Origin: Solirubrobacterales bacterium
GTDB lineage: Bacteria > Actinomycetota > Thermoleophilia > Solirubrobacterales > Solirubrobacteraceae
DNA: 45,670 bases
Reading direction: 5' to 3'
NCBI GenBank assembly: GCA_025964355.1
Contig: JAOPZB010000074.1
Coordinates: 1-45,670, forward strand
Shown here: positions 1 through 45,670 of the stretch, in pieces
How positions within the stretch are numbered: position 1 is the stretch's first letter
Layout: the number at the start of each line of letters is the position of its first letter
The notes under the pieces: model-generated
Seen by the model: only the letters and a program-made list of their open reading frames with translations
Database searches by the model: none
What the model was told of the DNA's origin: nothing
Translations under genes and position numbers: made by a program

Positions 1-331
1 GGGCCGCGCGGGAGCCAGGGTTGGCGCCGCCGGCCTGACCTGCGCCGCGCAGCGCGGCGAGGGCGGCGGCGGGACCGCCACCGGCTCCGCTGGAGGACGA
101 TGCCTGCCCTTTCTCCACCCTCGCTCCCACGACGAACCCGCAGGCGGTCATCAGCACGACCAGCAGGGCCACGGGGACGGGTGCGAGGACGCGACGGCGT
201 GGTCGGGGAGGAAGCTGCTCGGGCTCGCCCCCGCCGCTGGCCTCGATCGGCTCGTAAGGCTCGTCGGGCGGGCGCCGAAGGGCATCGTCGTGAACGGTCG
301 TCTCGTCGACGGTTGGCTGGTCATGGGTCAT
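1..331 (-). CDS. Partial membrane-anchored protein of the MacAB-like operon, runs off the left edge
   Basis: The minus-strand frame starts at ATG 331, behind an AGGAG six bases upstream, and stays open to base 1 (110 codons seen). The N-terminus is acidic and hydrophilic (about 45 residues). A basic PRPRRR stretch and one hydrophobic segment (about residues 49-68, VLAPVPVALLVVLM...) follow, typical of a type II membrane anchor. After the anchor comes a Ser/Gly/Ala-rich linker (SSSSGAGGGPAAAL). It begins 25 bases after the stop of the permease gene on the same strand, so it is probably the fourth gene of that export operon. No catalytic domain is visible in the part present, and I do not recognise the family. 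The glycine-rich stretch resembles the tail of the adaptor protein encoded upstream. Confidence 0.6.
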   Translation of the reverse strand, partial: MTHDQPTVDETTVHDDALRRPPDEPYEPIEASGGGEPEQLPPRPRRRVLAPVPVALLVVLMTACGFVVGARVEKGQASSSSGAGGGPAAALAALRGAGQAGGANPGSRAA

Positions 332-356
332 GGCGACTCCTTGCTGGAAACGACGC

Positions 357-1570
<1,214 letters not shown>

Positions 1571-1574
<4 letters not shown>

Positions 1575-2473
1575 GTTCGGGCCTCGGCGACGCCCTCGCC
1601 GGCCTGGCGATGTGCTGACTTCTGGCTGAGCACCAACGGCGGCGGCTCGTTCAGGCCGCGCAGGCGGCGGTCCTCGGTCACCTTGCCATCGCTCAGGCGG
1701 ACCACGCGCTTGGCCTGCTCTGCGACGTCCGGCTCGTGGGTGATCAGCACCACCGTGCGGCCCTGCTGGTTGAGGCGGGCGAAGATGCGAAGCACGTCCT
1801 CGGTCGAGCGGGAGTCGAGATTGCCGGTCGGCTCATCGGCGAGGATCAGGGTCGGATTGGTGACGATCGCGCGGGCGACGGCGACCCGCTGCTGTTGGCC
1901 GCCGGAGAGCTCGGACGGCTCGTGGTGGAGCCGGTCTGCCATTCCCATCGAATCCAGGGCCGCTTCAGCACGGCGGCGGCGGTCGCCGCGTCCGAGGCCG
2001 GCGTATGCGAGCGGCAGCTCGACGTTGGCGATGGCGCTCGTCCGGGGGACGAGGTTAAAGCTCTGAAAGACGAAGCCGATCTTGCGGTTGCGAAGGTCTG
2101 AGAGCTCATCCTCGTCGAGCTGCCGGGCGTCCATGCCGTCGATCAGATAGCGACCGCTCGTGGGGACGTCCAGACAGCCGAGGATGTTCATGAGCGTGCT
2201 CTTGCCGCTGCCCGAGCTGCCCATGATCGCGACGAAGTCGCCGCGCTCGATGAGCAGTGAGACGTCACGCAGCGCACAAACGCTGATCTGCCCCAGCTCG
2301 TAGGTCTTGCTGACCTGCAGCACCTCGATCGCGGGATGACGCCGGTGCCCGGCCTGACCGGCTGGGATCGGCATCGTGGCCGGCACGCGTTCGACCACCG
2401 GCCGCTCGCGCGCGATCCGGGCTCGCACGGACGACCGCGCCCGTCTGATGTCGCGCGGCCCCATGCGGGTCAT
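1571..2473 (-). CDS. MacB/LolD-type ABC transporter ATP-binding protein
   Basis: This is a 300-residue ATPase. It shows Walker A GSSGSGKST, the Q-loop FVFQSFNLVPR, the signature LSGGQQQR, Walker B LILADEPTGNLDS and the switch His in LITHEPD. The spacing and DEPTGNLDS are characteristic of the MacB/LolD/FtsE subfamily. About 48 basic, poorly conserved residues precede the ABC domain. The ATG is kept because it overlaps the stop of the adaptor gene (ATGA, 2470-2473), but an internal start is possible. It energises the permease encoded directly downstream. Confidence 0.93.
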
Positions 2474-4020
2474 CCGCCTCCGGGAGGGCCGCCGCCGGTG
2501 AGGCCGCCGCCGGGGAAGCCGCCGCGGCCAGCGAAGCCCGATCCGGTCCTGCCTTTTGCACCCTGCCCGCTTGCGGCCCCCGTGGCACTCGTCACGGGCA
2601 GCGCGACTTCTTCGCCCACCTTGATGCCACTGAGGATGATCGTCGAGCTGTCACCGGCTAGCCCGGTGACGACGCTCTGGCGCACATCTGAGCCGCCGCG
2701 GTGGACGGTCACCGTGGCACCCGATATCGCGCTGGTCGGGACGCTGATGCCTGAGGCTTCGGAGACGACCACCGACGTCGCCGCGCTCATGCCCGGTTTC
2801 AGTCCCGCGGTCGTCTGGTCGAGCTCGAAGGTGACGTCGTAGCTGACCACGCCGCTGTTGCTCGTTGGGAGGGTCGCTACCTTCGTGACGTGGCCGACGA
2901 GCTTGCGGCCGCTGAGAGCTTCAACTGTCACCGTCGCCGTCTGGCCAACCTTCACGTTCCCCACTTCTGACTCGCTGAGCGGCACGACGAGCTCCATCGA
3001 ACCGAGGTCGCTGAGCACCGCGAACGAAGAGCTCGAGGAACTCGACGACGAGCCGGAGGAGCTCGAAGCTGCGGGTCCGGCGGCCGTCGAGCCGGCAGGT
3101 GAGCTCGCCGACGATCCGCCGCCCGAAGAGCTGGCGCTGCTGCTGCTCGACGCCTTGGTCGTCCCGGTTGCGGACACCGTTTCGCCGACTTCACCGGACA
3201 GCGCGGCGATCGTGCCGCTCTCGGGGGCATAGAGCCTGGTGTTCTGAACGGCCTTTTCGTCGCCCTGGACCGCGAGCCTGTCGCTCTTGACCGCGGCTCT
3301 GGCCGACGCGAGGTTGGCTTCACGCGTGGCTGCGCTCTGTTTCGCTTTTTCCGGTTCGCTGGCGTTGCCCGAGCCGGTCGCCTGGGACGGCGTGGTCGCG
3401 GTCGGCGTCGACGTGGGTTTGGTGGCCGGCGTGGTCGCGGTCGGCGTCGTTTTCGTGGTGGGGGCCGCCGACGTGCTCGGCGTGGTCGCGGCCGTTTTCG
3501 TCTGAGGCGCCGCCGGCGTACTCGGCGTGCTCACCGTCGCGTTGCCCGATGTGTCGGCCGCCGTCGCAACCGGCGCGACGTAGCTCACGGACGCGGTGGT
3601 CGCAGCCGCAGTGCTTTTGGCAGAGCCGCTGGTGGTTTCACCTTCGCTTTCTTCCTCCTGCGACAGCGTCGCCTCGGCGGACTGGAGGGTGGCCTTGGCC
3701 TGTTCAAGGGCCACCTGCGCGCTCTGGGGATCGAGGGCCGCGAGCAGCTGCCCTGCGTTGACGTGCTGCCCCTGAGCAACGTAGATATGAGTGACGACGC
3801 CGCTGGTCTTGAAGCCGAGGTTGAGCTGGTTGGGAACCTGGAGGTTCCCGCTGCCCGAGACCGTGGACTGGACGACGCCCTGCTCGGCGCCGACGAACCG
3901 CCTCGTCGGGCCGGTCGAAGAGGATGCCGCTCCGACTGACGTGTACGCCGCGACGATGGCTGCGACGCACAGCGCACCCAGGAGGTAGTTCAGCGATGGT
4001 CGTTGCAAGCGTTTTGTCAT
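2470..4020 (-). CDS. HlyD/MacA-like membrane-fusion (adaptor) protein with long low-complexity inserts
   Basis: A 516-residue protein with an N-terminal anchor (about 11-31). The first half of a lipoyl/barrel-sandwich domain follows (VVTHIYVAQGQHVNAGQLLAALD, interrupted here only for description), then a coiled-coil hairpin and the second lipoyl half (TRLYAPESGTIAAL). The C-terminus holds beta-barrel and membrane-proximal domains ending in a Gly-rich tail. Unusual are two inserts: a Thr/Ala/Pro/Ser-rich stretch at about 124-222 in the middle of the hairpin, and a Ser/Gly/Ala-rich stretch at about 288-332 in the second lipoyl half. ATG 4020 was chosen over a TTG at 4071 because the membrane anchor begins just after it; no strong ribosome site is visible. 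It is the first gene of the operon with ATPase and permease. Confidence 0.85.
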   Translation of the reverse strand: MTKRLQRPSLNYLLGALCVAAIVAAYTSVGAASSSTGPTRRFVGAEQGVVQSTVSGSGNLQVPNQLNLGFKTSGVVTHIYVAQGQHVNAGQLLAALDPQSAQVALEQAKATLQSAEATLSQEEESEGETTSGSAKSTAAATTASVSYVAPVATAADTSGNATVSTPSTPAAPQTKTAATTPSTSAAPTTKTTPTATTPATKPTSTPTATTPSQATGSGNASEPEKAKQSAATREANLASARAAVKSDRLAVQGDEKAVQNTRLYAPESGTIAALSGEVGETVSATGTTKASSSSSASSSGGGSSASSPAGSTAAGPAASSSSGSSSSSSSSSFAVLSDLGSMELVVPLSESEVGNVKVGQTATVTVEALSGRKLVGHVTKVATLPTSNSGVVSYDVTFELDQTTAGLKPGMSAATSVVVSEASGISVPTSAISGATVTVHRGGSDVRQSVVTGLAGDSSTIILSGIKVGEEVALPVTSATGAASGQGAKGRTGSGFAGRGGFPGGGLTGGGPPGGG

Positions 4021-4116
4021 CGGACGGCAGCGACGTGTTCGCGATTCGGCAATGCGATGGCCGGATCCCAACCCCGTGCAAGGTGACGGAGCATCGTCGC
4101 GCCGGATAACCTCGGA

Positions 4117-4142
4117 CTAAGCGGTTCGTAAGAGCCGTTTAG
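4117..4142. promoter_or_regulatory. Imperfect inverted repeat between divergent adaptor and NhaA genes
   Basis: CTAAGCGG and CCGTTTAG face each other across ten bases; seven of eight positions pair and the eighth is a G-T pair. It sits in the only intergenic gap between the divergent export operon (start 4020) and nhaA. It could be an operator or an RNA hairpin in the nhaA leader. No promoter boxes are certain nearby. Confidence 0.35.
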
Positions 4143-4151
4143 GAAAAGACC

Positions 4152-4177
4152 GCAGGCGAGGGCGGCTTCGCCCCTGC
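4152..4177 (+). promoter_or_regulatory. GC-rich hairpin immediately upstream of the NhaA start
   Basis: GCAGG...CCTGC encloses GGGCG-GCTT-CGCCC, giving a two-part stem with a small bulge (CGA on the 5' side). It ends five bases before ATG 4183. If transcribed, it would occlude the ribosome site of that ATG, which slightly favours the in-frame ATG at 4234 as the real start. Confidence 0.35.
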
Positions 4178-4182
4178 CCGAC

Positions 4183-6132
4183 ATGGGCGAGGCGGCGGCG
4201 GCGGGAGGCCCGCCTCGTGATAATCGGTTGGTGATGTCGACCGACGGAGAGGCCGCCGGCTACGCCGGGCGCACGGCCTGGGCGCGCAACCTCGCGGCCC
4301 CCGTCCGCGATTTCCTTGGAACGGAAACCGGAAGTGCGATCGTGCTGCTCGCAGCGGCGGTCGTCGCGCTGATTTGGGCAAACGCGCCGTGGTCGAGCTC
4401 CTACGAAACGCTCTGGACGACGAAACTCACGATCACGATCGGCGGCGGCGGTATCTCGGCGGACCTGCGCCACTGGGTAAACGAGGGCCTGATGACCTTC
4501 TTCTTCCTCGTCGTCGGGCTCGAGGCGAAGCGGGAGCTCGACCTCGGAGAGCTGCGCGAGCGGCGACGACTCGCGGTTCCTCTGTTCGCAGCGATCGGCG
4601 GTATGACGGTGCCGATCGCGATCTATCTGGCTTTCAACGCGGGGGGGCCCGGCGCGAAGGGTTGGGGGGCGGCGATGTCGACGGACACCGCCTTCGCGCT
4701 TGGCGCGCTCGCGCTGTTCACGCCGCGCGCCGCCACGCGGTTGCGCGTGTTCCTCCTGACACTGGCGGTCGTCGACGATCTCTGCGCCCTGCTGGTGATC
4801 GCGATCGCGTACACGACTCGTGTCTCGGTGGTCGCGCTCGCGGTAGCGGTGGCGCTCTTCGGCCTCTTGCTCGCCCTCCGCTACGCGCCGGAGTGGCGCC
4901 GGCAGCTCTCGGTGGTCGTCGGGGTGGCTCTCTGGGTCGCGATGTTCAAGTCGGGGATCGACCCAGTCGTCTCCGGCCTCGCCGCGGGGCTGGCGACGAG
5001 CGCCTATCCACCGTCGCGCGACGATCTCGAGCGCGCGACGACGCTCGCCCGGTCGTTCCGCGAGCAGCCCACGCCCGAGCTGGCTCGCTCAGCACAGCGC
5101 GGCGTGCAGTCCGCCATCTCGCCGAACGAGCGCCTGCAGTACGGGCTGCACCCCTGGTCGAGCTACGTGATCGTGCCGCTGTTCGCACTCGCGAACGCGG
5201 GCGTCCACGTCACTGGCAGGTTGATGGAAGACGCGATGCGCTCGCCGATCACCCTCGGAATCCTCGTCGGCTACGTCGTGGGCAAGCCGCTGGGCATCTT
5301 TTGCGGCTCGTGGATCGCGACGCGCCCGACCCTCCATGGGCCGCGCTCGCCGCTGAGCACACCGCTGCTCGCCGCCGGCGGGGCGTTTGCGGGCATCGGC
5401 TTCACGGTGTCGCTCTTGATCGCTGACCGCGCGTTTACGGGAGAGAGACTCGACGAGGCCAAGCTCGGCGCGCTCGGCTCGGTGATCCTCGCGCCGCTCA
5501 TCGGATGGGCTGTCCTGCGCCTGGTCAGGCGACTGCCGGGCAGGGTGCGTGCACGGCAGATGGCGCAGACCGCAGAGGACATCCTCGACCTCGCGCGGGA
5601 CGTCGACCCCGAGCGCGACCACGTCCGCGGTCCCGATGACGCACTCGTGACCCTCGTCGAGTACGGCGACTTCGAGTGCCCGTATTGCGGACAGGCCGAG
5701 GGCGTGATTCGCGAGCTGCTCGCGTCGTTCGGCGATGAAGTGCGCTACGTCTGGAGACACCTCCCCCTCAATGACGTCCATCCGAATGCGCAGGCGGCCG
5801 CCGAGGCCTCGGAGGCCGCCGCCGCGCAGGGCAGGTTCTGGGAGATGCACGACACGCTGCTGGGCCACCAGGGTGACCTGCTGCCGAACGACCTCGAAGA
5901 CTATGCGCAGCAGCTGGGACTGGACTCCGAGCGCATGATGGAGGAGGTCCGCCGTCGGGAGTACGCCCCGCGGGTGAGCGAGGACGTGGCGAGTGCAGAC
6001 GAGAGCGGCGTCTCGGGCACGCCCACGTTCTTCGTCAACGGCCGGCGCCACTACGGCGCCTATGACATATCGACGCTCACCGAAACGGTTGAGGCCGCGC
6101 GGCGGCGGGCGCGGCTGCCGGCCCCGGCCTGA
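4183..6132 (+). CDS. nhaA: NhaA-type Na+/H+ antiporter fused to a C-terminal DsbA-like thioredoxin domain
   Basis: A 649-residue fusion. Residues about 40-440 match NhaA: FFFLVVGLEAKREL, the STDTAFALG segment, and the ion-binding Asp pair in VVDDLCALLVIA, equivalent to E. coli Asp163/Asp164. Several more membrane helices follow. After an Arg-rich linker (about 440-480) comes a DsbA-like domain with CPYC at about 499-502 (YGDFECPYCGQ) and a cis-Pro loop SGTPTFFVNG near 617. NhaA exchanges sodium for protons at the inner membrane; the thioredoxin part would be exposed on one face next to the last helix. NhaA alone is about 390 residues. NhaA-thioredoxin fusions are known in actinobacteria, but the role of the extra domain is not established. 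The start is either ATG 4183 or ATG 4234; neither has a clear ribosome site. Confidence 0.9.
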   Translation: MGEAAAAGGPPRDNRLVMSTDGEAAGYAGRTAWARNLAAPVRDFLGTETGSAIVLLAAAVVALIWANAPWSSSYETLWTTKLTITIGGGGISADLRHWVNEGLMTFFFLVVGLEAKRELDLGELRERRRLAVPLFAAIGGMTVPIAIYLAFNAGGPGAKGWGAAMSTDTAFALGALALFTPRAATRLRVFLLTLAVVDDLCALLVIAIAYTTRVSVVALAVAVALFGLLLALRYAPEWRRQLSVVVGVALWVAMFKSGIDPVVSGLAAGLATSAYPPSRDDLERATTLARSFREQPTPELARSAQRGVQSAISPNERLQYGLHPWSSYVIVPLFALANAGVHVTGRLMEDAMRSPITLGILVGYVVGKPLGIFCGSWIATRPTLHGPRSPLSTPLLAAGGAFAGIGFTVSLLIADRAFTGERLDEAKLGALGSVILAPLIGWAVLRLVRRLPGRVRARQMAQTAEDILDLARDVDPERDHVRGPDDALVTLVEYGDFECPYCGQAEGVIRELLASFGDEVRYVWRHLPLNDVHPNAQAAAEASEAAAAQGRFWEMHDTLLGHQGDLLPNDLEDYAQQLGLDSERMMEEVRRREYAPRVSEDVASADESGVSGTPTFFVNGRRHYGAYDISTLTETVEAARRRARLPAPA

Positions 6133-6185
6133 CGCGGCTGCCTACGGCGCCCAGACGACGCCAGGGTTGCGTGCGCGACTAGCCT

Positions 6186-7544
6186 ATGACGCGTCCGATG
6201 CATCAGGCGAGCGTGCACCGCGTAGTGATCGTGGGAGGCGGCTTCGGCGGGTTACAGGCCGCGCAGGCGCTGCGACGGGCAAACGTGGACATCACCCTGC
6301 TGGACAGGCGCAACTTCCATCTGTTCCAGCCGCTCACCTACCAGGTCGCCACCGGTGCGCTGTCGCCGGGCGAGATCGCCTATCCCCTGCGTGCGATCTT
6401 CGAGCGCGCCCGCAACATCCGCGTGCTGATGGCGGAAGTCACCGACTTCGACCTGGAGGCACGCGAGCTGCACCTGCGGTCGGTCGACGGCGTTCCGGCG
6501 CCGGCGTCCATCTCATACGACACGCTGATCGTGTCCGGCGGCTCGCGCTACTCGTTCTTCGGACACGACGAGTGGGCTGAGTTCGCCGAGGAGGTCAAGT
6601 CGCTCGAGAGCGCGCTCCTGGCTCGCAGTCGCATCCTCAGCGCGTTCGAGGCGGCTGAGATGGAGCCCGACCCTCAGCGACGCGAGGCCTGGCTCACATT
6701 CGCGGTCGTCGGCGGCGGCCCCACCGGTGTCGAGATGGCCGGTCAGATCGCCGAGCTGGCACGCGACACGCTCAGGCAGGACTTCAGATCGATTGACCCG
6801 CGCACGGGTCGCATCCTGCTGATCGAGGCGACCGACAGGGTGCTCACGAGCTTTCCGCCGTCGCTCTCGGGGAAGGCGCAGCGGTCACTCGAGCGCCTCG
6901 GCGTGACGCCGCTGCTCGGTCGCACGGTGATCGGCGTCGACGCCGACGGCGTGACCGTGGACGACGGCGGCGGTCGCCCCGAGCGGATCCCCACGCGCAC
7001 CGTCATCTGGGCTGCCGGCGTCACGGCGTCGCCGCTGGCCGCCAAGCTCGCCGAGCGCAGCGGGGCGGAGCTCGACCGCGCGGGCCGCGTGACGGTCGAG
7101 CCCGACCTCACGCTCGTCGGCCACCCTGAGGTCTTTGCGCTGGGCGACATGATCCGGGTCCGTGGCTCCGACGGTGTGGTGCGGGTACTGCCCGGCGTCG
7201 CACCGGCCGCGATGCAGGAGGGACGCTACGCGGCCAAGGCGGTGCGCGCGCGGCTGCGCGGCGAGGGTCCGCCGCCGTTTCGTTACCGCGACAAGGGAAA
7301 CCTCGCGACGATCGGCCGGGCGGCTGCCGTTGCGGACATCCGGGGACTGCGACTCAGCGGCTTCATCGCCTGGGTGACGTGGCTACTGGTGCACCTGTTT
7401 TACCTCGTGGGGTTCCAGAACCGCATAGTCGTGTTCATCCGCTGGTCATTCAGCTTCGCCACCCACGGCCGCGGCGCGCGCCTGATCACCGAGGAGGACG
7501 GGATCGCGCCCCGGCACCTGGCCGGGGGCGAGCCGCGGCCCTAG
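6186..7544 (+). CDS. ndh: Type II NADH dehydrogenase (NDH-2), FAD-dependent
   Basis: This 452-residue flavoprotein has two Rossmann motifs: VVIVGGGFGGL at about residue 13 for FAD and VVGGGPTGVEMAG at about 176 for NADH. FHLFQPLTYQVATGALSPGEIA is the typical NDH-2 quinone-side segment (given in part), and VFALGDM is the second FAD contact. The C-terminus has a hydrophobic, amphipathic stretch (WVTWLLVHLFYLVGF) for membrane binding, then the usual WSFSF-R end. It transfers electrons from NADH to quinone without pumping protons. It sits 53 bases after nhaA on the same strand. Such an enzyme could regenerate NAD+ during the fatty-acid-like oxidations encoded at the right end, but no direct link is visible. 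Confidence 0.93.
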   Translation: MTRPMHQASVHRVVIVGGGFGGLQAAQALRRANVDITLLDRRNFHLFQPLTYQVATGALSPGEIAYPLRAIFERARNIRVLMAEVTDFDLEARELHLRSVDGVPAPASISYDTLIVSGGSRYSFFGHDEWAEFAEEVKSLESALLARSRILSAFEAAEMEPDPQRREAWLTFAVVGGGPTGVEMAGQIAELARDTLRQDFRSIDPRTGRILLIEATDRVLTSFPPSLSGKAQRSLERLGVTPLLGRTVIGVDADGVTVDDGGGRPERIPTRTVIWAAGVTASPLAAKLAERSGAELDRAGRVTVEPDLTLVGHPEVFALGDMIRVRGSDGVVRVLPGVAPAAMQEGRYAAKAVRARLRGEGPPPFRYRDKGNLATIGRAAAVADIRGLRLSGFIAWVTWLLVHLFYLVGFQNRIVVFIRWSFSFATHGRGARLITEEDGIAPRHLAGGEPRP

Positions 7545-7607
7545 CTTCGTGGACACGACGTCCGGCATCCGGCCCGTGCGACAGGCAGGGTTGGTTCGAC
7601 GCGGCAC

Positions 7608-8084
7608 TCACTTGCCCGCTCCCGCTTGCAGCTCGTCGAGGAACGAGCCAAGCGTGTCCGTCGCGGCGCACAGCGCCGCGAGTTCGTGGTCCGATAGCCC
7701 GGCGAGGTCGGTCCGCAGCGCCGCGAGGACTCTGGCCCGGAAGGCCTTCAGCACCGACCGCCCCCGCCGCGCGATGGTGATCATCACGACACGCCCGTCC
7801 TCGGGCAGGCGTTTGCGAGTCACGTAGCCCCTCTCCTCCAGACGCTTGATCAGCAGGGTCATCGTCGGCTGTGCGAGCCCGGCGAGCTCGGCGAGCTCGG
7901 TGATCCGCCGCGGTCCGTCGCTCAGGATATTCAGGACCGACGCTTCGCTCCGGGAGATCTCGTCGCTGCGCACCTGCTTGACCAGCAGCTGCACGAGCAG
8001 CACGGTGCGCGAGAGCAGGTGGCTTGCGAGATAGTCGATCTGCGCGGCGCGCTCGGTCTCTGGATCCAGGGTCGAAAGACTCAT
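7608..8084 (-). CDS. MarR-family transcriptional regulator
   Basis: A 158-residue protein starting at ATG 8084. It is a winged-helix protein with the MarR core: helix pair SRSEASVLNILSDGPR, recognition helix ITELAELAGLAQPTMTLLIKRLEERG, and wing YVTRKRLPEDGRVVMITI (described in pieces). The C-terminal dimer helices contain a LAGLSDHELAALCAATD motif. A perfect inverted repeat (8092-8113) lies just upstream of the start, so autoregulation is likely. It is divergent from a universal stress protein gene and convergent with ndh. The effector is unknown; many MarR proteins sense phenolics or oxidants. Confidence 0.88.
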   Translation of the reverse strand: MSLSTLDPETERAAQIDYLASHLLSRTVLLVQLLVKQVRSDEISRSEASVLNILSDGPRRITELAELAGLAQPTMTLLIKRLEERGYVTRKRLPEDGRVVMITIARRGRSVLKAFRARVLAALRTDLAGLSDHELAALCAATDTLGSFLDELQAGAGK

Positions 8085-8091
8085 ATTGGAA

Positions 8092-8113
8092 ACTATATAG
8101 CCGTTGATATAGT
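8092..8113. promoter_or_regulatory. Candidate MarR operator (perfect inverted repeat)
   Basis: ACTATAT and ATATAGT are perfect 7-base arms around an 8-base spacer, in an AT-rich patch that stands out from the GC-rich surroundings. The repeat starts eight bases upstream of the MarR start and 48 bases upstream of the divergent stress-protein gene. Position and symmetry fit a MarR dimer site that also overlaps promoter elements. Confidence 0.6.
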
Positions 8114-8160
8114 CGTCAAACAACAGCCATGTCTGCTCCATGTCATGAAAGGAGCGCACC

Positions 8161-8649
8161 ATGTTCCATGAGGTTCTCGTAGCCGTCGATGGGTCGGCGG
8201 ACGCCGAGCAGGCTCTGATGCAGGCGATCGACCTTGCCGAGGCCGAGCACGCCAGGCTCACGCTGTTCAGCGCTGTGGTCTCGCCTCCAGCGGTTGCCTA
8301 CGCCGGGGTGAGCGGAGAAGTGGTCGCCAACCTCGCACGCGACGCCGAAGCCGAAGCCGAGAAGATCCTCAACGCGGCGGTCGAGCGAGTCCCAGACCAG
8401 GTATCGGTCAGCACCATGCTCAGCACGGCGCCCGTGCGGCTCGCGCTGCTCGACCAGATCAGAGACGGACACCATGACCTGGTGGTGATGGGCTCGCGCG
8501 GGCGAGGCGCCGTCCGCTCGGTGCTGCTCGGGAGCGTAAGCCACTACGTCCTGCACCACAGTCCGATCCCCGTCCTCATCGTGCACGCCGAGGGATCCCA
8601 GCAGACGACCGACGGCACAAGCACCAGCGGCCAGCAGGCGGCCGGGTGA
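8161..8649 (+). CDS. Universal stress protein (UspA family), single domain
   Basis: A 162-residue single Usp domain. It starts [18 protein letters not shown], with the Asp that contacts nucleotide, and ends with the ATP-binding signature [23 protein letters not shown] (in pieces: [14 protein letters not shown]), then PIPVLIVH. A strong AAGGAG lies eight bases before ATG 8161. The presence of the G-2X-G-9X-G(S/T) pattern suggests an ATP-binding member. It is divergent from the MarR gene with the likely operator between them, so it is a plausible target. A 62-base gap separates it from the sugar-phosphorylase pair. Confidence 0.92.
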
Positions 8650-8711
8650 ACGCGCCGGCGACCTGATCGCTGCTCGACGCGCAGAGCCTCAAGCTGGTTA
8701 GCTCTCAAGCT

Positions 8712-9455
8712 GTGCTCGGTTTACCCGCCGGTGTGACTGCGTGCCTGTTCGACCTCGACGGAGTGCTCACGCAGACGGCCAAGGTGCACGCCGCCGCCTG
8801 GAAGCAGGTGTTCGACGACTACCTGCGACGGCGCGCCGCGGCCAACGGCGAAGCGTTCGTCGCGTTCGATCCCGTCCGCGACTACGACGAATACGTCGAC
8901 GGCAGGCCTCGCTATGACGGCGTGCGATCGTTTCTGGCCTCGCGCGGGATCGAGCTACCCGACGGCGGTCCCGATGACCCGCCGGATGCCGAAACGGTTC
9001 ACGGACTTGGCAACCGCAAGAACGAGATCGTGCTCAAGCTGATCCGCGAGCACGGCGTGGAGCCCTACGAGGGGTCTGTTCGCTACGTGCAGGCGGCCCG
9101 CGCCGCCGGCCTGCGCCGCGCCGTCGTCTCGTCGAGCACCAACTGCCGCGACGTGCTCACCGCCGCCGGGATCAAAGATCTGTTCGAGGAGATAGTCGAC
9201 GGCGTCGTCGCCGAGCGCGAGCACCTGCACGGAAAGCCTGCGCCAGACACCTTCCTCGCCGGGGCGCGGGCCTTGCAGGTCGAGCCGGCCCAGGCCGCCG
9301 TGTTCGAGGACGCGCTGGCTGGAGTGGAGGCGGGCCGAGCGGGCCGCTTCGGCTTCGTCGTCGGTGTGGATCGTGTGGGCCAGGCCACCGAGTTGCGCGC
9401 ACACGGCGCCGACGTCGTGGTAGACGATCTGGCCGAGCTGCTGGACGCGCCGTGA
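8712..9455 (+). CDS. HAD-superfamily beta-phosphoglucomutase
   Basis: A 247-residue protein starting with GTG 8712. Motif [19 protein letters not shown] has the two Asp residues and the T/H loop typical of beta-PGM. Motif II Ser lies in [13 protein letters not shown], motif III Lys in [13 protein letters not shown], and motif IV in [13 protein letters not shown]. beta-PGM converts beta-glucose 1-phosphate to glucose 6-phosphate. Its stop overlaps the GTG start of a GH65 phosphorylase (GTGA), the classic pairing in which the phosphorylase releases beta-Glc-1-P. The cap region is longer than in Lactococcus PgmB, as in actinobacterial forms often annotated with trehalose metabolism. Confidence 0.9.
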
Positions 9456-11818
9456 TCCAGCATCCGGCCTTCGCGGTCGAGCCCTGGGTCGTGCGCGAGA
9501 CGGAGCTGGATCTCGACAGACTCGCACAGACGGAGTCGGTATTCGCACTCGCGAACGGCCACGTCGGCCTGCGCGGAAACCTCGACGAGGGGGAGCCGAG
9601 CGGCCTGCCGGGAACCTATCTCGCCGGCTTCTATGAGGTCCGACCGCTCCCCTACGCAGAGACCGCCTATGGCAATCCGGAGGCCGGCGAGACGGTCATC
9701 AACGTGACGAACGGCAAGATCATCCGACTGCTCGTCGAGGACGAGCCGTTTGACGTCCGCTACGGCGTATTGCATCGCCACGAACGGGTGCTCGACCTTC
9801 GTGCCGGAGTGCTGATCCGGACGCTCGAGTGGGAATCTCCCGCCGGCGGTTCAGTGCGAGTCTCCTCGACGCGCTTGGTCTCGTTCGCCCAGCGCGCGAT
9901 CGCGGCGATCCTCTACGAAGTCGAGGCCGTCGACGGCCCGACCGCCGTCGTCGTGCAGTCGGAGCTCGTCGCCAACGAGGAGACGCCGGTCGACGAGAGC
10001 GACCCCCGTGCCGCGGCGGCGCTTGCGTCTCCCCTGCACTCCCAACTCTCCGGGTCCCGCGACACGCGTCTGATGCTGGCGCATTCGACCGGCGCCAGCG
10101 GACTGACGATGGCCGCCGCGACCGATCACGCAATCGACGGTCCGCCGGGCACCACGGCGACCGCGGAGACCTACGAGGACCTCTGTCGCCTGCTCGTGGC
10201 CGCAGACCTCGTGCCCGGCAAGCCGCTTCGCCTGGTGAAGTTCATCGCCTACGGATGGTCCAGCCAGCGCTCGCTGCCAGCGATCTCAGCCCAGGTCACC
10301 GCGGCGCTGGCCGAGGCGCAACACGCCGGCTGGGACGGTCTCCTCTCCCAGCAACGCGCGTACCTGGACGACTTCTGGGATCGGGCGGACGTCGAGATCG
10401 ACGGTGACGCCGAGCTGCAACAGGCGGTTCGCTTCGGCCTCTTCCACACGCTCCAGGCCGGCGCCAGGGCCGAGAAGCGAGCGATCGCCGCCAAGGGCCT
10501 GACTGGACCCGGGTACGAAGGACACGCGTTCTGGGACACCGAGACATTCGCGTTGCCGGTCCTCACGTACACGGTCCCCCAGGCGGCCCGCGACGCCCTG
10601 TACTGGCGCCATCTGACGCTCGAGGCGGCACGGCAGCGGGCGACGTTGCTGGGGCTCAAGGGAGCCGCGTTCCCGTGGCGCACGATCCGCGGACAGGAGT
10701 GCTCGGGCTACTGGCCGGCGGGCCTCGCGGCATTCCACGTCAACGCCGATATCGCCGACGCGGTGGCTCGCTACCGGGCGGCCACCGAGGACGACACGTT
10801 CGAGCGCGCCGCCGGTCTGGAGGTGCTCGTCGAGACCGCGCGGTTGTGGCGGTCGCTCGGACACCACGACGCCGAAGGGAGCTTCCGGATCGATGGGGTC
10901 ACGGGGCCCGACGAGTACAGCGCGATCGCTGACAACAACGTCTACACCAATCTGATGGCCCAGCGGAACCTGCTCGCCGCCGTCGAGGCCGTCCAGCGCA
11001 ACGGCGACCGTGCAGCCGAACTGGGCGTGGACAGCGAAGAGTCCGCCGACTGGCGCGACGCCGCCGAAGCGATGCTGGTCCCCTACGACGGCGCGCGCAA
11101 GGTTCACCCGCAGGCCGAGTCGTTCACCCAGCACCAGGTCTGGGACTTCGCTTCCACAGGCCCCGAGCAGTATCCGCTGCTGCTGCACTTCCCCTACTTC
11201 GACCTCTATCGCAAGCAGGTCGTCAAGCAGGCCGATCTGGTCCTCGCGTTGCATCTGCGCGGGGACGCCTTCAGCGCGGAGGAGAAGGCGCGCGACTTCG
11301 ACTACTACGAGCGGCTGACGGTCCGCGACTCCTCTTTGTCGGCCTGCACGCAGTCGGTCATCGCCGCGGAGGTCGGCCATATGGAGCTCGCGTACGACTA
11401 CTTCGGCGAGGCCGCACTGATCGACCTCGATGACATCGAGCACAACACCCGCGACGGTGTCCACATCGCCTCGCTGGCGGGAGCATGGATCGCCGCCGTC
11501 GCTGGCTTCGGCGGCATGCGCGACCACGGCGGCAAGCTGAGCTTCGCGCCACGCCTCCCCGAGGTGATATCCCGCCTGGTGTTCCGCCTCACCTTCCAAG
11601 GCCGGCGGTTGGTGGTCGAGGTCGAGCCGCATCGCGCGACCTACTCGCTGCGCGAAGGCGAGCCGCTGGAGATCAGCCACCATGGCAAACGCCTGACGGT
11701 CGCCGGCAGGCCACGCGTGCGGTCGATCCCGCCGGCCCCGGCGCGCGACGCCCCGACCCAGCCTCCCGGGCGGGCACCGTCGCGGCGGCGACCGCCGCGG
11801 CCCAGCCGGTCTTCCTAG
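9452..11818 (+). CDS. Glycoside hydrolase family 65 disaccharide phosphorylase (trehalose/maltose/kojibiose type)
   Basis: 788 residues. An N-terminal beta-sandwich (about 1-270, [17 protein letters not shown]) is followed by an (alpha/alpha)6 barrel. [13 protein letters not shown] is the substrate-side motif, FPWRT[12 protein letters not shown] follows, and the predicted general acid Glu is at residue 488 in [10 protein letters not shown]. The phosphate/substrate loop ends in [12 protein letters not shown] with a GFGGMR motif, and a short C-terminal domain follows. The last about 25 residues are a Pro/Arg-rich tail unlike the family. GH65 phosphorylases invert an alpha-glucoside to beta-glucose 1-phosphate, which the coupled mutase would use. 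The exact disaccharide cannot be decided; trehalose is plausible as an actinobacterial stress sugar. Confidence 0.9.
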
Positions 11819-11872
11819 ATCCGGCAGCGCGGCATCGCTGTCCTGCGGAACCCCCGCGACGCTGCGCTCCGG

Positions 11873-12328
11873 CTAGGCTCGGAAGCCGCGCGGACGGCTG
11901 CGCGTTCGCTGCCAGGCGCCACATGCCTGAAATCGACGCCCGTTGCGCGCGCCGTGCAGGCGCCGCCGGCGGGGTCCGAAAAACCACCACCCTGCGGCCA
12001 GCCACAGCACCCACATCGCGAGCGCGCCCGTGAGGGCGAACACGACGGCCGCGACGAGCGCCAGCGCGACTGGCGCTGCGATCGCCATGCCCAGCGCCGG
12101 ACGGACCCAAGCCAGCTTGCGTGCTTCCGCCGGGCCTGTCAGACGCCGTCCCGGCAGATCGACTACGAGCGCGTTCAGTTGGCCGTAGGTGCGCGCCGAG
12201 AACGACGCTTCGAGGCGCTGCTCGAGCTCCTCGGTCACGAGCCTTCCTTCGGCGGCCGCCTGCCGCAGGCGCTCGCCCACGCGCTCGCGATCTGCGTCGG
12301 ATGCTCTCAGTGCTGCGCGGCTGGCCAT
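11873..12328 (-). CDS. DUF1707 domain membrane protein
   Basis: A 151-residue protein from ATG 12328. Residues about 8-60 fit DUF1707: RASDADRERVGERL, then GRLVTEELEQRLEA and A-R-TYGQLNALVVDLP. Two adjacent membrane helices follow (about 75-122, rich in Ala/Val/Leu, ending MWVLWLAAGWWFF). A basic tail (RRRRLHGARNGRRF) ends the protein. DUF1707 proteins are common in actinobacteria, with no firm biochemical role. The frame is open upstream to 12424, but the conserved domain starts right after this Met. It is divergent from the secreted repeat protein and convergent with the GH65 gene. Confidence 0.8.
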   Translation of the reverse strand: MASRAALRASDADRERVGERLRQAAAEGRLVTEELEQRLEASFSARTYGQLNALVVDLPGRRLTGPAEARKLAWVRPALGMAIAAPVALALVAAVVFALTGALAMWVLWLAAGWWFFGPRRRRLHGARNGRRFQACGAWQRTRSRPRGFRA

Positions 12329-12496
12329 GTCGCTGTGGGCCTCGCTTGCCGGTGGATCTTCGTGAGAGCCTAGCGCACGCCAATGGCTTCGGCACCTCGG
12401 CCGACCCAGCGCGCTGAGCCTCATCTGTCAAGCGGGGGAAGGTTCGCCCTCACTGCGACGTCCGGGACGTTAATTGACATCGAAGGAAGGAGCCGC

Positions 12497-13063
12497 ATGT
12501 CCCGCCCAACAGCAACGTCACGGTCCCACGGTCTAGGGGCCGCGAGGCGCCGGTGCCTGACGGCGTCCGCCGGCGCCGTCGCGGCTCTGGCGGTGGTCTC
12601 GAGCGTCGCGGGAGCGGCCGTCGCTTCCCGCGTGGTTTCAGAGGCGAGCAACTCGACCCTGAAGGAGAACGTCGTCGTCGACGGTCACGGCCGGACGCTC
12701 TACGCCCTGCACCCCGAGAGCATCCACCACGTCCTCTGCAGAAGCCGTTCCTGCTTTGAAGCGTGGCCGCCTCTGACGGTGCGCTCGGCGAGCGTCAAGC
12801 TGGAGGCCGGCCACGGCGTCGAAGGCCGCCTCGGCCTGCTGCACCGCAGCGACGGCAAGCTGCAGGTCACCCTGCGGGGCATGCCTCTATACCGGTTCGC
12901 CGGCGACACCGCGAAAGGACAGGCCAGCGGTGAAGGCATCAGAACATTCGGCGGCACATGGCACGCCGTCAAGGCCGAAGCGCATTCCTCTACGGCCCCG
13001 ACGGGCACGACCAGTCCGACGACGAACACTCCCCCGATGACGCCGCCGGCGTACGGCTACTGA
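12497..13063 (+). CDS. Secreted COG4315/Lipoprotein_15-type repeat protein
   Basis: 188 residues from ATG 12497, with GAAGGAAGGAG just upstream. A basic N-terminus is followed by a hydrophobic segment (about 24-47), read as a signal peptide or anchor. No lipobox Cys is evident. The mature part has the two half-repeats of COG4315: GHGRTLYALHPES...C..CFEAWPPL and GMPLYRFAGDTAKGQASGEG...GGTWHAV. The Cys pair CRSRSC may form a disulfide. A Thr/Pro/Ser-rich tail of about 25 residues ends the protein. The family is extracytoplasmic with unknown function, often found near redox or stress genes. Confidence 0.82.
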   Translation: MSRPTATSRSHGLGAARRRCLTASAGAVAALAVVSSVAGAAVASRVVSEASNSTLKENVVVDGHGRTLYALHPESIHHVLCRSRSCFEAWPPLTVRSASVKLEAGHGVEGRLGLLHRSDGKLQVTLRGMPLYRFAGDTAKGQASGEGIRTFGGTWHAVKAEAHSSTAPTGTTSPTTNTPPMTPPAYGY

Positions 13064-13236
13064 CCGGCGTGGGCGCGGCCTCGTTGGCGACCTTCGCGGG
13101 GGACCTCTAGGCTCGGTGGTCCGGGCGCCGGGTGGGGTCTGCCGTCCGGCCATACAGCGACAGGCGCACCGTCAGCGGCGAGACAGTCGTGAGACGCGCC
13201 GACCCAAACCCCTCCCCCAAACATCCGAGGAGCAAC

Positions 13237-13905
13237 ATGCAGATTGAGTGGTATGGCCAATCCGCCTTTCGCCTGCGGTCGAACGGGACGACAGTGTTCA
13301 TCGACCCCTTCGGCGACATGTCGATGGCCCGTGAACGCGGAATGCGCTGGGACTATCCGGCGATCGAGGATGTCGAGGCCCACCTGCTCCTGGTTACGCA
13401 CGAGCATCCCGACCACAACGGCGTCGAGGCGATCGCGGGCGACCCTGTCGTGATCCGCTCGACGCCAGGGACGCACGCCTCGCCCATCGGCGAGGTGATC
13501 GGCGTGGCGTCCGAGCACGACCCCGTAGCAGGCACCGAGCGCGGGCCGAACACGATCTACGTCTTTGACCTCGGCGGCCTGCGCGTCGCTCACTTCGGCG
13601 ACTTCGGCCAGAGCATCCTGCGCGAGGAGCAGGCGATGGCGATCGGCCCCGTCGACCTCGCCTTCCTGCCCGTCGGCGGTGGCCCGACGATCGAGGGCGG
13701 GCAGGCCTACGGCATCGCCCGCCAGATCGGCACACGCTGGGTCGTGCCGCATCACTACCGCTCCGCGCGCATCGACTTCCTCGAGCCGCTCGACGTCTTC
13801 CTCGGCCAGGCCGCTGCCGCCCACGCTGTAGAGGGGTCCAGCTTCGACACAACGGCCCTGCCCCAGACCGACGGCCCGATCGCGGTCGTGCCCGCCGCGC
13901 CCTGA
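13237..13905 (+). CDS. Metallo-beta-lactamase-fold hydrolase (UPF0173/UlaG-like)
   Basis: 222 residues from ATG 13237, with GAGGAG seven bases upstream. It opens MQIEWYGQSAFRLRSNG and contains the metal motif THEHPDHNGVE (HxHxDH). A later AHFGDFGQ segment and VVPHHYRS provide the remaining metal ligands. This is the short form of the MBL fold seen in UlaG-like or L-ascorbate-6-phosphate-lactonase-like proteins and in many predicted Zn-dependent hydrolases. The natural substrate is unknown. It follows the COG4315 gene after 173 bases without a gene, where I see no structure beyond the ribosome site. Confidence 0.88.
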   Translation: MQIEWYGQSAFRLRSNGTTVFIDPFGDMSMARERGMRWDYPAIEDVEAHLLLVTHEHPDHNGVEAIAGDPVVIRSTPGTHASPIGEVIGVASEHDPVAGTERGPNTIYVFDLGGLRVAHFGDFGQSILREEQAMAIGPVDLAFLPVGGGPTIEGGQAYGIARQIGTRWVVPHHYRSARIDFLEPLDVFLGQAAAAHAVEGSSFDTTALPQTDGPIAVVPAAP

Positions 13906-13915
13906 CCGCCCGCCG

Positions 13916-14431
13916 CTAGCAGTTCGCGCCGTCGCCGGACATTTCTGCCGGCGAGGGAACGTCGGCGCTCCGGGCCACTCGCGCGAGCAACCCCTGGAGC
14001 GCGGCCCTCTCATCCTGGTCGAGAGCAGCGAAGAAGCGATCCTCAACCTCTGCGGCCGCGCGCTCCACTTCGTCGAGGAGCTTCGTGCCTCGCTTGGAGA
14101 TCTCGACGACGTGACGGCGCCTGTCCTCGGGATCCCTACGGCGGCTGATCAAGCTGTCGGCTTCGAGGTCGTTGAGCAGCGCGACGAGGTTGCTCGCGTC
14201 GATGTCGAGAGCCGCGCCAAGGGCCTGTTGGCTCATCGCGCCATCGGCGCGCAGCCGCAGAAGCGCCTGGGTCTCGCGGGGCTTGAGCCCGATCGGTGAC
14301 AGCGCGCAACGGTACTGACGGGTCACCGCTCGCCCGAGCTGGGCCAGCAGAAACCCGGCGTGCTGGAGGAGCTCGGGCTCGCTACAGGTCTCGGTCGTCT
14401 CGGCAATCGCCCCAGTCATAGACGAAAGCAT
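13916..14431 (-). CDS. MarR-family transcriptional regulator
   Basis: Up to 171 residues. The MarR core is clear: LKPRETQALLRLRADGAMSQQALGAALDIDASNLVALLNDLEADSLI in pieces, then a wing with RRRDPEDRRRHVVEISKRG (DxRxR motif) and dimer helices ending at DERAALQGLLARVA. The start is ATG 14431 or ATG 14419; neither has a good ribosome site, and 14431 lies inside an inverted repeat. It is divergent from yceI, and the intergenic gap holds two inverted repeats, so it probably represses itself and yceI. It is convergent with the MBL-fold gene, ten bases away. Confidence 0.88.
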   Translation of the reverse strand: MLSSMTGAIAETTETCSEPELLQHAGFLLAQLGRAVTRQYRCALSPIGLKPRETQALLRLRADGAMSQQALGAALDIDASNLVALLNDLEADSLISRRRDPEDRRRHVVEISKRGTKLLDEVERAAAEVEDRFFAALDQDERAALQGLLARVARSADVPSPAEMSGDGANC

Positions 14432-14470
14432 AGCAATTTACAATGCTTGGCAATGGCTAATTATTGTTAG
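14426..14470. promoter_or_regulatory. Two inverted repeats in the MarR-yceI gap, candidate operators
   Basis: The first repeat is AAGCAT-N11-ATGCTT (14426-14448) and the second is CTAA-N6-TTAG (14457-14470). Both lie in an AT-rich island. The first overlaps the possible MarR start codons. The second lies about 48 bases before the yceI ATG, where a promoter is expected. They fit binding by the divergent MarR protein. Confidence 0.5.
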
Positions 14471-14517
14471 TATGAGGTCGTCCACCGAGCCATGACCATC
14501 GAGGAAAGGTGCTTGCC

Positions 14518-15096
14518 ATGTCGACCTCCGCGACAATCTCCCCTCCAGCAGCTCGCGACGCCCTCGTTCCCCCCGGCTCTTGGCAGGTCAGCGAGGAGTC
14601 TGAGATCGGCTTCGCGGTCAAAGGACTCGGTCGCACGGTGAAGGGGCGGTTCGGATCCTTCAGCGGCCGTGTCGTCCACGGGACGGCCGATGCTGTGACT
14701 GCGTCGGGGTCAGTCGAGGTCGCGAGTATCGACACCGGGATCGGGAAGCGCGATGACCATCTCCGCTCCGCAGATTTCTTCGACGCTGCGAACTACCCAG
14801 AGATCACGTTCGCCTCGCGCCGGATCATCGCCGACCGAGACAGATACGACATTCCGGGCACGCTCACGATCAAGGGCGTCTCCCAAGACGTGTCGTTGAT
14901 CGGAAGGCTCCTTCCACCCGCACCGGGCGATGACATCCACACGATCCGAATCGCGGCCGAGGCAACGATCAATCGCCACGGCTTCGGCGTCAAGGCGCCA
15001 GAGAGAGTCGAGTTGTTCGGCCTCGCGGCGGGCGCTCGCGTCAAGATCAGGCTCCTAATCGTGGCTGTATCCGACGATCGCCCCGCGATCGACTGA
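14518..15096 (+). CDS. YceI-family lipid-binding protein
   Basis: 192 residues from ATG 14518, behind GAGGAAAGG eight bases upstream. It has the YceI lipocalin-like pattern: PGSWQVSEESEIGFAVKGLG..TVKGRFG.F, then GSVEVASIDTGIGKRDDHLRSADFFDAANYPEITF and LTIKGVSQDVSL, all in conserved order. YceI proteins bind long isoprenoid or amide-type lipids. No signal peptide is seen, so this is a cytoplasmic type, as in many actinobacteria. The MarR regulator next door and the membrane protein encoded four bases downstream suggest a small envelope-stress unit (inference). Confidence 0.92.
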   Translation: MSTSATISPPAARDALVPPGSWQVSEESEIGFAVKGLGRTVKGRFGSFSGRVVHGTADAVTASGSVEVASIDTGIGKRDDHLRSADFFDAANYPEITFASRRIIADRDRYDIPGTLTIKGVSQDVSLIGRLLPPAPGDDIHTIRIAAEATINRHGFGVKAPERVELFGLAAGARVKIRLLIVAVSDDRPAID

Positions 15097-15100
15097 GCTC

Positions 15101-16231
15101 ATGGCGGGCGCCGCACAGGCACTCTCCCAGGGCACAGGCGCCGCGCCGGGCGCGGCCGATCTGGCGCAGGCGCTTCGCGGCCTGCCCGGGCCGAGCCCCG
15201 AGCAGGACGAAGTCAGCCGCGGCCCGCTGCCGCGGTTTTACGCCAGCTCGGTGGTCGCGCGTCTGCTCACGATCGCTCTGCTGGTCGCCGCCGTCGTCTC
15301 GCTGCTCCTGGCGGTGCCCGGCCTGCGCACGGTGGCGAGCGAGATCAGCCATCTCAGCGGAGGCTGGCTCGCCCTGGCGGCCGCATTGGAGCTGGCGTCG
15401 TGCGCGAGCTTCGTCGTGGTCTTTCGGCACTTCTTCAAGGGAGTCCCGGCACGACCAGCGAAGGCGCTCGCTTGGACCGAGATGGGGTCGGGCGCGCTCC
15501 TGCCAGGCGGCGGCCTGGGTTCGCTTGCCGTTGGCGGGTGGCTGCTGCACCTCGCCGGGATGCCGACCCGCAAGATCGTGCGCAGTTCCAGCGGCCTCTT
15601 CTTCCTCACGAGCGCGGTGAACGTCGCCGCCCTGATCCTGGGAGGGTCCCTGCTCGCAAGCGGCCTTTCCGCCGGTCAGCACGACGTTCTGCGAGCCGGG
15701 CTGCCGATCCTCGTCGGATCCGGTGCGGTGGGCCTGGCCCTCGCCGTCGCTCGCCTGACCGAGCGCCGCCCGCTCGTGTTCGCCGACTCCTCGTGGGCCG
15801 CGCAGCTCGTGGGTGGCATCCGCGAAGCCGAGCGCGCCCTGCGTCATCCCAGCTGGCGACTGACCGGCGCCATCGGCTACCTCGGGTTCGACATTGCCGT
15901 CCTCGCAGCCGCGCTGACTGCTGTCGGCTACAGCCCACCGCTCGCCGTGCTGATCCTGGGGTACATCATCGGCTACCTCGCAAATGCGATCCCCGTCCCG
16001 GGAGCGGTCGGCGTACTGGAGGGAGGGCTGGCGGGAACGCTCGTCCTCTACGGCGCCCCCGTCACGCAGGCGACGGCCGGCGTGCTCATCTACCACGCGA
16101 TCGCCTTCTGGGTTCCAAGCATCGGAGGCCTGCTCGGCTACCGGCTGCTTCGACTCCGCCTCGCGCGGGGCGCCACCTTCGCGATCCTCGACGACGAAGC
16201 TCCCGCGCAGCCCCCGAACGTGCGCTCATGA
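15101..16231 (+). CDS. LPG-synthase-type flippase-like integral membrane protein (UPF0104)
   Basis: 376 residues with about eight hydrophobic helices. Matches to the lysylphosphatidylglycerol synthase membrane region include an early helix pair, a GSGALLPGGGLGSLAVGGWLL loop segment (in pieces) and the C-terminal AIPVPGAVGVLEGGLAGTL motif. The soluble aminoacyltransferase domain of MprF is absent, so it is a stand-alone transporter or flippase-like member. It begins four bases after the yceI stop and is probably cotranscribed. The 31-base gap to the convergent M28-like gene has no clear terminator. Confidence 0.85.
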   Translation: MAGAAQALSQGTGAAPGAADLAQALRGLPGPSPEQDEVSRGPLPRFYASSVVARLLTIALLVAAVVSLLLAVPGLRTVASEISHLSGGWLALAAALELASCASFVVVFRHFFKGVPARPAKALAWTEMGSGALLPGGGLGSLAVGGWLLHLAGMPTRKIVRSSSGLFFLTSAVNVAALILGGSLLASGLSAGQHDVLRAGLPILVGSGAVGLALAVARLTERRPLVFADSSWAAQLVGGIREAERALRHPSWRLTGAIGYLGFDIAVLAAALTAVGYSPPLAVLILGYIIGYLANAIPVPGAVGVLEGGLAGTLVLYGAPVTQATAGVLIYHAIAFWVPSIGGLLGYRLLRLRLARGATFAILDDEAPAQPPNVRS

Positions 16232-16262
16232 CGTCGCCCATCCGCCGGTTCGCCGCTGTCTT

Positions 16263-17912
16263 TTAGTTCTCGAGCGGACACGGCGCGCCGCCGGCTGCGC
16301 GCTGCTGACGCTCGAGCGGTATCTCTCCGGCGACTTCGGCCTGGCCCATCGTGCCGAGCCTGTTGATCAACTCGGTGTAGCCGAGAAGCTCGTCATGCAT
16401 GACGTTGAAGTCGATGCCTTCCAGACGGAAGGGAGGGTCATACAGCGACTGAGGCGCGGAGATCACGCCGATCGTGGGGAGCAGGTGTTGGTTGTAGGGC
16501 GTGCCCTCGCCACCGAAGTTGCAGTGGGACGGCACCGTCGAGCCCGGCGCGTCGGCGCCCTGAAGCAGCATCGTGCGTTCCATGTTGTAGTTGCGCACGA
16601 CGTCGGTGACGGCGGCGACGAGGGCGGGGCTGGGCGTGATGCCGATGAACTGGATCGCTCGCAGCCCGTTGGGCATCAGTTCTGCGCCGGGACCGCCGTC
16701 GGCCCGCGGCATCTGCTCATAGTCGATCGCACCGAGATGCTCGAGCACTACCACCGAGGAGACCTTGCCCTGGTCGTATTCGCCGTCGAGCTGCGTGGCG
16801 ATCACGCCGGCGCCGCCGTGGCGGCGGTAGGGATCGACGAGTCGCTGGTAGAAGTGGGCGGTCGGGAAGACGAATTCGACGGTGCGTGGCCGGCAGGAAC
16901 TGGGCAGCCGCGCGAGGTACCGCGCCATCGCCACCATCGCCACCGGGCCGTTGTCCTCGACGGCATTGGTGCCGTCGGTGTGGCTGTCCACGACGATCCG
17001 CTGGGCGCTTTCGCCCGCAACCGTCGCGCGGATCGTGGGGGTTTCGACATGCCGGTAGCTCGCGTGCAGGACAAGCCGGGCTGAAACCGGTTGCCCGGAT
17101 GCCATCGCGTCGGAGATCTGCTTGCCTTCGTCGGCGCCCAGGTACACGGCAGGCACACGCCATGGAGTCCCCTCATAGGGCTCGTAATGGTCCGCCAGCT
17201 GCGTTTTCGGAAGTTCCTTGACGAACAGAATCCCCTTGGCACCTGCGGCTGCGGCATCGCGCAGGTCGGCCACGCGCGCGTTGTAGTTGATGAAGTCGCC
17301 GAAGAACGTCTGGGTCGGATCGATCGTGTTCTGCGGGTCATAGACGAACCAGCTGACGACTGGCAGGAAGAAGTCGTAGTTGGGCACGCCGCCGGCGGGC
17401 GCCGGACGCACGACGATGCGCCCCGCCGCGTTGGCCGCCGTGATCTTTTCTTCGTCGGGAACTTGGACCAGGGGAGCCGATACACCCGCGCTCGGAGTGC
17501 CTTCCGCGTATGGAACCGGCGCGGCGACGGGGATCCCCGTGGTCTGTCCGCCCGACGTCAGCTGGAGTTCCATCGAGCCGTGCGCCCAGCGGTTGATCGT
17601 AAAGCGCTGCTGACTGATTGCCAGCCCCGGCACTTTTTTGAGCTGACCGAGGATCCATTTGATGTAGGCGTTCTGCGCTGCGCTGCCTGTCGGTCGGACG
17701 CCCAACCCGGCAACGACCGTGTTCATTTCGCGCAGCGTTGCGGCGTCGGGCAGCGCCGAGGGGTCGGGTGCCACGGGGCAGCTCACAGCGCCCGGCAGAC
17801 CGCTCGGTGAGACGGCGGCGGCGGCCTGTGGCCCCGCCAGGAGCAACGGTGCGGCGAGCACGATCAGCAACGGCCACCGCCGACTGCGCCTTCGCGAGGC
17901 GCGCCCACTCAT
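16263..17912 (-). CDS. Exported M28-like peptidase with PA-type insert and degenerate active site
   Basis: 549 residues with a Sec/Tat-like signal (basic RRSRRWP, hydrophobic core, AAA cleavage region around 30). A central region resembling a PA domain (about 115-280) is followed by an M28-like fold. VVDSHTDGTNAVEDNGPVAMVAMARYL gives the H-x-D and Asp of the metal site (in pieces: SHTDG, EDNGP). At the place of the usual Glu-Glu catalytic pair, this protein has VEFVFPTAHFY and no Glu pair. VPSHCNFGGEGTP keeps a late His. This may mean loss of peptidase activity or a changed site. It is the last gene of a three-gene exported operon (ATGA overlap with the GH94-like gene). Confidence 0.7.
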   Translation of the reverse strand: MSGRASRRRSRRWPLLIVLAAPLLLAGPQAAAAVSPSGLPGAVSCPVAPDPSALPDAATLREMNTVVAGLGVRPTGSAAQNAYIKWILGQLKKVPGLAISQQRFTINRWAHGSMELQLTSGGQTTGIPVAAPVPYAEGTPSAGVSAPLVQVPDEEKITAANAAGRIVVRPAPAGGVPNYDFFLPVVSWFVYDPQNTIDPTQTFFGDFINYNARVADLRDAAAAGAKGILFVKELPKTQLADHYEPYEGTPWRVPAVYLGADEGKQISDAMASGQPVSARLVLHASYRHVETPTIRATVAGESAQRIVVDSHTDGTNAVEDNGPVAMVAMARYLARLPSSCRPRTVEFVFPTAHFYQRLVDPYRRHGGAGVIATQLDGEYDQGKVSSVVVLEHLGAIDYEQMPRADGGPGAELMPNGLRAIQFIGITPSPALVAAVTDVVRNYNMERTMLLQGADAPGSTVPSHCNFGGEGTPYNQHLLPTIGVISAPQSLYDPPFRLEGIDFNVMHDELLGYTELINRLGTMGQAEVAGEIPLERQQRAAGGAPCPLEN

Positions 17913-20593
17913 GGCCCGGTCACCGCCCAGTCGGCCGGCAGCCCCGCCTTGGTGGGAAGCGTGAATCGCACGAGGCCTTCGACGGCGCTGTGCGAGACCT
18001 GTTTGCCCGCTGCAAACGCGGTCACCTGGTCAGCTGCGAGGCCGGCGGGGGGGGCGACGCGCATCTCCACGTTGCCTCCGCTCGTGGTCACGTAGCCGCG
18101 GATCAGGCCCGGCTGCTCGGCGACCCCGACGTCAGGCAGGCGGATGTCGAATCTGCTCGTCGGCAGATGCGGCACCACGTCATAGCCGCCCTGCGTCGCT
18201 TCGACGCCTGCAAGCTTCAACAGGTCGAACAGGCTATAGGCGGGCTGGTGCATGATCTGGGTGTCGTAGCCGTTGACGACACCGGCGCCGGTGGCCAACC
18301 CGATCCCGCAGCTCGAGGGCGGCGACTGGTAATAGGAGGCGCACTCGTCATCGACGGAGATGACGCCGTCCCAGTGGTCCGGGAAGGCTGTGGCGTGTGC
18401 GGCGAGCGTGTTCCGCGTGAACTCATCCCAGGCATCCGCACCCGCCCCGGGGACCACGCCGTCGAGCGCGGCGAGCGCCCAGGTCATCTGTCCGTTCAGG
18501 GCGAACCACGCCCCACCGGGGAACTCCCTGCTGCTGTTCAATTCGGGCTCGTTCTGTTCGCTGGCCCCCGGGTCGGCGGATCCCGGCGCCATCGCCGCGC
18601 CGATCTTCGTCGGGCCGCCCGGCGCGCCGACGCCGACGAGGAAGCGCCGGTAGGCGGCGACGGCCTTGCCCGCCTGCTGGGGTGTGGCCGCGCCGGCGAG
18701 CAGCGCCCACGGCTGCGGCTCCTCGTAGATCGCACCGGAGCCGAGCTGTTTGGCGCCCGAGTAGCCTCGCGCGAACCAGCCGAGGCCGGCGTCGGCCGGC
18801 GTGACGCTTTCGCCGGGGACGAACTGGCCGGCGACGATTTCCTTGTCGCGCGTTCCCGCGGCGCGCAGTTCTCCCGCGAACGCGCTGTCTCCCATGAGGT
18901 CTGCCACGAGGGCCAGCCGCGGATAGATGTAGGCGGCCTGGGCGGTCACCAGGCTGGACTCGGTCATCTGATTGAACTCGGTTGAGAAGTCGTTCCAATC
19001 TCCCGTGCCTCCGGTGAGGTACTCGCCGTGCGGGCCGCGCCCAACCACTTCCTCCTGGTGGTGGAATGCCAGCTTTAGGTGTTCCCAGAGCGTCCCCGAG
19101 CCCGCGCCGTCGAAGGGAACCTGCTGCTTGAGGAACCCGAAGTCGCGCGTCGAGAGGGCGTACTCCGCCGTGCCCCAGAGCAGCCACTGATCGAGGTCAT
19201 CCGCGGTGCCGAGATCGAACCGGCGGCAGAGGCCGAGCCGGCCGTACGGGATCGTGCCGCCGACCGCGGGCTGCTCCTGCGCCGAGTAGGCGATCACGTC
19301 ACGGGCAAGCGCCGGGTCGCTCCAGATCATCGGCAGGACGTGCTGCAGCGGATCTCGGAACGCCTCGTTCTCACCGAAGAAGTACTGGTAGTAGCCGCCC
19401 TGGGAGAGGATGTGGTGGCCGGCGCACTCCTCATAGGTCGAGTCCGACCGCAGCGTGTATGCGTCCCACTCGAGCTCGCGTGATAGCCAGCTGTAGGCAC
19501 TCCCGAGTTCCACCTTGGGCAGCCACTTTGACCACTGCGCCTCACTCTGGGTGAACGCGCTCGTGGCGCTCCTATACGGGGCGAGCATCGCCTGGATCTT
19601 TTCCGGGTGCCCGTACCCGTAGGCGTAGCGAAGCGTCACCGAGGCGCCGGGTGCGAGCGAGACCGGGCTCTGCAGCGCGAACATCCCACGACCCTCTTCG
19701 CCGTTCACCGCCGGCGGCGCTGTCGAGTCAGTGAGCCGGCCACCCGTCACCGCGGCCGGGGCCGCCCGCGTGCCTGCGCCAAAGAAGGAGCTGGTGTCGG
19801 TGTCGTAAGCGCTGACGGGTGCCTGAAGCGCACTGGCGAAGATCGTGAGCGGCTGCGTATCGACGTCGTAGGGAAGCTGGGCGGCCGACAGCGTGCTCGT
19901 CTGCGGATCCCAGGTGGGCGACCCGTAGCCGCGCGCGAGCTGCGTCACGCCCTGGATCATCGGGTTCAGGTCCCAGTACTCGAAGTAGCTGCCGCTGAGC
20001 GTGGACCCGGACGTGTTCTTGATCGTCACGTCGTGCAGCAGCAGGGAGCTGTCGCCGAACGGGGCGTACACGCGATCCTGCTCGGCAACGCCGCTGAGCG
20101 TGGTGCGCTTTTCGTAGTAGCCCACTCCGTACACGCGCTCGGTCGACGCGCCGGCAGGACGATCGTCATACAGCGTCGAGATCACTTTGCCGCCGACGTT
20201 CAGGTAGCCGAATCCGCCGGCGTAATGGCTGTGGGAAGCGTCGTAGTAGTTCGTCCACTGATAGAGGCGGTCCTGGCTCCAGAGCTGCGTGTAGCCGTGG
20301 TTGGAGGCGTCGGCGACGATGTGATCGTTGCCGACCTGGCTCCAGGCATTCACGTTTCCGGTCAGCTCGGGCTGCGGGGCGATCGGACTTGTCAGCTCGT
20401 CGACTTCGTAGCGGTAGGAAGGCAGCTTGTGTGCGTCGACGATCCACTGCCCGAACGAGCCGCTGCCGTAGGTCGAGGAGATATTCGGCGCAGCATGTTC
20501 GGCCGACAGCCGTGGAGGCGCGGCGAGCGCCGAGGGCGCGGCCGCGAGCGCGAGTGCGAGCACAGCGGCGGCGACGACGTCGAGGCGACTCAC
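17909..20593 (-). CDS. Exported GH94-like (alpha/alpha)6-barrel protein
   Basis: 894 residues with a clear signal peptide (1-24, ending SALA-APP). The N-terminal half is a beta-rich domain (YFEYWDLNP). The middle is a barrel resembling GH94 (former GT36): GGYYQYFFGENEAFRDPLQHVLPMIW aligns with the family's GFRDQLQD region, a Q-P-VGG-I segment follows, and then TGDWNDFSTEF, matching GDWNDG with its general-acid Asp. GH94 phosphorylases are normally cytoplasmic, so an exported member is unusual, and phosphate supply outside the cell would argue for hydrolysis or another reaction. No recognised carbohydrate-binding module is visible. It is coupled by ATGA overlaps to both neighbours. Confidence 0.65.
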   Translation of the reverse strand: MSRLDVVAAAVLALALAAAPSALAAPPRLSAEHAAPNISSTYGSGSFGQWIVDAHKLPSYRYEVDELTSPIAPQPELTGNVNAWSQVGNDHIVADASNHGYTQLWSQDRLYQWTNYYDASHSHYAGGFGYLNVGGKVISTLYDDRPAGASTERVYGVGYYEKRTTLSGVAEQDRVYAPFGDSSLLLHDVTIKNTSGSTLSGSYFEYWDLNPMIQGVTQLARGYGSPTWDPQTSTLSAAQLPYDVDTQPLTIFASALQAPVSAYDTDTSSFFGAGTRAAPAAVTGGRLTDSTAPPAVNGEEGRGMFALQSPVSLAPGASVTLRYAYGYGHPEKIQAMLAPYRSATSAFTQSEAQWSKWLPKVELGSAYSWLSRELEWDAYTLRSDSTYEECAGHHILSQGGYYQYFFGENEAFRDPLQHVLPMIWSDPALARDVIAYSAQEQPAVGGTIPYGRLGLCRRFDLGTADDLDQWLLWGTAEYALSTRDFGFLKQQVPFDGAGSGTLWEHLKLAFHHQEEVVGRGPHGEYLTGGTGDWNDFSTEFNQMTESSLVTAQAAYIYPRLALVADLMGDSAFAGELRAAGTRDKEIVAGQFVPGESVTPADAGLGWFARGYSGAKQLGSGAIYEEPQPWALLAGAATPQQAGKAVAAYRRFLVGVGAPGGPTKIGAAMAPGSADPGASEQNEPELNSSREFPGGAWFALNGQMTWALAALDGVVPGAGADAWDEFTRNTLAAHATAFPDHWDGVISVDDECASYYQSPPSSCGIGLATGAGVVNGYDTQIMHQPAYSLFDLLKLAGVEATQGGYDVVPHLPTSRFDIRLPDVGVAEQPGLIRGYVTTSGGNVEMRVAPPAGLAADQVTAFAAGKQVSHSAVEGLVRFTLPTKAGLPADWAVTGP

Positions 20594-22056
20594 GGCAGGC
20601 TCGACGGCGTCAGAGAGCCGAAGCGAAGCGTGGAGACGTATCCGGTCGTCGGGGTCTTGCCGCTCGTGGCCGGGCCCAGCTGCTTGACCGCGCCGGACCA
20701 GAACGTCGTCCCGGACGAGTCGAACGCGCCGCCGATGAAGTCGGTCCGCGGAGAGCCTCCGCTCAGGCCGTAGTCGTGGAATATCGGCGACGCGGGATCG
20801 TTCATTGCGCCGCTGTAGAAGAGCGGCTGGCTGTCGAGCGCATCGGCAGTCTGGGTGATGTAGGCGCTCAACAGTTCCGCGGAGGGATCGCCGCTCGCGT
20901 AGTAGGCGACCGCGACATGTCCCGGTGCGCCCGCTGCGATGGCCGGCTTCTCGGCCTGTCCCACAGTGGGCGCGGCGATCATCATCGGCGAGCTCCAGCT
21001 CTGCGCGTGGTCACGTGAGACCGCGAGATACAGGAGCCCGTTGGCGGACCAGGTCGCGTAGAGGTTGTCGGCGTCGTCGACCGCCAGTTGCAGGTTCGTG
21101 CCGCTGATGACCGTACCCGTCGGGGCATCCTTCTCGGCGATCCACGTCTCGCTCGCGCCCTCGTCGCGACTGACGACGACGTATGCCGAGTGTTCGCAGT
21201 TCACCGGCTGGTAGATCGTTCCCCCGCTGTCGACCACCCCGGTGTTGAAGTTCAGCGGCGGGCAGACATCCGGCGGGTTGCTCGCGGTGGGCGAGGTGTA
21301 TCCGGCCAGCGTGAATGTCATCCCGCCGTCGAGCGACTTGTAGCAGAGGCGACCGGGACCGCTCACCTCCAGGGGCGAGTTGGCGCAGAGGTAGACGACA
21401 TCGGGATAGCCCACGGGCTGGGCGGCGCCGGTGCTTGCCGGCGGCGGCGGACCGACGAAGACCTTCTCCCAGTCTCCCGTGGGAGCCGTTTGGTAGTCGG
21501 CGGTTGTGAACGTCTTCGCGTCGTCGCTCGAGCTGTAGACCTGAAAGCCATAGGCAGCGGCGAGCCAGAAACCGGCTTCTTCCGGCAGTCCGCCCTCGTT
21601 GCGCACGGGTCCGGTCGCGTGCGCCCAGAAGACGCGCCCGGTGCGCCGGTCGGAGATGACGTACGGATCGACCGTGTTCCAGAACGATGTGGGCTGCTCC
21701 ACGGCCGGATATGTGAGGCTCCAACTCGCGCCGTCGTTCGACGAGCGCGCCATCGAGTTCTCGGTCTCGGCGGGGGAGTAGACGAGCACGCCGTTCTTGG
21801 TCATCGCGAGGCTCGACTCCGAGGTGGCATACCCGGTTTCGGTCGCGCAGGCCACAGGCAGCCGGTCGCCTTTCGGCAGTTTGACGATGCTTCCCCCGGC
21901 GCGATGGGCGACGACCGGCAACGAGCGGTCGCAGCCGGCGACCGCGGTGACCGAGGCCCATGTCGGCGTGGCAAAAGCGCCGACAACGAGTGCCGTGACG
22001 GTCGCGAACCCCGCGACCGCGCTTCGTCCCCGAGCTGTTCTTCGCCCCGACTCCAT
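20590..22056 (-). CDS. Exported sialidase/BNR-type beta-propeller protein
   Basis: 488 residues from ATG 22056, with AGAGGAG directly upstream. A signal peptide (about 1-34, ending WAS) precedes a repeat protein with Asp-box-like motifs, such as SSNDGASWSLTYP, SSSDDAKTFTTAD, SLDGGMTFTLAG and SRDHAQSWSSP. Together they suggest a six-bladed propeller as in sialidases or photosynthesis-like BNR proteins. The sialidase Arg triad cannot be assigned, so binding rather than hydrolysis is possible. It is the first gene of the exported operon and divergent from tetR. The frame extends to 22101, but the ribosome site favours 22056. Confidence 0.75.
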   Translation of the reverse strand: MESGRRTARGRSAVAGFATVTALVVGAFATPTWASVTAVAGCDRSLPVVAHRAGGSIVKLPKGDRLPVACATETGYATSESSLAMTKNGVLVYSPAETENSMARSSNDGASWSLTYPAVEQPTSFWNTVDPYVISDRRTGRVFWAHATGPVRNEGGLPEEAGFWLAAAYGFQVYSSSDDAKTFTTADYQTAPTGDWEKVFVGPPPPASTGAAQPVGYPDVVYLCANSPLEVSGPGRLCYKSLDGGMTFTLAGYTSPTASNPPDVCPPLNFNTGVVDSGGTIYQPVNCEHSAYVVVSRDEGASETWIAEKDAPTGTVISGTNLQLAVDDADNLYATWSANGLLYLAVSRDHAQSWSSPMMIAAPTVGQAEKPAIAAGAPGHVAVAYYASGDPSAELLSAYITQTADALDSQPLFYSGAMNDPASPIFHDYGLSGGSPRTDFIGGAFDSSGTTFWSGAVKQLGPATSGKTPTTGYVSTLRFGSLTPSSLP

Positions 22057-22090
22057 CTCTCCTCTTCCGCCCACTACCCAGGACCCGGAT

Positions 22091-22105
22091 AAAATACACA
22101 TGTGT
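22091..22105. promoter_or_regulatory. Palindrome ACACATGTGT and candidate -10 in the tetR/exported-operon gap
   Basis: A perfect 10-base palindrome occupies 22096-22105 and overlaps the tetR start codon. On the minus strand it is followed by TATTTT, a good -10 for the exported operon, about 40 bases before its ATG. A TetR dimer at this site would block both promoters. Confidence 0.5.
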
Positions 22106-22794
22106 CCTCAAAGACCCGATGGCGCGGCGAGCCCCTCCCCCGTGGGCGCCACAAACTTCCGGTATCCGCCGTCCGTGAGTCCCAGCGAGCGCGGCTCGTA
22201 CGCGCAATGCTCGAGTGCGTGGGGCGCGACGGCTACGAGGCCACGACCGTACCCCAGGTCGTGGCCACCGCACGGGTGTCGCGCAATGCCTTCTATGAGT
22301 TCTTCGAGGACAAGGCGGACTGCTTCATCGCCGTCTGCGATCAGACATCACAGGAGCTGCTCGCAGACCTACTGGAGCTCGCCTCCGAGGAGAACTGGGT
22401 CCAGGCGATGCGCAAGGGCGCGCACCGCTACCTGCTCTGGTGGCAGCAGCGGCCCACCATCTCGAGCGCCTACCTCCTGTCGCTGCCGACCGTCGGGGAG
22501 CGGGCGCTTCGCCAGCGCGAGCGCCACTACGCCGCCTTTCGCGCGGTCTTCATCGGCCTCGGCCACCGGGCGCGTGCCGAACAGCCCGAGCTCGGCCCGC
22601 TCGGCGACCTGGTCCCGCGTGTGCTCGTTCTCGCCATCACCGAGCTGGTCGCCGAAGAGGTCCGCGCGGGGCGCACGTCAAAACTGACCGAGCTGTCGCA
22701 GGAGGTTGCCCTGCTGGCGATCAGGTTGCTCGCGGATGACGCGACCGCTGAGCGGGCGCGCCTGACGCCCACGCCGGCGGGCGTGTGCGGCTAG
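22102..22794 (+). CDS. TetR-family transcriptional regulator
   Basis: 230 residues from GTG 22102 (later starts are possible; the HTH begins near residue 24). The DNA-binding part reads RESQRARLVRAMLECVGRDGYEATTVPQVVATARVSRNAFYEFFEDKADCF (described in pieces), with the typical F-Y-x-F-F-x-x-K ending. The ligand-binding half is helical and not assignable. It is divergent from the three-gene exported operon, with a palindrome in between, and is its probable repressor. Confidence 0.88.
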   Translation: MSSKTRWRGEPLPRGRHKLPVSAVRESQRARLVRAMLECVGRDGYEATTVPQVVATARVSRNAFYEFFEDKADCFIAVCDQTSQELLADLLELASEENWVQAMRKGAHRYLLWWQQRPTISSAYLLSLPTVGERALRQRERHYAAFRAVFIGLGHRARAEQPELGPLGDLVPRVLVLAITELVAEEVRAGRTSKLTELSQEVALLAIRLLADDATAERARLTPTPAGVCG

Positions 22795-23033
22795 CGCTCG
22801 TAGCCCCCGTCCATCCATTCCCTGAACAGCTGGACCTTGTCCTCTGGCCAAGGTTGCTCGCCGCTTCCACTCGGCGGCATCTTGGCGCTCGAGACTTGGC
22901 TGTAGACCTCTGACGCGTTGTCAGGCTGGCTCATATAGGAGTAGTCGCCGAGTTCGACTCCAACGTGACTCATGTGCTCCTTGTCCATGCTCGTGAAGAG
23001 CGGCAGGATGTCGGTCTCGAAGCTGACGGTCAT
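22791..23033 (-). CDS. Small protein of unknown function (80 aa)
   Basis: Start ATG 23033 with AGGAGG seven bases upstream, so the gene is likely real. It has no signal peptide or membrane segment. Features are an acidic, Tyr/Met-rich first half (FETDILPLFTSMDKEHM) and a Pro/Trp-rich end (MPPSGSGEQPWPEDKVQLFREWMDGGY). The end resembles the last helix of small cytochrome-c-like domains, but no CxxCH haem motif is present. Its stop overlaps the end of convergent tetR by four bases. Its ATG overlaps the TGA of the MarR remnant upstream, suggesting it was once coupled to a MarR gene. Confidence 0.65.
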   Translation of the reverse strand: MTVSFETDILPLFTSMDKEHMSHVGVELGDYSYMSQPDNASEVYSQVSSAKMPPSGSGEQPWPEDKVQLFREWMDGGYER

Positions 23034-23230
23034 GGCGATGCCTCCTGTCGGAGTCGATGATGGTTGGGCGAGAGCGAACCGCCCGTCGATTCGCGGATCG
23101 TGTCGGTGGCGTTGAGCTGGATTAGCAGCCGACGCAGTCTTGCGAACTCCTCTGGTCCTAGCTCTTGTGCGAGCTCTGTTTCGATCTGGCCGACGGTAGC
23201 GCGGATGCGCCGGCCAGACTCACCGCCCCC
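23030..23230 (-). pseudogene. 3' remnant of a MarR-family regulator gene
   Basis: The minus-strand frame ending at TGA 23030-23032 encodes ESGRRIRATVGQIETEL and then AQELGPEEFARLRRLL. This matches the end of the MarR wing and the C-terminal dimer helices. The frame is open upstream to a stop at about 23306, but it has no ATG, GTG or TTG, and the HTH core is missing, so the gene is 5'-truncated. The upstream part (to 23334) is low-complexity GC-rich sequence without recognisable coding. The TGA overlaps the start of the 80-residue gene, consistent with an old operon. Likely decayed by a deletion next to the MFS gene. Confidence 0.55.
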
Positions 23231-23300
23231 TCGCCGCGACCGCCAGCTAGAGACGCAGGCCGCGGCGCCGAGCGCATCGCCGGGACTCGCTGACGACGCC

Positions 23301-23358
23301 GCGGCTCAGGCCGCTCCGCCCTCGGGAGCGCGGCTCAGGCCGGGCCGCCCTCCAGAGC
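23301..23358. repeat. 29-bp tandem duplication across the MFS stop codon
   Basis: Copies at 23301-23329 and 23330-23358 agree at 25 of 29 positions, both starting GCGGCTCAGGCCG. The second copy contains the last codons and TGA of the MFS gene. The first is a displaced copy of the same end. It marks a local duplication or slippage event beside the truncated MarR remnant. Confidence 0.7.
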
Positions 23359-24795
23359 GACGGTCGATGCGAGCTCGTGCGTGCGCTGCTGTTCCGGACG
23401 GCTCGCCGTGAGGAGCGCCGCGACGAAGCCCAGCGCCGAGAAGCCGACCGCCACCCAGAGGGCTGGGGTGAAACCGTCGACGAAGGCGCGGGGGGACGTG
23501 TAGACGCCTTGGCGAGCGAACACGCTGGCCAGGACGGCGACCCCGAGCACCCCCCCGAACTCGCGGAGGGCGCTGTTTGCTCCCGAGGCGATGCCGGCTT
23601 CCTTGAGTGGAACCGAGCCCATGATCGCGTTCGCGACGGTTGGGAAGCAGAACGATGTCCCGGTGCCGGCGATCGTGAGCGCGACGCCGATCTGCGGGTA
23701 GCTGACCCCTGGCGCTGCGATCAGCGCCACCCAAGCGAGCCCACCCGCCTGTAGCGCCAGCCCGAGCGCCATGAATGGCCGGTTGCCGTAGCGGTCGGCC
23801 AGCGCGCCGGCGAGCGGCGCGATGAACATCGGGGGCATCGACCATGGCAGTAGCCTGAGCCCCGCGCCGAGCGGCGAGTATCCGAGCGCGGTCTGAAAGA
23901 ACTGGGACATCAAGAACAGCGCGCCGAAGAGCCCCGCGTACATGAACACGCTGACGGCGTTCGCGCTCGCGAACGTGCGCTGGCGAAACATCGCGAGCGG
24001 CAGCATCGGGTTGCTCGCGCGTCGCTCCCACTCGAGGAAGGCGGCGATCAACGCCGCGCCGGCGACCAGCGTGGTGACCACCTCGCCGCTGCCCCACCCG
24101 GCAGCCGTCCCGCGCACGAGTCCCCACGTCAGGCCGAGCGCCCCGGCGCCGGCGAGCAGCAGACCGACAACGTCGAGATGGGGTCGCGGGCCGAAGCTCT
24201 CGGTGAGCCGCGTGGCTGCCAGCGGGATCAGCGCGATCCCCACGGGCACGTTCAGCCAGAAGATCCAGTGCCAGCTGATCCCGCCGACGACCGCACCGCC
24301 CACGACGGGGCCGATCGCCACGCCGAGGCCGGTGATGCCGCCCCACAGCCCGATCGCGGTCCCGCGCTTGGCGACGGGGAAGGCCTCGCTGATCAGCGTG
24401 AGGGTTAGCGGGAAAACGATCGCCGCACCGATGCCCTGAAGCGCGCGCGCGCCGACCAGCATGCCGATGTTGGGGGACGCTGCGGCGGCGGCCGACGCCG
24501 TGGTGAACAAGGAGAGGCCGATCACGTACATCCTCCGCCGTCCGAAGCGGTCTCCGAGTGCGGCGCCGGTCAGGATGAAGCAGGCAAAGGCGAGGTTGTA
24601 GGCGTTCACGGTCCACTCGAGGTTCGACAGGCTCGAGTGCAGGTCAACGCGCAGCGCGGGCAGCGACGTGGTCACCACAAGCGTGTCGAGCGCGGTCATG
24701 AACACCCCGAGCGAGGCAAGGACGACGGTCCACGTCTTGTGCGGCGTGCCGTCATCGCGGCTGTGCGGTGGCGATGAGGGGATACGTCTGCTCAT
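23335..24795 (-). CDS. MFS multidrug exporter, DHA2 (EmrB/QacA) type, 14 TMS
   Basis: 486 residues with 14 predicted helices. Motif A appears as GAALGDRFGRRRMYVIGLSLF (short form GDRFGRRR). Motif D1-like FMTALDTLVVTTSLPAL is in helix 1, and motif C is GITGLGVAIGPVVGGAVV in helix 5 (in pieces), which marks antiporters. ATG 24795 follows GGGAG. The family expels drugs or toxic metabolites using proton motive force. The nearby MarR remnant was probably its original regulator, since MarR-MFS pairs are common (inference). Confidence 0.93.
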   Translation of the reverse strand: MSRRIPSSPPHSRDDGTPHKTWTVVLASLGVFMTALDTLVVTTSLPALRVDLHSSLSNLEWTVNAYNLAFACFILTGAALGDRFGRRRMYVIGLSLFTTASAAAAASPNIGMLVGARALQGIGAAIVFPLTLTLISEAFPVAKRGTAIGLWGGITGLGVAIGPVVGGAVVGGISWHWIFWLNVPVGIALIPLAATRLTESFGPRPHLDVVGLLLAGAGALGLTWGLVRGTAAGWGSGEVVTTLVAGAALIAAFLEWERRASNPMLPLAMFRQRTFASANAVSVFMYAGLFGALFLMSQFFQTALGYSPLGAGLRLLPWSMPPMFIAPLAGALADRYGNRPFMALGLALQAGGLAWVALIAAPGVSYPQIGVALTIAGTGTSFCFPTVANAIMGSVPLKEAGIASGANSALREFGGVLGVAVLASVFARQGVYTSPRAFVDGFTPALWVAVGFSALGFVAALLTASRPEQQRTHELASTVALEGGPA

Positions 24796-24912
24796 GGCTT
24801 CTCCCGGTCGGTTTCGCCGCCCCGACGGCGGCTTTACCTAACCGACGCGGCACACACCGCGATTTGGACCGAAAGCAACGCGCCCGACATGAGGGCGCGG
24901 CGACCGGGCTGC

Positions 24913-26196
24913 TCAGCCGGCGCTCAGCCCCCGCAGGCGACGCTCGAGCTCGCGGCGCTCGACGGCGTTGGCGCTGAGCGCTATTGCTGCTTCGTAGGCT
25001 TGCACGGCACGCTCTCGGTCTCCCGCCCGCCTGAGCAGCTCGGCGTGCGTCGCGTGCATTGGCTGATAGCGCGCGAGCGCGGGATCGCGCAGGAGCGGCT
25101 CGAGCAGCTCGAGACCGGCCTGGGGCCCGTCCGCAAACCCGACCGCCGCCGCGCGGTTGAGCTCGACGACAGGCGAGGGGTCGAGCTTGGCGAGGGCGCC
25201 GTACAGCTCTGCGATCTGCTTCCAATCGGTGCCGGCCGTATTCGACCCCTGTACGTGGAGGGCCGTGATCGCTGCCTGCAACTGGTACTCGCCCGGGCGC
25301 CTCAGCCGGATCGAGCGCTCGAGCGCGTGCATGCCCTCGCCGATCCGCGCCTCGTCCCACTGCGCTCGGTCCTGCTCGTCCAGCTGGACGTAGTGCCCGT
25401 TTGCGTCTACACGTGCCCCGCGCCTGGCGTCGTGCAGCAGCATCAGCCCCAGCAGCCCCCATACCTCGGGCTCGTCGGGCATCAGCTTCGCCAGCAGCAG
25501 TCCGAGTCGGATCGCCTCGCTGCAGAGCTCGCCGCGCACCAGCTGCTCGCCCTCGGTTGCGCTGTAACCCTCGTTGAAGATCAGATAGAGGACCCGCAGC
25601 ACCCCGCGCAGGCGCTCCGGCAGCTCCTCGTCGGCGGGCACGCGGTAGGGGATGTGCGCATCGGCGATCTTGCGCTTGGCCCGCACGATGCGCTTGCCCA
25701 TCGTCGGCTCGGCGACCAGGAACGCGCGGGCGATCTCGCCGGTGGTCAGGCCTCCGAGCGTCCGCAGGGTCAGCGCGACCCGCGCCGACTGCTCCAGTGC
25801 CGGATGACAGCAGGTGAAGATCAGGCGCAGCCGGTCATCGCCGATCGCACCCTCCTCGATCATCTCCGACTGCTCCGGGGCATCCAACCGCAGCAGGTCC
25901 GCCAGCCGCTCGGCGCGGTCGGACAGCGAGCGGTCACGACGGAGGCGGTCGATCGCGCGCCGGCGCGCGACGACCGTGATCCAGGCTCCGGGCTTTGCCG
26001 GCACGCCGTCGCGCTGCCACGCCGTGATGGCCGACGCGAACGCGTCCTGCACCGCGTCCTCTGCGAGTTGGAAATCCCCCACATGGCGGATCAGGGTCGC
26101 CAGCACGGCCGCACGCTCCTCACGAAACGCCTGCGCAACCGCCGCCGCGGCGGCCTGGCCATCGCGCACCGGCCGCCGCTCGACGCTTCCGCTCAT
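24913..26196 (-). CDS. ECF42-type RNA polymerase sigma factor with C-terminal TPR-like domain
   Basis: 427 residues from ATG 26196. Region 2 holds ATLIRHVGDFQLAEDAVQDAFASA and W...GVPAKPGAWITVVARRRAIDRLRRD (given in part). The region 4 HTH is LGGLTTGEIARAFLVAEPTMGKRIVRAKRKI. The extended C-terminal half has the DUF6596/TPR-like pattern (LYLIFNEGYSA, RLG-LLAKLMPDEPEVWGLLGLMLLHDAR). This architecture defines ECF42 factors, which are linked to DGPF proteins rather than anti-sigma factors. Its start overlaps the stop of the DGPF gene by ATGA. Control is thought to act through the C-terminal domain. Confidence 0.93.
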   Translation of the reverse strand: MSGSVERRPVRDGQAAAAAVAQAFREERAAVLATLIRHVGDFQLAEDAVQDAFASAITAWQRDGVPAKPGAWITVVARRRAIDRLRRDRSLSDRAERLADLLRLDAPEQSEMIEEGAIGDDRLRLIFTCCHPALEQSARVALTLRTLGGLTTGEIARAFLVAEPTMGKRIVRAKRKIADAHIPYRVPADEELPERLRGVLRVLYLIFNEGYSATEGEQLVRGELCSEAIRLGLLLAKLMPDEPEVWGLLGLMLLHDARRGARVDANGHYVQLDEQDRAQWDEARIGEGMHALERSIRLRRPGEYQLQAAITALHVQGSNTAGTDWKQIAELYGALAKLDPSPVVELNRAAAVGFADGPQAGLELLEPLLRDPALARYQPMHATHAELLRRAGDRERAVQAYEAAIALSANAVERRELERRLRGLSAG

Positions 26197-26579
26197 GCCT
26201 GCCCGGCTGCCGCCTCGTAGAGTGCTTCGAACTCGCTCATCTCCATGACGGGTCGTACCTCGACCGATCCGTAGCGCGCAAGCGGCACACGGGCGGCCTG
26301 CCTGAGCGCCTCGTCGAGGTCGCGACACTCCAGCAGGAAGTAGCCGCCGAGAATCTCCTTCGTCACCGCAAACGGCCCGTCGGTGATCTCGGCATCGCCG
26401 CCGCGTACCCGCACCGTCGTCGCGCTGGGCACTGCGTGCAGCCGGCCGCTCGCTACGTACAGCCCAGCCTCCTGCAGGCTCTCGGTGAGCTCCTGCCACA
26501 GCGGCAGCTCCGTCTCGCGCTGTGCCTGCTCGGCCTCGTTGACCTCGGGCGCGTAAAGCAACAACATGTATTGGGACAT
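26193..26579 (-). CDS. DGPF/YCII-related protein, partner of the ECF42 sigma factor
   Basis: 128 residues from ATG 26579, with GGAG five bases upstream; an in-frame GTG sits at 26582. It starts MSQYMLLLYAPE, typical of the YCII/DGPF fold, and contains the defining ITDGPFAVTKEILGGYFLLEC segment (motif DGPF), then a dimeric ferredoxin-like end. DGPF proteins are encoded with ECF42 factors, and their transcription is commonly the target of those factors. Their enzymatic role is not known. Confidence 0.92.
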   Translation of the reverse strand: MSQYMLLLYAPEVNEAEQAQRETELPLWQELTESLQEAGLYVASGRLHAVPSATTVRVRGGDAEITDGPFAVTKEILGGYFLLECRDLDEALRQAARVPLARYGSVEVRPVMEMSEFEALYEAAAGQA

Positions 26580-26600
26580 CACGTCTCCTAGCTCGCTTTC

Positions 26601-26617
26601 GCCGCGCGACGCGCGGC
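26601..26617. terminator. Possible hairpin after mftF
   Basis: GCCGCG-N5-CGCGGC is a perfect 6-base stem in the 66-base gap between mftF and the DGPF gene, both read leftward. No clear T-run follows on either strand, so termination is uncertain. Confidence 0.3.
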
Positions 26618-26645
26618 CTGTGTCAATACGACGCGCGCTCTGGTC

Positions 26646-28133
26646 CTATTTGGACATCTCAGCGTATGAAGGTGCCTCGCTCGCCCCAGCCAGTCCGCGC
26701 GCGGCACGGGGCAGAAGCGGCCGATGTTCGCGTGAGGCGACGCAGCCCCACCACACCCCGGCGGCGTAGGCCGCGTCATCGACCATCGCCAAGGCGCTCC
26801 AGCGAAGCGCGTCCAGCTCGCTGCCACAGGCACTCCACTCCCGCAGGATCGGCAGCGCCAGCAGAGCCAGCACGGCCGGCAGCGCCGATCCGCCTCGGCG
26901 CCGCGCGATCGCCAGCGTCACCGGCGCTCCGATCGTTCCCGCGTACCGGACGAGCGAAAGCGACGCGCGAAGGACCACCTCGCCGGACCAGCGCGCGGCG
27001 GTCCGCCGCGGCACACCCAGACGCTCGAGGCGAGCGGCGAAGCGCACGAGGGCCGCCGGGCTTGGTGGCAACGTCGCCGCGTTCAGACACCCCGGATGGC
27101 GAGCGCTGAGGGCGGCGGCCGCGGTTCCGTAGCGAAAGCGCCGCGCAAGCGCCGCGCGCAGCGTCGGCGGCTCGTCGTGTGAGACCTCGACCGCCGGGTC
27201 ATAGCGCACCCGCCAGCCCGCATCGTGCAGTCGCCATACGACGTCCACATCCTCGCCGTAGCGCAGGTCCTCGTCGAAGCCCGCCTCCAGCGCTCCGCGG
27301 CGCACGAGCAGAGCGGCGCTCGGCACGTACGTCAGGCTTCCGCCCGGCCTGACCGGCGCCTCGCGCGCTCCCATGTCCAGCGGCGAGCGCGAGCGGAGAT
27401 AGCGTCCGAGTGCTCCGCTTCTTCCTCGCGACTCGCGCGGGAGAGGACCTTCCTGGTCGAGGCCACTCCACCCGACCACGTTCTGACCGGCGCCGCCCGC
27501 CGGGCGCACGCGCGGTGCGACCGCCGCCACGGTCGCGTCGTCGAAATGCCCGACCAGTGCGCGGAGCCAGTCCTCGGGAGGCACGCAATCGCTGTCCAGG
27601 AACGCCACCAGCTCGGTGCTGAGCTTTGCCAGGGCGTCGTTCCGCGCGGCCGCCGGACCGCCGGGCAGCGGTCTGCGGATCAGCTTCGCACCGTGGCGCG
27701 CGGCCAGCGCCGCCACCGCCGCCGCATCGAGCGATCCGTCGTCGACCACGATCGTGCACGAGCGGCGACCGACGGCCGCGAGACAGCGCGCGAGCTGCTC
27801 TGGGCGGTCACGAACGGGGATCACCACGGTCACGCGATCGTCTACGTCACGCGTGACCGGGCGGGGGTGGGCCACTCCAGCGTCGAGCAGGCGCCGGCCA
27901 AGCACGCGCGCCGGCTGTGAGTCGATGCGCCCTTCTTGCACTGCCCGTAGCGCCCTCACGCCGGCGGCGGAGAGTCGCAGCAGCCGGCGTGGCGATCCAC
28001 CCGCCAGCAGCCCCGGTGCGACCAGCCGAGCGTCCGGGTCGAGTGCCAAGCGCGGCGGCGGTGGCGATAGCCCTTCTATCCGCGGCGGCGGCGATGTGAG
28101 CGGGCGCTGCACGCCAGGCGGGTGCCCTCTCAC
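26646..28133 (-). CDS. mftF: Mycofactocin system glycosyltransferase MftF
   Basis: 495 residues starting from GTG 28133, which overlaps the SDR stop as GTGA; this start removes a spurious Arg-rich extension. N-terminal about 95 residues contain the MftF-typical LLAGGSPRRLLRLSAAG segment, an RRE-like region. A GT2 domain follows: VTVVIPVRDRPEQLARCL, DDGS at 131-134, FLDSDCVPP with the metal-binding DxD-like motif, then a conserved RYGEDVDVVWRL. The C-terminus has hydrophobic segments that may anchor it. MftF adds beta-1,4-glucose units to premycofactocin. It is the last gene of the mft operon here. Confidence 0.93.
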   Translation of the reverse strand: MRGHPPGVQRPLTSPPPRIEGLSPPPPRLALDPDARLVAPGLLAGGSPRRLLRLSAAGVRALRAVQEGRIDSQPARVLGRRLLDAGVAHPRPVTRDVDDRVTVVIPVRDRPEQLARCLAAVGRRSCTIVVDDGSLDAAAVAALAARHGAKLIRRPLPGGPAAARNDALAKLSTELVAFLDSDCVPPEDWLRALVGHFDDATVAAVAPRVRPAGGAGQNVVGWSGLDQEGPLPRESRGRSGALGRYLRSRSPLDMGAREAPVRPGGSLTYVPSAALLVRRGALEAGFDEDLRYGEDVDVVWRLHDAGWRVRYDPAVEVSHDEPPTLRAALARRFRYGTAAAALSARHPGCLNAATLPPSPAALVRFAARLERLGVPRRTAARWSGEVVLRASLSLVRYAGTIGAPVTLAIARRRGGSALPAVLALLALPILREWSACGSELDALRWSALAMVDDAAYAAGVWWGCVASREHRPLLPRAARGLAGASEAPSYAEMSK

Positions 28134-28915
28134 AGCGACAGGCCGCCGTCGATCAGATAGTCCGCTCCGGTCACACCGGCGCCGCCGGCGCCCGCCAGCC
28201 ACACGATCAGCGCGGCGATCTCCTCGGGCGCAAGCAGCCGTTCGATTGGCTGCTGGGCGGCGAAGCGCTCGGCCGAGTCCAGCTCATAGAGGCGGGCGCT
28301 CTCCTCGAGGATCGAGGTGTGCGTCGATCCCGGACTGACTGCGTTGGCAGTGATGCCAGTGCCACGCAGCTCCAACGCCAGCGCTCGCACCAGCCCGGTG
28401 ACGCCCGCCTTCGTGGCGCAGTAGGCCGCCAGCATCGGCAGGCCGCGCGAGGCCGCCGAGGAGGCGACCGCGACGAAGCGTCCGGCGCGCGGCTGCGGGC
28501 GCCGCAGGAGCGCCGGAATACCCGCGCGCGCGGCGGCGATGACGCCGCCGAGGTTCGTCTCGATCACAGCCTCCAGCGCCTGAGCCGGCATCTCCCAAAG
28601 CGGCACGCCGCCGGCCACCACGCCCGCGGCGGCGATGACCGCGTCGATGCCGCCGTGCGTCCGCTCCGTATCCGCCATCAGCCGCTCCATGGCGCCGGGA
28701 TCGCCAGCATCGACCACCGCGGCGCTTACGCGCTCGGCGTCGAGCGATGCGACGAGCGCATGCAGCTCCGCATGTGAGCCGAGCGCGTACGGCAGGCGCG
28801 GGTCGTCGGCAGCGCGGTCGGCGGCGACGACCGTCCAGCCGTCCTCCGTCAGCGCGCGCACGGTCGCCGCGCCGATGCCCCGCGCGGCGCCGGTCACGAC
28901 CGCTACACGGCTCAC
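28130..28915 (-). CDS. Mycofactocin-locus short-chain dehydrogenase (SDR)
   Basis: 261 residues. It has the NAD-binding TGAARGIGAAT motif, AAGVVAGG (NAG variant), catalytic Ser in VASSAASRG and YCATK (Tyr-x3-Lys). The sequence PYALGSHAELHAL after the Rossmann turn is reminiscent of mycofactocin-associated SDRs, where the segment may enclose the NAD. It lies between mftD and mftF, 13 bases after mftD, where mftE stands in mycobacteria. It would oxidise an alcohol using tightly bound NAD with mycofactocin as electron acceptor (family knowledge; substrate unknown). Confidence 0.85.
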   Translation of the reverse strand: MSRVAVVTGAARGIGAATVRALTEDGWTVVAADRAADDPRLPYALGSHAELHALVASLDAERVSAAVVDAGDPGAMERLMADTERTHGGIDAVIAAAGVVAGGVPLWEMPAQALEAVIETNLGGVIAAARAGIPALLRRPQPRAGRFVAVASSAASRGLPMLAAYCATKAGVTGLVRALALELRGTGITANAVSPGSTHTSILEESARLYELDSAERFAAQQPIERLLAPEEIAALIVWLAGAGGAGVTGADYLIDGGLSL

Positions 28916-28928
28916 GCTGTCCCCATCC

Positions 28929-30101
28929 TCACGTTCCGAGTACCCGCATGAAGCCGGGTGGGACCAGGACGTCGGCGCTGTTCAGCTCGGCAACCGAGGC
29001 GCGCCCGAGGGCGAGCAGCGCCGAGTCGATGCCCGCCCCCAGGATGTCCAGCACGTTCTCCACGCCCGCCTGCCCGCCGGCCGCGAGGCCCCACAGGTAG
29101 GGACGCCCGATCATCACCGCGCGCGCTCCCAGCGCCAGCCCCTTGGCCACGTCGCCGCCACGGCGCACGCCACCGTCGAGCAGCACCTCGACCTGCGCAC
29201 CGACCGCCTCTGCGACGGCGCCCAGCGCGCGGATCGACGCCGGGGTTCCGTCGAGGTTGTTGCCGCCGTGGTTGGAAACCGACAGAGCGGTTGCGCCGAT
29301 CTGCACCGCGCGCCGCGCGTCGTCCACGCGCATCACGCCCTTGAGCATGAACGGACCCTGCCACTGCTCGCGCAGCCAGCGCAGGTCCTCCCAGCTCGGC
29401 GGGGCCGTCTGCATCCACTCGGCGTATGCCTCGAAGAAGCTCGGAGCGCGCTCACCATCCACCGCCATGTTCGGCACGGTCAGCTGCGGCGGGCCGCCTG
29501 CCCTCGCCCATTCCAGTAGCCAGCTCGGCCGCACGAGCGCGCCGGGCGCCAGCCGTGCCATCGTCGCCAGGCTCATCCGCTCGGGAACCGTGGGGCTGCC
29601 CCAGTCGCGAGCATGGGCGAACGACCAGTCCAGCGTCACGATCAAGCCGACCGCGCCGGCCACGCGGGCTCGCTCCAGCCGCCGCAGGATGCGCTCGCGC
29701 GATCCGGCCCAGTAGACCTGGAAGAGCGTCTGCGGGTTGGCGGCCACGACCTGCTCCACAGGCTTGCTCGCGAAGGAGCTCAGGCCGATGGCCGTGCCGC
29801 GCGCCGCCGCGGCGCGTGCGACCGCCAGCTCGCCTTCCGGGTGCACCGCCTGAACGCCCGTCGGCGAGATCAGGACCGGAAGCGCCAGCTCCTGACCCAT
29901 TACCGTCACGGCCGTGCTGCGCTCGGCGGCCGCGCCCGCGACGTGCGGCGCGAAGCCCAGCTCCGCGAACGCAGCCACGTTGTCGGCAAGCGTCAGCCCC
30001 GACTCAGTGCCGGCGAGCACTGCCATGTACACGTCCCGGGGCAGCCGGCGCTTTGCGCGCCGCTGCGCCTCCGCGACGCTCTCAAACCACGACGATCGCA
30101 T
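28929..30101 (-). CDS. mftD: Premycofactocin synthase MftD (FMN-dependent)
   Basis: 390 residues of the lactate-oxidase/alpha-hydroxyacid dehydrogenase fold: LPVLISPTGVQAVHPEGE, a PFMLKGVMRVDDARRAV strand with the FMN Lys, VSNHGGNNLDGTPAS with the catalytic His, and LLDGGVRRGGDVAKGLALGARAVMIGRP (in pieces). The VSNHGGNNLDG variant is characteristic of MftD. It converts AGDP, made from the MftA C-terminus, to premycofactocin by oxidative deamination. Its start overlaps the end of mftC by 20 bases. FMN phosphate-binding Arg/Gly residues are retained. Confidence 0.95.
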   Translation of the reverse strand: MRSSWFESVAEAQRRAKRRLPRDVYMAVLAGTESGLTLADNVAAFAELGFAPHVAGAAAERSTAVTVMGQELALPVLISPTGVQAVHPEGELAVARAAAARGTAIGLSSFASKPVEQVVAANPQTLFQVYWAGSRERILRRLERARVAGAVGLIVTLDWSFAHARDWGSPTVPERMSLATMARLAPGALVRPSWLLEWARAGGPPQLTVPNMAVDGERAPSFFEAYAEWMQTAPPSWEDLRWLREQWQGPFMLKGVMRVDDARRAVQIGATALSVSNHGGNNLDGTPASIRALGAVAEAVGAQVEVLLDGGVRRGGDVAKGLALGARAVMIGRPYLWGLAAGGQAGVENVLDILGAGIDSALLALGRASVAELNSADVLVPPGFMRVLGT

Positions 30102-31227
30102 CGGGGCTCCCGTTTGCGGCGCGTCGCGACATGTTCACGGAGGGTCGCGGCAACGGCCGATGGCCGCGGGCAGCGAGCGCCTTCTCGCCATGACCGAGCG
30201 CGCACTCCGGGTCCGGGCCGGCGAGCGGCAGGCCCGTGAAGAACTTCGCCGCCATGCAGCCGCCGCGGCAGCTGTCGTAGAAGCCGCAGCTGCCGCAGAC
30301 GCCGGCGGACTGCGGCCGGCGCAGATCGAGGAACAGGTCCGATTCGCGCCACACCGAGGTGAAGCCACCCTCCTGACGAACGTTGCCGGCGAGAAACTGC
30401 TCGTGGATCGCGAAGGGGCACGCATACACGTCCCCAACCGGATCGATCAGGCACACCACCCGGCCGGCGCCGCACAGGTTCAGCCCGGGCAGCTTCTGGC
30501 CGTATGCGGAGAGGTGGAAGAACGAGTCGCCCGTCAGCACCTGCTCCCCCTGGTCCAGCAGCCACTCATAGACCGCTCTCTGCTGAGCTGCCGTGGGTCG
30601 CAGCTCGTCCCACACGTCGGCTCCGCGCCCGGAGGGCCGCAGCCGTGTGAGGCGCAGCTGGGCGCCGTAGCGATCGGCCAGTGTCTTGAGGCGGTCGAGT
30701 TCTCCCGCGTTGCGGCGCGTGAGCACCACCGAGACCTTGAACGGGCCGAAGCCAGCCTCGGCGAGGTGGTCCATGGCGCGCAGCGCCATCGCGTGCGAGC
30801 CTGTGCCGCGGATCGCGTCGTTGACGTCGACGCTGGCGCCGTCGATCGAGACCTGCACATCAACGTAGTCGGCCGCCGCCAGGCGTGCGGCGGCCGGTGC
30901 CGTGATGCGGCTGCCGTTGGTGGAGAACTTGACCCCGACCCTGCGCGCGCTCGCGTAGTCCACGATCTCCCAGAAGTCGCGGCGAACGGTCGGCTCGCCG
31001 CCGCCGATGTTCACGTAGAAGACCTGCAGCCGCTGGAGCTCGTCGACGATCGCCATGCACTCCTCGCTGCTCAGCTCCCGCGGATCGCGCCGGCCTGAAC
31101 TCGAAAGACAGTGCACGCATGCGAGGTTGCACGCGTATGTCAGCTCCCATGTGAGGCAGATCGGGGCATCCAGCCCCGACTCGAAGCGCTCCGCCAGGCC
31201 CAGGGCAGGAGCGCCGCCTGCGCTCAT
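30082..31227 (-). CDS. mftC: Mycofactocin radical SAM maturase MftC
   Basis: 381 residues. Radical SAM cluster C33-x3-C37-x2-C40 (YACNLACVHC), followed by SSSGRRDPRELS, is a hallmark of MftC. NIGGGEPTVR is the SAM-binding GGE motif. The SPASM domain has Cys ligands in CGAGRVVCLIDPVGDVYACPF and in GVCGSCGFYDSCRGGC near the end (in pieces). MftC decarboxylates the C-terminal Tyr of MftA and forms the Val-Tyr crosslink. Its start overlaps the mftB stop (ATGA). Confidence 0.96.
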   Translation of the reverse strand: MSAGGAPALGLAERFESGLDAPICLTWELTYACNLACVHCLSSSGRRDPRELSSEECMAIVDELQRLQVFYVNIGGGEPTVRRDFWEIVDYASARRVGVKFSTNGSRITAPAAARLAAADYVDVQVSIDGASVDVNDAIRGTGSHAMALRAMDHLAEAGFGPFKVSVVLTRRNAGELDRLKTLADRYGAQLRLTRLRPSGRGADVWDELRPTAAQQRAVYEWLLDQGEQVLTGDSFFHLSAYGQKLPGLNLCGAGRVVCLIDPVGDVYACPFAIHEQFLAGNVRQEGGFTSVWRESDLFLDLRRPQSAGVCGSCGFYDSCRGGCMAAKFFTGLPLAGPDPECALGHGEKALAARGHRPLPRPSVNMSRRAANGSPDAIVVV

Positions 31228-31553
31228 GCTGGAACCCGCGGGGCGATCATCCCCGACTCGGCCAGCGTCGCCAGCGCCCGTCCGTAGCGCTCCAGCTCAC
31301 GCTCGCCCACGCCCGCCTCGCGGCACGCCTGTCGAGCGCTCGAGCGATCGGCGAGCGCGACGACGACGTCCACCAGCACGCGGCTCTTGAGAAAGCTCAG
31401 GCGCCGCGTGCCGAAATGGTAGGCCAGCGCCCCGAACGGCTCCGGGCGCAGGGCCACCTGCGGATCGAGGCGCCAGGCCCCGTCCAGGTCGAAGCCGGTG
31501 GCGGCGTCTGCGAGGGCGCCAGCCTTGACGCCGGGCGCCTCGACGACGGCCAT
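31224..31553 (-). CDS. mftB: Mycofactocin precursor-recognition protein MftB
   Basis: 109 residues of the PqqD-like RiPP recognition element type: a beta-strand start (AWRLDPQVALRPEPFGALAYHF), then RRLSFLKSRVLVDVV and a helical end, as in known MftB (FLKS is typical). It binds the leader of MftA and presents it to MftC. Its ATG follows the mftA stop without a gap (TAGATG), and its stop overlaps mftC (ATGA), so the three are tightly coupled. Confidence 0.93.
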   Translation of the reverse strand: MAVVEAPGVKAGALADAATGFDLDGAWRLDPQVALRPEPFGALAYHFGTRRLSFLKSRVLVDVVVALADRSSARQACREAGVGERELERYGRALATLAESGMIAPRVPA

Positions 31554-31781
31554 CTAGTACACGCCGCACATGCCGTCGATCGAGACGTCCTCGACGAGCA
31601 GATCCTCGAGCACCAGCACCTGCTCGGCGGCTTCGGCATGCACCCCGCCGAGCTCCCGCGCCGGGGCCACGCTCGCCGTGCGCTCGTCCGCCGCCTCAAG
31701 CTGCCGCCCCGCGACGACATCCGCGCCGGCGCGACCCCCCTCCATCGTGGGCACACCGGCCTGCTGGAGACCATCAGACAT
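31554..31781 (-). CDS. mftA: Mycofactocin precursor peptide MftA
   Basis: 75 residues from ATG 31781, with GGAGGG six bases upstream (on the minus strand). The end LLVEDVSIDGMCGVY carries the IDGMCGVY core of MftA, whose last Val-Tyr becomes mycofactocin after MftC/MftE/MftD action. EDLLVEDVS is the conserved MftB-binding part. The first about 50 residues (MSDGLQQAGVP...) are a long, acidic, poorly conserved leader, longer than I expect for MftA. An upstream in-frame ATG at 31793 would add MEGS. It heads the operon, with the candidate operator 68 bases upstream. Confidence 0.95.
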   Translation of the reverse strand: MSDGLQQAGVPTMEGGRAGADVVAGRQLEAADERTASVAPARELGGVHAEAAEQVLVLEDLLVEDVSIDGMCGVY

Positions 31782-31848
31782 AGAACCCTCCATTGATTCA
31801 CATGCAGTATCGGTCCCGCGAGTCATAACATTTTTCGAGCACAGCCGA

Positions 31849-31878
31849 AACCGTGCTTCTCCAGAGAGAAGCCGCTTG
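31849..31878. promoter_or_regulatory. Candidate IclR operator, site 1 (mftA/iclR gap)
   Basis: The pattern is AACCGTG-C-TTCT-N6-AGAA-GCCGCTTG, an imperfect palindrome in the 170-base gap between mftA and the IclR gene. The same pattern occurs at 37152-37180 (on the minus strand) and, more weakly, at 43831-43851. AT-rich ATATATC just downstream (31878-31885) could form part of the iclR promoter. Confidence 0.5.
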
Positions 31879-31951
31879 ATATATCTGGGCCTGGACGTGG
31901 ACGATGCCCTACACGACAAAGGAAGCAGTGGATCGGCAGGGGAAGGGACGC

Positions 31952-32857
31952 ATGGCAGCCGGGCGTAATCCCGCAGACGACGCGGGAGGAGGCGAGGACC
32001 GGGCGGGGCCCAACGACGGGTCCGCCGCGGACGACGGCGCCAGGCGACGCGCATCCGGCGCTCAGCGACCGGCGGGCGTGCCTGCGGTGCTCCACACGGC
32101 CGCGATCCTGCGCCATCTTCAGAGCAAAGCCAACCAGCCGATGGCGATGACCGAGCTGGCCCGCGATCTGCAGATAAACAACAGCACCTGCTTCAACATC
32201 CTGCGCACTCTTGCCCACGAGGGCTTCCTCGACTACGACCCCGACACGCGCCGTTACCGGCTGGGCATGGGACTGGTGGAGCTGGCCTCGATGGTCGACG
32301 ACCACGGCCAGCTCGTCAACGCCGCGCTGATCCACGCCGAGCAGGTGGCCGAGGAAGTGCGCCAGGCGTGCCTGATCGTGCGCAAGGCCAGCGACGACTC
32401 GTTCGTGGTGGTCGGCAAGGCAGACGGTCCCGGCAGCCTCAAGCTGACCGCCACAGTCGGCGATCGCCTTCCCCCGTACGGCGCGGTGCTGGGCAAGGCT
32501 TACTTCGCCTGGTGCGACGAGCAGGAGGTCGACCGCATGCTCCAGGGCCACGGGCTGCCGGCGCGCACCGAATCCTCGATCACCGGCTATGAGGACTTCA
32601 AGCGCGAGCTCGACCGCACCCGCCAACGCGGCTACTCGGTGAGCGTCGGCGAGTACTACGACGAGTACAACGCCGTCGGCGTGCCCGTGCTCGACCCGGA
32701 CGGTAGGCCCTCCCTGGTGCTTTGCGTCACCGGGCTGGCCTCGCGCATACCGCCGCGCGTGATGCCCTTTATCGGCGCCCGGCTGCGGCGGGCGGCAATG
32801 GCGATCTCCCGCGACGTCTACCGACGAGCCGACCGGCCTGTGCTGCGCAGCGCATGA
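31952..32857 (+). CDS. IclR-family transcriptional regulator
   Basis: 301 residues from ATG 31952, behind GGAAGGG; the frame extends to an ATG at 31904 without a clear ribosome site. A disordered, Asp/Arg-rich N-terminus of about 40 residues precedes the winged helix (VLHTAAILRHLQS, AMTELARDLQINNSTCFNILRTLAHEGFL in pieces). The effector GAF-like domain ends with NAVGVPVLDPDGRPSLVLCVTG. IclR proteins commonly control aromatic, sterol-like or acid catabolism. It is divergent from mftA and overlaps the first SDR by ATGA, so it is autogenously coupled to its probable targets. It replaces the TetR-type MftR of mycobacteria. Confidence 0.9.
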   Translation: MAAGRNPADDAGGGEDRAGPNDGSAADDGARRRASGAQRPAGVPAVLHTAAILRHLQSKANQPMAMTELARDLQINNSTCFNILRTLAHEGFLDYDPDTRRYRLGMGLVELASMVDDHGQLVNAALIHAEQVAEEVRQACLIVRKASDDSFVVVGKADGPGSLKLTATVGDRLPPYGAVLGKAYFAWCDEQEVDRMLQGHGLPARTESSITGYEDFKRELDRTRQRGYSVSVGEYYDEYNAVGVPVLDPDGRPSLVLCVTGLASRIPPRVMPFIGARLRRAAMAISRDVYRRADRPVLRSA

Positions 32858-33708
32858 GCCCCACGCGCTTCACGGGCAAGGTCGCGCTCGTCACCGGCGC
32901 TGCGCGCGGACAGGGACGCGCCCACGCGCTGGCGCTGGCCGCCGAGGGAGCCGACCTGATCCTGTGCGATATCGGCGCCGGCGAGGCGGGCACCATAGGG
33001 ACGCTGCCCTACGCGCTGGGCAGCGAGGAGGGCCTCGCCGAGACGGCCGGGCAGGTGCGGGCGCTCGGTCGGGATGCGCTGACCTGCACGGCCGACGTTC
33101 GCGACAGCGGACAGGTGGACGGCGCCGTCGCCGCTGGCCTGGAGCGGTTCGGACAGATCGACGTGCTGCTCGCCAATGCAGGCATCGCCAGCATCTCGCG
33201 CATCGAAGACATGCCCGACGCGATGTGGCGCGAGATGATCGACATCAACCTCACCGGGGTCTTCAACAGCCTGCGAGCCGTCGCACCCCACATGGCCGGG
33301 CGCGGCTATGGGCGGATCGTGGCCACCTCCTCGATCGTCGGACGCCAGGGCTCGCCCAACATCGGCCACTACGTGGCAGCCAAGTGGGGCGTGATCGGGC
33401 TCGTCAAGAGCCTCGCGATCGAGCTGGCTGACCGCGGCGTGACCGTCAACGCGGTGGCCCCCACCTCGGTCGACACCGAGATGATTCAGAACGAGGGCTT
33501 CTGGCGGCTGTTCCTGCCCGACGCCGAGCAGATCCGCGAGCAGGACGTGCGCGACGCATACACGGCCCTGAACCCGATCCCGATCCCGTGGTTGCAGGCG
33601 GCCGACGTCTCCCACTCGGTGCTGTTCCTGGCCTCCGACGAAGCCAAGTTCATCACCGGCGAGGTGCTGCCCGTGGCGCTTGGATGGAACGCCAGGAATG
33701 CGAGCTAG
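32854..33708 (+). CDS. Mycofactocin-coupled SDR family oxidoreductase (copy 1)
   Basis: 284 residues from ATG 32854, overlapping the IclR stop. The NAD motif TGAARGQGRAHA with its GQGRAH signature is the mark of mycofactocin-coupled SDRs. CDIGAG follows the second strand, then an insert YALGSEEGLAET, LLANAGIA, and the Ser and Tyr-x3-Lys of TSSIVGRQGSPNIGHYVAAKWGV (in pieces). In this family the NAD stays bound, and electrons pass to mycofactocin. It is 9 bases upstream of a second copy, which is clearly similar but not identical. Confidence 0.9.
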   Translation: MSPTRFTGKVALVTGAARGQGRAHALALAAEGADLILCDIGAGEAGTIGTLPYALGSEEGLAETAGQVRALGRDALTCTADVRDSGQVDGAVAAGLERFGQIDVLLANAGIASISRIEDMPDAMWREMIDINLTGVFNSLRAVAPHMAGRGYGRIVATSSIVGRQGSPNIGHYVAAKWGVIGLVKSLAIELADRGVTVNAVAPTSVDTEMIQNEGFWRLFLPDAEQIREQDVRDAYTALNPIPIPWLQAADVSHSVLFLASDEAKFITGEVLPVALGWNARNAS

Positions 33709-33716
33709 GAGGACAT

Positions 33717-34577
33717 ATGGAGCGCTTCGCCGAGAAGATCGTGATGGTCACTGGAGCCGGACGCGGACAGGGCCGCGCCCATGCGCTGCGATTCGCCGGC
33801 GAGGGCGCGCACCTGGTTCTGTGCGACCTACCTGCCGCTCGCGGCGACGCTGAGCTCGACCCGCCCGCCACCGTCCCATACGAGCTCTCAAAGCCCGAGG
33901 ATCTGGAGGAGACCGCCCGCCAGGTGCAGGCACTCGGGCGCCGCGCGGTGGCGATGGGAGCCGATGTGCGCAGCCTCGAGCAGATGTCCGCCGTCGTCGC
34001 GGAGGCCGAGCGTGCGCTCGGACCGATCGACGTGCTGGTCGCCAACGCTGGGATCTGCACATCCAATCCGTTGCCGACGATGAGCGTGCAGGTCTGGCAG
34101 GAGACGATCGACATCAACCTCACCGGCGTCTTCAACGCCTGCCGCGCTGTGATCCCGGGGATGATCGAGCGCGGCCACGGCGGGCGCGTCGTCGCCATCG
34201 CCTCGATGGCCGGACGCGCGGGGTGGGAGAACATCGGCCACTACGCCGCCTCCAAGTGGGGCGTCATCGGGCTCGTCAAGAGCCTCGCCCTGGAGGTCGC
34301 TCCGCACGGCATCACCGCCAACGTGATCTGCCCCAGCTCGGTGAACACCACGATGATGCACAACGACTCCTCATACAGGCTGTTCCGACCCGATCTCGAG
34401 AACCCCACGCGCGAGGACGTGCTGCCCGCATTCGCCAGCGTCAACGTGATCCCCGTGCCCTACGTCGAGCCGGAGGACATCTCCGACGGGGTGCTGTTCC
34501 TCGCCTCGCAGGAGGCAGCCGGCATCACCGGCGCGACCCTGTCGATCTCGGCCGGCGTCAACGCGCTCAACATCTGA
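33717..34577 (+). CDS. Mycofactocin-coupled SDR family oxidoreductase (copy 2)
   Basis: 286 residues from ATG 33717, with AGGAGG eight bases before. It has TGAGRGQGRAHA, CDLPAA, the YELSKPEDLEET insert, LVANAGIC, and the catalytic SMAGRAGWENIGHYAASKWGV stretch (Ser, YAASK). It is a close paralogue of the preceding gene, and both end with the SDR G-E/T-x4-G pattern. The two may differ in substrate stereochemistry or form a mixed oligomer (inference). It is convergent with the ACAD gene, 74 bases away. Confidence 0.92.
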   Translation: MERFAEKIVMVTGAGRGQGRAHALRFAGEGAHLVLCDLPAARGDAELDPPATVPYELSKPEDLEETARQVQALGRRAVAMGADVRSLEQMSAVVAEAERALGPIDVLVANAGICTSNPLPTMSVQVWQETIDINLTGVFNACRAVIPGMIERGHGGRVVAIASMAGRAGWENIGHYAASKWGVIGLVKSLALEVAPHGITANVICPSSVNTTMMHNDSSYRLFRPDLENPTREDVLPAFASVNVIPVPYVEPEDISDGVLFLASQEAAGITGATLSISAGVNALNI

Positions 34578-34651
34578 AGGGCCGCGCTGGGCGGGCGGGC
34601 GCCAGAGCCGGTCCGCCGCGCCTTCGAGGACGACGCACGGCGTTGAAGGCC

Positions 34652-35956
34652 CTACAGGTTCGCGCTGGCCTGCGTGAGCAGCTCGCCGAACTTCTCGAGC
34701 GCCGCGGCACGCCTGGTCGGCACGTGCTCGCTGGGCAGCTCCCTCGGCGTGTAGCCCGCGAGGATGCGCCTGGCGACCGACTGGTGATGGACCTCGTCGG
34801 GGCCGTCGTAGATGCGCGCGGCGCGCGCGTTGCGGTACATCGACTCGAGCGGCATGTCCGTCGAGAACCCGAGCGCACCGTGCACCTGCACGGCGCGGTC
34901 GATCACGTCGTAGAGCACTCGGGCGCCGTGGAACTTGATCATCGAGATCTCCTGGTGAGCCGCGCGGGCGCCCTCCTGGTCGATCTTCCACGCGGTGTAG
35001 AGCGTCATCAGCCGAGCCGACAGCAGCTGTGCGGCCGACTCCGCCACCCACTCCTGGACCGTGCCCTTCTCCGCCAGCGTGGAGCCGTGCGCGCTGCGCG
35101 ACACGGCGCGCTCGCAGAGCATGTCGAAAGCGCGCTGGCCCTGCCCGAGCCAGCGCATGCAGTGCTGGATGCGCCCCGGGCCCAGGCGCCGCTGAGCGAG
35201 GATGAAGCCCGCTCCGCGTTCGCCAAGCAGGTTCTCCGCCGGCACGCGCGCTTCTTCGTAGGCGATTTCGGCGTGGCCGAAGCCGCCGGCGCGGAAGCGT
35301 CCGGGCGCGCCGCTGGGGTCCTCCATCGTCGGCACGTCGCGCACGATCCGCAGCCCGGGAGCATCGGTGGGCACGACCAGCATCGAGGCGCGCTTGTGCG
35401 GGGCGGCGTCCGGATCGGTTACGACCATCGCGATCAGGAAGTCGGCGACCGAGCCGTTGGAGGTGAACCACTTGCAGCCGTCGATCACCCACTCATCCCC
35501 CTCCAGCCGCGCCGTCGTCTGCAGCAGCGTCGGGTCCGAGCCGGCCGTCTGCGGCTCGGTCATCGAGAAGGCGCTCTTGACGCGCCCATCCAGCAGCGGC
35601 TCGAGGAACCGCGCGCGCTGCTCCTCGTTGCCGGTCGCCGCCAGCAGCTCGGCGTTGCCGGCGTCAGGCGCCTGGCTGCCGAATACCGTCGGGCCAAAGG
35701 CCGACCGACCGGTGAGCTCCGCCAATAGCCCCAGCTGCAGGCTGCCATAGCCCTGACCGCCGTGCTCCGGCGGCAGATGCGCAGCCCACAGCCCGTGGTC
35801 CTTGACCTGCTCGCGCAGCGGCTCGAGCACGCGCGCGAGGTCCTCCTCGGGCACGCCCTCGAGCGTCTCCAGCGCATAGACCTCACGCTCCATGAATTCC
35901 CTGGCCCAGTCGAGTCTCGCGGCCAGCTCCGGATCGGTGGCGAACTCCCAGCTCAT
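34652..35956 (-). CDS. Acyl-CoA dehydrogenase, ACAD10/ACAD11-like
   Basis: 434 residues from ATG 35956, overlapping the thiolase stop (ATGA). The full ACAD fold has AAHLPPEHGGQGYG, FSMTEPQTAGSDPT for FAD/substrate, WFTSNG, and RVPAENLLGERGAGF. IYDGPDEVHHQSVARRIL is the C-terminal loop typical of ACAD10/11 homologues; the Asp in DGPDEVH stands where MCAD has its catalytic Glu. In mammals this domain is fused to an APH kinase domain; here the APH is a separate gene at 38020. Such enzymes eliminate phosphate from 4-phosphoryloxyacyl-CoA. The long frame upstream in antisense to the crotonase is not coding. Confidence 0.9.
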   Translation of the reverse strand: MSWEFATDPELAARLDWAREFMEREVYALETLEGVPEEDLARVLEPLREQVKDHGLWAAHLPPEHGGQGYGSLQLGLLAELTGRSAFGPTVFGSQAPDAGNAELLAATGNEEQRARFLEPLLDGRVKSAFSMTEPQTAGSDPTLLQTTARLEGDEWVIDGCKWFTSNGSVADFLIAMVVTDPDAAPHKRASMLVVPTDAPGLRIVRDVPTMEDPSGAPGRFRAGGFGHAEIAYEEARVPAENLLGERGAGFILAQRRLGPGRIQHCMRWLGQGQRAFDMLCERAVSRSAHGSTLAEKGTVQEWVAESAAQLLSARLMTLYTAWKIDQEGARAAHQEISMIKFHGARVLYDVIDRAVQVHGALGFSTDMPLESMYRNARAARIYDGPDEVHHQSVARRILAGYTPRELPSEHVPTRRAAALEKFGELLTQASANL

Positions 35957-37119
35957 GCCAGACGCTCGATCAGCATCGCCATCCCCTGTCCGCCCCCGAT
36001 GCACATCGTCTCCAGGCCGATCGTGGCGTCGCGCTCCTGCAGGTCGTGTATCAGCGTCGTCATGATCCGCGCCCCGGTCATGCCGAAGGGATGGCCCAGC
36101 GCGATCGCGCCGCCGTGGGGATTCAGCTGCTCCTCGACGCTGATGCCAAGCTCGTCGCAGACGGCGAGCACCTGCGCGGCGAACGCCTCGTTGAGCTCGA
36201 CCACGTCGACGTCTGAGATGGTCATGTCCGCGCGCTTGAGCGCGCGGCTGACGGCCTCGATCGGTCCCACTCCCATGATCTCCGGGGAGAGCCCGGACAC
36301 GGCCGAGGACAGGATCCTGGCCTTGGGGGTCATGCCAAGCTCGCCGGCGCGCGACTCCGACATCACCAGCACCGCTGCTGCGCCGTCGTTGAGCGGGCAC
36401 GAGTTGCCGGCCGTCACGCGGCCGTCCTCGCGAAACGCGGGCTTCAGCTCCGCCAGGCGCGCCACCGTGGTGCCCGGGCGAGGGCAGTCGTCGCGCTCCA
36501 TCAGCCCGCCGTCGGGCAACGGCACGGCCGTGACCTCGGCGTCGAAGAAGCCCGAGGCCTGCGCGTCCAGGGCGCGGCTCTGCGACAGGGCCGCGTACTC
36601 GTCCATGCGCTCGCGCGAGATGCCCCACCGGTCGGCCACGTTCTCCGCCGTCAGCCCCATGGAGATGTACATGTCGTTGACGTAGTCCGAGCGCGCCCGG
36701 TCGCTGAAGCGCGGGTTCATGTCGCCCTCCTCGAAGTCGCGCCCCGCGACGCGGCTCACGCACTCGACGCCGGCTGCGATGAAGGTGTCGCCTTCGCCCG
36801 CCGCAATCGCGTGGTGCGCCATGCGGATCGCCTGCAGCGACGAGGCGCAGAAGCGGTTGACGGTGGTTCCCGCAACGGTGTCCGGCAGGCCCCCGAGAGC
36901 GCCGATCAGCCTGCCCAGGTTCATCGCCTGCTCGCCGGCCTCGCAGGCCGTGCCGCAGATGACGTCCTCGACCTCCGCCGGGTCCAGGCCCGGAACCTTC
37001 TCCAGCAGGGCGCGCACCGCGAAGCCGCCGAGATCGTCCGAGCGCACCCCCGTCAGCGAGCCCTTGAACGCGCGGCCGATCGGGGTACGGGCCGTCTCCA
37101 CGATCACGGTGCCGGTCAC
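35953..37119 (-). CDS. Acetyl-CoA acetyltransferase / 3-ketoacyl-CoA thiolase
   Basis: 388 residues with all thiolase residues: the acylated Cys in VNRFCASSLQAI (about residue 90), VVELNEAFAAQVLAV, NPHGGAIALGHPFGMTGARI with the His, and the second Cys in METMCIGGGQGMAM-like ETMCIGGGQGMAM. It cleaves 3-ketoacyl-CoA to acetyl-CoA (or propionyl-CoA) at the end of beta-oxidation. It is first in a two-gene operon with the ACAD10/11-like gene and divergent from the crotonase operon; the 94-base gap holds operator site 2. Confidence 0.94.
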   Translation of the reverse strand: MTGTVIVETARTPIGRAFKGSLTGVRSDDLGGFAVRALLEKVPGLDPAEVEDVICGTACEAGEQAMNLGRLIGALGGLPDTVAGTTVNRFCASSLQAIRMAHHAIAAGEGDTFIAAGVECVSRVAGRDFEEGDMNPRFSDRARSDYVNDMYISMGLTAENVADRWGISRERMDEYAALSQSRALDAQASGFFDAEVTAVPLPDGGLMERDDCPRPGTTVARLAELKPAFREDGRVTAGNSCPLNDGAAAVLVMSESRAGELGMTPKARILSSAVSGLSPEIMGVGPIEAVSRALKRADMTISDVDVVELNEAFAAQVLAVCDELGISVEEQLNPHGGAIALGHPFGMTGARIMTTLIHDLQERDATIGLETMCIGGGQGMAMLIERLA

Positions 37120-37151
37120 AGCTCAAGCATCCATGCCGATCCGCGCCGCGG

Positions 37152-37180
37152 CCAGCCGTTTCTCCACACAGAACACGGTT
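37152..37180. promoter_or_regulatory. Candidate IclR operator, site 2 (thiolase/crotonase gap)
   Basis: Read on the minus strand it is AACCGTG-TTCT-N6-AGAA-ACGGCTGG. This shares 7/7, 4/4 and 4/4 bases of the conserved blocks with site 1 at 31849, and 5 of 8 in the right flank. AACCGT and ACGGCT make it nearly palindromic. It sits between two divergent catabolic operons. Confidence 0.5.
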
Positions 37181-37213
37181 GCCAGTGCCGTCGCGCGCAC
37201 GCACGATGAGCGC

Positions 37214-38020
37214 ATGGGACTGGACGGCTCCGCCTACTCCTTCTTCGACGTGCAGGTGCGTGACGGGATCGCGTTCGTGACAATCAACCGACCGGAGCGC
37301 ATGAACGCGTGTGGCGCCGAGGACCACGGCGAGTTCGCGGCCGTGCTGCGCGACATCGCCTCGGATCCGGATGTGATCGTGGCGGTGCTCCACGGCGCCG
37401 GCAAGGCATTCTCGGTCGGCGCAACCTATGAATGGATGGACGAACTGACGCGAGACCCGCAGATGCTGGTCGAGCTGCAGGACCAGGTGCGCGAGCTGGT
37501 GCGCGCGCACATCGACCTCGACAAGCCTGTGGTCGCGGCGGTCAACGGCGTCGCAACCGGCTCCGGTCTGATGTTCGCGCTGCTCTCGGACTACGTGATC
37601 ATGGAGGAGCAGGCCAAACTGGCCGACGGCCACGTGCGGGCTGCGCTGGCGGCGGGCGACGGCGGCACTCTGATCTGGCCGCTGGCCACGGGAATCACGC
37701 GCGCCAAGCGCTACCTGCTGACCGGCGACTGGATCGAGGCGCACGAGGCCGAGCGCATCGGCCTGGTCACCGAGGTCGTTGCGACCGGCACCTCTCTGGC
37801 GAGGGCCACGGCGGTCGCCGAGCGTTTCAGCGTCATGCCGCAGATGGCCGTCAGGGCCAGCAAGCGCGCGATCAACCAGTGGCTGTCCGTCGGCATGGCC
37901 ACGAGCTTCGACTACGCGGCCGCCCTGGAGATGCAGACCTTCTCGCTCGGGGGGGAGGAGGTGCGCGCGGCGGTGGCGATGCTGCGCAACGGGCAGACGC
38001 CGCCCGGCGGCGAGATCTGA
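37214..38020 (+). CDS. Crotonase-superfamily protein (enoyl-CoA hydratase/isomerase-like)
   Basis: 268 residues from ATG 37214. Crotonase fold: VTINRPERMNACG, FSVGATYEWMDE (first oxyanion loop) and AVNGVATGSGLMFALLSDYV (second). Aligned to rat hydratase, Glu144 is replaced by Met (GSGLMF) and Glu164 by His (ADGHVRAAL). Classical hydration is therefore unlikely, and isomerase, hydrolase or C-C lyase activity is possible. It is the first of five coupled genes; its TGA shares an A with the ATG of the APH gene. Confidence 0.88.
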   Translation: MGLDGSAYSFFDVQVRDGIAFVTINRPERMNACGAEDHGEFAAVLRDIASDPDVIVAVLHGAGKAFSVGATYEWMDELTRDPQMLVELQDQVRELVRAHIDLDKPVVAAVNGVATGSGLMFALLSDYVIMEEQAKLADGHVRAALAAGDGGTLIWPLATGITRAKRYLLTGDWIEAHEAERIGLVTEVVATGTSLARATAVAERFSVMPQMAVRASKRAINQWLSVGMATSFDYAAALEMQTFSLGGEEVRAAVAMLRNGQTPPGGEI

Positions 38021-39078
38021 TGGGGGGCGCCGCGCAGGCCCGCCCCGCCGACGACCCCACCCAGGCACAGATCCTGCCGGGGCTCGACCTGGGTCGGCTG
38101 CGGCCGTGGCTGCAGTCGCGCCTTGATCTCGCAGACGGGGCACTCGACGCCGAGATCATCTCCGGCGGGCGTTCGAACCTCACCTTCCGCCTGCACTCGG
38201 GTCAGCAGCAGTGGATACTGCGCCGCCCACCGCTCGGGCCCCTGCTGCCGAAGGCCCACAGCATGCACCGCGAGTACCTCGTGCTGCACGGTCTCGCCGC
38301 CGGCGATGTGCCCACGCCGACGGTGCTCGCGATGTGCGAGGACGAGCAGGTGATCGGCGTGCCCTTCTACGTGATGGAGCTCGTGCCCGGCCGCGTCCTG
38401 CGAGCTCCCGAGGAAGTCGACCTGACCGCCTCGCAGGCCGACGCCTGCGCCACCGGCCTGGTTCGCACGCTGGCGCGCCTGCACCTGTTCGACTACGAGC
38501 GCGCCGGCCTCGGCCGCCTGGGCCGCCCGCAGGGCTACACCGAGCGCCAGGTCGCGCGCTGGCATGGCCAGCTGGAGGCAGTCCGGGTGCGCTCCCTGCC
38601 CGCACTCGACGAGCTCGGCCGCCGCCTGAACACCGGAATGCCGCGCGCGCGGCACAGCTCGCTGCTGCACGGCGACTACCGCATCGACAACGTGATCCTC
38701 GACGAGCGCGACCCTGGACGCATCCGCGCGGTGCTCGACTGGGAGATGGCCACGCTCGGCGATCCGATGGCCGACCTGGGGATGCTGCTGATGTACTGGG
38801 GCGAGCCCGGAGAGGTGTTTGCATCGCCTGTGCACGAGATCCCGGCGCGCGCCGGCTTTCCCACGCGCGCGCAAGCGGTGGAGCTGTACGCGCGCGAGAC
38901 AGGCTGGGATCTGGAGGGCCTCGACTTCTTCGTTGCGCTCGCCTACTTCAAGCTCGCCGTCATCGTCGAGGGCATCCACGCCCGCCACCTGAACGGACTG
39001 ACCGTCGGCGAGGGCTTCGAGCGGATCTCCGAGATCGCGCCGGTGCTGGCCGAGCAGGGGCTGGAGGCCCTGCGATGA
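38020..39078 (+). CDS. APH-fold (aminoglycoside-phosphotransferase-like) kinase, ACAD10/11/LvaA-type
   Basis: 352 residues from ATG 38020. The kinase fold has SGGRSNLTFRL as glycine-rich loop, LRRPPLGPLLPKAHSMHREY with the Lys/Glu pair, VPFYVMELVPGRVL at the hinge, catalytic SLLHGDYRIDNVI, and metal-binding LDWEMATLGDPMADLG (in pieces). This APH subgroup is found with ACADs. In Pseudomonas, LvaA phosphorylates the 4-hydroxyl of 4-hydroxyvaleryl-CoA, and in vertebrates the domain is fused to ACAD10/11. Antibiotic resistance is improbable in this context. Coupled to the crotonase (TGATG) and the next ACAD (ATGA). Confidence 0.93.
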   Translation: MGGAAQARPADDPTQAQILPGLDLGRLRPWLQSRLDLADGALDAEIISGGRSNLTFRLHSGQQQWILRRPPLGPLLPKAHSMHREYLVLHGLAAGDVPTPTVLAMCEDEQVIGVPFYVMELVPGRVLRAPEEVDLTASQADACATGLVRTLARLHLFDYERAGLGRLGRPQGYTERQVARWHGQLEAVRVRSLPALDELGRRLNTGMPRARHSSLLHGDYRIDNVILDERDPGRIRAVLDWEMATLGDPMADLGMLLMYWGEPGEVFASPVHEIPARAGFPTRAQAVELYARETGWDLEGLDFFVALAYFKLAVIVEGIHARHLNGLTVGEGFERISEIAPVLAEQGLEALR

Positions 39079-40223
39079 TCCTCGACTCCTTTCCCTCACC
39101 CACGCTGAGCTTCGGCGAGGCGGAGAGCGAGCTGCGCGAGCGACTGCGCGACTGGATCGCCGCAAACGATCCGGGAGAGGTGCCCGAGGACTACGAGGAG
39201 CGCCTGCGCAGCGGCGTGCGCTGGCAGGCGGCGCTGAACGACGCCGGGTTCATCGGACTGTCGTGGCCGCGCGAGTACGGTGGCCACGGCCTGGGCCTGG
39301 CCGCCGAGGCGGTCCTGGCCGAGCAGATGGCCACCTCGGGGCAGCCCGAGCTGATCAACCGCATCGGCGTCTACATGATCGGCCCCACCATGATGGACAT
39401 GGACACCGAGGAGCATCGCCGCCGGTTCTTGCCCGGCATGCTCGACGCCAGCGAGTTGTGGTGCCAGGGGTTCTCCGAGCCCGATGCCGGCTCGGACCTC
39501 GCCGCCGTGCGCACGAGCGGGAGGGTTGACGGGGACGATCTGGTGATCAACGGGCAGAAGGTCTGGACCAGTCGCGCGCACATCGCGCGCTGGTGCGCTG
39601 CCCTGGTGCGCACAGAGCCAGGCTCGCAGCGTCACACCGGGCTGTCGATGGCGATCGTGGACATGGGTGCGCCTGGCATCACCGTGCGCGCCCTCCCGCA
39701 GATCCTCGGCGAGCCGCACTTCAACGAGGTGTTCTTCGACGACGTCCGCGTGCCCGCGGAGGACCTGATCGGCCGTCCGGGAGACGGCTGGCGCGTGGCG
39801 ATGCAGATGCTCTCCTACGAGCGCGGCCTGTTCGTCCTGGAGCGCCAGATCCGCCTGCGCCAGCGCCTCGACGAGCTGGCCGACCGTCTCGACCGCCAAG
39901 ACGCTAGCGTCGAGGAGCGCGTGGGCCGTGTCCGCTGCGAACTGGACCTGCTGCAGGCCCAGGCATATCGCACGCTCGCCGCGCAGCGGGACGGTACGCT
40001 GCGAAGCGGCGCCACGTCCGTAGACAAGCTGCTGCTCTCCCACGTCTACCAGGAGCTGTTCGCGCTGGGTGCCGACGTGCTCGGGCCCGAGGTCGCGCTG
40101 GGCCTGAACGACTGGACGCACGACCTGCTGGAGTCGCGCGCCGTGAGCATCTACGGCGGCAGCACCGAGATCCAGCACGGGATCGTGGCACGCCAGCTGC
40201 TGGGCATCAGCGAGGCCCGATGA
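39075..40223 (+). CDS. Acyl-CoA dehydrogenase subunit, alpha-like, of a two-subunit pair
   Basis: 382 residues from ATG 39075. It keeps FIGLSWPREYGGHGLGLA, the FAD/substrate stretch WCQGFSEPDAGSDLAAVRTSG, WTSRAHIA, RVPAEDLIGRPGDGW, and the end SIYGGSTEIQHGIVARQLLG. The R-x-x-FG-x-x-I/Q motif of single-gene ACADs, normally in the C-terminal helical domain, is absent. The next gene has it. Paired genes of this type form alpha2beta2 dehydrogenases in sterol and side-chain catabolism in actinobacteria. Overlaps both neighbours by ATGA. Confidence 0.9.
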   Translation: MILDSFPSPTLSFGEAESELRERLRDWIAANDPGEVPEDYEERLRSGVRWQAALNDAGFIGLSWPREYGGHGLGLAAEAVLAEQMATSGQPELINRIGVYMIGPTMMDMDTEEHRRRFLPGMLDASELWCQGFSEPDAGSDLAAVRTSGRVDGDDLVINGQKVWTSRAHIARWCAALVRTEPGSQRHTGLSMAIVDMGAPGITVRALPQILGEPHFNEVFFDDVRVPAEDLIGRPGDGWRVAMQMLSYERGLFVLERQIRLRQRLDELADRLDRQDASVEERVGRVRCELDLLQAQAYRTLAAQRDGTLRSGATSVDKLLLSHVYQELFALGADVLGPEVALGLNDWTHDLLESRAVSIYGGSTEIQHGIVARQLLGISEAR

Positions 40224-41287
40224 GCGCCGCCGCGGCCGACGAGCTGGAGCTGGCGCGCTCGTTCGATGTGGCGCTGGCGGCAATCCTCGCGATCCCTCGC
40301 CTGCTGGAGAACGTCGAGGCCGATGACCACCTCGCCGCGGACTCGCAACGCGCGCTGCTGGGGCTGGCCTGGAGCGCGATCGCCGTCGAGGAGTCCGATG
40401 GCGGCCTGGGGTTGCCGGTGCGCACACGGGCGCGGCTTTCGGCGGTCGCGGGCCGACGGCTGCTGCCCGTGGCAATGCGCGGCGAGGCGTTCGTGCTGGC
40501 GCCGGCGCTGGCGGCGCTGGCGCGCCAGGGCGATGACGTTGCCGGCGTCCAGCTCGAGCGACTGCTCGTCGGCGATCTGCGGGGCGCCGTGGCCGTCGCC
40601 GCCGACCTGAGCGCCGGCTCCGAGCCGGCCGCGGAGGCGCTCTACGCACACGTGCCGCCGGCCGCCGAGCTGCTCGCCTGTGTCGGCGACGACTGGGCGA
40701 TCGTGGCGGATCTCGACAGCGTGGAGCTGGAGCCCATGCACGGGCTCGACGCGGGCCAGGGATTGGCACGCGTGCTCGTGCCCGCCGGCGGCCTCGCCGG
40801 CAGGCGTGTTCCCGCGGAGACGGTGGCGGGGCTGCGGCGCAACTGGCTGCTGGCGCTCGTCAGCGAGTGCTACGGCGCCGGGCTGCGCGTGTTGGAGCTG
40901 TCCGTCGAATACGCCCGGCAGCGGGAGCAGTTCGGCCAGAAGATCGCGAGCTTCCAGGCGGTTTCGCATACGCTGGCGCGCATGGCGGTGGAGCTGGAGG
41001 CGGCCGACGCCGGGATCGGCGCTCTGTGCGCTGCATGGGACGCGCCCGCTCTGCCGGGCGAGGCCATCGAGCTGGCCCTCGCCCACGCGGTCCCCGCCGC
41101 CGCGCGCTCGGCTTGCGAGTCGGCGATCCAGGTCCACGGCGGCGTCGGCTTCAGCTGGGAGCTGGGACTGCACCTGTACTACCGCCGCGTGCTTGGCATT
41201 CAGTACCTGCTCGGCGGCGACGCCGCTACCGCGCAGGCGGCCGGCGCCGCGTATCTCCGCGAGCGTAGGCAGGTGGCGCATGGCTGA
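40220..41287 (+). CDS. Acyl-CoA dehydrogenase subunit, beta-like, of a two-subunit pair
   Basis: 355 residues from ATG 40220. The N-terminal half is degenerate: ALLGLAWSAIAVEESDGGLGLP is recognisable but no SEPxAGSD-type FAD loop follows. The C-terminal half is strong: EYARQREQFGQKIASFQAVSHTLARM, IQVHGGVGFSWELGLHLYYRRVLG (in pieces). It therefore supplies the Arg/FG FAD-contact motif missing in the partner. It overlaps the partner by ATGA and the next crotonase by eight bases. Confidence 0.88.
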   Translation: MSAAAADELELARSFDVALAAILAIPRLLENVEADDHLAADSQRALLGLAWSAIAVEESDGGLGLPVRTRARLSAVAGRRLLPVAMRGEAFVLAPALAALARQGDDVAGVQLERLLVGDLRGAVAVAADLSAGSEPAAEALYAHVPPAAELLACVGDDWAIVADLDSVELEPMHGLDAGQGLARVLVPAGGLAGRRVPAETVAGLRRNWLLALVSECYGAGLRVLELSVEYARQREQFGQKIASFQAVSHTLARMAVELEAADAGIGALCAAWDAPALPGEAIELALAHAVPAAARSACESAIQVHGGVGFSWELGLHLYYRRVLGIQYLLGGDAATAQAAGAAYLRERRQVAHG

Positions 41288-42110
41288 GCCCGAGGCCGGC
41301 GGGGAGCCCGCCGTGCTGGTCGAGGACCGCGGCGAGGTTCGCTGGGTGCTGCTCAACCGGCCCGCGGCGCGCAACGCGCAGAATGCCGCGATGCTCGCCG
41401 AGCTGGCGAGCGTGCTGGAGCGGACAACCCGCGAGCCCACCCCGCGGGCGCTCGTGCTCGGCGGCGTCGGGCCGAGCTTCTCGGCGGGGCACGACCTCAA
41501 GGAGTCGACGTTCAACCCCGTCTATCGCGCCAACAACGAGACGGTCGAGGGGCGCCTGTGGCAGGAGCTCGAGCTGTTCGTGCGCCCGATCGAGCTGCTT
41601 CGCGGCCTGCCGATGCCGACGATCTGCCGGGTGCAGGGTCACTGCATCGCCGCCTCGCTGATGCTCGTCGGCGCCGTCGACCTGGTCGTGGCCGGGGCCG
41701 ACGCACGCTTCTCCTCGGCGGTCACGCGCGACATGGGGGCTGCAGACGTGGAGGTACCCTCGCTGGCGTGGGCGCTCGGCGACAGGCGCGCCAAGCAGAT
41801 GATCTGGTGCAGCGAAGAGATCGGCGCCGAGGAGGCGCTGCGCCTTGGACTCGTCAACTGGGTGGTGGACGTCGATGCGCTCGACGCCAAGGTCGAGGAG
41901 GTGGTCACCGAGCTGCTGGACGTGCCGCGTGAGGCGCTCGCGCTGTCCAAGCTCAGCTTCCGCTTCATGGACGACCGCCGGGGACGCGTCGACGCGGAGG
42001 CCTACCACTACCTCGCCCACCAGCTCAGCCATCACACCAGCGACGCCGTGGCGCTGCTGCGCGCGCGGGTCTCCGAACTGGAGGCCCGGCTCGGCCCCCC
42101 GGCCGGCTGA
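41280..42110 (+). CDS. Crotonase-superfamily protein, second copy
   Basis: 276 residues from ATG 41280. The fold is shown by VLLNRPAARNAQNAAML, FSAGHDLKEST and VQGHCIAASLMLVGAVDLVVAG. Aligned to rat enoyl-CoA hydratase, the Glu144 position is Met (AASLML) and the Glu164 position Val (FSSAVTRDMG), so both acid/base residues are missing. An insert LWQELELFVRPIELLRGLP follows the first oxyanion loop. Function may be isomerase, dehalogenase-like or thioester hydrolysis; the context says acyl-CoA. It is the last gene of the five-gene operon, convergent with the ligase. Confidence 0.87.
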   Translation: MAEPEAGGEPAVLVEDRGEVRWVLLNRPAARNAQNAAMLAELASVLERTTREPTPRALVLGGVGPSFSAGHDLKESTFNPVYRANNETVEGRLWQELELFVRPIELLRGLPMPTICRVQGHCIAASLMLVGAVDLVVAGADARFSSAVTRDMGAADVEVPSLAWALGDRRAKQMIWCSEEIGAEEALRLGLVNWVVDVDALDAKVEEVVTELLDVPREALALSKLSFRFMDDRRGRVDAEAYHYLAHQLSHHTSDAVALLRARVSELEARLGPPAG

Positions 42111-42136
42111 GAGCGAGCCCGCCGGAGCGCCCGGGA

Positions 42137-42154
42137 GCCCCGCGCACCCGGGGC
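42137..42154. terminator. Candidate bidirectional terminator hairpin
   Basis: GCCCCG-N6-CGGGGC, a perfect GC stem, lies in the 56-base gap between the convergent crotonase and ligase genes. No T-run follows, which is common in high-GC actinobacteria. Confidence 0.45.
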
Positions 42155-42166
42155 GGAGAGCGGCTC

Positions 42167-43858
<1,692 letters not shown>

Positions 43859-43956
43859 TACATCCTCGATGAGCGGTGACAGACTGCGGCCCAGAGGACG
43901 TATCAGAGGATCGAACAAGCAACATTGTACAGGCAGCAAGCAACCGAGGAGGTCGG

Positions 43957-44760
43957 GTGACAGCAGACGGGGACCGCCAACCCGAGGAGGGCCCGAGCAG
44001 TCCGTTTTCGCTCGACGGCCGAGGCGCGCTCGTGACGGGCGGCAACGGCGGAATAGGCCTTGCGCTCGCGCGGGGTCTGGCCCAAGCCGGGGCGGACGTG
44101 GCGATCTGGGGCACGAGCGCAGATAAGAACGCGCGCGCCCTGCAGGAGCTCGAGGCGCTCGGCGTGCGCGCCCACGCGCACGTCTGCGACGTATCCGACG
44201 AGGGCGCCGTCGAGGATGCATTCGCCGCGACCGTCGCCGCGCTCGGACGCGTGGACGCCTGCTTCGCCAATGCCGGCATGGGCGGCACGCCGGCCGCCTT
44301 CGCCAAGCAGTCGCTGTCGGAGTGGCGCCGGGTGATGGCCGTCAACCTCGACGGCACCTTCCTCACGCTCCGCGCCGCCGCGCGGCACATGATCGAGCGC
44401 GGAGAGGGCGGCAGCCTGGTCGCAACCTCCTCGCTCACGGCGATCGAGGCGGCGCCGCGCTCGCAGCACTACGCGGCCAGCAAGGCCGGCGTCATCGCGC
44501 TCGTGAAGACCCTCGCAGTGGAGCTCGCCCGCCACCAGATCCGCGCCAACGCGCTGATGCCCGGGTGGGTCGAGACGGATCTGACGCGCCCGTTGCTCGC
44601 GAGCGAGGTGGCGGCCGAGCACATCATTCCCCGCATCCCCCTGCGCCGCCCGGCGCAGCCCGAGGACCTGGCGGCCGCCGCCGTGTACCTGGCCGCCGAC
44701 GGCTCTCGCTACCACACCGGCGACGTGTTGGTGATCGATGGTGGCTACCGGCTGTTCTAG
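43957..44760 (+). CDS. Short-chain dehydrogenase/reductase (SDR)
   Basis: 267 residues from GTG 43957, behind GAGGAGG four bases upstream, preferred over ATG 43876, which lies in the divergent promoter gap. Classical SDR: TGGNGGIGLALARGL, CDVSDE, FANAGMGG, TSSLTAIEAAPRSQHYAASKAG (Ser, YAASK) and PGWVETDL. It lacks the GQGRAH signature of the two mycofactocin-type copies, so it likely uses free NAD(P). It is similar to 3-ketoacyl-ACP reductase or gluconate-dehydrogenase-type SDRs and would act on a hydroxy- or ketoacyl intermediate. Divergent from the ligase. Confidence 0.9.
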   Translation: MTADGDRQPEEGPSSPFSLDGRGALVTGGNGGIGLALARGLAQAGADVAIWGTSADKNARALQELEALGVRAHAHVCDVSDEGAVEDAFAATVAALGRVDACFANAGMGGTPAAFAKQSLSEWRRVMAVNLDGTFLTLRAAARHMIERGEGGSLVATSSLTAIEAAPRSQHYAASKAGVIALVKTLAVELARHQIRANALMPGWVETDLTRPLLASEVAAEHIIPRIPLRRPAQPEDLAAAAVYLAADGSRYHTGDVLVIDGGYRLF

Positions 44761-44828
44761 CGGCGTCCCCTGCGCGACACTCAAGCGATGACGCGCTCAG
44801 CGCAAGCGAACACGGCGGCGCCCGACCG

Positions 44829-45670
44829 ATGAGCGCGAGCCCGGTCACCGACGCCGAGCGCGCCGCCTGGCAGGAGGCCAACCGCGGCTTCCTCGCTCGC
44901 CACTATCCGCCGGCGTCCGTGCGCGAGCAGCTCGAGCGCCCGCGCCAGCTCGAGCGCAGGACCTGGCGGCTGGCCTGCGAGATGGGCTGGACGGCGATCT
45001 TCGCCGACCCGCGCGACGGTGGCCTGGCAGGCGATCCGGAGCTCGTCGTGAGCCTCGCCGAGGAGCTGGGCCGCGCGGTCAACCCCTCGCCGTTCCTGGG
45101 CTGCGCGCTCAGCGCCGCGGTGATCGCCGCCGACCCGAGCCTCGACCGCGCGACGCTGGCGGGCCTGCTCGACGGCTCGCTGTGCTGCGCCTGGTGCGTG
45201 CTCGACGGCGACGGGCCGTGGAGCGCCGAGGCGATCAGCGCCGAGGCCGTCGAGGCGCAGTCCGGTGTCGCCGGCGACGGAGCTCTCACGCTCACGACCG
45301 GCAAGCGCTACGTGCTCGACGCCGACCTCGCCGACATGCTGCTCGTGAGCGCACGCGTCGAGGGAGTGCTGCGTAACTTCCTGATCCCCTCATCGGCTCC
45401 CGGGGTGACGGTGACAACGGCCCGCGGCATGGACCTCACGCGCCGCATCAGCCGCGTGGAGCTCGACGGCGTGGTCCTGCGCGCCGGCGCGGGCTCGATC
45501 CCCGCAGACGGCGAGGCGGCCGTGCGCCGTGGCCTTCGCCTGGGCGCCGTGCTCTGTTGCGCCGATGCCACCGGCGTGGCCGAGCGTCTGATGGAGATGA
45601 CCGTCGCCTACGTCAGCGACCGCGAGGTGTTCGGCCGTCCGCTCGCCACCTACCAGGCGGTCAAGCACGC
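44829..45670 (+). CDS. Acyl-CoA dehydrogenase subunit (partial, runs off the right edge)
   Basis: About 280 residues are visible from ATG 44829. The start WQEANRGFLARHYPPASVREQLE, MGWTAIFADPRDGG and LVVSLAEELGRAVNPSPFLGCALSA is ACAD-like. The middle lacks a SEPxAGSD loop (LCCAWCVLDGDG instead). SDREVFGRPLATYQAVKHA at the right edge is the R-x-x-FG-x-x-I/L motif, as in the beta-like subunit at 40220. A partner alpha-like gene would be expected beyond the window. ATG 44829 overlaps the TGA of a 14-codon frame (44788-44832). Confidence 0.88.
   Translation, partial: MSASPVTDAERAAWQEANRGFLARHYPPASVREQLERPRQLERRTWRLACEMGWTAIFADPRDGGLAGDPELVVSLAEELGRAVNPSPFLGCALSAAVIAADPSLDRATLAGLLDGSLCCAWCVLDGDGPWSAEAISAEAVEAQSGVAGDGALTLTTGKRYVLDADLADMLLVSARVEGVLRNFLIPSSAPGVTVTTARGMDLTRRISRVELDGVVLRAGAGSIPADGEAAVRRGLRLGAVLCCADATGVAERLMEMTVAYVSDREVFGRPLATYQAVKH

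What the first reader, a model, noticed from the sequence alone, without database searches (positions are those of the whole stretch)
16263..22056. Operon of three exported proteins, including a GH94-like protein outside the cell
A BNR propeller, a GH94-like barrel with an intact GDWND motif and an M28-like protein without its Glu pair are coupled by ATGA overlaps and controlled by a divergent TetR gene. GH94 enzymes are cytoplasmic phosphorylases, so an exported one with a signal peptide is unexpected. The three might form an extracellular glycan- or glycopeptide-processing unit.
Basis: partly seen in the sequence, partly recalled or inferred. Interest (0 to 1): 0.55.

Follow-up and report, generated by a model that had tools for sequence, protein, structure and literature searches.

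The report
Secreted GH94-fold enzyme operon
A soil actinobacterium carries a co-regulated set of three exported proteins, one of which is built like an intracellular sugar phosphorylase but has lost the residues that hold phosphate, so it most likely cuts sugars outside the cell with water instead.

Summary
In detail: three 4-bp-overlapping minus-strand genes (16263-22056) with export signals, and a divergent TetR gene. The middle protein has the GH94 fold throughout (both Pfam GH94 domains; model closest to cellobiose phosphorylases, Z about 28). It keeps the general acid (D535) and the -1 subsite Arg, but three phosphate-site residues are replaced in 17 of 17 non-canonical relatives compared (R351 never Arg, H666 never His, Q712 always Gly). 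It is therefore probably not a phosphorylase but a hydrolase derived from GH94, like the GH65 hydrolase that lost its phosphate site. The M28-fold partner has His in place of the base Glu in 13 of 13 relatives. The third protein is an Asp-box propeller without the sialidase RIP motif. The exact trio occurs in 3 same-genus genomes. Across 11 of 399 class genomes with the exported GH94-like gene, the M28-like gene lies nearby in 6, a secreted esterase in 7 and the same TetR type in 5. Best reading: a regulated extracellular glycoconjugate-degrading cassette with swappable parts. Substrate and activity are untested. The phosphorylase paradox is largely resolved; the extracellular-unit idea is partly supported.

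The parts
20590..22056 (-). Exported Asp-box (BNR) propeller protein; the open frame extends to 22101 but the ATG at 22056 is the likelier start
17909..20593 (-). Exported GH94-fold protein, 894 aa, GTG start
18989..18991 (-). Codon of D535, position of the GH94 general acid (GDWND)
16263..17912 (-). Exported M28-fold protein with a PA-type insert; His in place of the catalytic Glu
16854..16856 (-). Codon of H353, at the general-base Glu position of M28 aminopeptidases
20590..20593 (-). GTGA stop/start overlap between propeller and GH94-like genes
17909..17912 (-). ATGA stop/start overlap between GH94-like and M28-like genes
22102..22794 (+). Divergent TetR-type regulator, 230 aa; relatives 50-81% identical lie at 4 other GH94-like loci

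Best explanation
A TetR-controlled operon makes three proteins that are exported from a soil actinobacterium and together break down an extracellular glycoconjugate. The GH94-fold protein is an inverting glycoside hydrolase derived from the GH94 phosphorylase scaffold: D535 protonates the leaving group (inferred from position), and water rather than phosphate attacks, because the phosphate ligands are gone (loss shown by alignment, consequence inferred). The M28-fold protein is a metal-dependent hydrolase that uses H353 as base (inferred) and removes an amide- or ester-linked part. The Asp-box propeller binds the substrate; in other genera a secreted esterase is encoded at that place. Shown: gene anatomy, folds (from models), residue losses, recurrence of the partners. 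Inferred: hydrolysis, His base, joint action, substrate class.
For: Both GH94 Pfam domains in 15 of 15 exported homologs; model Z about 28 to cellobiose phosphorylases over about 700 residues, the first non-GH94 chain at 23.2. Against a canonical same-family cellobiose phosphorylase (L094, 496 bits), in 17 of 17 others the phosphate Arg, His and Gln are lost, while the acid Asp and the FRD Arg are kept (17 of 17 each; Trp 16 of 17). Phosphate ligands taken from PMC6720390 Table 3. Precedent: the GH65 hydrolase FjGH65A lost its phosphate site and has a Glu base, PMC8626586. Export: hydrophobic N-terminus in 12 of 12 exported rows, absent in 5 of 5 distant rows and in the canonical enzyme. Association: M28-like near in 6, PF00756-type esterase in 7, same TetR type in 5 of 11 class genomes. 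His at the base position in 13 of 13 M28-like proteins; a functional Glu-to-His mutant is known at that position in Aeromonas aminopeptidase (title of PDB 2anp; reference listed in PMC3426542).
Against: No general base is identified for the GH94-like protein; the active-site loops of its model have pLDDT below 50, and the T731 position could not be aligned reliably. Five related proteins without export signals also lack the phosphate site, so the loss is not tied to export. Loci L023 and L028 of G307 and L089 of G417 carry the exported GH94-like gene without M28-like, esterase or TetR relatives nearby. No sugar importer was seen next to the operon.
Confidence: 0.55

Rival explanations
1. The GH94-like protein is still a phosphorylase, with a rebuilt phosphate site, working outside the cell or in the wall space.
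For: The fold, general acid and FRD Arg are kept. One phosphate-site residue (His) is Met or Gln in two cellodextrin phosphorylases (PMC6720390 Table 3), so the site tolerates some change.
Against: Arg, His and Gln are all lost in 17 of 17, and Gln is Gly without exception. Phosphorolysis outside the cell would waste the phosphate gain unless sugar phosphates are imported; no such importer was seen near.
Confidence: 0.1
2. The GH94-like protein is a transglycosylase or glycan-remodelling enzyme of the cell's own envelope rather than a degrader; the M28-like protein and esterase trim the same envelope glycan.
For: It is exported and co-encoded with PF00756 esterases, a family that includes Ag85-type acyltransferases (recalled). 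A GH94 domain adjusts chain length in cyclic glucan synthase (PMC11842490, passage).
Against: The M28-like gene also pairs with GH3 and GH78 loci and with sugar ABC transporter genes, which looks catabolic. Distribution is patchy (11 of 399 class genomes), unlike an envelope housekeeping function.
Confidence: 0.2
3. The GH94-like and M28-like proteins are non-catalytic binding proteins (pseudoenzymes), as with M28-fold receptors.
For: Catalytic or ligand residues are missing in both; M28-fold transferrin receptors, a non-peptidase case (recalled), rank among the structural matches.
Against: The acid Asp is invariant in 17 of 17, and D313, H353, E391 and H392 are invariant in 13 of 13; a dead enzyme would be expected to lose them.
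Confidence: 0.12

Closest known systems
GH94 cellobiose phosphorylases (CgCBP 2cqs, CuCBP 3rrs)
   Same: Two-domain fold over almost the whole length; acid Asp, Trp and Arg of the -1 subsite
   Different: Exported; phosphate Arg, His and Gln and the -1 subsite Glu replaced
GH65 hydrolase FjGH65A (PMC8626586, passages)
   Same: A phosphorylase scaffold in which the phosphate site is lost and the acid is kept; also encoded with a signal peptide
   Different: Different family; there a Glu base was shown by mutation, here no base is identified
AfcA fucosidase (PMC8106489, passage; GH95 recalled)
   Same: Extracellular (recalled) inverting hydrolase with a structure like GH65/GH94
   Different: Different family; water thought to be activated by two Asn, not tested here
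M28 aminopeptidases with PA insert (BSAP 6hc7, 3iib)
   Same: Fold including the PA-type insert; H-x-D and D-N-G motifs
   Different: Glu-Glu replaced by His-(Phe/Leu/Met or gap); the last His ligand is variable; no Pfam M28 hit in 13 of 13
Asp-box sialidase-type propellers (7qxo, 2bf6)
   Same: Asp-box repeats
   Different: No RIP motif in 8 of 8

Membership tests
GH94 phosphorylases | Supersandwich plus (alpha/alpha)6 barrel of GH94 | tested here: met
GH94 phosphorylases | General acid Asp (CgCBP D490) | tested here: met
   window D535; 17 of 17
GH94 phosphorylases | Phosphate-binding Arg, His, Gln (CgCBP R351, H666, Q712) | tested here: not met
   0, 0 and 0 of 17 keep them; ligand list from PMC6720390 Table 3
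GH94 phosphorylases | Fourth phosphate residue Thr/Ser (CgCBP T731) | tested here: inconclusive
   Alignment unreliable there
GH94 phosphorylases | Phosphorolysis of a beta-glycoside | not testable with these tools
   needs an assay
Peptidase M28 | M28 fold | tested here: met
   model pLDDT 83, Z 28 to BSAP
Peptidase M28 | His-x-Asp and bridging Asp/Glu | tested here: met
   H311 in 11 of 13, D313 in 13 of 13, Asp or Glu at 320 in 13 of 13
Peptidase M28 | Catalytic base Glu plus metal Glu (Glu-Glu) | tested here: not met
   His in 13 of 13 at the first place; Phe, Leu, Met or gap at the second
Peptidase M28 | Peptidase activity | not testable with these tools
   needs an assay
GH33 sialidases | Asp-box repeats | tested here: met
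GH33 sialidases | F/Y/VRIP motif | tested here: not met
   0 of 8
GH33 sialidases | Catalytic Arg triad and Tyr/Glu | not tested
   propeller not modelled
TetR regulators | TetR_N helix-turn-helix | tested here: met
   PF00440 37.3 bits, cut-off 24

The most novel reading that the evidence does not exclude
The exported clade is a branch of the GH94 fold that works as a hydrolase, the first of its kind, and its partner is a new M28-type family that uses a natural His base; the two, with exchangeable esterase or propeller subunits under one TetR type, form a modular extracellular glycoconjugate-degrading system of one class of soil actinobacteria.
Probability: 0.4. Interest if true: 0.65.

Novelty: new variant of a known kind. 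Interest (0 to 1): 0.5.

Why it matters
GH94 is described as a phosphorylase family. A natural clade that keeps the acid but lacks the phosphate site would show how a phosphorylase and a hydrolase interconvert on this scaffold, as was shown for GH65. The M28-like family gives a natural counterpart to a laboratory Glu-to-His mutant. Both would change how exported GH94-annotated genes in soil actinobacterial metagenomes are read: as extracellular degradation, not intracellular phosphorolysis.

Tried and rejected
Operator search: the palindrome ACACATGTGT upstream of the window's TetR recurs in G013 but overlaps the start codon and is absent from the other six TetR promoters looked at; dropped. 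R362 was first taken as a phosphate ligand (note); PMC5309861 places it at the acceptor side and Table 3 of PMC6720390 points to the preceding Arg, so the mapping was redone. A link to the mycofactocin genes in the window was considered, since mycofactocin carries a glucose chain (recalled); no mycofactocin gene was recognised by eye near the homologs (not searched by profile), and export argues against it; not pursued. Use of model distances to find a general base was abandoned because the active-site loops have pLDDT under 50. The hhalign comparison misaligned the region around the phosphate Arg and the C-terminal part; the MAFFT alignment A5 and the HMM alignment to PDB chains were used instead and agree on R351 and H666; Q712 rests on A5 alone. 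The propeller was not modelled (model jobs spent). Literature: six searches listed no title or abstract start naming an exported GH94 hydrolase; most subscription papers are not held. The tree groups the 15 exported rows as one side of a branch with only 56/98 support; a single origin is not shown.

Full report
What is there. On the minus strand, genes for an Asp-box propeller protein (20590-22056, open frame to 22101), a GH94-fold protein (17909-20593) and an M28-fold protein (16263-17912) overlap by 4 bp each, GTGA at the first junction and ATGA at the second. A TetR gene (22102-22794, +) is divergent. The contig belongs to an 84% complete genome of 2.78 Mb; named relatives are an Actinobacteria MAG and a Solirubrobacterales MAG.

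The GH94-fold protein. Pfam gives both GH94 domains over their cut-offs, and both match all 15 exported homologs scanned. The AlphaFold model (mean pLDDT 73.8) matches cellobiose phosphorylases at Z about 28 over roughly 700 residues; fungal rhamnosidases follow at 23. A canonical cellobiose phosphorylase exists in the same bacterial family (G024, 496 bits) and served as reference. In the alignment of 18 proteins, of the 17 others 17 keep the general acid Asp (window D535), 17 keep the Arg of FRD, 16 keep the Trp of DWND and 13 the Asp of FRD. None keeps the phosphate Arg (CgCBP R351), none the phosphate His (H666), and all 17 have Gly in place of the phosphate Gln (Q712). None keeps the -1 subsite Glu (E659). 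The ligand assignment is from Table 3 of PMC6720390 (section read) and passages of PMC5309861, carried over to CgCBP numbering by motif. The Thr at 731 could not be placed with certainty. The R351 and H666 positions agree with the profile alignment to PDB chains.

Export. The highest 13-residue hydropathy near the N-terminus is 2.1 to 2.8 in the 12 exported rows of that alignment, and -0.1 to 0.8 in five distant actinobacterial rows; it is 0.9 in the canonical enzyme. No signal-peptide predictor was available. The five distant, non-exported proteins also lack the phosphate residues, so the loss of the site is older than, or independent of, export. The tree is compatible with one exported group but supports it weakly (56/98).

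The M28-fold protein. Its family profile finds peptidase M28 3iib (5e-8), and the model (pLDDT 83.2) matches the zinc aminopeptidase BSAP at Z 28.2 over 379 residues. No Pfam M28 model hits any of the 13 relatives. His-x-Asp (11 of 13 for the His, 13 of 13 for the Asp) and an Asp or Glu at the bridging place (13 of 13) are kept. At the place of the base Glu, as aligned to 3iib, all 13 have His (H353); the following metal Glu is Phe, Leu, Met or a gap; E391 and H392 are invariant; the last His ligand is kept in 7 of 13. A Glu-to-His mutant at this place in Aeromonas aminopeptidase is titled 'functional' (2anp; reference seen in PMC3426542). A working enzyme with a His base is therefore plausible but not shown. 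Which residues correspond to which metal ligand beyond the alignment is recalled knowledge of M28 motifs.

The propeller. Six loose Asp-box matches at four distinct places, against 0.25 in shuffles (0 of 2000 reach six); the profile matches Asp-box sialidases in the PDB (5e-8); no RIP motif in 8 of 8. Pfam BNR models hit 5 of the 8 relatives but not the window's own protein at E 0.01.

Recurrence. Exported GH94-like genes occur in 11 of 399 class genomes, in 3 of 24 genomes of the window's genus, own included, and with strong similarity in one further genome of the phylum sample, G417. In the 11 class genomes the M28-like gene lies within about 2 kb in 6 (G000, G009, G013, G255, G281, G370), a PF00756-type esterase within 0.9 kb in 7 (G255, G049, G281, G305, G358, G370, G402), and a TetR 50-81% identical to the window's lies within about 4 kb in 4 besides the window's own genome (G013, G255, G370, G402) (two of the esterases were checked against Pfam, the rest by similarity to them). 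The propeller is found beside it only in G000, G009 and G013. G307 has none of these partners at either of its two loci. Some contigs end close to the gene (L022, L025, L026), so absences there are uncertain. The exact trio is thus local, while the GH94-like/M28-like/esterase/TetR association is wider.

The same TetR type and M28-like family also recur with other secreted glycosidases: in the window's own genome a TetR 68% identical is divergent from a GH3 enzyme followed by an M28-like gene (L091), and G013 has propeller, TetR, a GH3-like gene, M28-like and an S15-type hydrolase together (L080) (GH3 was tested by Pfam in L091 only). Three other genomes have M28-like and PETase-like hydrolase genes beside a rhamnosidase-type gene (L084-L086; Pfam tested in L084). 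This catabolic company is the main reason for preferring degradation of an external glycoconjugate over envelope remodelling.

Mechanism and status. Shown: anatomy, fold by model, residue losses, gene association. Inferred: hydrolysis instead of phosphorolysis, following the GH65 precedent in which the phosphate site is not conserved and a Glu base is present (PMC8626586, passages); His base in the M28-like protein; joint action on one substrate. Not known: the base of the GH94-like protein, the substrate, the TetR ligand. By the membership tests it is a GH94-fold protein that should not be called a GH94 phosphorylase.

Noticed in passing
L091 (G000:C2) 3023-7724; L080 (G013:C174) 3916-11985; L092 (G000:C3) 5755-8604: Close paralogs of the window's TetR sit beside other M28-like genes, twice with a GH3-type glycosidase and once also with a propeller paralog, suggesting a family of parallel TetR-controlled secreted cassettes.
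   Followed up: partly
L084, L085, L086: M28-like plus PETase-like hydrolase genes next to a rhamnosidase-type (GH78) gene, sugar ABC transporter genes, and in some an acyl-CoA-ligase-like and a beta-lactamase-like gene; two of the three also have an exported protein of 639-650 aa without a Pfam hit where tested (L084).
   Followed up: partly
window 26646-31227: Mycofactocin genes (MftF, coupled SDR, MftD, radical SAM MftC) a few kb from the operon.
   Followed up: no
window 8712-11818: A beta-phosphoglucomutase-family gene overlapping a GH65 gene, i.e. a second glycoside-phosphorylase-type locus in the same window.
   Followed up: no
L050 / G402:C15:1-222: A contig-edge fragment 81% identical to the window's M28-like protein in a genome of another family, far closer than expected; could be transfer or mis-binning.
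   Followed up: no
window 22086-22101 and the same place in L020: A TAAAAT box a few bases before the TetR start codon, hinting at a leaderless TetR transcript.
   Followed up: no
L023:8737-11376, L024:1843-4530, L025:5547-8309, L022:1261-3990: A subgroup of the GH94-like proteins reads Arg-Ser instead of Arg-Asp at the FRD motif and has Asp at the phosphate-His position (4 of 4 rows); possibly a different active site or base.
   Followed up: partly

What the first reader, a model, noticed from the sequence alone, without database searches (positions are those of the whole stretch)
26646..31781. Mycofactocin operon lacking mftE, with an SDR in its usual place
The order is mftA-B-C-D-SDR-F. mftE, the creatininase-like peptidase that frees the crosslinked dipeptide from the MftA core, normally stands between mftD and mftF. 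No creatininase-like frame exists on either strand of the window. Either mftE is encoded elsewhere or another peptidase does the job. The M28-like protein at 16263 is exported and lacks the Glu pair, so it is a poor substitute.
Basis: partly seen in the sequence, partly recalled or inferred. Interest (0 to 1): 0.65.

Follow-up and report, generated by a model that had tools for sequence, protein, structure and literature searches.

The report
Cofactor operon missing its peptidase gene
This soil actinobacterium carries an otherwise ordinary gene set for the redox cofactor mycofactocin but has lost the gene for the usual peptide-cutting enzyme, a loss that has happened several times in related bacteria and is probably covered by a general-purpose cell peptidase.

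Summary
The operon on the minus strand is mftA-B-C-D-SDR-mftF with no mftE, and no creatininase was found anywhere in the genome bin, which is 83.7% complete. 'SDR in mftE's usual place' is wrong: in 49 of 50 related clusters that have both genes, this SDR family (TIGR04504) lies directly downstream of mftE. The window has simply lost mftE between mftD and the SDR, leaving a 13-base gap. Its two mycofactocin-positive genus-mates keep mftE there, and the window's proteins group with theirs at moderate support. The other genes look intact, and two mycofactocin-coupled SDRs sit next door. The absence is not unique: eight other actinobacterial genomes, at least 95% complete, have mftC but no recognisable mftE; seven keep mftD. 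Haft 2011 already reported mftE as non-universal, and an M. smegmatis mftE deletion still makes reduced mycofactocin through an unidentified peptidase. Most likely this is a natural mftE-less pathway rescued by a housekeeping peptidase. A split mftE in the unsampled 16% is the main rival. New member of a known kind.

The parts
31554..31781 (-). mftA, precursor peptide ending ...EDVSIDGMCGVY
   Evidence: TIGR03969 45.8 bits; the IDGMCGVY end is identical to mftE-containing relatives
31224..31553 (-). mftB, peptide chaperone
   Evidence: TIGR03967 112 bits
30082..31227 (-). mftC, radical SAM maturase (CNLACVHC motif and C-terminal SPASM cysteines present)
   Evidence: TIGR03962 625 bits; departs at 1 of 128 near-invariant columns, T to S
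28929..30101 (-). mftD, premycofactocin synthase
   Evidence: TIGR03966 665 bits; departs at 2 of 104 near-invariant columns, both conservative
28916..28928 (-). 13-base gap between the mftD stop and the SDR start, where genus-mates G109 and G100 carry mftE (about 0.7 kb)
   Evidence: sequence; relatives' gene order
28130..28915 (-). mycofactocin-coupled SDR oxidoreductase (SDR_subfam_2/4)
   Evidence: TIGR04504 331 bits, NF040491 300 bits, both over cut-off; TGxxxGxG and YxxxK motifs present
26646..28202 (-). mftF, mycofactocin glycosyltransferase (the true start is probably about 90 bases inside the listed ORF)
   Evidence: TIGR03965 343 bits, profile match begins at residue 65; start position is inference
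31904..32857 (+). IclR-type regulator, divergent from mftA; possible local regulator
   Evidence: BhcR/PcaR-type IclR models, under cut-off; role is inference
32851..33708 (+). mycofactocin-coupled SDR (SDR_subfam_1), likely client enzyme
   Evidence: TIGR03971 339 bits, cut-off 300
33714..34577 (+). second mycofactocin-coupled SDR (SDR_subfam_1), likely client enzyme
   Evidence: TIGR03971 334 bits, cut-off 300

Best explanation
This is a functional mycofactocin biosynthesis operon from which mftE was lost in place, from an ancestral A-B-C-D-E-SDR-F operon. MftB and MftC still modify the C-terminal Val-Tyr of MftA. The leader is then removed by one or more general cytosolic peptidases not linked to the cluster (an aminopeptidase trimming up to the crosslinked core would suffice), giving AHDP. 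MftD oxidises AHDP to premycofactocin, MftF glycosylates it, and the adjacent SDRs use it. Shown here: the gene content, the loss relative to genus-mates, the conserved enzyme residues, the recurrence of the loss. Inferred: that the cofactor is made, and the identity of the peptidase.
For: Loss in place: the window's MftC+SDR+MftD group with genus-mates G109 and G100 (SH-aLRT 93), both of which have mftE between mftD and the SDR. No creatininase in the bin. In this GTDB family all 26 other genomes with an over-cut-off mftE have it within about 3 kb of mftC, so a lone distant copy would be unusual. Enzymes kept under constraint: 1, 2 and 0 departures at 128, 104 and 36 near-invariant columns of MftC, MftD and SDR. 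Clients present: two TIGR03971 SDRs on the same contig. Recurrence: 8 other mftC-positive genomes of at least 95% completeness with no TIGR03964 match at E<=0.001, 7 of which keep an over-cut-off mftD; in four of them the order is also A-B-C-D-SDR. Experiment by others: M. smegmatis delta-mftE still makes mycofactocin at lower level and accumulates GAHDP; the authors infer an unknown peptidase and note an aminopeptidase would suffice (PMC7491314); delta-mftE is the only mft mutant that still grows, slowly, on ethanol (PMC6529628).
Against: The bin is only 83.7% complete, so a separate mftE could be missing. Split mftE does occur in other families: by hand count, 14 of about 60 mftE-bearing genomes of the phylum sample have it on another contig or more than 15 kb from mftC. 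No replacement peptidase gene was found conserved near mftE-less clusters, so the rescuing enzyme is unidentified. No chemistry was measured. In M. smegmatis the rescue is partial.
Confidence: 0.7

Rival explanations
1. Split cluster: a genuine mftE lies elsewhere in the genome, in the roughly 16% that the bin lacks.
For: The bin is 83.7% complete in 264 contigs. In other families of the phylum about 14 of 60 mftE genes lie far from mftC (hand count). Parafrankia soli has an mftE-less cluster plus a strong mftE elsewhere (342 bits).
Against: 26 of 26 over-cut-off mftE-bearing genomes in this GTDB family have it next to the cluster. With split:absent odds of about 14:8 from the phylum sample and a 16% chance of missing the gene, the chance of a hidden copy is about 0.2 (own estimate).
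Confidence: 0.2
2. The loss is recent and the pathway is impaired or on its way out: little or no mature cofactor is made.
For: Most same-genus genomes lack an over-cut-off mftC altogether, so the system is easily gained or lost in this genus.
Against: Near-invariant residues of MftC, MftD and SDR are kept although the window's end branch is long (0.25 changes per site). The frames are open and tightly spaced, and client SDRs are kept. mftE-less clusters with intact mftD persist in several lineages.
Confidence: 0.07
3. Assembly or binning artefact: mftE was dropped in assembly, or the contig belongs to another organism.
For: Metagenome bin with 3.8% estimated contamination.
Against: The mftD-SDR junction is a clean 13-base operon gap with both genes full length. 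The proteins group with those of two genus-mates. G+C and GC3 of the operon are close to those of the rest of the contig.
Confidence: 0.03

Closest known systems
Canonical mycofactocin cluster mftABCDEF (Mycobacterium; Haft 2011, PMC3023750)
   Same: mftA, B, C, D and F over NCBIfam cut-offs; MftA ends IDGMCGVY
   Different: No mftE; a TIGR04504 SDR lies in the operon; an IclR gene rather than mftR (TetR) is next to mftA
Solirubrobacterales clusters of the same genus (G109 = DAHUYQ010000010.1, L071; G100 = JAJYUP010000066.1, L079)
   Same: Same gene order on one strand; SDR 70% and 66% identical; MftC 78.5% and MftD 75.6% identical to G109
   Different: They keep mftE between mftD and the SDR
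Other natural mftE-less clusters: Acidimicrobiales L116 and L128; GTDB family f51 (G372, G434, G469, G480); Actinophytocola oryzae L081 and A. gossypii L102
   Same: mftA-C and a TIGR04504-type SDR without a local mftE; L116, L128 and the f51 set also have A-B-C-D-SDR
   Different: Separate on the tree (6-9 changes of the label); mftF or mftD placed differently in several; Actinophytocola keeps paralogous creatininases below the mftE cut-off
M. smegmatis delta-mftE laboratory mutant (PMC7491314, PMC6529628)
   Same: mftABCD and F without mftE
   Different: An engineered deletion, with reduced but measurable mycofactocin

Membership tests
Mycofactocin biosynthesis cluster | Radical SAM maturase MftC (TIGR03962) | tested here: met
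   625 bits, cut-off 265
Mycofactocin biosynthesis cluster | Precursor MftA with conserved C-terminus (TIGR03969) | tested here: met
   45.8 bits, cut-off 25; ends IDGMCGVY
Mycofactocin biosynthesis cluster | Chaperone MftB (TIGR03967) and glycosyltransferase MftF (TIGR03965) | tested here: met
   112 bits (cut-off 33) and 343 bits (cut-off 280)
Mycofactocin biosynthesis cluster | MftD (TIGR03966); common but not universal | tested here: met
   665 bits, cut-off 471
Mycofactocin biosynthesis cluster | Peptidase MftE (TIGR03964); common but not universal (Haft 2011), so not required for membership | tested here: not met
   Absent from the window and the bin
Mycofactocin biosynthesis cluster | Produces premycofactocin/mycofactocin | not testable with these tools
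   Needs mass spectrometry
Mycofactocin-coupled SDR (SDR_subfam_2, TIGR04504) | Score over curated cut-off; Rossmann and YxxxK motifs | tested here: met
   331 bits, cut-off 250; TGAARGIG and YCATK
MftE / creatininase family | Any window or bin protein matching TIGR03964 or PF02633 | tested here: not met
   None

The most novel reading that the evidence does not exclude
Several actinobacterial lineages, including this one, make mycofactocin with a dedicated, unrecognised non-creatininase peptidase encoded away from the cluster, repeatedly recruited when mftE is lost.
Probability: 0.12. Interest if true: 0.55.

Novelty: new member of a known kind. Interest (0 to 1): 0.3.

Why it matters
The peptidase that rescues mycofactocin synthesis when mftE is deleted is unknown in M. 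smegmatis. Natural mftE-less genomes that keep mftC and mftD (here and in at least seven near-complete genomes) would let that peptidase be sought by comparative genomics and biochemistry. The window itself is one incomplete bin and adds only one more case.

Tried and rejected
SDR replacing mftE: rejected, because the SDR follows mftE in 49 of 50 clusters that have both. Hidden or divergent mftE in the window: rejected with a family-specific profile on six frames. A substitute peptidase encoded next to mftE-less clusters: all-against-all comparison of 17 mftE-less loci with 63 mftE-bearing loci showed no peptidase tied to the former; the groups most shared among mftE-less loci and a few other neighbours were scanned and are arginyl-tRNA synthetase, Zn alcohol dehydrogenase, acyl-CoA synthetase, NTP transferase, periplasmic binding protein and flavin oxidoreductases. 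Altered MftA core in mftE-less clusters: rejected, ends are the same IDG(M/L/I)CGVY. Loss of mftD together with mftE in family f51: rejected, mftD is kept elsewhere in the genome. In one search some mftE queries were taken on the wrong strand; mftE calls were redone with clean queries. One search failed for a frame error and was repeated.

Full report
What is there. The window is a whole contig (G000:C74) of a 2.78 Mb metagenome bin, 83.69% complete and 3.78% contaminated. Its nearest mycofactocin-bearing genus-mate is a Solirubrobacterales bin, DAHUYQ010000010.1. On the minus strand lie mftA (31554-31781), mftB (31224-31553), mftC (30082-31227), mftD (28929-30101), an SDR (28130-28915) and mftF (26646-28202), each over its NCBIfam cut-off. 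An IclR regulator and two mycofactocin-coupled SDRs of TIGR03971 run divergently from mftA (31904-34577).

Absence of mftE. TIGR03964 finds nothing in the bin. The wider creatininase family PF02633 finds nothing at E<=10. The MftE of the nearest genus-mate gives only a 12-bit chance match. A profile made from 19 mftE proteins of the same GTDB family finds no frame in the window, although it scores 271-376 bits in the relatives' clusters. The mftD stop and the SDR GTG start are 13 bases apart.

The SDR is not in mftE's place. In 50 clusters that hold both genes, mftE is the immediate upstream neighbour of this SDR in 49. The usual operon in this family is A-B-C-D-E-SDR-F. In genus-mates G109 (L066/L071) and G100 (L063/L079) mftE lies exactly between mftD and the SDR. 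A tree of MftC+SDR+MftD puts the window with these two (SH-aLRT 93, moderate). The simplest history is loss of mftE in place.

How unusual. In the GTDB family (146 genomes), 28 have mftC over cut-off and 26 of these have mftE, all within about 3 kb of mftC. The two exceptions are the window's genome and G127, whose contig ends inside mftD and so is uninformative. Across the phylum (396 genomes, asked for at 90% completeness or more; the window's own bin is included), 73 have mftC over cut-off. Eight of them other than the window, G372, G375, G434, G444, G454, G469, G480 and G520 (95-98% complete), have no TIGR03964 match at E<=0.001. Three more (G329, G457, G472) have a divergent MftC of about 330 bits and are set aside. 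Seven of the eight keep an over-cut-off mftD; G520 does not. Four of them (G372, G434, G469, G480) have A-B-C-D-SDR, like the window. Among named genomes, mftE-less clusters occur in Actinophytocola oryzae, A. gossypii, Acidimicrobiales and others, whose whole genomes also lack an over-cut-off mftE; Parafrankia soli, in contrast, has a strong mftE elsewhere. On the tree the presence/absence label needs 9 changes, at least 6 forced by well-supported branches; this label refers to the local cluster, and some of its rows are short or incomplete contigs.

Chance that a copy is hidden. By hand count, about 14 of the phylum's mftE genes lie on another contig or more than 15 kb from mftC, against 8 true absences. 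With a 16% chance that the bin misses a gene, the odds are about 0.36 to 0.10 for true absence, i.e. about 0.8. This is a rough estimate; it ignores that contig breaks inflate the split count and that no split was seen in this family.

Mechanism. Known biochemistry: MftC modifies the Val-Tyr end of MftA, MftE releases AHDP, MftD makes premycofactocin, MftF glycosylates (PMC7491314, PMC11778925). In M. smegmatis, deletion of mftE lowers but does not abolish mycofactocin, and GAHDP (one glycine too many) accumulates; the authors infer an unknown peptidase and note that an aminopeptidase would suffice. The same mutant is the only mft mutant that still grows, slowly, on ethanol. The window fits this: the core sequence of MftA is unchanged, MftC, MftD and the SDR depart from near-invariant positions at 1/128, 2/104 and 0/36 columns, and client SDRs are next door. 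That the cofactor is actually made, and by which peptidase, is inference.

No local substitute. Comparing 17 mftE-less loci with 63 mftE-bearing ones showed no peptidase tied to the former.

Relation to known work. Haft 2011 already stated that the creatininase (TIGR03964) occurs in most but not all mycofactocin species. The finding is therefore a new member of a known kind.

Noticed in passing
L181-L189, L195 (GTDB family f51): Within one family some clusters are A-B-C-E-SDR and others A-B-C-D-SDR or A-B-C-SDR; mftD is kept elsewhere in the genome when not local, whereas mftE is missing from the genome in the six cases where it is not local.
   Followed up: partly
L190 (G472), G329, G457: Same-class genomes with a divergent MftC (about 330 bits) and, in L190, a MftA-like end LAVDGICGVY with no mftB, mftD or mftE recognised nearby; possibly a separate mycofactocin-like subfamily.
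   Followed up: no
L056, L059, L060, L068 (genus g17): Clusters in which mftE (with an SDR and mftF) runs divergently upstream of mftA instead of after mftD.
   Followed up: no
   Followed up: partly
window 34652-44760: Acyl-CoA dehydrogenases, a thiolase and an SDR, with enoyl-CoA hydratase-like and acyl-CoA synthetase-like frames by eye, flank the mycofactocin operon, suggesting a catabolic island for a CoA-linked substrate.
   Followed up: partly
L138:9448-9975: mftE-like matches broken over two or three frames next to the SDR in an Actinomycetota bin, possibly a decaying or frameshifted mftE.
   Followed up: no
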